Below, one piece after another: positions 1-37,513 of a DNA stretch of 37,513 bases. Source of the stretch: a virus; the IMG/VR virus record IMGVR_UViG_3300023116_000120, positions 1 to 37,513 of that record; one strand, given 5' to 3'. A program made the translations under genes and the position numbers. Within the stretch, counting starts at the first letter, position 1, and every line of letters starts with the position of its first letter. The notes beneath the pieces are model-generated. The model saw only the letters and a program-made list of their open reading frames with translations. It made no database searches and was not told the origin of the DNA.

Positions 1-2
1 TT

Positions 3-239
3 GCCGGTGGCTTCGAACAAAAAAATAAAGAAACAGTCAGAAAGATTGTTGAGAACTTTTTCGAAGATGATCGTAATTATCTGGACTATGTTGATCTGGG
101 TTACAAAAGAGTCGGTCAAGATGTCAGATATGCTCTTAATGATGATAAGCTTAGAGCACTTGGTTGGAAGCCAAAAAAGAATTTTGATGAGGAAATTGCA
201 AAACTTGTAAAACATTACAAGAATAATTTCAGATGGTAG
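3..239 (+). CDS. NAD-dependent sugar dehydratase/epimerase, C-terminal end (dTDP-glucose 4,6-dehydratase-like), partial
   Basis: The window opens inside this gene; 78 codons remain in frame 3 before TAG at 237-239. The reading VGQDVRYALNDDKLRALGWKP, followed by an acidic/aromatic helix ending NNFRW, matches the C-terminal substrate-binding part of extended short-chain dehydrogenases of the RmlB/RfbB type, where a GHDxRYAxDxxKxxxELGWxP motif precedes the last helix. These enzymes oxidise and dehydrate nucleotide-activated hexoses in the cytoplasm. In a phage this could supply sugars for glycosylating virion proteins or DNA, or alter host polysaccharide. The Rossmann domain and the catalytic Tyr-x-x-x-Lys lie outside the window, so the exact activity (dehydratase, epimerase or decarboxylase) cannot be fixed. 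A different ATG/TTG reading of the same bases in frame 1 is a shadow. Confidence 0.72.
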   Translation, partial: AGGFEQKNKETVRKIVENFFEDDRNYLDYVDLGYKRVGQDVRYALNDDKLRALGWKPKKNFDEEIAKLVKHYKNNFRW

Positions 240-240
240 A

Positions 241-477
241 ATGACAGAATTTGAATTTACGGTTGAGAAAAATAAAGAATTGAGAAACTGGTTGGTAGAA
301 TTAGAGAAAAAATGCAAAGAGTTAATAAAGAAAATTGACAATGAAGGATTAGGCATCCATCATAATGTAAATTCAGACATTTTTGAAATGAGCACAAGAA
401 TCTATAAAATATCAGCAGTTTTGGGAATGATCAAAACATTCAATTTAGAATTAGACAAATTAGATGATAATGAGTAA
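241..477 (+). CDS. Small helical protein of unknown function
   Basis: I do not recognise this 78-residue protein. It begins two bases after the upstream stop, and its TAA shares its last base with the ATG of the next gene (TAATG). The sequence is rich in Glu, Lys, Leu and Ile, with heptad-like spacing over residues 8-35 (NKELRNWLVELEKKCKELIKK), so one or two amphipathic helices or a short coiled coil are likely. A central HHNVN stretch may be the turn between helices. There is no signal peptide or membrane segment. Tight coupling to its neighbours supports it being a real gene. It could be a small phage regulatory or accessory protein; nothing in the sequence says which. Confidence 0.7.
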   Translation: MTEFEFTVEKNKELRNWLVELEKKCKELIKKIDNEGLGIHHNVNSDIFEMSTRIYKISAVLGMIKTFNLELDKLDDNE

Positions 478-653
478 TGTACAAAAAAGGACAACTAGTT
501 CAAATCACGTTCTTATCCAGAGAATCGATTGGAGTTTATTTAGGATTTATAACGGTGAATGGAATTGTTCTTAACAGAGTCTACAATTTAAAAAGAAAGA
601 TGGTCACGTTCTATACATGTGACGAAATTAAACCAATAGGAAGTGAAAAATGA
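477..653 (+). CDS. Small SH3-like barrel protein, unknown function
   Basis: This 58-residue frame runs from the ATG at 477, overlapping the preceding TAA, to TGA at 651-653; the next ATG lies inside that stop (ATGA). It begins MYKKGQLVQITF and continues with YLGF, GIVLNRVYNL, MVTFYT and DEIKPI. That alternation of short strands ending in a 'DEIKPI' strand is what small SH3/KOW-like barrels look like in many phage genomes ('KGDLV...GIV...V....DEL..I'). The fold call rests on strand pattern only. Such proteins often bind nucleic acid or protein partners, but no partner is evident here. The two-sided start/stop overlap is the main support that this short frame is translated. Confidence 0.62.
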   Translation: MYKKGQLVQITFLSRESIGVYLGFITVNGIVLNRVYNLKRKMVTFYTCDEIKPIGSEK

Positions 654-847
654 ATTACACTCTATCAAGCCAAGCCATCGGCGCTCTAATGATGGCACTG
701 CAAAAGTCTCTCCTCGAGCAATCGGATATCGTGCCGGTTCTTCAAGGTTTTGAGATCCAAGTTGATGACACAAATCAACTTGTCGTAATGAATCCTCCGG
801 TTGTTAAGGTGCCGGAAGGCGAAACTATTGAGACATCTGTCCAGTAA
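650..847 (+). CDS. Small conserved-looking phage protein, unknown function
   Basis: This is a 65-residue protein starting with an ATGA overlap to the previous gene and ending in TAATG with the next. The N-terminal half (SSQAIGALMMALQKSLLEQS) is a hydrophobic/amphipathic helix. The second half alternates hydrophobic residues as in beta strands (VLQGFEIQVDDTNQLVVMNPP), with a Pro/Glu-rich end. It has no signal peptide, and the helix is too polar at its end to be a convincing membrane anchor. I do not recognise a family. Position in a chain of overlapping genes just before the late sigma factor suggests co-expression with it, nothing more. Confidence 0.65.
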   Translation: MNYTLSSQAIGALMMALQKSLLEQSDIVPVLQGFEIQVDDTNQLVVMNPPVVKVPEGETIETSVQ

Positions 848-1098
848 TGCCTCGTTATTATTATCATTGCGATGCCTGCGGAGGCGAATTTGAGGTCCGT
901 CATGGAATGTCCGAGACACAAGAAGAATGTCTTAAATGTTCTGTGGCTGGGCCTCTTGTTCGTATTCCACAACTTATTCAAAAGCCAGAACAACGAAAAG
1001 ATTCTTCAAATGCGAGATCAAGAGTTGTTGATGCAATTGAAGAGAATAGGCAATTATTAAAGAAAATGAAGAAGGTAAGAATAGATGACCCTAGTTAA
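847..1098 (+). CDS. FmdB-type zinc-ribbon protein
   Basis: The N-terminus MPRYYYHCDACGGEFEV is the hallmark of the FmdB/CxxC_CxxC_SSSS putative regulatory family (usually MPxYxYxCxxCGxxFE). Cys8, Cys11, Cys28 and Cys31 form two CxxC knuckles about 16 residues apart and would hold one zinc. After residue 40 the chain becomes helical and strongly charged, ending in a Lys/Arg/Glu-rich helix (ENRQLLKKMKKVRIDD). The first base pair of residues overlaps the previous stop (TAATG), and the end overlaps the next gene by 14 bases. Members occur widely in bacteria and phages; a transcriptional role has been proposed for the family but is not established. The location just upstream of a late sigma factor is compatible with one. 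Confidence 0.78.
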   Translation: MPRYYYHCDACGGEFEVRHGMSETQEECLKCSVAGPLVRIPQLIQKPEQRKDSSNARSRVVDAIEENRQLLKKMKKVRIDDPS

Positions 1099-1480
1099 TT
1101 GGCTTGTTATTGCTTTATTTTTATCGATTATAGGCAACTTTTTAGCTTTATGGTATATAAGTAAACTACTCGCTAAGGTTTTGTTTGTATCTCAAAATCT
1201 TACCGATTTAGTGGATCTTTTGGCCACTTATCGCAATCATTTGCAACGCTTGTTTCAACTTGAGATGTATTACGGAGATGAGACAATGCAATTTCTAATC
1301 AAACATACAAAATCATTGCTAGATGTACTGGAGGACTATAGCGATATTTATTTAATGACCGAGCCCATTGAGGTCGGTGAAGAGGATGAAGAGTCTTATG
1401 ACGACGAAGAAGAGACGAGGGCGTCGGCGCTCAACGAAGAGAATGTATTTTACGGAGGTACACGAGGCGGCAATAGTTGA
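1085..1480 (+). CDS. N-terminally membrane-anchored helical protein with acidic tail
   Basis: This 131-residue protein has one clear hydrophobic segment at residues 4-25 (LVIALFLSIIGNFLALWYI), followed by a long amphipathic helix (residues 28-95) and a very acidic tail (EVGEEDEESYDDEEE). The segment looks like a signal anchor rather than a cleaved signal, as no cleavage site follows it. AAGGTAAG upstream of the ATG at 1085 is a plausible ribosome site inside the preceding gene. The last 83 bases overlap the N-terminus of the sigma factor in another frame. I do not recognise a family. Single-anchor helical proteins in phages include spanins, superinfection exclusion factors and replication anchors; none is specifically supported. 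Confidence 0.68.
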   Translation: MTLVNWLVIALFLSIIGNFLALWYISKLLAKVLFVSQNLTDLVDLLATYRNHLQRLFQLEMYYGDETMQFLIKHTKSLLDVLEDYSDIYLMTEPIEVGEEDEESYDDEEETRASALNEENVFYGGTRGGNS

Positions 1481-2102
1481 ATATTGCTCCAGTAATTGTA
1501 ACGAAAGAAAATCAGAACTCTACGTTAGTTTTATTCAACCAACATTTAACGAGATGGTAGATAAGATTGTCTATTCATATCATTTTACCTCGCTTGCTAA
1601 TATCGATGATTTAAGAGCAGAATGCAAAGCGTGGCTTGTTACCATCTTAGATAAGTTTGATCCAAATAAAGGATCCAAAGCGTTCTCATACTTTAGTGTG
1701 GTGACCAAGAATTGGTTTATTCATAAAGTAAAGAAGCAAACTAAAAGATGTCAGCGAGAGATTGAATACGATCTCGTGGCAAAAGAAGTCTATGAGCAAG
1801 AAGTCCAGCCCGAGTCGAACTATCTTTCAAAGCGAGAGAAAGAAGACTTTTGGAGAAAACTGTGGGAAGAGATTGAAGCATGGGGTACGGATGACATGCG
1901 AGAGAACGAGAAGAAAGTCTACGAGGCTATAAAGATCGTTTTGTCATCCGCAGATGAAATTGACATTTTAAATAAAAAAGCAGTGTATCTCTACTTAAGA
2001 GAACTCACGGGATTGAATACAAAGCAGATTGTAACTCAGTTGAACAAGATGCGAGAAAAGTACAGAGACTTTAGAGTCGACTGGGACAACGGCAAAATTT
2101 AA
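1398..2102 (+). CDS. gp55: T4 gp55-like late-transcription sigma factor
   Basis: Residues 50-113 (from FNEMVDKIVYSY through NIDDLRAECKAWLVTILDKFDP to SYFSVVTKNWFIHKVKK) match the sigma region 2 core of gp55-type factors, the part that grips the core polymerase coiled coil and melts the -10 element. It would direct host RNA polymerase to phage late promoters. The protein is 234 residues against 185 for T4 gp55, with a Lys/Arg-rich N-terminus and an extra C-terminal part that includes a possible helix-turn-helix (about residues 196-222, LRELTGLNTKQIVTQLNKM). I chose the ATG at 1398 because GAAGAG lies 4 bases upstream. A longer frame from TTG at 1368 and an ATG at 1386 have no better ribosome site, and ATG 1443 would remove the basic N-terminus. 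The start overlaps the upstream gene by 83 bases. Confidence 0.8.
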   Translation: MTTKKRRGRRRSTKRMYFTEVHEAAIVEYCSSNCNERKSELYVSFIQPTFNEMVDKIVYSYHFTSLANIDDLRAECKAWLVTILDKFDPNKGSKAFSYFSVVTKNWFIHKVKKQTKRCQREIEYDLVAKEVYEQEVQPESNYLSKREKEDFWRKLWEEIEAWGTDDMRENEKKVYEAIKIVLSSADEIDILNKKAVYLYLRELTGLNTKQIVTQLNKMREKYRDFRVDWDNGKI

Positions 2103-2120
2103 AATAAAACTAATTAGGTT
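2103..2120 (+). promoter_or_regulatory. Short gap with AACTAATTA motif
   Basis: This 18-base gap between the sigma factor and the next gene holds AACTAATTA at 2108-2116, four bases before the ATG at 2121. The same nine bases recur in the two other widest early and middle intergenic gaps (12947-12955 and 33624-33632). It may be part of a late promoter or a translation signal; no experimental basis and no clear T4 TATAAATA box here. Confidence 0.28.
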
Positions 2121-2414
2121 ATGAGTAAAAAACTTGAAAAATGCATTGATGATGCGCTAAAAAACATTGAAGAAGATCGAAAAGTAACCAAAGAGCTTCT
2201 TAATGATGCAATCAAATATGTTGCTGTTGATGAGGCAAGGCATAGAGAAGTTGGCATTATTATGTCAAAATATGTTGAGACCCTTCAACGCTCTAACGAA
2301 CAATTGGTTAAAATAGCTGGCCTTATGTCTAAGAATGAAAAGGCTCAGGCTGGACTGACCGATGACGATAAAAAAGATTTATTTGATTTGATCTCCGGCA
2401 AAGACGATGAGTAA
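2121..2414 (+). CDS. Small charged helical protein, unknown function
   Basis: This 97-residue protein is almost entirely predicted helix by eye: alternating Lys/Glu/Asp with Leu/Ile/Val at heptad-like positions (CIDDALKNIEEDRKVTKELLNDAIKY and YVETLQRSNEQLVKIAGLMSK), and an acidic C-terminus ending ISGKDDE. There is no signal, no membrane segment and no catalytic motif. It starts after an 18-base gap and its end overlaps the spike gene by 8 bases, so it is translated together with the baseplate genes. It could be a chaperone or small structural factor for the baseplate. That is inferred from position only; I do not recognise the family. Confidence 0.7.
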   Translation: MSKKLEKCIDDALKNIEEDRKVTKELLNDAIKYVAVDEARHREVGIIMSKYVETLQRSNEQLVKIAGLMSKNEKAQAGLTDDDKKDLFDLISGKDDE

Positions 2415-3528
2415 TTATTTTGTAAAGTTTTTTGATGCAATTCAGGATAGAATCGCAAGGCACGAACTTGAAGAAGAGATCAAGTTAGAGAAGTTGTTCG
2501 GAAGAAATAAACTTGCTGGGAAAACAACATTTGAAGGTATTGTAATGAACGACCCAGCCGGATCATCCGCTGAGACGACTAATGGATCTACCGTTAATCG
2601 TTTTGTTGCAGTCAAGGTTTACATCAAAGATCTTGACGATCACATGTTTGACTTTGATCTTTTAAACAAAGTAACCGACGAGAATCAAAAAATAAACTTG
2701 CTGAATAATTTGATTGGTGGATGCTACACTGCATATCCCGATTCTGCTTTATATTCTTCCGAACCGGACCCCAAGTTCCAAGCAGGATGCACGGTTGAAC
2801 TAAAGTTTGCAGATCAGGGCCCGCAAACAGCAGACCATGGTAGAATGCGAGGCTTAAGATATACAAAGGTCACCAGATTATCTGACAGTAGGTATTCTAA
2901 TTTTGCAAAATACTTTACAGGGCAGGTTTCAGATTTGTTTGAAAACCAATCGATATCTCAAAATGGTGATTTTGAAGATAGAAGCACGAGCGCAATTACA
3001 GATTTGTCAGCACCAGCACAGACAATAATTAATGAATTTATATCAGAATTTAAAAAAAGACAATCAATCGATCTCGTTGCAACCAGTACTTTAAGAACAT
3101 ACGGAGCGCAGGTTAGAATTGAACATACAAACGTGCAGAAAAACGGCGGCCAAGATTGGTATAGAAAAACTTACGGAACCAACAAAACAAGAACTGAAAT
3201 GCTAGATAATTATGTAACATACCCAAACGATGTTCAAGGCAATATTGAAAGGAATGTACCTAAATTAAAATCTTCCGGTCTTGGAAGCGCACACCTTAAA
3301 GGATTGGGTATTGATTTTAGCACCAACAAACTAACCTATGATCAAGGAGTGGCGTTGGAAAATTTAGCCTTGGAATTTAAGAACGCTGGAAAATTCTCTA
3401 ACTTTGAGTGGGAACTGTTGAGCACAAAATATAGCAGCAACAGAGAAGCGAGAAAAACAAAAGGAACCACGTTTTCTGGTGAACATTTCCATATTTCAAT
3501 CAACGCTAAAGCAATAGGACAATACTAA
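2407..3528 (+). CDS. Baseplate spike/hub protein with C-terminal M15-type peptidase domain
   Basis: This 373-residue protein looks two-part. Residues about 40-160 are beta-rich (FEGIVMNDPAG, VNRFVAVKVYIKDLDDHMFDF, GCTVELKFAD), consistent with the OB-fold-type domain of gp5/VgrG-like tail proteins. The C-terminal part carries the layout of M15 (VanY/VanX, D-Ala-D-Ala-type) zinc peptidases: TSTLRTYG with Arg230, SAHLKGLGID with His296 and Asp303 (SxHxxGxxxD), and GEHFH with Glu359 and His362 (ExxH). His296, Asp303 and His362 would bind zinc, with Glu359 as base. It would cut peptide cross-links of peptidoglycan during tail penetration, the job done by the lysozyme domain of T4 gp5. Its last base is shared with the next ATG (TAATG). 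Fold of the N-terminal half is inferred; the zinc motif is directly visible. Confidence 0.72.
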   Translation: MSNYFVKFFDAIQDRIARHELEEEIKLEKLFGRNKLAGKTTFEGIVMNDPAGSSAETTNGSTVNRFVAVKVYIKDLDDHMFDFDLLNKVTDENQKINLLNNLIGGCYTAYPDSALYSSEPDPKFQAGCTVELKFADQGPQTADHGRMRGLRYTKVTRLSDSRYSNFAKYFTGQVSDLFENQSISQNGDFEDRSTSAITDLSAPAQTIINEFISEFKKRQSIDLVATSTLRTYGAQVRIEHTNVQKNGGQDWYRKTYGTNKTRTEMLDNYVTYPNDVQGNIERNVPKLKSSGLGSAHLKGLGIDFSTNKLTYDQGVALENLALEFKNAGKFSNFEWELLSTKYSSNREARKTKGTTFSGEHFHISINAKAIGQY

Positions 3529-4484
3529 TGTCAGGAGATCTTAAATCACAAAAGAAACCAATTGATGTTCAATGCCTTTCCTTTACGGACCAAGGTATTA
3601 AAGAAATAATCAGTTCGGGAGAGTTTACTGGACCATTTCACACACCACTTGCCGAGTGTATTCCGATTTATGAATCGGCTCCATGTGAAACAGTAATTGC
3701 CGGAGATAATAATGCCTTTGTTATTCTCGGCCGAGACAGACCATATTCTCTAGGATCTGGTAAAGGTGCCGGCGGCGGTAAGTGCGGAAGAATCCATATG
3801 ATTGCAGGTCTTGCCGCCGCATACGAGAATGCATCTGACGGCCTTGAGACAGGACCGAATCTAATCACAGATGCAGCAACACTTTACATTACGCAAAGAG
3901 GAAACATTGACGCATACTTTGGGTTGCCACCGGGTAAGAATAGAAGCGCCGATGATCGTTCTGCAATTGCTTTGAAAGCAGATCATACAAGAATCATTGC
4001 AAGAGAATCGGTTAAAATTTATGCTGGGCCAACGAAAACAAGTTCAATCAAAAAAGAAACCAACTCTGCCACAGGCGAACTTGATATGCGAGGCCGTATT
4101 GACCTCATCGCAGGAGACGAAGAAAATTTACAACCAGCGGTACTTGGAGATAATCTAGCAGAGTTTCTTTCTGATTTGACCACACTTGTACAAGAGATAT
4201 GTACAGCAGTCGAGGATCTTAACAAAAGAACAAACAAAATCAACAACGCTCTTGCAATTCATACGCACACTATCGTACCACTGGCGCCAATAACAAACAT
4301 GCCAAACTTTGTTTTACAAGCCGCCCATAAGTTTGATATTCTCAAAGGCAAAAAAGCAAAATGGAATAATACTTGGACCAATCTAAATCTTACGTTGGCC
4401 GAATTCAATGCATTTGATTTTGACGACTTATTGCCAATTAAAGGCAGAAACAATTTCCTTTCGGATAATATTTACATAACATGA
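3528..4484 (+). CDS. Baseplate central-spike-like structural protein
   Basis: This is a 318-residue protein. Residues about 60-110 contain NNAFVILGRDRPYSLGSG followed by a Gly-rich loop and GRIHMIAGLAAAY, a motif I associate with baseplate proteins of large marine myoviruses. Short repeated strands (SAIALKADHTRIIARESVKIYAG) resemble the intertwined beta-prism of gp5/VgrG spikes. A helix at about residues 205-245 (LAEFLSDLTTLVQEICTAVEDL) and an IHTHTIV motif (residues about 244-250) follow; closely placed His residues bind metal in several phage spike and fibre tips. There is no enzymatic motif. It sits between the peptidase-bearing protein and the giant protein with one-base and four-base overlaps, so it is probably part of the same hub/spike complex. 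Confidence 0.62.
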   Translation: MSGDLKSQKKPIDVQCLSFTDQGIKEIISSGEFTGPFHTPLAECIPIYESAPCETVIAGDNNAFVILGRDRPYSLGSGKGAGGGKCGRIHMIAGLAAAYENASDGLETGPNLITDAATLYITQRGNIDAYFGLPPGKNRSADDRSAIALKADHTRIIARESVKIYAGPTKTSSIKKETNSATGELDMRGRIDLIAGDEENLQPAVLGDNLAEFLSDLTTLVQEICTAVEDLNKRTNKINNALAIHTHTIVPLAPITNMPNFVLQAAHKFDILKGKKAKWNNTWTNLNLTLAEFNAFDFDDLLPIKGRNNFLSDNIYIT

Positions 4485-7400
4485 CAACACTTAATGAATC
4501 AAAGTTTTTAAACAAACAAAAAGATGTTTGTGAGGATACCGTTGCGGAGAGACCGCCTCCGAAGATATGCCCTACTTGCATACCGAATCCCGATGCTATT
4601 GTTCCTACTTGGTATGAAGCCGAAGAGCCATTCCTTGATGAACAACGATGCGAGTATGTTGTCAGAGTTAATGTAAATGACAATGGCGATAGTTACGATG
4701 TATCTCAAATGAGAGAATCGGGCAAATCTCTTCGTGAGGTTTTAAATTCCTACAAGATTGCAGGAATCTATCAATTATTGCGATTTTTTGAAAAAGAAAT
4801 ATCAAACCAAGTAATCTTCGCCTTTGCTGATGATCCTCAAAAACTTAAGAGATTATTGAGAAGAAATAGAGCAAAAACAGAAGATTTGGTTGAGAAGGTG
4901 ACCCAAAGTGTCACTGACGGTGTTTTCGATATTTACTCATTGAGCGAAGGACTTATTGAAGCATATGGGCTAAATGCTGAAGGATTCAATCCCGAGGCGC
5001 TTGAACTCTATGCTCGTGCTGATGACTATTGGGTTTCTTTGTACCAAACACCAAAAGGCGGAGAGCCAATCTGGGTAAAGGTTGTAATTCCGGCGTTTAT
5101 TTTCGATAGAGTTCCGGAAGGTCTTGCTGGAGATGAAGAAGATGAATCTGACACATCTGGTGAAAGAGAAGTTATCATTGACGGCACTAAGTTCAAAGGT
5201 AAGATACGAAGATTAAAGCACGTTCTCGGAGTTTACAGTAAATACCAAGCATATTGGTGGCAATCCGAGAAAGGCAAACTGGCTTTTCAGAATGACCCAG
5301 TTAAGGGGTCATATAAGAACTCGTTCTATTGTAAAATCTATATCGATAAAATTAATGATATTGCTGACGAAATTGAGTCACTAATTGAATCGCAAACTGA
5401 TTTCAAATTGAGAAATCGTAGAACTCGCCGTGCTGTTGACAAAATCAAAATAACATTTAAGCAGAGAGGCAATAACCCTTATTATATAAAGAAACTCGAA
5501 GTCATGGGATTTAGTTGTCCCGAGTACGAAAGGATAAGTTTAAAATCTCTCAAGTCGGATGCAAGAAAATATAAAGCACCGTTTAATAACGAAACTGCGC
5601 TGGGATATATAGCCAATCTAAATCCTATCGACAGTGATCTTAATGCAAGAGAGACGCCTCCATGGCTTGACTTCTTAGTTAAATACACATATCCAAAACT
5701 AACTCTTGACTATGGAAATGCTTCACCAGAAACAAGCGTGACCGATGGCACCACTTCTATACTTGGCTGTATTGTTGATAATAACGGCGGGACAGAAGGT
5801 CTTCGTGACTTCTTCTTCGATCAGGTTATTTCAACCTTTGAGGCAATTGAATATAAATGGAACCAGAATGCATGCAAGGTTTTAGCAGGCGCCGCCAGCG
5901 CAGCAAGGGCTGCTGGTGATGCAGCGAGATCTGGTTTATCAGACGAACAAGCAGAATTTCAGCAAGATCAGATTCTTGGAGAACTTCAGGATGATCTAAA
6001 CGACACAAGTTCAGGATCAGGGAATATGTTCTTGGAGGCACGTCTTGAAAGAGCAGTAGACGATATGCAAGAAACTTTTGCTGAGATCGAAGAAGAACTA
6101 GCCGTATTTGAAAAAGAACTTGAGTTACAAGAACAGATAGATGCTCTCTTAGTACAGAGAGAAGAAGCAGAAAAAGAACTTAAAATAATAGTCGCAGTAT
6201 GGGATTCGATTATAATTGGTAGAAATTACAGAATCGAAGAATTAGCGGGACCAACACTTGATGAAATGGAAGCAGCCGCTGCGGCTTCAGAGCAAGCAGC
6301 CCAAGAAGCCGAAGATGAAGCCCGCCGCCAAGAGCAAGAAGCCGAAGTTCTTGTCTTGATGAATCAGATTTATGGCGCACCAATACCAATAAAGCCATCT
6401 TCTGAAATTGTAGACCAAAGTTGGGAAAATACTGATAATTCACAATTATTAGACATAGGGCAACCAGCCGCACCCAATCTTCGAGAAACGGCCCTTCTCC
6501 AGAGCGCTTTTGATAAATATCCGGATGCAAAATTAACTTTAAAAGCATTTTATGCAGATTTAATTCGTAGAAATGGAAACGACATAGCGCAGGGTATTTT
6601 TACAGAAGAAGAAGTTAAAAAAGCAAAAGAATTGTCAAAACAAATCTCTTCGAATCCCGATAAAGTAGATAAACTTAATAAAGAACTTCAAGAACTTCAA
6701 GAAAGCACTGCAAAATCTCGAGCAAAGGCACAAAAGAAAGCCGAGAACCAAAAAGAAAAGAAAGCAAGACAAAACGCAAAAACAAAAAGAAAGAAAACAA
6801 AGGAAGTCAACAAAGAAGCAGATGGCATCCTATCCGGAAGAAAAGCGCGAAAGAAAAACCGGGAACAAAGACAAGACGATCGCAGATTTTATAGAGCAGA
6901 TGCTAGAGCATCCAGAACAGAGCGTCGTCAATCTCGAGGTGCAGAAAGGGGCGAGAACCCTTTCATTGCAGCCGGAAGAGAAGCAGCAATTGCTGGTTTT
7001 GACTTTGAAAACTCACTTGTCTCTTTGTTTTTAACAGAAGAAGAAATGGCAAACTATGGCTTGTCTGGTTTTAATTTATCAAGAATTGCAGGTAAAGTCC
7101 CAAGTAGAAGTGAACGACGAGCCAATAGAAAGAAAAAACGAGGCCAGGGCGCTGCTCAACGATTAAAAAACTTTTTTGACAACTTTGGTATTTGTGGTTT
7201 TAATAAATTGATCGAAAAAGCAATCAAGTGTCTATTGTCAGGAATGGATTTAAGAACCGCTCTTAATCAAATCGTTCGTGCCGCAATATCAAATATGTCC
7301 CCTGCCGCAATGGAAAAACTTCTTGTTGGTCTTGACCCAAGAAAACAAGCCGAGATTCGAGAATATGTCGCTCAACAATTTCAAGATATGCCTGCTCCAT

Positions 7401-10400
7401 GGGAAAGAGATTATCAACCCGGCCGTGTAACAACCGATCAGCAAATGGATGCAAAACAATTGTCGTCTGTGTCTGATAATATTTCTTCAAATGCTGGTAA
7501 TCTTGAAAAATATAAAACACAAGTATCGGCACTTGATGATTTTGTTTCTGCTTTAAGAGAGTTCCTTGGCGAAATAGAACAACAAGCAAGTTCGACTCAA
7601 TTGCCAACCAATATTACACTTCGCCGTGGGGCCGCTGGAAATAATGTAAAAACATTACAAAACCTTTTGATAAATAATTTGGGACCTCATATTCCTAATG
7701 AATCAGGTGTTCCTGCCGGATTTGCAGTTGACGGTGATTTTGGTCCAAAAACCGATGAAGCAGTACGCTCATTTCAAACTCTAAAGGGATTAGCCGTAGA
7801 CGGAATAGTTGGGACTCAAACTATTAATGCATTAAATGGACCAGTAAAACCTGCAACTCTTGGTCCTGAGAACATAGAGCAAATTTCAGTTCAATTTTCT
7901 GCTAGCAATGATATAAAGGAATTTTTAATTTCTAAACTGACAGGCAAGACGCCAGAGCAAGCGCCAACAGTTGCAAATCAAATTAAAGATGATCTGAATA
8001 AAAAAATAGAAGAACTTGAGACGAAAGGTAAAGAACTTCAAGGTTCATTGACATCAGAACAACTTCAGCAATGGCAAAATATGACCGATGTACAACGACA
8101 GCAGATGATTAATGATGCTCGTACTGAAGCAGGATTTATTGTTGATGTGTCTAATCCAGAGCAGGTTCGACAAGGGTCTATTGGCAAGGCACTTGGTAAC
8201 GTTCAAGGAGCGATATTTGATGCTTATGTTGAGGCGTTTATGTCTCTAGTTGGAATCGAGGATCTATTCGCTGCCTTGGATAAGATTCCCGGTGCCAAAT
8301 TGATTGGAAGAATTATTGCATCTTTTGATTGTCCTAACGTTCACTTTGTTTATCCTCCGATTAGATCATTCTTGAGTACCCTGACATTTAAACAATGCTT
8401 GGATGGAGGCCGACTTGCATTCCCCAAACTTCCGAGATTACCAAATATTAGAAGTTTGGCAGGAATTATATTTAGAAAACTAAAAGAAATAATACAAGAA
8501 GAAATAGAAAACTTAATAACTAGAGTTTATGTGGCAATGCTCTTAAAAGTATTATTAACAATTGAGAATGCATTATGTAAGGCACTAGAGGCCGTGGGTA
8601 GATTCGCAGCCGAAGCCGTTAAGGGTCCCGATGCCAATTTTGGTGGCATGATGCGTGATTTATTTTGTGATGACGGTACGAGCGATTCAGATGTCGATGA
8701 TTTAACATCAAGTTTGCTGACCGATGCCGGAATCACAAATACAGATTTACAGAACTTGGCAAAAAATGCAACTGCAAGTGATCTAAAGAACAAACATAAA
8801 GAGATAACAGAAACGATTGCAAGAATTTCTTCTAGAAGAGAATTGGAACAACTCTTGGTTGCAAATGACGGAGAACAAGATATAAATACGTTAAGAAGAA
8901 TATCTTCAACAATCTCGCTTAAATTTCCAGAGTTTGCAATATTTTTTGATGATCCGAGCAAAGTCGCTGCCATATTTAGCAACATTGGCAATAGATTGAG
9001 CCCCGAACAGCGTGCCAATGTAAGAGATGGCCTAACAAGGCCCGGAGTCAATGTACCAGTTGATTCTTCTGTTTGTTTGACGTCAGATCAAATGGATGAG
9101 TGGAATGATAAAAGAAAAACAATTTTAACCAATGCCGGGATGAATCCAGATGAAGCAGAAGATTATGTTAATAAACTTAACGATCGCGCTGCTAGCGATT
9201 TGCTTGATTTAGCAAATATCCTCGCTAAAGGGCCTGAAAGTGTTATGGGCGATGCGATCAATAATGCTTTTAATCCAAACCCAAATGACAAAGGTAGACT
9301 AAATGATCCATTCTGTCCTCCAACAAACGCTTCTTCAATTGTGGCTTTGGACACAGAGGAATCTTTACAAGAGGCAGCAGAACTTGCCGAGGGCACATTT
9401 AGATCTTTGGCATTTGCATTTACCAATGATATGATTGGGAAGAGAGACTCTTTCTTGGATAATGTCCTTGCCGATACGTGCAACCTTCCTCTGAAGAGAC
9501 ATGAGCAAAGATCAAATAACTTTGTTTTCCAAATCGACTGGGCCAACTCACAAGAAGACTGGGATGCAAAAAAAGAAAGATTCTCAACAACCAAACTTGG
9601 TGAAATATATTTCGGTGCCCTTTCAAGCGAAGAACCCATAGGTGTATTTCCAGAGACTGTTGGCATTCTAACAAAAGAAAAGTTGGATGCAAATGATTTT
9701 GCGATTGATTTTAAAACAACAGAGAAAGTTCGTCCTCAAACGAAAACAAAAATAATAGAGAAAGTGGGGCCACTGAAAGACGTTAATGTCAAGATCCGCA
9801 GAACATATAGAAAAGAGCCAGATCTTATTCTTGATTTCTTCAATGATAAGAATGAGGGCTGCCGATTTGAATACGAATTAATGTTTACAAACTATCAAGA
9901 AGGCGAGATCAAATTCAAAAAAGAATTAGGTTATCGAACATTCATCTATTACTATGGAAATGAATATGAAAAATCATTTTTTGGAAAGGAAGACGAAGAT
10001 AAAGAAATACCATACGATCGACTAGAATACAGAGTTGTTAATACGGTCGGCATCTCGGGCACTGGTTCAGCGCTCGTCGAGCAGCATGGGTCAATTTCTG
10101 AAGATGAATTGCAAGAACTTAAAGTCCCATATCAGGGAGTTCTGTTTTCTAATTATATCAGTTCTATCCTTTCTGCATCAGGACACTCCGCCCTCCCAGT
10201 TAAACAAATAGCGAAGGACTCATATAAAAATTATATGGAGTATCTCTACAAAGGTGTTCTTAAAGGCCTTAATCAAAAGTTAGATGGAACACAACCGGAA
10301 GGCTATGACTTCGGATACGTAGCAAATAATCTGACACCAGATGATGTGTTGTATGTAAACCCTGAAGCGACATCTGACGAGAGCACTTGGGAATATACGT

Positions 10401-12517
10401 ACGATGAAGAAGAAATGGTTCTAGGCAAATCTGCCACAAACAATGAAAGAGTCCACTTCTTGGATCCTGCAATCTACGGCGGTAGTTATAGCAATCCACC
10501 ATTTTACATCGAGCCACAGAAATTTAAAGGCTGGCTTGGGATTGCGTCAGCGCTTGTTCCGGAGTTTGATGGATGTAAACCTAGACGCACTGATTTTATT
10601 GGCTTGAAAGAACTGGCTGACAATGTCACAAAATTGGAACAAGCAATCCCGCCTGATTCAAGATTAAGCGAGGACCCTGACTGTATCAACCATACACCGT
10701 TTGATAAAATATCCGATCCGTCAACGCTCGCTTATTTAGATACCACAGTCGCTGCAACAATTAGAATCTATGCATGCGAGGCAATGGTAAAATCAATGCC
10801 CGTTCTTTCTCACATGAGATATTCTGAAGACAACTATGACACTGGCTTTGCCTCTGTGATTGTGGAAAAGATGGAACAAGGATTATCTGAAACGGAGGCT
10901 CTCATTCCTATATTTGGAGGAAGAGTTCAAAATTATAATTATTGGCTTCTTTTTCTTGAATGTGCTGTTATGGCTCTGGTTCGCAAAATTAGTATGGGCG
11001 AAATCGAATCCAATTCAGAAATTGATGATGCAAGGGCAATTATTGATAAAGCACAACGACGTCACTTGTATCCAAACAGGGATGTACTTAGAGTGATTAA
11101 AGGTTATGGATCTTCTATTGAAAGAATTAAGACTATCAATCCTGCTAAAATAGACGAAGATTATAAGAATCAGCCAAGAGTTCGACAAGTACTAAAAGGA
11201 TGTTATATTGCAGGATATCCGGGACTTGCCCAGAAAGGCAGAGTGATCGATCAGACAATTGATTTCGATCCGCTTCTTCTTTCGCTAAACGGCGCTCGAT
11301 TTGCATCACATATAAATACAATTTATGACGTGAGAAGACAATGTAAGATTCTTTTGAAGTATCTCGTTAGTCATGAAATAAGCCAATTGATGTCAAATCT
11401 AAACGAAAGATTCGACGGAAGCCAATATATTTACGATTTTTATCGATATACCTTGGCTTTACCTGATGTTTACGCTAAAACTGGCCTGAAATCAGGTCTC
11501 ACAGAGACAGAAGCACCCATTACAGATGGTGAAATATCATATGGATCAGTGCCTGACGTTGGCGATGTTAGTTCTGTTGATCTCACAGCGGCCGGTGGCT
11601 TTGGTTTTTACATTGAAAAATACGTAAGAACGGTTGAGAAGCCGGAAGAATTTTATTCCGAGAGCCCATTTTGGGCGAATCCTGACTCCGAAGCTGCACA
11701 AATTGTCAAGAATATGCCGAATTCTTTGAAGGGTGTGTGCAATATTAAAGAGTTTGGAGAGTATTTCTCTCAAGCAAAGGATCTTTTTGACGAGAATGCC
11801 AACATTTCAGACATCTTTGGCGATGCTTCAATAAGCGAAGGCAGCGAAGAGTACTTAGGATCGACCGGATTGAAGTTCGGTGTTCGAATTATAATGGTGC
11901 CTGATGCTATTCTCGCCGGAAAGATAAACGAAGGCGAGATCGATTCCAAGTTTGCCCGAGAAGAAAAGTCATATAACCTCCAGTCAATTCCTGTTGCATC
12001 GTTCGAACAAGATATTCCAGATATCAAATTCAAAGAATTAAAGTTCAATAATCCAACTTTGGACGAAGATCTTAAATGTTACATTGATAATCTTGTAAAG
12101 ACCGACGAGTTTGTGTTTTTGATGGACTATGTGTTTGGAATTAAGAAATTACCATCTATTCTGTTGACATATGTGAACGAGGCGTTCATTCAAGCCGTTG
12201 GCGCTGATGTTGAGAGAGATGTCGATAATATTATTGACCGCTTTGATGATGCGTGGAAGGGCGAGGTGCTGTCCGATTCCAAGAGGGAGTGCCGTAGATT
12301 GTTTGCTGCTTTCTATCGATCCGATGACTTTGAAGTACCCGAAGGCGACGACGGTAGATCATTAGCAGAAATATTCGAAGATATGAAGAAGGGAAGCATT
12401 TTTGGAAGGCCAGACCCATCAATGCGTTGGTGGAGAAGACGACGACAGCGTGGAAGACCATACGATAAAGATGGGAACGAATGTGCAGGAGAGTTTGGCG
12501 GACTATTTAAGAACTAG
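4481..12517 (+). CDS. Giant (2678-residue) baseplate/tail structural protein with internal peptidoglycan-binding domain
   Basis: One uninterrupted frame starts with an ATGA overlap. The N-terminus has CPTCIPNP at residues 30-37, a possible metal-binding CxxC. Residues about 515-625 are Glu/Ala-rich coiled coil (ELAVFEKELELQEQIDALLV). Residues about 730-825 are an extremely Lys/Arg-rich stretch. Residues 1046-1120 match the PG_binding_1 fold: LRRGAAGNNVKTLQ, VDGDFGPKTDEAVRSFQ, LAVDGIVGTQT. Several hydrophobic helices occur further on (for example VYVAMLLKVLLTIENAL, near residue 1350). The last 30 residues hold an Arg-rich WWRRRRQRGRP. I recognise no enzyme. Lying between spike and gp25 genes it is most likely a hub or hub-wedge protein that contacts the cell wall. 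A tape-measure role is an alternative given its length and helices. Length is unusual; T4 has no baseplate protein of this size. Confidence 0.7.
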   Translation: MTTLNESKFLNKQKDVCEDTVAERPPPKICPTCIPNPDAIVPTWYEAEEPFLDEQRCEYVVRVNVNDNGDSYDVSQMRESGKSLREVLNSYKIAGIYQLLRFFEKEISNQVIFAFADDPQKLKRLLRRNRAKTEDLVEKVTQSVTDGVFDIYSLSEGLIEAYGLNAEGFNPEALELYARADDYWVSLYQTPKGGEPIWVKVVIPAFIFDRVPEGLAGDEEDESDTSGEREVIIDGTKFKGKIRRLKHVLGVYSKYQAYWWQSEKGKLAFQNDPVKGSYKNSFYCKIYIDKINDIADEIESLIESQTDFKLRNRRTRRAVDKIKITFKQRGNNPYYIKKLEVMGFSCPEYERISLKSLKSDARKYKAPFNNETALGYIANLNPIDSDLNARETPPWLDFLVKYTYPKLTLDYGNASPETSVTDGTTSILGCIVDNNGGTEGLRDFFFDQVISTFEAIEYKWNQNACKVLAGAASAARAAGDAARSGLSDEQAEFQQDQILGELQDDLNDTSSGSGNMFLEARLERAVDDMQETFAEIEEELAVFEKELELQEQIDALLVQREEAEKELKIIVAVWDSIIIGRNYRIEELAGPTLDEMEAAAAASEQAAQEAEDEARRQEQEAEVLVLMNQIYGAPIPIKPSSEIVDQSWENTDNSQLLDIGQPAAPNLRETALLQSAFDKYPDAKLTLKAFYADLIRRNGNDIAQGIFTEEEVKKAKELSKQISSNPDKVDKLNKELQELQESTAKSRAKAQKKAENQKEKKARQNAKTKRKKTKEVNKEADGILSGRKARKKNREQRQDDRRFYRADARASRTERRQSRGAERGENPFIAAGREAAIAGFDFENSLVSLFLTEEEMANYGLSGFNLSRIAGKVPSRSERRANRKKKRGQGAAQRLKNFFDNFGICGFNKLIEKAIKCLLSGMDLRTALNQIVRAAISNMSPAAMEKLLVGLDPRKQAEIREYVAQQFQDMPAPWERDYQPGRVTTDQQMDAKQLSSVSDNISSNAGNLEKYKTQVSALDDFVSALREFLGEIEQQASSTQLPTNITLRRGAAGNNVKTLQNLLINNLGPHIPNESGVPAGFAVDGDFGPKTDEAVRSFQTLKGLAVDGIVGTQTINALNGPVKPATLGPENIEQISVQFSASNDIKEFLISKLTGKTPEQAPTVANQIKDDLNKKIEELETKGKELQGSLTSEQLQQWQNMTDVQRQQMINDARTEAGFIVDVSNPEQVRQGSIGKALGNVQGAIFDAYVEAFMSLVGIEDLFAALDKIPGAKLIGRIIASFDCPNVHFVYPPIRSFLSTLTFKQCLDGGRLAFPKLPRLPNIRSLAGIIFRKLKEIIQEEIENLITRVYVAMLLKVLLTIENALCKALEAVGRFAAEAVKGPDANFGGMMRDLFCDDGTSDSDVDDLTSSLLTDAGITNTDLQNLAKNATASDLKNKHKEITETIARISSRRELEQLLVANDGEQDINTLRRISSTISLKFPEFAIFFDDPSKVAAIFSNIGNRLSPEQRANVRDGLTRPGVNVPVDSSVCLTSDQMDEWNDKRKTILTNAGMNPDEAEDYVNKLNDRAASDLLDLANILAKGPESVMGDAINNAFNPNPNDKGRLNDPFCPPTNASSIVALDTEESLQEAAELAEGTFRSLAFAFTNDMIGKRDSFLDNVLADTCNLPLKRHEQRSNNFVFQIDWANSQEDWDAKKERFSTTKLGEIYFGALSSEEPIGVFPETVGILTKEKLDANDFAIDFKTTEKVRPQTKTKIIEKVGPLKDVNVKIRRTYRKEPDLILDFFNDKNEGCRFEYELMFTNYQEGEIKFKKELGYRTFIYYYGNEYEKSFFGKEDEDKEIPYDRLEYRVVNTVGISGTGSALVEQHGSISEDELQELKVPYQGVLFSNYISSILSASGHSALPVKQIAKDSYKNYMEYLYKGVLKGLNQKLDGTQPEGYDFGYVANNLTPDDVLYVNPEATSDESTWEYTYDEEEMVLGKSATNNERVHFLDPAIYGGSYSNPPFYIEPQKFKGWLGIASALVPEFDGCKPRRTDFIGLKELADNVTKLEQAIPPDSRLSEDPDCINHTPFDKISDPSTLAYLDTTVAATIRIYACEAMVKSMPVLSHMRYSEDNYDTGFASVIVEKMEQGLSETEALIPIFGGRVQNYNYWLLFLECAVMALVRKISMGEIESNSEIDDARAIIDKAQRRHLYPNRDVLRVIKGYGSSIERIKTINPAKIDEDYKNQPRVRQVLKGCYIAGYPGLAQKGRVIDQTIDFDPLLLSLNGARFASHINTIYDVRRQCKILLKYLVSHEISQLMSNLNERFDGSQYIYDFYRYTLALPDVYAKTGLKSGLTETEAPITDGEISYGSVPDVGDVSSVDLTAAGGFGFYIEKYVRTVEKPEEFYSESPFWANPDSEAAQIVKNMPNSLKGVCNIKEFGEYFSQAKDLFDENANISDIFGDASISEGSEEYLGSTGLKFGVRIIMVPDAILAGKINEGEIDSKFAREEKSYNLQSIPVASFEQDIPDIKFKELKFNNPTLDEDLKCYIDNLVKTDEFVFLMDYVFGIKKLPSILLTYVNEAFIQAVGADVERDVDNIIDRFDDAWKGEVLSDSKRECRRLFAAFYRSDDFEVPEGDDGRSLAEIFEDMKKGSIFGRPDPSMRWWRRRRQRGRPYDKDGNECAGEFGGLFKN

Positions 12518-12522
12518 AGGGA
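12516..12522 (+). promoter_or_regulatory. Strong ribosome binding site of the gp25-like gene
   Basis: AGAGGGA overlaps the stop codon of the giant gene and lies six bases before the ATG at 12529. It is one of the few textbook Shine-Dalgarno sites in the window, suggesting gp25 is translated more strongly than its overlapping upstream neighbour. Confidence 0.6.
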
Positions 12523-12528
12523 CTTATC

Positions 12529-12936
12529 ATGGCTACAGATCCATTTTGGGATGAATTATCAAAATACGAAGACAGGGTTCAGGGACCTTTATCAAGTTCT
12601 CCAACAGATCCTTTGACCGATATTACGGATCCGAAAGAACAAGTGAAGCAGAATTTTAGAATTCTTTTATTGACTGCGCCGGGCGAGCGCATCGCACATT
12701 CAAATTTTGGCGTAGGGCTAAAGAATTATCTTTTTGAGTTGGCAAACGAGCAAACCTATTCCAAGGTTAGAAACAGAATACAAGAGCAAACCGCACAGTA
12801 CATGCCATACATTACAATTCAGGACTTACGAGTCGGATTGGCATCGGCAGATTCGCAAGTGATGAGGGTAATAATTAATTATTATATTCCTCGTTTAGAC
12901 CAGTTAGACCAAATAGATCTTACGTTTCCATTATAA
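12529..12936 (+). CDS. gp25: Baseplate wedge protein, gp25 (GPW/gp25 family)
   Basis: At 135 residues this is the size of T4 gp25 (132). The family core is clear: a helix-strand run KQNFRILLLTAPGERIAHSN, then FGVGLKNYLFE (PGER at residues 51-54, FGVGL at 60-64), then a long helix and the strand pair YITIQDLRVGL and VMRVIINYYI. In contractile tails gp25 joins the inner baseplate to the first sheath ring and nucleates sheath polymerisation together with gp6 and gp53. Despite older database names it is not a lysozyme. It follows the giant gene after 11 bases and precedes gp6, the usual neighbour in contractile systems. The assignment is firm. Confidence 0.93.
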   Translation: MATDPFWDELSKYEDRVQGPLSSSPTDPLTDITDPKEQVKQNFRILLLTAPGERIAHSNFGVGLKNYLFELANEQTYSKVRNRIQEQTAQYMPYITIQDLRVGLASADSQVMRVIINYYIPRLDQLDQIDLTFPL

Positions 12937-12975
12937 TTCCTTGAAGAACTAATTATAAGTTGAGAGGGTCGCTAA
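12937..12975 (+). promoter_or_regulatory. gp25-gp6 gap: AACTAATTA motif and strong ribosome site
   Basis: The 39-base gap is the widest in the structural block. It contains AACTAATTA at 12947-12955, directly followed by TAAGT (giving ATTATAAGT, a loose late-promoter-like box), and GAGAGGG at 12962-12968, seven bases before the ATG of gp6. The ribosome site is convincing; a promoter function is a guess based on recurrence of the motif in other gaps. Confidence 0.42.
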
Positions 12976-14775
12976 ATGGCTAAGAAGAAAATTGTACCTA
13001 TAAAATACACCAGCAGAGATTTTGAATCAATTAAATCAGATCTGGTTGAATATTCAAAAAGATTTTATCCAAACAGAGTAAATGACTTTTCAAAAGCGTC
13101 ATTTGCTTCGCTGGTGCTTGACAGTGTTGCATATGCTGGCGACATTCTATCGTATTATTTAGACTATCAGGTTAACGAATCATTCCTCGATACATCAATT
13201 GAATTTGACAATATCCGCAAACATGCCAACAGCCTTGGTTATAAATTCGCAGGTATTCAGAATGCATACGGAACTGTTGCGATGTTTGTCTTAGTTCCAG
13301 CAAATGCAAACGGTACAGCACCCGATACTTCTTATTATCCAATTGTAAAGAGAGGCACTACCTTTCAAAGCACCGGTGGAGGCTCTTTTATTTTAACTGA
13401 AGATGTGAGATTCGATGACCCACAGAACGAAGTTGTTGCTGCTCGGTTTGATCCGTCTGATGGATCAACAACATTCTTTGCTATTCGTGCATACGGTCAA
13501 GTTGTATCTGGTCGCTTTGAGACTGTAACTTTTGACCTTACAAGTGAACCATTTGAAAGATTTAAGCGAATAAGAGTCGGAGGCACCAATATATCCGAAA
13601 TCTTTTCCGTAATTGATGGAAACGGCAACAAATATTACGAAGTTGATTATCTTTCTCAAGAGACCGTGTTTATTGATACAACAAACAAGAACGCTGCTTC
13701 CGATAATGTCCGTAGTATCTTGAAGCCATTTGTCGCAACAAGAAGATTTGTGGTCGAACAAAACGATCAAGGCACATTCATGCAGTTTGGTTTTGGATCC
13801 GAGAACGATGAAACAACCGGTTTGGCTGACCCTGCAAAGGCAACGATTCAGATGTACGGCAAGCGATATGTGACCGATCGCTCTTTTGATCCAACACAAT
13901 TGATGAGAACAAATAAACTTGGTATCTCGCCTGACGGAACAAAACTAACAATCGTTTATAAAGTCAATGATGTCAATTCAACAAACGTCCCTGTAAACGC
14001 GCTGAATACTGTTGGATCTAGAATAATTGATTTTGATAATCCTGACACCCTTGTGACTGCAACAAGACTTGCCGTGGAGCAATCGCTTGAAGTAAATAAT
14101 GACGAACCAATTTCTCTTGATACAAGTGGAATTTCTAACGAAGAATTAAAGGTTCGAGCCAAGAACTACTACGCAATGCAGAATCGAGCCGTAAGCAAAC
14201 AAGACTATGAGTCTCTGTGCTATAATATGCCTCCAAAGTTCGGCTCAATCAAAAGAGCCAATGCGGTCAATGATCCAAGTGGAACCAACAGAAGATTGGC
14301 TCTTTATCTGATATCCGCTGACAATGACGGGAAATTAATAACAACCAACGAGGTTACAAAACAAAATTTAAAGAAATGGATCTCAAGTTATAAAATGCTT
14401 AATGATGTAATTGACATTTACGATACAAAGATCATAAACTTTGGCATTGATTTTCAAGTGACCGTCACAAGAGATGCTAATCCAAATGATGTTGTTAACA
14501 GAGTAATATCAAAGATAATTCAAGAGTATGACTTTGATTTTTATATCGGAGAACCTGTGTACATCGCTGAATTAACGAACATTATTTCGAAAGTTGACGG
14601 AGTATCTGATGTTAAAAAGATAAAGATTTACAACCTTAGTGGCGGCAACTACTCTGCAACCTCTGTTAATTTTGACGACATTAAGTCTAGAGATGCCACT
14701 TTTTACAAGGCACCAAAGAATGCAATATTTGAATTGAAATTCCCAAGACGCGATATTAAAGGAACTGCAAGATAA
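12976..14775 (+). CDS. gp6: Baseplate wedge protein, gp6 (baseplate J-like)
   Basis: This 599-residue protein (T4 gp6 is 660) opens with YTSRDFESIKSDLVEYSK and continues with FSKASFASLVLDSVAYAGDILSYYLDYQVNESFLDTS (residues about 42-78), the characteristic N-terminal helical bundle of T4-like gp6. The middle is beta-rich. EELKVRAKNYYAMQNRAVSKQDYESLC (residues about 388-414) is the conserved segment of the baseplate J family, where a 'RAVT..DYE' motif precedes the C-terminal domains. gp6 dimers form the iris-like inner ring of the baseplate that opens during contraction. It has its own strong ribosome site, and its stop overlaps the next ATG (TAATG). Assignment is firm. Confidence 0.92.
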   Translation: MAKKKIVPIKYTSRDFESIKSDLVEYSKRFYPNRVNDFSKASFASLVLDSVAYAGDILSYYLDYQVNESFLDTSIEFDNIRKHANSLGYKFAGIQNAYGTVAMFVLVPANANGTAPDTSYYPIVKRGTTFQSTGGGSFILTEDVRFDDPQNEVVAARFDPSDGSTTFFAIRAYGQVVSGRFETVTFDLTSEPFERFKRIRVGGTNISEIFSVIDGNGNKYYEVDYLSQETVFIDTTNKNAASDNVRSILKPFVATRRFVVEQNDQGTFMQFGFGSENDETTGLADPAKATIQMYGKRYVTDRSFDPTQLMRTNKLGISPDGTKLTIVYKVNDVNSTNVPVNALNTVGSRIIDFDNPDTLVTATRLAVEQSLEVNNDEPISLDTSGISNEELKVRAKNYYAMQNRAVSKQDYESLCYNMPPKFGSIKRANAVNDPSGTNRRLALYLISADNDGKLITTNEVTKQNLKKWISSYKMLNDVIDIYDTKIINFGIDFQVTVTRDANPNDVVNRVISKIIQEYDFDFYIGEPVYIAELTNIISKVDGVSDVKKIKIYNLSGGNYSATSVNFDDIKSRDATFYKAPKNAIFELKFPRRDIKGTAR

Positions 14776-16292
14776 TGGCTGTAAAGAGATACCTCGCTAC
14801 GAAAGATAATACAATAACAAACTCGTTTCAATCTGATCTGTCCACAAGGGGCACTGGCTCAAATATGGGACAATCCGATATATTGGAAGCATTTTCTATT
14901 TACGCTCAAGCCACAACTTCTTCTGTTGAATTACAGAGATTTATGATCCAGTTCGATACAACCTCGATTAATACTGACCGTGATGCTGGTATTCTTCCCG
15001 CAAGTGGCTCAGTTGAGTGGAGACTAAAACTTTATAACGCTCGCCATAGCAGCACTCAGCCGTTCAATTATGATATGACAGTTCACCCAATTACAGCAGA
15101 TTGGGAGGAAGGTATTGGCTTAGATATGGAAAACTATTCCGATCTGACTTATGACGTGATTGGTTCAAACTGGATCCGCTCTGCTGGCTCCACTGCTTGG
15201 GATGTTGAAGGCGGATCTTATCTGCAAACTCCAAATGCAACTGCGTCATTCCTAGTTGGCAATGAAGATATGTCAGTAATTGTTACTGATATGGTTGAAG
15301 ACTGGCTTGGCTCAAGTCCTACCAGAACAAACTATGGCTTTATGGTTAAACTCGCAGAGCAGTTTGAGAGCGCCAGTCTATCTTATTATACAAAGAAATT
15401 CTTCGCTCGAGGAACCGAATTCTTTTTCCAAAAGCCTGTACTTGAGGCGCGTTGGGATTCAAGAACTAACGATGATCGCGGTGAATTTTACTTGTCTTCT
15501 GCTTTGGCTCCTGCTGATGATAACATGAATACATTATATTTTTATAACTTTGTTCGTGGAAGACTGCGTGAGATTCCAGATCTCGGGGATGACAAGAGAG
15601 TTTATGTATCTTTGTTTTCCGGATCACTTGCAAATACCGCCCCCTCTGGTTCTCCTCAAGTACTGGTTGTTGACGGAACGCATGTCACATCCAACAACAA
15701 TCTCGTTATAACAGGCGGAATTGTTTCCACAGGAATTTACTCAGCGTCTGTTGCTTACACTGGCTCTGATACGATGACCAAAGTCTTTGATGTTTGGTTT
15801 ACTGGCAGCGATTCTACTACTTCGGCTTATGACGCCGATACTCAATTTCACACAGGCACAATTGATATTGAAACCTTTGAGGCTTCAAATTATTCAACCA
15901 CAAACCGATACGTGATTAATTTTACAAACATACAGCAAGAGTATTATCCAGAGCAGTCAGCAAGATTCAGAATGTTTGCGAGACAAAAAGGATGGTCTCC
16001 AAACATTTACACGGTCGCTCAGGCAACCGTACCAACCTTGACATTTAGAAGTGCTTCATATCAAATCACAAGAGCAACGGATGATTATGTCGTTATAGAT
16101 TATGGAACAGGCAGTGTATACCACACATTGATGTCGTACGATGTATCTGGCAACTATTTTGATCTAGATATGGGTTTATTGGAACCGGGTTATGCATATA
16201 ACATACAAGTATCTATCTATGATGATGCTGTTGGTACTTATATCGAACAACCATACAGTTTTAAATTCAAGGTAAATAAGTATGACTATTAA
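14775..16292 (+). CDS. Baseplate/tail structural protein with DNRLRE-like beta-sandwich
   Basis: This 505-residue, Ser/Thr/Tyr-rich protein has no catalytic motif. The N-terminal half (DNTITNSF, SSVELQRFMIQFDTTSI, VEWRLKLYNARH, ITADWEEGIGLDMENYSD, IVTDMVEDWLGS, NYGFMVKLAE) follows the strand order of DNRLRE-type carbohydrate-binding sandwiches, which read 'R.LL.FDLS...L.L.......V..V...W.EG...'. The second half contains further short-strand domains with SGS/TGS linkers (VSLFSGSL, YTGSDTMTKVFDVWFTGSDS) and ends in a strand-rich module (PYSFKFKVNKYDY). Directly after gp6, where T4 has gp7/gp8, it is probably an outer wedge or side-plate component. Its C-terminus overlaps the next gene by 11 bases. 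The family name is inferred from pattern only. Confidence 0.65.
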   Translation: MAVKRYLATKDNTITNSFQSDLSTRGTGSNMGQSDILEAFSIYAQATTSSVELQRFMIQFDTTSINTDRDAGILPASGSVEWRLKLYNARHSSTQPFNYDMTVHPITADWEEGIGLDMENYSDLTYDVIGSNWIRSAGSTAWDVEGGSYLQTPNATASFLVGNEDMSVIVTDMVEDWLGSSPTRTNYGFMVKLAEQFESASLSYYTKKFFARGTEFFFQKPVLEARWDSRTNDDRGEFYLSSALAPADDNMNTLYFYNFVRGRLREIPDLGDDKRVYVSLFSGSLANTAPSGSPQVLVVDGTHVTSNNNLVITGGIVSTGIYSASVAYTGSDTMTKVFDVWFTGSDSTTSAYDADTQFHTGTIDIETFEASNYSTTNRYVINFTNIQQEYYPEQSARFRMFARQKGWSPNIYTVAQATVPTLTFRSASYQITRATDDYVVIDYGTGSVYHTLMSYDVSGNYFDLDMGLLEPGYAYNIQVSIYDDAVGTYIEQPYSFKFKVNKYDY

Positions 16293-19200
16293 GGATTTAT
16301 TTGGTAAATCAAAAGTAGCAGTTATTGAAAGTTCTGAAAGTGGCAGTGTTGATCTAGAATCGCCCACTTTCCTAGACACGGTCATAAAAGATAATTCAAC
16401 TTTCGTTCCTTTTTTGGACTTTTCTGATCCAAATCTGTTTGTAAAGTTTGGTTCTGCTGAACTTTATTACGACTCTGCGATTAAAAGAATCTACCAAACA
16501 TATCCTTACGACGGCTCGGACAACGAGAAACTACAGTTCCAATTGTCCTCGTCTTATCTTGAAGAGTGGCTTTATTACAATAAATATCCACGCTCCACTG
16601 GTTACGCCATCTTCAGCGCCAATGGTTGGGGCTCGCAAACTAGCGAGGCCGATGGTTATGGATATCCAGCCTCTCAAGAATATATTGACGCTGCTGGCGG
16701 CCTACATACAGCCTCCGCTGGTATGCTGACAGGCAAACTCTACGAAAACTTTGATAAATCAATCAAGTACGACGCAAACAAAAATAGAACACAAAACTTT
16801 CGCTTGATGCCAACAGATGGTAACACAATCGAGTTCTGGCTCAAAAAAGATGCGTTTGATGTTGCAAGCACAGAGAAAGAAGTTATTCTTGACCTTTGGA
16901 ATACAGAAGACACATCATCTTCTGATTATGGTCGTTTGACAATTTACTTAACAGGATCGGGCGTTGGAGATTCTGGTGCAAACCCAATCAGAGTCACACT
17001 TAGAAACGGAACACAAGGATTTGACGATCAAGCAATCGCCAGTTCTGACTTTACAACCTCCTCACTAGCAGACTCAAGTTGGCATCATTATGCTATTTCT
17101 TTCGTATCTCAATCGACAAGCATAAAATCTTACTTCTATGTTGATGGTACTTTGGAGAATGAACTTGATATCGGGTCTGCTGGTATTGATGAAATCTCTG
17201 GTAGAGTCAATGCTCGTATCGGTGCTCTAAAGACATCACCAGATGGATCGTCTGCCCTCGCCGGTGCTGGTAAATTAAGCGGCTCATTGGATGAATTTAG
17301 ATTCTGGAAAGCACGCCGAACCTCTAAAGTCATCAATCGTAATTGGTTCCAGCCAATTGCTGGTGGCTCAAATACCGAGGACAACAACACTGCTCTTGGG
17401 TGTTATTACAAATTCAACGAAGGCATCACGACCAACAATTCTACAGATGCGTCAGTTCTAGATTACTCTGGTCGACTAACTAACGGTACATGGACTGGGT
17501 ATTCATCTGCTTCTCGTAATACCGGCTCTTGTTTTGTCTCCGCTTCTGTGATTTCGGTCGAAGAACCAGATCCGATCATCTACAGCACTCATCCAGATGT
17601 CGTCTCTCTTTCATCCGAGATGCAGACCAGTGGATCCGATTACGACACCACAAACACAACTTATTTATTTCAAAAACTACCACAATTTATTCAAGACGAA
17701 GACATCGATAATGATGATGATGTAAAGAAACTATTCCAGATTATCTCGTCTTACTTTGATACAATCTATTCTCAGACTAAGGTCCTCCCCGAACTTACTC
17801 AAAAGAATTACTTCTCGTCCTCAATGAAGCCGCTTCCGTTTGCAAATAAGTTGCTCGAAAGCCGTGGCTTTATGACAAGAGAACTGTTTGTGGACACCGA
17901 AGTTCTCGAGTTCTACAGAGGCAACGATTTACAAAATCTCAAATATGGTGAGAATGTAAATAAAATCAAAAACCAAATCTATCACAACATCTACAATAAC
18001 CTCGACTATATTCTAAAGTCAAAGGGAACCGAAAAGTCAATGAGGAACTTTCTTCGTTGCTTTGGTATTGATGATGAGTTGGTTAAACTAAATCTCTACA
18101 CAGACGGAGGCACTCACTATTTCACCGATGTATTTAAGAACACCTCGGTCACAAAGAAATATCTAAACTTTAATAATCCAGATTATTTTTCCTCCACCGT
18201 TTATCAAACCTCGTCCGCCAATAACTCAAATGTTTACATCTCGGGCTCTGGTATGAAGGGCTCAACCGAGAAGCTTGAAAGATTTAATGCCTTTACATTT
18301 GAAATCGACACAATTATTCCAGAAAAGATTGATATCACAGAGCAAGGCTTCTTTGACACAACATTCTTGTCTTCCTCAATTGGTGGCTTCCACCAGCCTG
18401 CCACCGGTGCAATAGGCGACCAATATCACTGGTCGACAGAAGACAACATCGCCAACATCCAAATATACACCGTAAAGGACAAAATTAACTCCGAGAGAGC
18501 AAAGTTTTTAATAACAAATGAAGACGGAACCCTATTCCTTACCTCGAGTTTTTATACTGAAATTTATAGCAATAATAGATGGAATTTGAGCGTAAGAGTC
18601 GCTCCTAATGGCTATGGTGTATATGGCTCTGCTTTGTCAAGTTCGAATCCTGATTATACGCTGACCTTCTACGGTGTCAATCACCAATTTGGCGAGGTAA
18701 GAGAAGAATTTAAATTAACTGCTTCGTTGAATAATACCTCGGGCTCTGCGTATGTTTGCAATCCGAAGGTTGTATACGCCGGCGCTCATTACGAAAATTA
18801 CACCGGCTCACTGCTCCAACAGTCCGACGTTCAGATTGGTGGTTGCCGTTATTGGTTTGACTTCCTTGAAGATGCTGACCTGAAGGCACACTCTCTCGAT
18901 GTCACTAGCATTGGTGTTGACAACGCAACTCGATGCGGTACGATGTTTACATATGAGATTTCCGGAACCGTCTTGCCTCGTGCTGATATGCTTGCGCTCA
19001 ACTGGGACTTTGATACGGTCACTGGCTCTGACTCAAGCGGCAACTTTGATGTCTTTGATCTGACCTCTGGTTCAACTGTGGCGACTTATGGCTGGCTTGA
19101 TAATATTGTTGAACGAGATCACCCAGCAATCGGCGCAAACTTCGGAGCCTCAAAGACCTCTTTCGTCGAGAACGAATTAATATACACAGCAAAGAAAGAA

Positions 19201-22200
19201 CTGCCTGAGATCTCTGTAAGTTCCGAGAACATTTATATTAAAGGCGATTTCCAAAAATTCTTTGTCAAAGACGACGATGTAAGCGACAACTTCTACTCGC
19301 TTGAGAAGTCAATGTATCAAGTCATCTCTGATGAGATGCTTTCAATGTTTGCATCTGCTGTTGAGTTTAACAACTTGATGGGCGAAGCGGTTGATAGATA
19401 CAGACATCGTTATAAGAATCTTGACAAGATGCGTCAACTGTTCTTTGAGAAAGTTGAGTCCGACATGGACTTCGATAAATTTACAAATTATTACAAATGG
19501 ATTGACTCGGCTATATCTGAGATGATGACACAGTTGTTTCCATTCTCCGCAAGACATTCAGAGGGAATCGCAGATATTGTTGAGAGCCATATTCTCGAAA
19601 GAAACAAATATCAAAACAAATTTCCGCTAACAACCCGACTTGCATCAACCGAAGGCTCGGCTCGAGGTGTTGGCGAACTTGATTATAATTGGAAGTTTGG
19701 ACATGCTCCTTTAACAGGGACTCCAGCAACTGCTGTAATTACAATTACAAATCCTGTAACCATAAACGATACACTTACTTTTGGAGACGGAAAATCAGAC
19801 CCTATTACATATAGTTTTCAAAATCCAGTGACAGACGCTTCGACTCAAATTTTGAGAGTAGCAACAGCACTTTTACAACGAGCGTATATACATAATAAAC
19901 TTGAAGCAGACTTTGATGTTGCAGTTGATCCAACTGGTGCTGACCCTGAAATTACAATAACTAATAATGCTTTTGCTTTTCAACGAGAAAGAGGAAATTA
20001 TACTTTATCGTCCTCTTTTACTGATGCGGATAATACTGTTTCTGGTTTTTCAGGTGGACATGATGATGAAAATAAAAACTGTCTTTGGAATAAAGAAAGA
20101 AAAGAAAGAACAGATATTGCAGACCGTCAAGTTATTCAGACTTCTATTTTAAATCACAATAGCGCCTCTGCTCCGCTGCTGGCAACAGACGACGGTACAA
20201 TGTATTTTGGCTCAACTTATGCAATCAATCGCTTAAGCAAGCCATACAAAGAGAGCATTGCCTTTAATGATTCAGTCCACGGTGGAACCAACTACTCAAA
20301 GATCAAAGATCGTGATTTTGTCTATAGTGCCACACGCATTCATGGTCCAGTAACACAAGAATATCCTAAAGGAATTCCTCAAAACGTAATGGTTGTTGGC
20401 GTTGGTGAAGGTCAAGGCGTTGATACTTTCATTGATTGTCTAGATGTCGAGAATCCAAATGAAAAAAGAAAGTGGAGATTTTCTGCTACAATTGGTCGCT
20501 TTGCAACCGGACAAAATCCACAAGCCAGACAAGGCGAAGATTATACTCACAAAGTCAAATCTGAGGCATATTGGCCGGCAAATTTGATCTCTGGCAATGT
20601 CGAAGGGGGTTATGCCGACCTTGTGACAACAAAGTTCAAAAGTGGCTCAATTATAACTAATTTACACTCGGATACGTTTTCTCCAACAAATGAGATTGGC
20701 CTTCAATCTCCGTTCACAAATGCTTGGGTTGGAGGACACCAATCTCGTCATGTTGATTTGAATAGATCAAGTAGCATTAATCCTTTAATGAACGGTCTTA
20801 ACGATCAATACTCTCGCCCCGAAGCGTGGAGACTTTTATTAAAAGAATGTCCAGATGGATCAAACTCAAGTGGCTCCTTCCAAGGATCGAACGACGGAGC
20901 AATGGGCTTTGTCGGACCGGACTACGGTGGTCCATATCCGGACAAATCTCGTAAGTACGCTTTCCGATATCGTGAGGAAAGAACAAAGCGTCCCGTAAAC
21001 TTAAAAAATATCAAAACAACAACTGGCTCTGCGGTGCTAGGAAACTATACGGAGAACTATGAAGTCGTTCACACTTTTGGGATGAAAGGCAATAGCCCTG
21101 TTCTAGAACAAGCGACCGGATCTTTATTGCCCGATTATCATAGCACTCAATTACCTGCTTCAACTCATTATCAAACATTGATTGGTGTGTCTCCGTTTTT
21201 ATCTGGAAATGTCTTCGGACAGCCAGATCCACTACAAAAGACAGGCAACAACAGACAATCAAATGCATCGTCACAAACGATACAAGAAGGTGTTGAAGGG
21301 CAATTGGCTACTGTCGGACTGGCATTCAAGATGCCTCCACATGATGTTGTCGGAACCGGCAGTACTTTGACAGTACCAACAACTGGTTCTGGAATCACCA
21401 TCGGCATCGACGCAGATGGTTCCGATTTAAGAGTAAATACAGATGGCAGTGATACTAACTTTCGTATCAATTTGGCCGCTGCTCTAACAGATGCCACTTT
21501 ATATGATAATACAAAAACTACAACAGAAGGTGGTGATACTGATACTTGTTTTCAAATAAATTCGCCCGGCAGTGCGGCTTTAAGAATGCCGAATCTCATA
21601 GTCAACGGCGCTTATCCTCTAATCAAAGAATCAAACGATGATGATTTCTATTGGGCAGGATGGATTTATTATCCATCTGGCAGCACAGGAGTTTTTAGAA
21701 GAATTTTTGGTATTTATGACGATGGCAATTCATTGTTAAAATGTGGTGTCATGGTTTCTTCAAATGGTCATGATTTGTATCTTAGTTTAAGAGATGAATC
21801 TTCAATGCGTCATTGGTTATATAACAACGGCGGCGCAAACTTTGATGATACTCATGCAAATCAGTGGACCCATATCGCCGTCTCATTTAACAGTTCGTCA
21901 GTACTACAACAAGATTCGGTTACTTTATATATTAACGGAGTCAGCGCTTCAATAGATACTTTCCCTACTTTAGGTGGTGCACAATATTCTGCTTCTCATG
22001 ATAGTACGTTTGGAATTATGCAAGATGGAGATGGGACCAATACAAGTCAACGTCAACAATGGTCTGGCTCTGCGACAAATTGGGTATTTGGAACTGGTTC
22101 ATTACTATCTACAGATGTTTTGAAACTGTACAACCATGGGTACGTCTGGGATACAGAATATAGTGCGTCAGAAATAGCAGCACATTGGAAATTCGGAGGT

Positions 22201-23199
22201 ACGTCTTCTTTTGGAACAGATGAAATTGTACAACCGGGCGCTAAGTTTTTTAATCACTTAAGTAGCGACTATTTTATAACAGCGTCAAATCCAGTTGTTG
22301 CCGCATTTGATACTACATTGTCATTTCAAACAGCCGGAACTAATGGTGGATCGCTTTATACACCTACAATAGCAACATTTGGTTTGACAGCATCATTACA
22401 GAATTCAAATTATAACGGCGCGATTACATCAACCGGAGATACAATTTACCTTAATGGAACTGCGCACTCGGATCCATTCTTTAGTTTGGGCACATTGTCC
22501 GGTGGTGTTACACCAATTGCAGAAGTTGCCAGAAGAGGGCTTGTCAATGTAATCCCTTCACAGCGAGATGATTTAACATCATCGAACTCAATTATTAGAA
22601 CTCGCTTTTCTGCCCCCGGTGGTCCCGAGATTAATACGAGAGGATACTTGGATATTGGTTCTCAAGAGTTCTCTGTTTACAACGCAATGCCTTTCCGCAA
22701 TCTATCAGTCCTTGGATCTGGTTCTGGCGAGGACACAACAATAAGAGTTGACAGCCAAGCATCTAGACGAGAAGGTTTGAGAACACTTTACACAAGACAT
22801 TGCGGAAGATACGGAATCGACTCACAATTTGGAGCGATCCAAGAAGATTCTTATGTTGTGGTTGATGCATCTTATCATAAAATTAATCGTAATACAAGGG
22901 TAGTTGTCGAGACCGGTTCACTAATTATTACTGAAAGTGTTGACAATTTTCATGTTTCAAGACCAATTCCATCGCAAGATTATGGATACGCATGGGTGAC
23001 TGCGTCTTTATCAGAAGAATTGTCTCCGAGAACAACAGGAAATCAAGTGGTATTTGGTTATTGGCCAAAAGACGGTATATCAAAAGCAGACCCAAATCTT
23101 CAATGGCGAGACAATGGATTTGACTCTGCGGTCAACTTCCCAACCGCTTCCGCTGGAGATGCAACAAGCGGAGAAGGTCTTGTAGGAGTATATTCATAA
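16282..23199 (+). CDS. Giant (2305-residue) structural protein with LamG/lectin-like domains
   Basis: Residues 180-355 form a full LamG/concanavalin-like domain: NTIEFWLKKD, SSWHHYAISFVSQS, SYFYVDGTLENELDIG, KLSGSLDEFRFWKARRTSKVINRNW. A second, more divergent sandwich lies at about 670-880 (FTFEIDTIIPEK to VQIGGCRYWFDF). A third is at about 1780-1973 (YWAGWIYYP, NQWTHIAVSFNSSS, VTLYINGVSASID, AAHWKFGG). Between them are helical segments that look conserved and structural (LFQIISSYFDTIYSQTKVLP, and SEMMTQLFPFSARHSEGIAD). Residues about 1147-1265 form an inserted beta module ending in a GFSGG motif. The protein follows gp6 and the 505-residue gene and is likely a wedge or receptor-binding component that holds host-surface glycans. 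It starts inside the preceding gene and ends in TAATG. Confidence 0.7.
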   Translation: MTIKDLFGKSKVAVIESSESGSVDLESPTFLDTVIKDNSTFVPFLDFSDPNLFVKFGSAELYYDSAIKRIYQTYPYDGSDNEKLQFQLSSSYLEEWLYYNKYPRSTGYAIFSANGWGSQTSEADGYGYPASQEYIDAAGGLHTASAGMLTGKLYENFDKSIKYDANKNRTQNFRLMPTDGNTIEFWLKKDAFDVASTEKEVILDLWNTEDTSSSDYGRLTIYLTGSGVGDSGANPIRVTLRNGTQGFDDQAIASSDFTTSSLADSSWHHYAISFVSQSTSIKSYFYVDGTLENELDIGSAGIDEISGRVNARIGALKTSPDGSSALAGAGKLSGSLDEFRFWKARRTSKVINRNWFQPIAGGSNTEDNNTALGCYYKFNEGITTNNSTDASVLDYSGRLTNGTWTGYSSASRNTGSCFVSASVISVEEPDPIIYSTHPDVVSLSSEMQTSGSDYDTTNTTYLFQKLPQFIQDEDIDNDDDVKKLFQIISSYFDTIYSQTKVLPELTQKNYFSSSMKPLPFANKLLESRGFMTRELFVDTEVLEFYRGNDLQNLKYGENVNKIKNQIYHNIYNNLDYILKSKGTEKSMRNFLRCFGIDDELVKLNLYTDGGTHYFTDVFKNTSVTKKYLNFNNPDYFSSTVYQTSSANNSNVYISGSGMKGSTEKLERFNAFTFEIDTIIPEKIDITEQGFFDTTFLSSSIGGFHQPATGAIGDQYHWSTEDNIANIQIYTVKDKINSERAKFLITNEDGTLFLTSSFYTEIYSNNRWNLSVRVAPNGYGVYGSALSSSNPDYTLTFYGVNHQFGEVREEFKLTASLNNTSGSAYVCNPKVVYAGAHYENYTGSLLQQSDVQIGGCRYWFDFLEDADLKAHSLDVTSIGVDNATRCGTMFTYEISGTVLPRADMLALNWDFDTVTGSDSSGNFDVFDLTSGSTVATYGWLDNIVERDHPAIGANFGASKTSFVENELIYTAKKELPEISVSSENIYIKGDFQKFFVKDDDVSDNFYSLEKSMYQVISDEMLSMFASAVEFNNLMGEAVDRYRHRYKNLDKMRQLFFEKVESDMDFDKFTNYYKWIDSAISEMMTQLFPFSARHSEGIADIVESHILERNKYQNKFPLTTRLASTEGSARGVGELDYNWKFGHAPLTGTPATAVITITNPVTINDTLTFGDGKSDPITYSFQNPVTDASTQILRVATALLQRAYIHNKLEADFDVAVDPTGADPEITITNNAFAFQRERGNYTLSSSFTDADNTVSGFSGGHDDENKNCLWNKERKERTDIADRQVIQTSILNHNSASAPLLATDDGTMYFGSTYAINRLSKPYKESIAFNDSVHGGTNYSKIKDRDFVYSATRIHGPVTQEYPKGIPQNVMVVGVGEGQGVDTFIDCLDVENPNEKRKWRFSATIGRFATGQNPQARQGEDYTHKVKSEAYWPANLISGNVEGGYADLVTTKFKSGSIITNLHSDTFSPTNEIGLQSPFTNAWVGGHQSRHVDLNRSSSINPLMNGLNDQYSRPEAWRLLLKECPDGSNSSGSFQGSNDGAMGFVGPDYGGPYPDKSRKYAFRYREERTKRPVNLKNIKTTTGSAVLGNYTENYEVVHTFGMKGNSPVLEQATGSLLPDYHSTQLPASTHYQTLIGVSPFLSGNVFGQPDPLQKTGNNRQSNASSQTIQEGVEGQLATVGLAFKMPPHDVVGTGSTLTVPTTGSGITIGIDADGSDLRVNTDGSDTNFRINLAAALTDATLYDNTKTTTEGGDTDTCFQINSPGSAALRMPNLIVNGAYPLIKESNDDDFYWAGWIYYPSGSTGVFRRIFGIYDDGNSLLKCGVMVSSNGHDLYLSLRDESSMRHWLYNNGGANFDDTHANQWTHIAVSFNSSSVLQQDSVTLYINGVSASIDTFPTLGGAQYSASHDSTFGIMQDGDGTNTSQRQQWSGSATNWVFGTGSLLSTDVLKLYNHGYVWDTEYSASEIAAHWKFGGTSSFGTDEIVQPGAKFFNHLSSDYFITASNPVVAAFDTTLSFQTAGTNGGSLYTPTIATFGLTASLQNSNYNGAITSTGDTIYLNGTAHSDPFFSLGTLSGGVTPIAEVARRGLVNVIPSQRDDLTSSNSIIRTRFSAPGGPEINTRGYLDIGSQEFSVYNAMPFRNLSVLGSGSGEDTTIRVDSQASRREGLRTLYTRHCGRYGIDSQFGAIQEDSYVVVDASYHKINRNTRVVVETGSLIITESVDNFHVSRPIPSQDYGYAWVTASLSEELSPRTTGNQVVFGYWPKDGISKADPNLQWRDNGFDSAVNFPTASAGDATSGEGLVGVYS

Positions 23200-26100
23200 T
23201 GGCACAATTTGTTGATTTTGTTGGATTAAATACGTTTATATATGAGGCGAATGGATATACTTATGAAATAGGTGATTTAGCCACAGAAGAATATTCTGCT
23301 AATGAATTTATTTCAAAAGCAGGCCTTGTAGGTACAAAAATAGCCCTTTTGTATCCAAACACCATTGGTAGTTTTGGTTTTGCGGGAAGTGCCCTAGAAT
23401 ATGCAGACCTCGAAAATATGGATCCAAGACAAACTAATAGGTTTGCTTATGAATATCGTGACATCAGAAATTTAATTAATTCAAATTTTCCTCTGCATTT
23501 GTCTGCCTCAATATATGGTCTTCCATCATCTGCGTCTTATTTTCCTGCTTTAATGTTAAAAAGGAACGGCCCATACGGACATCCGATGTTCAAACAGATT
23601 CGAGTTCATCAGAATCCGCTTACTCGGAGACAAATAAAAGAGAACATTTTTACAATTGTAGAGACACCGTCGCAAGAAGCCATAAGAACATTTGGCAACA
23701 ATAAGATCGAAACAATTCGCTCAAGATATGGGAATATTGTCGGCTTTAGAGAAGCAATGGTGACATCTCGATATCAGCCGCTCGATTGGCTATTGGGCTT
23801 CTCATCAGATGACGAAAGAATCGTAAATGCAGAGAACCCATCACAAGAGAACATTGAACGCTTGATTCTTCGCAATTCTTATGGAAATGACATTAACTTT
23901 TTTGCAAACGCTGAATTAGACAACCGTCTGGGACTTGAGATTGAAGAAGATGAAGATTATGAAAGAATCTCAAACTTTTACCTAAATGGCGGACTTGATG
24001 CTGATGACAGTCCGGCTTCAACATTTGAGTTTCTTAAATATCGCGAAACGGTTTTCCCAAGAGAGACAAACGCTTTCAGAGCCATCTCGAGAAAAAGAAC
24101 AAACTATCTTAATAACTTCTGGAGAGATGATCGACAAGACAGATCAATTATTACAACAGACACATTCGGCAGTAAATATGTAACCAGCACAACTGGATCC
24201 GGATATAGAAGACCATCAATTTGGCCTCTTGATGCAGACGTAAACTTTGAGAGCAGAGACATTGAGAATATCAGCGAAGAATTTGTTGGGTTCAACGCAA
24301 ATTCTGGTCTGGGTCAATTGTCCGGCGGGGCTGGTATTTTACAAAATCAATATTGCCAAATAACAACAGAACCAGTCGAAGATCTCGGGTCAGGCGACGT
24401 GCAACCAGAATTTGATAATAATTTCCGTGCAGGTCCCTTATATTCTAGAAGACATACTTTAACTTTTAATGAAAATCAAAATAACATACCTAGTTCTGCG
24501 ATAATTGCCTTTAGTTCATCTATGACAGGCTCTGTTGTTTCACCAGATGGTATTTTTATTCCGGAAACTGCGTCAGCAGGTGGGCGCATAGGTAGTTCTC
24601 ATAGGGCCGGCGTCGGTGTCAAAGGTCAGGGCCAAGCACTGTGGGAAGCGGGAACTCAAGCCGGAAAGAATCCTTTTTATTCCTCATATGATTATTGGTG
24701 GGAACAATTAAGATTAAAAGCAAAAGATTATTCCGTTGTTCCAGAATTTAGAATATCAGAATTTATTGAGACAATTGAAAAATCCGGATCTCAAACATTT
24801 ATTGACAATATGTTTGAAGTCACTGGTGGATCTTCCGGAGAAATAGATTTATATAGACCATATGATCAATTCTTTGGAAATGATTCTTCCGAGACAAAGT
24901 TTTACGAAACTTATTCAACTTCTGATTTCATGAAGCATTTTGCAAAGATTAAAAAAGATCATGACGAATTTGTTGAACCATCAAAGATCACTCTAACATG
25001 TAAAACATTTAAAAAATTTCTTGCATATGATTCTTTTTATCCTGCGAATCGAACGGTTGATCTCGCAACACAGTTTTCAAGATCTTACGCTGATAATATT
25101 GAGTTTTCAAGTTCATTCGGAGATACAACAGGCGGTAATAATAAGAGACAGGTTGGATTGCAAGCGATTTTAAAACCTATGATGGCACCGGGTATTTTAT
25201 ATAATTCAATCAGATCTGGGCTTGCTTGTGACTATCCAATTCACGATAATACATTGACTGGCGAAGTCTTTATAACAGGCGCAGCATCTCAGCCTCTAAT
25301 TGCATATTCAAATGATAAAGAGTTTACTACCAGATTACCTTTTGAGACAATTTATAATCCTGAAAAATTCTTGTTTAATAAGAATATTGCATGCGATGAG
25401 CCAGATCCAAATGCAAATACAGATGTCAGGGCTTCTTTGCAAGGAGGATCAGATAATCTGTACAAAAAAATGATAAATAATTTTCTCGCTGAAACAACTA
25501 ACTTTTTCTTAGAAGACTCACAATTATCATTTATCGTTTCAAAAAAGCAATCTGATCCATCATTTGGAGTAATGGAAGCCGGAAAAACTTACGCAATGAG
25601 GATCAAAATAGGGAAAACATATTCTATTTCTAGGAAGCCATTTGAAAACGAAAACGGTCCTTATTTACCTCCCAACCAATATATCGAAGGCGATGATTAT
25701 GCTAGAGAGAATATAACTATGTATTCTAGGCCGAGCGCATTCGGCCCACCAAGTCCAGCATATGGTGACCGTCATGGAGCCGAAGCGTTAGGCGCTGGAT
25801 GTAGTCTTATGGGATCTTATATAGGCTATAATTTTCCATATACACCTCCTTATTACTACGGAGAAGCGTATTGTGATGTACTATTTCATGCCGAAAATAC
25901 ACAAAAGTACACTTTAACAGAAATTCTTCAAGGCTCAGAATACTACATCATCAGAGTAGATCCAGAATCTTATGCAAGTTCTTCGTTAAATATACGAGGT
26001 TTTAATAATGCTGCTTTTGGACCAGCACTAGGATTGCAAGGAACAGGCTCAACAACAAACAACCCCGATTACACCTCTACGTTCGGCTTATATCCGGATA

Positions 26101-27434
26101 GATTTAGAAGTACATATGATGACGGAATTAATAAAACAACATTTAATCGAACTTTGAATGTGGTAAATCGATATGCAATGCAACTAATTTCTTCAATTAA
26201 TGTAAATGGTAAAGCCGTTTTGTCTGAAGGCGGCGGACTTTCGTTTACCTCTTTGGCAGATGGTGATCCAAATGAAAGATGGATTATTCAACCAAAATGG
26301 GAAACACCAATATTAAACTTTAATGATGTTTTAATAACAACAAATGCAAATTATGACGCTCAAGCCCCGCGTGGAATGTGGCATCAATACGGAAGAATAC
26401 CAGAAGAAAACGAATCAATTTTCATGCAAGTGACAGATATTCCAACTAGTTGGAATGAGAATTTCATTGGAAACTCTGATGTTGCAGCAACTGGTTCACT
26501 TGTAGATGTGTGCGGCTTTGACACATCTCAAGTCAAACTTGGCAAGATTGAAAGTAAAAAGATCATTAAAGAAGCCGTTGTTGCTGTACCTTATATTCAA
26601 AAAGCAAACAGAAAAGAATTTTATTCTATCGGAGAAGATCAAGTTTTCAATGCAAAGAAATTTGTCGAGGTAACAAAAAAAGAACAGATTGGTGCCCCTA
26701 GAGAAGGCGATCAGTTGCCAGAATTCTATCAGTCGAAAACAACAAGTGTCATCATTGATATGGTAAGAAAGATGGATGAGTTTGTTTTTCCTCCAACGAT
26801 GGATTTCGTCCACTTCCCAGAAAAAGTTAAGCCATTTGCAATGTATATCTTTGAATTTTCTCATGAACTAAACCAACAAGACCTCGCAGACATATGGCAG
26901 AATCTTCCTCCAAGATTAGGTGAAAACTTTGAAGAAGCAGAAGCAACCATTTCACACCCGCTATTCTCGGATCACTTTCTTTCCTCGGTGCAAAGAGAGG
27001 AAGGGCAGCAAACACCAACTGGTGGAACAATCGATACAGAGATTCGCTGGATGATTTTCAAGGTTAAACAAAGAGCAGAGACTGACTATTCTTCAAAAGT
27101 TGTATCTGGTGTAAGTAACAAGACGTTAAGAAAAAGAGTATTGTTCCCTAAGTCTCCACAAGAGCGTAAAGAAAACATTGATTCGCTATTGTCTTACAAT
27201 TGGCCTTATGATTATTTCTCTCTTGTTGAGTTAGTTAAGTTAGACGCTGAATTTACATTCAGTAACATCGAACCAGACAATCCAGACTCTGTAAAAAGAA
27301 AAGGTGATCCAAGTAAAGATAAAGCAAAAAAAACAATTCAATCTAGGCTAAAACAACCAACCCCACCAGAGCCAGAGCCTCCAGAAATACAAGAACTACC
27401 AACACTCGCTAACATACCCCAAGCACTAACATAA
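23199..27434 (+). CDS. Large (1411-residue) phage structural protein, unknown fold
   Basis: This is a continuous 1411-residue frame. It is rich in aromatic and Asn residues, with mixed strands and helices and no membrane segment. It has no motif I can assign to an enzyme. The middle has a Gly/Tyr-rich loop (SYIGYNFPYTPPYYYGEAY, residues about 873-891). The last 60 residues are low-complexity and charged, then Pro/Glu-rich (PTPPEPEPPEIQE), resembling a flexible tail. The run FEFSHELNQQDLADIWQNLPP, near residue 1224, looks like a structured conserved segment. By position, between the lectin-domain giant and further structural genes, it is most likely a baseplate wedge or side-plate protein. It begins with TAATG to its neighbour and is followed by a 15-base gap. 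Confidence 0.62.
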   Translation: MAQFVDFVGLNTFIYEANGYTYEIGDLATEEYSANEFISKAGLVGTKIALLYPNTIGSFGFAGSALEYADLENMDPRQTNRFAYEYRDIRNLINSNFPLHLSASIYGLPSSASYFPALMLKRNGPYGHPMFKQIRVHQNPLTRRQIKENIFTIVETPSQEAIRTFGNNKIETIRSRYGNIVGFREAMVTSRYQPLDWLLGFSSDDERIVNAENPSQENIERLILRNSYGNDINFFANAELDNRLGLEIEEDEDYERISNFYLNGGLDADDSPASTFEFLKYRETVFPRETNAFRAISRKRTNYLNNFWRDDRQDRSIITTDTFGSKYVTSTTGSGYRRPSIWPLDADVNFESRDIENISEEFVGFNANSGLGQLSGGAGILQNQYCQITTEPVEDLGSGDVQPEFDNNFRAGPLYSRRHTLTFNENQNNIPSSAIIAFSSSMTGSVVSPDGIFIPETASAGGRIGSSHRAGVGVKGQGQALWEAGTQAGKNPFYSSYDYWWEQLRLKAKDYSVVPEFRISEFIETIEKSGSQTFIDNMFEVTGGSSGEIDLYRPYDQFFGNDSSETKFYETYSTSDFMKHFAKIKKDHDEFVEPSKITLTCKTFKKFLAYDSFYPANRTVDLATQFSRSYADNIEFSSSFGDTTGGNNKRQVGLQAILKPMMAPGILYNSIRSGLACDYPIHDNTLTGEVFITGAASQPLIAYSNDKEFTTRLPFETIYNPEKFLFNKNIACDEPDPNANTDVRASLQGGSDNLYKKMINNFLAETTNFFLEDSQLSFIVSKKQSDPSFGVMEAGKTYAMRIKIGKTYSISRKPFENENGPYLPPNQYIEGDDYARENITMYSRPSAFGPPSPAYGDRHGAEALGAGCSLMGSYIGYNFPYTPPYYYGEAYCDVLFHAENTQKYTLTEILQGSEYYIIRVDPESYASSSLNIRGFNNAAFGPALGLQGTGSTTNNPDYTSTFGLYPDRFRSTYDDGINKTTFNRTLNVVNRYAMQLISSINVNGKAVLSEGGGLSFTSLADGDPNERWIIQPKWETPILNFNDVLITTNANYDAQAPRGMWHQYGRIPEENESIFMQVTDIPTSWNENFIGNSDVAATGSLVDVCGFDTSQVKLGKIESKKIIKEAVVAVPYIQKANRKEFYSIGEDQVFNAKKFVEVTKKEQIGAPREGDQLPEFYQSKTTSVIIDMVRKMDEFVFPPTMDFVHFPEKVKPFAMYIFEFSHELNQQDLADIWQNLPPRLGENFEEAEATISHPLFSDHFLSSVQREEGQQTPTGGTIDTEIRWMIFKVKQRAETDYSSKVVSGVSNKTLRKRVLFPKSPQERKENIDSLLSYNWPYDYFSLVELVKLDAEFTFSNIEPDNPDSVKRKGDPSKDKAKKTIQSRLKQPTPPEPEPPEIQELPTLANIPQALT

Positions 27435-27449
27435 AGAGCAAGATAAGAC

Positions 27450-28427
27450 ATGACATTTTTTGATAAAAAAGAAGAAGTAATTTCAATCGAGTTGACTCCA
27501 TATGGCCGTCACTTGCTTTCGCTTGGAAAATTAAGACCTTCATACTATGCTTTTTTTGATGACGATGTAATTTATAATGTCGAAGCCGCCGGCTTAACGG
27601 AGACCAGCGCCGACATTAAAACAAGAATCCTTGAAGAAACACCGTACATGAAGCCGACTTGCCTTTTCAGAAATGTAAATGACACAGCCGGACGAACAGA
27701 AAACTACTTATCGACCGAGGAGATTAGATATCCCTCTGCCGACAATAAGATATACTTTCTTCAAAACCCTCTTGGGACTTGTGACCATACTGCAACAGAG
27801 TCACCCGCTCTTAAAGCAACATTTATTCTTAATTCTAGTTCAGCCGGAAGCAAGTTCCAAATTAATTCAACATTCCCAGATCAACAAATACCGCAGGTCG
27901 ATATCGATTATGACTACACTGTCGAGGTGAAGAACACAAATAAAGAAGCCAATCGCGATTTTGTAACCAATGCACCTCCTGAATTTCGTTCAAAGATATT
28001 CGATGATGGAACATATTACGACATCCAAGATGACAATATGATCTTACAATTGCTGGAGGAAAATGGCTTTGCTTTGACTGATTCATTTGAGATCGAGGTA
28101 TTCAAATTAGATGATACCGACTCTGAAAAGATGCAGCAATTAAAGTTTTCTCCGAGAGTCAGCAAGATTAAGGATGATTACATTTTGGACGAGGTGTTAG
28201 AAGATCCTTCTCTTACTATTAATGAAGATTATGTTGAATATTATTTCAATATTTTTGTTGACAACGAGATTTCAATTAACGATTTATGTAAAGGAATCAA
28301 GAATCTTCAATCGCAAAATATCTTTATCGACCTCGAAGTCAACTGCCCGGACGTGCTAGAAACTGGTGACGTAAATATTTATAGAACAAGAATAACTAAA
28401 GACGATCTGGAGATTTGTGATGATTGA
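27450..28427 (+). CDS. Structural protein with 'FDKKEEV...GR.LL' N-terminal domain
   Basis: This is a 325-residue protein. The N-terminus MTFFDKKEEVISIELTPYGR and its continuation HLLSLGKLRPSYYAFFDDDVIY form a compact domain I associate with tail/baseplate proteins of large myoviruses. The gene at 33656 opens with a related domain (F-L-D-N-S-G-D-I-I, then LT..GR.LL..G, then a DDEIDY motif), so the two are probably paralogues at their N-termini. The rest is mixed alpha/beta and acidic, with no catalytic residues seen. A weak AAGAGCAAGATAAG precedes the ATG. The C-terminus overlaps the next gene by a few bases. Its exact role in the virion is not known to me. Confidence 0.62.
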   Translation: MTFFDKKEEVISIELTPYGRHLLSLGKLRPSYYAFFDDDVIYNVEAAGLTETSADIKTRILEETPYMKPTCLFRNVNDTAGRTENYLSTEEIRYPSADNKIYFLQNPLGTCDHTATESPALKATFILNSSSAGSKFQINSTFPDQQIPQVDIDYDYTVEVKNTNKEANRDFVTNAPPEFRSKIFDDGTYYDIQDDNMILQLLEENGFALTDSFEIEVFKLDDTDSEKMQQLKFSPRVSKIKDDYILDEVLEDPSLTINEDYVEYYFNIFVDNEISINDLCKGIKNLQSQNIFIDLEVNCPDVLETGDVNIYRTRITKDDLEICDD

Positions 28428-31400
28428 TAGAATTGTAGGAAACGGCAACTTGCCAAATGTCTATATATCTCAGATTGAGGTAAAAGATTCTAATCGCATC
28501 GCTGGTCTTGAGAAGATGATAAAAATATCTTTGACCTTGGTCGTTAAAGATAAGAAGATCAATGGAAACTTTCAATGGTCGCAGAACGGCTTCATGACCG
28601 ACTTCCTTTTGATTAACCTCCTTCAATCAACAAATCAGAACTTCTCAAATCAAATAACAAACGGCGACTTTACAATTCTCAAGTCAGATTATAAAAACTC
28701 GACCTTCTTCAACGAAACGCAAGTAAAAAGAATGTCAAAGAAATTAAAACAATACACTGACTCTAAAACACAATTCTTGGGCTTGGACTCAAACGGAAAT
28801 GAAATTTATGATTTTTATTATGATTTTGAAATTGATATTAAACAAAGCGCAGCGACAAACTTAACTTACTTTGCCAACATCAGCATTGATTCTGCTGATC
28901 TTGCAGTTCAGTACAGCGCTGATTTCTCTTCAAACATAATGTCCCTATATCAAGGCCCAGTGACATCCGAGATTGTATTTGCCGGAGGTCAACTTCAAAC
29001 ATCAACAAATAAATTTGTTTATTCCGATGGCATGCAATATGGTGGAGCGGTTCACGAACATGAAGGCCAATACATGGAAGGCCCCTTCCACACAAACAGA
29101 AGACATAGAAATCTCACCGTATCGCAGATTCCAAACTTAAAGATTAAAGACCTTAGAGGTGTGAATCAACAACCAAAACTGTTGAACGCTCAAAAACAAA
29201 TTAACAACTTCTTTGGGGATCCGTATACAACAAACGACGAAGACGGAAGAATAAAGAAAATGTTTTTTGTTGATTTCAACTCAATATTTCGACAAAAGAC
29301 CAAATATGGTGAAATGCTACACCAGATAGACCAAAATGTCTATGACGAGGCACTGTCTAACTTTAAAATCAAGAAACTTTCTATATATCGCGATCAAGTG
29401 ATTGTGACGGAGAATAATTCAAACTACGCTAAAAAGAAAGAAATCATCACGCCGGTACAAGGTTCAAGAAAGATTCTAAATATCACGAAGGATATAACAG
29501 CATACAATTTGTCTTCCTCGTACAACATCATGTCCTCGATTGAAGAGGTCAACATGGGCTCATCAAAAGTTAGATACTTTAACGTTGTTGATGAAGATGC
29601 AAAAGACAGATATTCTGGAAACTACGCTTACACAATGGAACTAAAGATTATTGACAGTTCGATTGATTATTTAAAATCTAAATTTACAAAATATAAAGCA
29701 GACATCAAAGCGTTGGAGAGTTATTATCTGAGAGCAAACAAGAGAAAGTATTATAACTCTTTCAAGAAACAATTTACAAATCAGTTTATAAGTGATGAAA
29801 ACTCTCTCTACAACCTAGGTGCGCCCGCTAGTTTTACCACAGTGCCGTGGATTATATCGGTTGAGAATTACTCAGAACTTAATAAATTTTTAAACTTTTC
29901 AACCGAGGATGAAGACAGCGCAATTAAAAACAATATCTTCAACTCAATTAACCCAAAGACTGGAAACACAAATGGTATTCTAAACTTTATTCAGATGTAT
30001 AAGGATGCGGTACTAGCCTTTACCACAAAGTTCGGCCTTAACAGCATGATCCAAGGCAGCGGATTTAACGTCTCTCCTTCATCGAGGCCACCTGTGCTAA
30101 AGAACTTGATAGAAATATCTTATACAGATCAAGATTATACAGACTTTGCAATTACCAGATCTGGTTATCGCATCATGCCCAAACAGCCAACTGAAACAGT
30201 GACACTAGGTGCATTGCCATATGAGAGCCCAGTTACTAACGCTGTAGAGGAAAAGCCTGTCTTCACACAAGAAAGGGTGCCTTTATCCCAATTTAATTCT
30301 AGAGTTGAGGACGAGAAAAAAAGATTCTTCCGCAATAATCCAACACTGACCCGAGGAGAGAAAAAGAATCTTAAAAAGAAAAACCTTGATTCTTTTACAA
30401 ATATTGATAAGAAAGCGCCAAAATATTTGACACCAATCGCTATGTCGGACAAGGGAAGCAAAGTGGATCTATCTGCTCCAAGCCGAACCAATAGCAAAAA
30501 GTTAAACGACAAAATAAAAGATATTAGTAAAAGAAAAGATAAAACAAAATATAAAAGAAAGTTTAAGAAAAGATCCAACAGATTACTTAAAAACAAAACT
30601 AATGTTCGAGGCGGCAAGAGACCCGAGAAGAGTAGAGAATTATCTAAACAAATAAAGTTTATGAAGCCTCCTACTATTAAGCAATTTGATCTAAAGAGAA
30701 AATTGAATTATGATGCTGCCGATTATCTTGGGAAAGAAACCAAAATTAACTCAACAACTGAAAAGTTTCAACTGCAAGAACTCGACAGAAAAGAAAAGTT
30801 TCGAACAGACGATAAAATAAAATCTGCGATATTGAAAAGAAAAAAGAAAAAAACAAGAAATAAATTTGATATGGAATCAAAAAATAATGTTATTGATAAT
30901 ATTATTAGCGATGACAACGTTGACACGGATATGGCTTTAGAGAATATGCCTCTTCAATTAAAAGCGCTCATTGCTTCTAGAAATGAATCATCCAAGTCTA
31001 ATCTCTTATCTTCACAATCGGACGTTCTTGTTTCAGAAGAAACGGAAAATGAAATGCTAATTACTCATTTCAATATACAAAGATTAGAATATTTGCATGG
31101 CTTTATGGAAGACGAAAACGGCGACCCAATTATCACGGCACCAATTTGGCACGAAGTAGATGCAGATTCTCTTAATACAATTCAAACTCCATCGTTTATT
31201 ATGAGAACAGTAAATCATGTTGATGAATCTTTATTAGTAGACATCCCCGATGAAATAGACTTGCCAATCTTTGACTCATTTATGATTATGAGCAATGACA
31301 CAAACTTTGTCGAAACAACACAACGTATAAATATTAGCCCCTTGTTCTATAATTATAATAATAATTCTGACGTTGTTTATGATTTTTGTACCTCAAACAT

Positions 31401-31539
31401 TGTAAAACAATCAGAAAAGCAAAATGGACTGTTTACAAACCAACGACAAGTTGCTGCAAACGTTACATCACAGGTCCAAGATGGAAATCAAACAATTACA
31501 ACTGGCCGCTCTGGAGCGCCTAGTGGAGGCTCGTACTAG
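28420..31539 (+). CDS. Large structural protein with highly basic internal linker
   Basis: I chose the ATG at 28420 (1039 residues); a GTG lies one codon upstream, but GGAG at 28409-28412 is 7 bases from the ATG and only 4 from the GTG. The N-terminal half is strand-rich and structural (VYISQIEVKDSNRIAGLEKM, IKISLTLVVKD). Residues about 630-820 are extremely rich in Lys/Arg with little hydrophobic content (KRKDKTKYKRKFKKRSNRLL), and then a folded C-terminal domain resumes (LITHFNIQRLEYLHGFMEDE). A basic stretch of this length could bind nucleic acid, anionic polysaccharide or the acidic parts of neighbouring proteins; nothing decides between these. The gene ends TAGTG, sharing a base with the next GTG start. 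I do not recognise a family. Confidence 0.62.
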   Translation: MIDRIVGNGNLPNVYISQIEVKDSNRIAGLEKMIKISLTLVVKDKKINGNFQWSQNGFMTDFLLINLLQSTNQNFSNQITNGDFTILKSDYKNSTFFNETQVKRMSKKLKQYTDSKTQFLGLDSNGNEIYDFYYDFEIDIKQSAATNLTYFANISIDSADLAVQYSADFSSNIMSLYQGPVTSEIVFAGGQLQTSTNKFVYSDGMQYGGAVHEHEGQYMEGPFHTNRRHRNLTVSQIPNLKIKDLRGVNQQPKLLNAQKQINNFFGDPYTTNDEDGRIKKMFFVDFNSIFRQKTKYGEMLHQIDQNVYDEALSNFKIKKLSIYRDQVIVTENNSNYAKKKEIITPVQGSRKILNITKDITAYNLSSSYNIMSSIEEVNMGSSKVRYFNVVDEDAKDRYSGNYAYTMELKIIDSSIDYLKSKFTKYKADIKALESYYLRANKRKYYNSFKKQFTNQFISDENSLYNLGAPASFTTVPWIISVENYSELNKFLNFSTEDEDSAIKNNIFNSINPKTGNTNGILNFIQMYKDAVLAFTTKFGLNSMIQGSGFNVSPSSRPPVLKNLIEISYTDQDYTDFAITRSGYRIMPKQPTETVTLGALPYESPVTNAVEEKPVFTQERVPLSQFNSRVEDEKKRFFRNNPTLTRGEKKNLKKKNLDSFTNIDKKAPKYLTPIAMSDKGSKVDLSAPSRTNSKKLNDKIKDISKRKDKTKYKRKFKKRSNRLLKNKTNVRGGKRPEKSRELSKQIKFMKPPTIKQFDLKRKLNYDAADYLGKETKINSTTEKFQLQELDRKEKFRTDDKIKSAILKRKKKKTRNKFDMESKNNVIDNIISDDNVDTDMALENMPLQLKALIASRNESSKSNLLSSQSDVLVSEETENEMLITHFNIQRLEYLHGFMEDENGDPIITAPIWHEVDADSLNTIQTPSFIMRTVNHVDESLLVDIPDEIDLPIFDSFMIMSNDTNFVETTQRINISPLFYNYNNNSDVVYDFCTSNIVKQSEKQNGLFTNQRQVAANVTSQVQDGNQTITTGRSGAPSGGSY

Positions 31540-33623
31540 TGTCTACATTTACTAAAATCATTGTTAAAGATACGAATTACTTTGATAGAATACAGGCAAA
31601 CACAAATCCAACAATCACTGTTGAGAATACGGCCAACCTTACAACAACTTTCAATAATCAATTGAGAGAGAAAAAAATAAATGTTGAGTTTGTGTCCTCG
31701 GAGTTTGATCAGAATCAAGCCAACCTTACTTTGAATGAAAAAATAAAGATTACCGCAATCCCTTCTGCTTATGGATCTTTCGATGCCTTTAGATCCGAGA
31801 TCCAGCAGTCTCTTAATTTAAATTATCTCAATCATTTAACGAGCATCCAAACGCAACAAAGAACACAGACAAACGATAATGCTGACTTTACAATCTCGTA
31901 TGTATCAAGCTATAATTATTATGCTCAAGGATATGAGAACTTTATATCAAATATAGATGAAAAGTTAATAGGCAATTACTATGTTGAGAAAAATAGAGTT
32001 GATGTCTCAAAAATATACAACTTCACTGCTCCAAACAAAGACTTTTTCAAAGCAATTGGATCAACACAGCAAGTAGAGACAAGCGACGAATCATTGCAGA
32101 CATTTAGAAATTGTATTTTAAACAATATTAGTTCTGTTATGAGTGAGGTTCAAAAATATCCGTTTTATTTTAATTTCAAATTTGAGACACATGGCAATGA
32201 CAACTTGACAGATTTCATGAATTCAACAGGAATGGTTTATGACTTGATGGACTTTTATGTCAATTCACAACCAGCAGCGTCAACAAGTTTTGATTTATTG
32301 TTTACCGGTGACTCGGCTAATGTGCGAGAAAACGTTACTACAAGAATCTTTCCGTTCTCTACGTGGCTAAATGATACAAACTATAATTTGTCAAATTTGA
32401 ATCAAATCAAATTAATTGGAGCTTCTTATCGCCCGATTGGAAACATAGAAGGCAAGTTTCAAAAACTGACCCTAAGCGGAATCTTTAGAAACAAAGTTAA
32501 ACAAAATCTGAGAACAATTGAAAAAGTTTTTAATAATGAAGAATGCTCTAATCAAGTTCTTTTTTATAAAGTCGAAAAGTATATCAACAATTTTCTCGGA
32601 GTCCCGACACAAACATTCTGGTTTATGAACAAGCAAGACGCAGTAGATTATTATGATACACAAGTAAAGTATGGGACTCCATATGCATACAGACTTGTGG
32701 CATATACACTAGTTGTGGGAAACAGCTATCAATATACAAATCCTGAATTTCTTGACAATGATGGTGAATACACTGTGATGCTTGATGTTATTAATGCTCC
32801 AAGCGCTCAAGTCGTTGAGATTCCCTTGATTGAGTTTTCATTAGCGTCAATACAAAATCCACCGCTCAAACCACAAGTTTCTTTCAGCACAAAAATGAGT
32901 TCTGACAACAATATTAAGATCACACTGGGAGATAATGTCGGAGATGGTCTGGATGATTTTGTTGTGATATCCGATGCTGATAGAGTACAAGAACGCCTTA
33001 TGGGTATTGTTGCCAATAATTATAACGGCAATAATCAGAAAAGATATTTCAATAGTGATGGCAATCCTGTCTACTATGAGATCTACAGGCTTAATATGCC
33101 ACCAAAGAGTTATCAAGACTTTGTTGGATTTAAGATAGCAGATGCAAAGCAATTCTTTTCAGATAGCAAGAAAACTTCTTCTGATGTTTCAATAAACGAT
33201 TATATTTTATCAAACACAGACTATTATTATATGATAAGGTCCGCCAATATTCATGGTCATGTTGGAAATCCGAGCAAGGTCTATAAAGTGTCGTTGGTGC
33301 AGGACGCAGATGATTCAAAAATCAATGTTGAAATCTATGATTTTCCAAAACCAAAACTTTTTGACAACAACAAAAAATTTAATTCTTTGCTCCAAGTCAG
33401 GCCAGCACTAGGTCAAGTAGTTTTTGATAATGATCAGCCGGCTTTGTTTAATGAAACTTCGGCAAAAAACAAACTAAATAATATTAGGCTTGGTGATTTA
33501 CCCGAACAAATATGGGGCAATACCTTCAAAATAAGATGCACTAGTTCGACAACCGGTAAAAAAATAGATTTCAACGTTACATTCAACATTAAAACGATAA
33601 ATTCGGAAGAGAATTTTGATTAG
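31539..33623 (+). CDS. Structural protein with FN3-like segments
   Basis: This 694-residue protein starts with GTG at 31539, whose first base is the last of the preceding TAG. The N-terminal half is Asn/Tyr/Phe-rich. Two segments resemble fibronectin type III strands: YGTPYAYRLVAYTLVVGNSY (about residues 378-397) and DYYYMIRSANIHGHVGNPSK (about 562-581); both have the Y-x-Y-x-V/I-x-A core typical of FN3 F-G strands. FN3-like domains are common in tail fibres and baseplates and usually serve as spacers or glycan-contact modules. There is no catalytic motif. It is followed by a 32-base gap with a possible regulatory motif, so it may end one transcription or translation unit. Confidence 0.6.
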   Translation: MSTFTKIIVKDTNYFDRIQANTNPTITVENTANLTTTFNNQLREKKINVEFVSSEFDQNQANLTLNEKIKITAIPSAYGSFDAFRSEIQQSLNLNYLNHLTSIQTQQRTQTNDNADFTISYVSSYNYYAQGYENFISNIDEKLIGNYYVEKNRVDVSKIYNFTAPNKDFFKAIGSTQQVETSDESLQTFRNCILNNISSVMSEVQKYPFYFNFKFETHGNDNLTDFMNSTGMVYDLMDFYVNSQPAASTSFDLLFTGDSANVRENVTTRIFPFSTWLNDTNYNLSNLNQIKLIGASYRPIGNIEGKFQKLTLSGIFRNKVKQNLRTIEKVFNNEECSNQVLFYKVEKYINNFLGVPTQTFWFMNKQDAVDYYDTQVKYGTPYAYRLVAYTLVVGNSYQYTNPEFLDNDGEYTVMLDVINAPSAQVVEIPLIEFSLASIQNPPLKPQVSFSTKMSSDNNIKITLGDNVGDGLDDFVVISDADRVQERLMGIVANNYNGNNQKRYFNSDGNPVYYEIYRLNMPPKSYQDFVGFKIADAKQFFSDSKKTSSDVSINDYILSNTDYYYMIRSANIHGHVGNPSKVYKVSLVQDADDSKINVEIYDFPKPKLFDNNKKFNSLLQVRPALGQVVFDNDQPALFNETSAKNKLNNIRLGDLPEQIWGNTFKIRCTSSTTGKKIDFNVTFNIKTINSEENFD

Positions 33624-33655
33624 AACTAATTAATATAACAATTTGAGGATTAAAT
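33624..33655 (+). promoter_or_regulatory. Intergenic gap with AACTAATTA motif and ribosome site
   Basis: The 32-base gap begins with AACTAATTA (33624-33632), followed by ATATAACA, and contains GAGGA at 33645-33649, six bases before the ATG at 33656. The ribosome site is good. The motif is the third copy among the widest gaps and may mark a late promoter; not proven. Confidence 0.42.
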
Positions 33656-34612
33656 ATGGGATTTTTAGATAACAGTGGCGATATCATTCTTGATGTTGTG
33701 CTTACTGATTTGGGCAGACAATTGCTCGCTAAAGGCGATGGGTCATTCAATGTAACCAAGTTTGCATTGTCAGATGACGAAATCGATTATAGTTTGTATA
33801 ACAAGAATCATCCAAGCGGTAGTTCATACTACGATCTAGAGGTTCTGCAAACCCCTGTGTTCGAAGCATTTACTGACAATGCTGCATCGATGAAAAACAA
33901 ACTTCTGACATTTGAAAATCAGAACCTTTTGTTCCTGCCTGTTCTCAAGCTAAATCAATCGTTTCCGGGCACCTCTTTGCATGTTGATGGCGCATTTGTT
34001 GTTGCGGTCGACAGAAATACAGAAGACAACACTTCCACAACTAGCCCCGCAACTTCAATTGGTACGACGTCAGAGGGCAAGGTTGTTGCTGGTGTGATCT
34101 TTGGTGAGTCTCTAGGGGCAGGTGCTCAAGCACAGAACTTCATCAGAGTTGACCAAGGACTTGATACAACACAAGTATCAGCAAAGAAGGCTCTGGATCC
34201 TGATCTCGTTGAGACTGAATACATGATTCAAATCGACAACCGCTTGGGTTCGATTGTAAGTTTTGACGGTGCAAACCGTGCAGTGCCTGATTATATTGAC
34301 GATGACAACATCGCATATTATACATTCTCTCTCGGTACAGATCAACAATACGTTCAGAATAACACAGTCACCGAGGACACAAATACAGAAACAATCTTGG
34401 GCCCACGAGGAACATTCTTCAGGTTCTCGGTTGCTTCTTCACTAGAGTTGAACACAAGCACATACTTGTTCACCCAACTTGGTTCTACAACCACGATGGA
34501 CAACGCAGCGGGCAGTCCCTCAACTGTAAAACTTATTGACACAATTGTCAAAGTAACCGGAATGACCACAGGATACAGCGTTGATATTCCTGTACGATTT
34601 GTAAAACTATAG
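33656..34612 (+). CDS. Structural protein, paralogous N-terminus to the gene at 27450
   Basis: This 318-residue protein starts MGFLDNSGDIILDVVLTDLG and continues RQLLAKGDGSFNVTKFALSDDEIDYSLYN. Aligned by eye with the protein at 27450, both show F-[FL]-D, then LT..GR.LL..G, then a 'DD.I.Y' box near residue 43. The Gly-rich opening with GDGSF is a motif I associate with structural proteins of marine myoviruses. The rest is strand-rich, with Thr/Ser runs (TSPATSIGTTSEGK) and no active-site motif. Translation should be efficient given GAGGA upstream. The role is probably a baseplate or tail surface component; assignment is limited to 'structural'. Confidence 0.65.
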   Translation: MGFLDNSGDIILDVVLTDLGRQLLAKGDGSFNVTKFALSDDEIDYSLYNKNHPSGSSYYDLEVLQTPVFEAFTDNAASMKNKLLTFENQNLLFLPVLKLNQSFPGTSLHVDGAFVVAVDRNTEDNTSTTSPATSIGTTSEGKVVAGVIFGESLGAGAQAQNFIRVDQGLDTTQVSAKKALDPDLVETEYMIQIDNRLGSIVSFDGANRAVPDYIDDDNIAYYTFSLGTDQQYVQNNTVTEDTNTETILGPRGTFFRFSVASSLELNTSTYLFTQLGSTTTMDNAAGSPSTVKLIDTIVKVTGMTTGYSVDIPVRFVKL

Positions 34613-34621
34613 GATTAGAAA

Positions 34622-35731
34622 ATGGCAAGTTCTTTTAAACAAATAACCCCAAACGACAGAGTATCAACACGAACTCTATTGCATGAAGCAATTCCACTAA
34701 CCGGAACAATTGTATCCGGAACATATTCCGATGAGAACATCAAAAACTATTCTCACGGCATGTTTCAGTCTGTATATGACTATCCTTATCTAAGTTCTTC
34801 TGCAAATCACATTTTTGATATTACTGCTGGATACTCTTCTGATAGTCCATTGTCTGGTGCGGCCAGTGCCCAAAATGCAAAGAAAATTAATATCTATAAC
34901 CAAATGTCACAAATGCTTGTGGGTTACGATATTACAGGCTCAGTATTGAAATTTGACGAAGACGGAAATATATTGGCTGGCGGGAAAAAATTAGATGACG
35001 TCATCTTTATTAACTTTTCTCGACTTCTTTATAAAGATGAGATTAAAAAAGGAACCTTTTCCTTAGAATTGGGAGTGACTCCCACGTTTTCATACACCGG
35101 TGGCGCTTTCGATGATCGTTTGCTGATTACAGATTATAGTGGTTCTGATGGATATCTTGTCAATTCTCCATTAGGCGAATATGGAGTTCTTTTTGTTACT
35201 GCGAGTACTCATAACAATATCTTAGAGGGTGATCCAGTCACAACTGTAAGGCCTGCATGCGGCTTAATTTATTATCAAGCAGGCGTCGCAGTTTTGACTT
35301 CTTCTTTATTTACTGACGTCGCTGACGGAGGACTTCTCAAGAATGCATTCGGTTCAGTTCAAATGTCCGGACCATCTGACAACGGCGAAATTATTTCTGC
35401 TGTATTATCTGGATCCCTCATCACAGGTTCTGCGGACAATTTGAGAAACAGAATTTACAATCTTCAGTTTAACAATACTGTCGAACTTAACTCAACAATT
35501 TATTTCTGCCGAGTAAATCACAATGAGTTTAACTACTCAGGTAATCCAACCTATCTTAGTTCTTCACAGATCAGAGTTAAAGAGGTCTCAAGTGATGAGC
35601 CTGTCTCGTACATCACGACTGTTGGTCTTTACTCTGAGAATAACGAACTTCTTGCTGTTGGTAAACTCAGTGAGCCACTCAAGAAAACTCCTTCGAATGA
35701 ATTCACGATTAGAACGAGACTAGACTATTAG
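34622..35731 (+). CDS. Structural protein, first of two adjacent paralogues
   Basis: This is a 369-residue protein, Ser/Gly/Tyr-rich. The middle has FINFSRLLYKDEIKKGTFSLEL, and the C-terminal module (about residues 301-369) runs from NYSGNPTYL to YITTVGLYSENNELLAVGKL and ends KKTPSNEFTIRTRLD. The gene at 35738 has the same order: SIKKGTVSLKYY, LNYSNNPTYL, YISKVGIYDENKNLIGIAKV, KKTIKNNYTFKLKLD. The two are clearly homologous over at least their C-terminal two thirds. The pattern fits a small beta-sandwich surface or fibre subunit. AGGA at 34611-34614 lies seven bases before the ATG. There is no enzymatic motif. Confidence 0.65.
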   Translation: MASSFKQITPNDRVSTRTLLHEAIPLTGTIVSGTYSDENIKNYSHGMFQSVYDYPYLSSSANHIFDITAGYSSDSPLSGAASAQNAKKINIYNQMSQMLVGYDITGSVLKFDEDGNILAGGKKLDDVIFINFSRLLYKDEIKKGTFSLELGVTPTFSYTGGAFDDRLLITDYSGSDGYLVNSPLGEYGVLFVTASTHNNILEGDPVTTVRPACGLIYYQAGVAVLTSSLFTDVADGGLLKNAFGSVQMSGPSDNGEIISAVLSGSLITGSADNLRNRIYNLQFNNTVELNSTIYFCRVNHNEFNYSGNPTYLSSSQIRVKEVSSDEPVSYITTVGLYSENNELLAVGKLSEPLKKTPSNEFTIRTRLDY

Positions 35732-35737
35732 CATGTT

Positions 35738-36907
35738 ATGTCATTTTATAAATTTACAGAAGATGACTTATTTACAAATACAATAGAAGCATACCCCGAG
35801 TATTCTTTCTACATCGTTAGTAGTTCGGTTTATATAAACAATATTCCAAATCAATCTGGTGCCCTGACTGACAACATCTTCGGTGTACCAGATGGTTTCC
35901 TATCGTTGTATGAATATAACATTGATAGACCCTCGACGTATATCTATCCGTTTCTTTACAAAGACGGATTAAAGAATGTATTCAAATCATATAACACCGG
36001 ATCATACAATATCGCAGATTACGGAACTGTAATTACGTCAAGTTATCGTTTATCCTCATCGATTTCAAGACACTATTATGATACAAGTTCAACAGGGTCT
36101 GCGAGGACTTATTTGTTCCCCTTGAAGAATACACTCAATCATTACACATATCTTTCTCCGAGATATGCATATTCTGCTTCATTTGGAGATAAAAATGAAG
36201 ATGCCCTTAACTTAATTGATATTCCTTCAGTCTTTTACGGCTCATCGATTAAGAAAGGAACTGTGTCACTAAAATATTATATCTCTGGATCACTGATTGC
36301 AGAGTTGGTTGACAAGAATTTAAATGGAGATCTAATACAAGTTTCGAGTTCGGACGATGCTCAGGGCGAAGGTAGAGTTGCCGGGACCGTATTGTATAAC
36401 GAAGGCTTCATTATTTTGACAGGCTCGTGGGACTTGAACGGAGATCAAATTGATTATAAAACAGGTATTCCTGACAATTCAAAATGGATCTACTTCGGGA
36501 CCGGTACTAACGAAGGAACAGTCACGGGAAGCATTCATTATCCCTCTGCTTCTTTCGCAATCGATTATCAAGGCACTACTCACACACAAACATTAACAAT
36601 GTTTGCTCATGCAAAGCAAGGCCATTTAAATTATTCAAATAATCCGACTTATCTTAAATATAATGAACCAAACTACAAGAATGCTTCAACGGGATCCTCG
36701 GTCTACGGTGAACGGCCTGTTCCATTGCATAATAATGTTGATTCGTCATTCACAGATGTCGCCCCAGATTTTGAAAAAGTTACTTATATCTCGAAGGTTG
36801 GTATCTACGATGAAAATAAAAATCTTATCGGCATTGCCAAGGTCGCTGTTCCAATTAAGAAGACAATAAAAAATAACTATACTTTCAAGTTAAAACTTGA
36901 CATTTAG
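35738..36907 (+). CDS. Structural protein, second of two adjacent paralogues
   Basis: This 389-residue protein shares its central and C-terminal modules with the preceding gene (IKKGT[FV]SL, NYS.NPTYL, YI..VG[LI]Y.EN..L, KKT..N...). The N-terminal third is different and rich in Tyr/Ser (EYSFYIVSSSVYIN, SSYRLSSSISRHYYDTS). The last module carries a longer loop (NYKNASTGSSVYGERPVPLH), absent from the first copy. It follows after only six bases with no good ribosome site, so translational coupling is likely. The last codons contain the -35 box of the resolvase promoter. Most likely these are two subunits of one structure that diverged after a tandem duplication. Confidence 0.65.
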   Translation: MSFYKFTEDDLFTNTIEAYPEYSFYIVSSSVYINNIPNQSGALTDNIFGVPDGFLSLYEYNIDRPSTYIYPFLYKDGLKNVFKSYNTGSYNIADYGTVITSSYRLSSSISRHYYDTSSTGSARTYLFPLKNTLNHYTYLSPRYAYSASFGDKNEDALNLIDIPSVFYGSSIKKGTVSLKYYISGSLIAELVDKNLNGDLIQVSSSDDAQGEGRVAGTVLYNEGFIILTGSWDLNGDQIDYKTGIPDNSKWIYFGTGTNEGTVTGSIHYPSASFAIDYQGTTHTQTLTMFAHAKQGHLNYSNNPTYLKYNEPNYKNASTGSSVYGERPVPLHNNVDSSFTDVAPDFEKVTYISKVGIYDENKNLIGIAKVAVPIKKTIKNNYTFKLKLDI

Positions 36908-36925
36908 CAAATTATATGTTATAAT
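36897..36925 (+). promoter_or_regulatory. Perfect sigma70-type promoter of the resolvase gene
   Basis: TTGACA at 36897-36902, a 17-base spacer and TATAAT at 36920-36925 match the bacterial sigma70 consensus at all twelve positions, and TG at 36917-36918 adds the extended -10. The -35 box lies in the final codons of the upstream structural gene. The ATG at 36933 is only seven bases past the -10 box, so transcription would begin at or beside the start codon. ATTATA at 36911-36916 mirrors the -10 box, and 36921-36934 is a 14-base palindrome. Confidence 0.75.
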
Positions 36926-36932
36926 ATATATT

Positions 36933-37484
36933 ATGGAATTACAACGAGTTATTTTTGGTATTGATATTAGTACCTCGCGGATTGGCATCTCCGCTGTAAC
37001 AACAGATGAGAAATTAGTGTTTGCAGACACGATCACATTCAAGAAGAAAGATCTATCGCTTGAAGACAAAGCGCATATCTTTGAGAACACTCTCGGCAAG
37101 ATAATGCAACTGCAACGTCTTCATCCTCTTGCGGTGTTTGTTGAGGAGCCTTTCACGGCATTTGCCGGAGGCAAGACAACCGCCAACACAATGGCGAAAC
37201 TTCAACGGTTCAACGGAATGTGTTGCTATGCTATTCACAAAAGCATCTTCAATCTCTCAGCCCAGTTGCTCCCAGCGCGAACCTGTCGCTCTCTCAACGA
37301 GATCAAGATTCCCCGAGGATCCAATACAAAGAAATTAATTATTGATTGGGTCTCCGCAAAGTATCCAAAAGATTTCACATATGAGTTGACGAGACACGGT
37401 AATCCAAAGCCCGGCACAGATGATAAAGCAGATGCTGTCGTGGTTGCTTTGGCAGGTTTGAAAAAATATAAAGAATCTATTTGA
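36933..37484 (+). CDS. RuvC-like Holliday junction resolvase
   Basis: This 183-residue protein has an RNase H-like RuvC fold. The catalytic set is in place: Asp11 in FGIDISTSRIG, Glu71/Glu72 in VFVEEPF, and Asp163/Asp164 with Asp167 in GTDDKADAVVVAL near the C-terminus. Bacterial RuvC has D7, E66, D138 and D141 in the same order. It should cut four-way or branched DNA; in phages without a T4 endonuclease VII such enzymes resolve replication branches before packaging. I start at ATG 36933 because the first strand with Asp11 begins just after it; a TTG 12 codons upstream would add a low-complexity leader lying inside the promoter. The gene is likely expressed from its own host-type promoter as a leaderless message, separately from the structural block. 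Confidence 0.85.
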   Translation: MELQRVIFGIDISTSRIGISAVTTDEKLVFADTITFKKKDLSLEDKAHIFENTLGKIMQLQRLHPLAVFVEEPFTAFAGGKTTANTMAKLQRFNGMCCYAIHKSIFNLSAQLLPARTCRSLNEIKIPRGSNTKKLIIDWVSAKYPKDFTYELTRHGNPKPGTDDKADAVVVALAGLKKYKESI

Positions 37485-37513
37485 CAAATCATTTGTGCTG
37501 TGTTATGTTATAA
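37484..37513 (+). promoter_or_regulatory. Possible promoter and palindrome at window end
   Basis: Immediately at the resolvase stop, ACAAAT-C-ATTTGT (37484-37496) is a perfect inverted repeat with a one-base centre. TGTTATAA at 37506-37513 repeats the extended -10 form seen upstream of the resolvase but is cut by the window edge. A TTGACA at 37481-37486 is 22 bases from that box, too far to pair with it; it is 17 bases from TATGTT at 37504. A promoter for a following gene is plausible but incomplete. Confidence 0.35.

Follow-up and report, generated by a model that had tools for sequence, protein, structure and literature searches.

A perfect sigma70-type promoter abutting the start codon of a putative phage resolvase gene predicts a leaderless message and is kept among relatives

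Introduction

Leaderless mRNAs have mostly been studied either as oddities of E. coli or as a bulk mode of expression in Actinobacteria and Deinococcus. In phage lambda, the repressor gene cI is expressed from PRM, an activated promoter of non-consensus sequence. The lambda cI message is leaderless (PMC9031893; lambda phage also appears in PMC3160421), and according to the former source the 5'-terminal AUG of leaderless mRNAs is bound mainly by 70S ribosomes. The locus described here resembles cI in that a single phage gene without a Shine-Dalgarno (SD) sequence has the −10 box of a sigma70-type promoter just before its ATG, and it differs in that the promoter has a perfect consensus, the gene encodes a putative nuclease, and the arrangement is kept across a clade.

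TA-led leaderless genes are an established class in bacteria (Zheng 2011, PMC3160421), and −10-adjacent open reading frames are described for Deinococcus-Thermus (PMC12340547); such genes have, like ours, a −10 box about 10–12 bp before the start codon and no SD. TA-led genes are there a sizeable share of a cell's genes, whereas here essentially one gene per genome has this layout (two genomes read whole). In the Thermus phage phiYS40 most middle and late transcripts are leaderless (PMC3594737); phage genes would be read from leaderless mRNA in both cases, but here one gene with a host-type promoter is concerned. The surprise is lowered by a general remark in PMC5312081, made without reference to this gene, that phage transcripts are often leaderless. 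No leaderless resolvase or comparable promoter layout was reported among the matches listed in a search of the open-access literature.

Translation of T4 gene 49 (endonuclease VII) reportedly depends on which transcript carries it, as Barth is said to have found in 1988, with the SD said to be hidden in a hairpin of the read-through RNA. T4 endonuclease VII and the RuvC-like resolvases are not known to be related proteins. The parallel is that both genes encode phage resolvases whose translation is reported (T4) or proposed (here) to be transcript-dependent; the difference is that no SD is present here.

Results

The resolvase gene and its promoter

The stretch analysed, hereafter the window, is 37,513 nucleotides of viral DNA (IMG/VR record IMGVR_UViG_3300023116_000120). 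Near its right end are the following features:

35738–36907, + strand: upstream gene, 389 aa, ending in KLKLDI; its TAG stop (36905–36907) lies inside the promoter
36897–36902, + strand: −35 hexamer TTGACA, within the last codons of the upstream gene
36917–36918, + strand: extended −10 TG
36920–36925, + strand: −10 hexamer TATAAT
36926–36932, + strand: discriminator atatatt, seven bases, with T at −1 of the start codon
36933, + strand: transcription start predicted from sequence, the A of the ATG and eighth base after the −10
36933–37484, + strand: RuvC-like resolvase gene, 183 aa (phrog_159, E 5e-9)

From its fold and acidic residues the 183-aa protein is a putative RuvC-type Holliday-junction resolvase. 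The predicted structure (model pLDDT 92) has a RuvC fold, its best Foldseek matches in the PDB being RuvC proteins (7xhj, E 3.8e-8; phage RuvC 4ktw, E 7.8e-8), and residues D11, E71, D164 and D167, which would correspond to the catalytic acidic residues of RuvC, are invariant in 20 aligned sequences. No Pfam family matched at E 0.001, and a PDB search by sequence, unlike the fold search, gave nothing better than E 0.7. With the window protein as query, tblastn against 50,697 phage records gave no match at 1e-5; when the diverged relative L039 was the query (E up to 10) seven records matched, one of them meaningfully (LR756508, an uncultured phage, E 9e-9), and by eye the 150 nt before the gene in LR756508 hold no promoter of the resolvase type.

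The initial annotation had described a 12/12 promoter with extended TG whose −10 ends seven bases before the ATG at 36933, and rechecking of the coordinates confirmed this. The site scores 12/12 with a spacer of 17 and the TG present; it thus has both hexamers, a spacer within 16–18 and the TGn of a sigma70-type extended −10 promoter, and by this consensus we predict it to be of the host-sigma70 type. Counted from its first T, the TATAAT is 13 bp ahead of the ATG, which places the gene with the TA-led class (−10-like box about 10–12 bp before the start). Perfect −35/−10 pairs with spacers of 15–19 occur three times in the window against 0.07 expected from shuffles; the other two are on the − strand inside large ORFs with spacers of 16 and 19, so the resolvase promoter alone has a spacer of 17. 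A chance origin of the promoter is rejected on this expectation and on its conservation in relatives (below). The promoter had also been called rare in any genome; this needs tempering, since in this lineage such promoters are common (15 of 17 related records, below).

Pairing with the anti-SD at the window ATG is calculated as +1.5 kcal/mol, against a median of −6.3 for the 113 genes of the close relative G001, which bears out the annotated lack of an SD. The choice of this ATG as the sensible start also held up: Asp11 lies ten residues on and is invariant in the 20 aligned relatives. An in-frame TTG inside the −35 box would give a 195-aa ORF in the window, but an in-frame stop lies between the −35 and the ATG in 31 of 41 leaderless-type rows of the alignment described below, which favours the ATG, and the TTG start was rejected.

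Conservation of the layout among relatives

A first scan with the window protein as query gave 68 loci, and use of the window's own peptides biased it towards close relatives. After removal of eight identical proteins and four unscorable loci (L044 and L067, incomplete genes; L017, lacking upstream DNA; L069, where no start could be found), these and the window made 57 distinct rows, 41 of which have the promoter 5–8 nt from the ATG. Thirty-eight of the 41 score 12/12, two 11/12 and one 10/12; spacers of 16–18 were allowed in scoring and 17 was best in all 41. TTGAC and the G of the TG are present in 41/41 and the T of the TG in 40/41, while the spacer interior varies. The remaining rows were initially scored as six with promoter and leader and ten with an SD and no promoter; one of the six, L022, was re-scored as leaderless on account of an in-frame ATG located 6 nt from its −10.

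A second scan, with an alignment of 20 relatives as query, gave 163 loci, 80 of which were examined; 33 of these were new, and 27 distinct after six identical proteins were removed. Twenty-four of the 27 have no promoter and three have a promoter with an SD leader. No new leaderless row was thus found among the 27 (from 80 of 163 loci), which counts against the layout being general for the resolvase family. For the 24 promoterless rows the median SD energy is −2.0, and many of them have hardly any SD or none and begin at the upstream stop or close to it, so promoterless rows are not all SD-led.

In an unrooted tree of 86 rows, whose bootstrap was rough and not fully converged, a branch with support 96/89 splits 33 rows from 53 (one of the latter unscored). 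The 33-row sister clade (eight first-scan rows, the 24 second-scan rows and L151) has the promoter in none, whereas the 52 scored distinct rows of the other clade comprise 42 leaderless, eight leadered (a clade of seven rows plus L242) and two promoterless ones (L031 and L050). Among the 42, 39 score 12/12 with a spacer of 17. A single gain or single loss of the promoter at the branch between the two clades would be the simplest account. Alignment of the promoter in relatives had been set as a check beforehand, and box, spacing and start proved to be kept in 42/52 clade rows; the original observation is confirmed and, because relatives keep the layout, stronger than the one sequence could show.

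Evidence for a leaderless start

The distances from −10 to ATG in the promoter-bearing clade are bimodal. They are 5, 6, 7 and 8 nt in 6, 10, 10 and 16 of the 42 leaderless rows and 16–18 nt in the eight leadered rows, with none between. Strong SD pairing (−5 kcal/mol or better) divides the rows in the same way, at 0/42 leaderless against 8/8 leadered rows (Fisher p 2e-9, indicative only since the rows are related), and median SD energies are +0.7 for leaderless rows, −6.8 for leadered rows and −7.3 for the ten promoterless first-scan rows; three leaderless rows (L015, L048 and L038) have weak pairing of −3 to −4 kcal/mol.

Polymerases with sigma70 start at bases 6–9 after the −10, and with gaps of 5–8 nt the A of the ATG falls at exactly these bases. 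The base before the ATG is T in 41 and C in one of the 42 leaderless rows, as expected if the RNA starts on the A; before the starts of 285 genes of two relatives it is A in 137, T in 75, C in 43 and G in 30 (T or C in 118/285). In the window the A at 36933 is the sole purine at positions 6–9 after the −10, and in 10/42 rows, the window included by its sequence, it is the sole pyrimidine-purine step at these bases. Another such step lies 3 nt upstream in 15/42 rows and 2 nt upstream in 1/42; in 16/42 there is one within the start codon itself, and a start at that step would destroy the AUG. We infer a transcription start at the A of the ATG or beside it, and that the resolvase mRNA is very probably leaderless, or has a leader of at most about 3 nt. 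Conservation of promoter, gap and SD absence in relatives strongly supports the leaderless reading originally predicted. Leaderlessness is not required for resolvase function, since eight same-clade relatives use a leader with an SD and the 33 sister rows have no promoter.

Other promoters and starts in related genomes

The pattern TTGACA-N14-TGN-TATAAT with at most one mismatch was found in 15 of 17 related records (G001–G017), with 102 sites by our count of the listing, whereas the reversed control pattern gave one site each in two of the 17 records and none in the rest. As a promoter class, the host-type control proposed for the resolvase is therefore borne out by recurrence of the same consensus. 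No consensus early promoter with at most one mismatch was found in G016 and G017 (loci L066 and L068, of the promoterless clade); their early signal, or the kind of host they infect, may be a different one.

Thirteen of the 102 sites are the resolvase's own and 89 are others, of which 80 were fetched and nine left out. An SD-led start lies 13–44 nt past the −10 in 50 of these 80 and within 120 nt in 61. An ATG-led ORF begins within 10 nt of the −10 at seven of the 80, and in six of the seven an SD-led ATG follows further on. The exception, L083, directly follows the resolvase gene in L039 (5518 onward); its TTGACA-N17-TATATT ends 6 nt before the ATG, making it a second gene of leaderless type.

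Among the 113 genes of G001 and the 172 of G004, no gene but the resolvase has a 12/12 promoter 4–9 nt before a start; a 10/12 match at that distance occurs at one further gene of G001. SD energies at the resolvase ATG are +1.5 and +0.9 in G001 and G004, against medians of −6.3 and −6.7, respectively. Genes and starts in these two genomes came from a simple ORF caller that prefers SD-led starts and so misplaces the resolvase's own; the promoter test covered every in-frame start. The resolvase is an exception in its own genome, which is otherwise mostly SD-led.

Late transcription signals and phage type

The resolvase had been annotated as lying where gp55-type late control gives way to host-type control. 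The window features relevant to late control are:

1368–2102, + strand: gp55-like late sigma factor gene (phrog_234, E 4e-7)
33625–33632, + strand: octamer ACTAATTA, a candidate late promoter, upstream of the gene at 33656
2109, 12502 and 12948: further candidate late octamers

The gp55-like gene matches PF04542 with E 6e-5, below the family cut-off. T4's TATAAATA was rejected as the main late signal, with four found in the window against 2.2 expected and a site upstream of one gene in each of two relatives. The octamer ACTA[AT]TTA, unlike T4's TATAAATA, looks like a gp55-type late promoter: forward and reversed counts are 25/0 in G001, 31/2 in G004 and 5/0 in the window, and 15, 11 and 4 forward octamers, respectively, lie within 60 nt before a gene start (in G001 and G004, L153–L169). 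One octamer-led gene in the window is the baseplate gene at 12976. The claim of gp55-type late control stands as far as the gp55-like gene is concerned, and its promoter would be ACTA[AT]TTA and not the T4 element, which is not clearly enriched.

The sets for gp23, gp55 and bS21 comprised the window and 16 of the 17 records (without G009). A gp23-type capsid gene is present in 11/16 related records and none in the window fragment; by this capsid in the relatives and the gp55-type late sigma factor, the group is assigned to the T4-like phages.

Gene surroundings and transcription unit

All window ORFs above 200 aa are on the + strand, two of them giant (4481–12517, 2678 aa, and 16282–23199, 2305 aa), and one strand holds 111/113 genes in G001 and 160/172 in G004. 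In the window 25 nt separate the upstream stop from the resolvase ATG, and no terminator-like site is listed on the + strand between 35265 and 37057. The final codons of the upstream gene contain the −35 in 14 leaderless rows, always as CTT GAC (Leu-Asp), a pair found in one of 27 promoterless rows with a recognised C-terminus (seven not recognised) and in none of 23 promoter rows with the −35 elsewhere (ten not recognised); the overlap itself dictates TTGAC, so these counts show that coding room is used and not independent selection. The leaderless layout is kept with a different nearest upstream ORF in L005, L037, L043 and L052 (by a simple ORF finder), and also in L008, with 184 nt and two tRNA genes lying between the end of the upstream gene and the −35.

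L008, 4772–4847: tRNA-Ala, downstream of the upstream structural gene and ahead of the leaderless promoter
L008, 4860–4932: tRNA-Gly, likewise
Window, 37481–37509, + strand: promoter-like TTGACA-N17-TATGTT (10/12), spanning the stop codon of the resolvase gene

The site of L002 that corresponds to the one at 37481 precedes an ORF with a leader. At the resolvase stop, the 40 readable leaderless rows (the window, too short past the resolvase, is left out) have an early-type promoter in 15, a late-type octamer in 15 and neither in ten; among first-scan rows a promoter is there in 5/6 leadered rows (L022 included) and 2/10 promoterless rows. With the next promoter at the resolvase stop in 30/40 rows, the resolvase would mostly be a one-gene unit. 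The annotated boundary of the structural block is right in that the resolvase follows a block holding the baseplate gene, but it is usually such a unit and not the head of an early block.

Discussion

How might such an arrangement work? We propose that the start point of the sigma70-type promoter coincides with the resolvase start codon, so that a leaderless message is made, whose translation falls to ribosomes able to recognise a 5'-terminal AUG. Unterminated late transcription of the upstream structural genes would also run through the resolvase gene, and in that RNA the AUG would be internal and without an SD, so little translation is expected from it. The resolvase would then be made only from the RNA of its own promoter and be silent in late read-through RNA; the promoter would both start the RNA and license its translation, and the layout would be a timing device in which two RNAs are told apart by where each begins. 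In promoterless relatives, which have an SD or start at the upstream stop, resolvase and upstream protein would instead be made together. Taken whole, with the leaderless start and the silence of the resolvase in late read-through RNA, this is the explanation we favour, with moderate confidence; for the gating of read-through expression by itself we put the chances at about even. Folding calculations give the AUG a mean unpaired probability of 0.27 in read-through RNA, 0.52 in promoterless rows and 0.82 when 5'-terminal; pairing of the AUG in read-through RNA exceeds that of shuffled controls only weakly (mean z −0.6) and is not seen in the window, where z is +0.7.

The layout might instead reflect neutral compaction, in which a promoter squeezed between close genes lost its leader with no regulatory role. 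In the window 25 nt lie between stop and ATG, and the coding end of the upstream gene holds the −35, which would fit this, but the message is predicted to be leaderless in L008 in spite of the 184 nt and two tRNA genes there, the layout is kept beside other upstream ORFs, the gaps lack intermediates, and 50 of the 80 other promoters fetched from related genomes retain an SD-led start 13–44 nt from the −10; we consider compaction rather unlikely. Were the promoter mainly to serve downstream replication genes, the resolvase being a poorly translated first cistron, one might expect what is seen in L003, where Pfam matches identify a primase and an SbcCD-like gene among the downstream genes, and in the 10/40 rows without a separate promoter at the resolvase end. 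Such an early- or late-type site is nevertheless present there in 30/40 rows, and the window has its 10/12 site at 37481, which make this account improbable.

Translation of the resolvase from upstream read-through RNA by termination-reinitiation, with the promoter of minor importance, has some appeal in the sister clade, where many rows have the ATG at or a few bases from the upstream stop and several of these have no SD. In the window, however, the ATG is separated from the stop by 25 nt and has no SD, the promoter hardly varies over deep divergence, and the sister clade, where coupling is plausible, keeps no promoter; we regard reinitiation as very improbable.

Retention of the layout across distant relatives suggests that it is a way to control the resolvase gene. 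The relatives constitute a natural phylogenetic experiment in which the same gene is leaderless, has a leader and SD, or is promoterless, in genomes that mostly use SDs, and they allow tests of what a leaderless start is for. If the proposed mechanism is true, reading of the 5' end would let phages with nearly all their genes on one strand shield a gene from read-through expression.

A gene for phage-encoded ribosomal protein bS21 is present in 13/16 related records (G001, 106218–106373, and 12 others) and absent from the window fragment. Phage bS21 is linked to late replication in other phages (PMC9723584). No association of bS21 with leaderlessness emerges from these records, which may be fragments; it also occurs in G017, one of the two promoterless-clade records. 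We tentatively entertain the possibility that the leaderless start, which would have arisen a single time and been retained through deep divergence, is a transcript-identity switch, and that bS21 might help to shut the resolvase off by steering ribosomes to SD-led late messages.

The sole cellular record found in the genome scan was L151, a phage fragment in the chromosome of WOR-3 MAG bin77 (CP070664.1) that is bordered by runs of N or masked sequence, and this record is probably a chimeric bin rather than a prophage.
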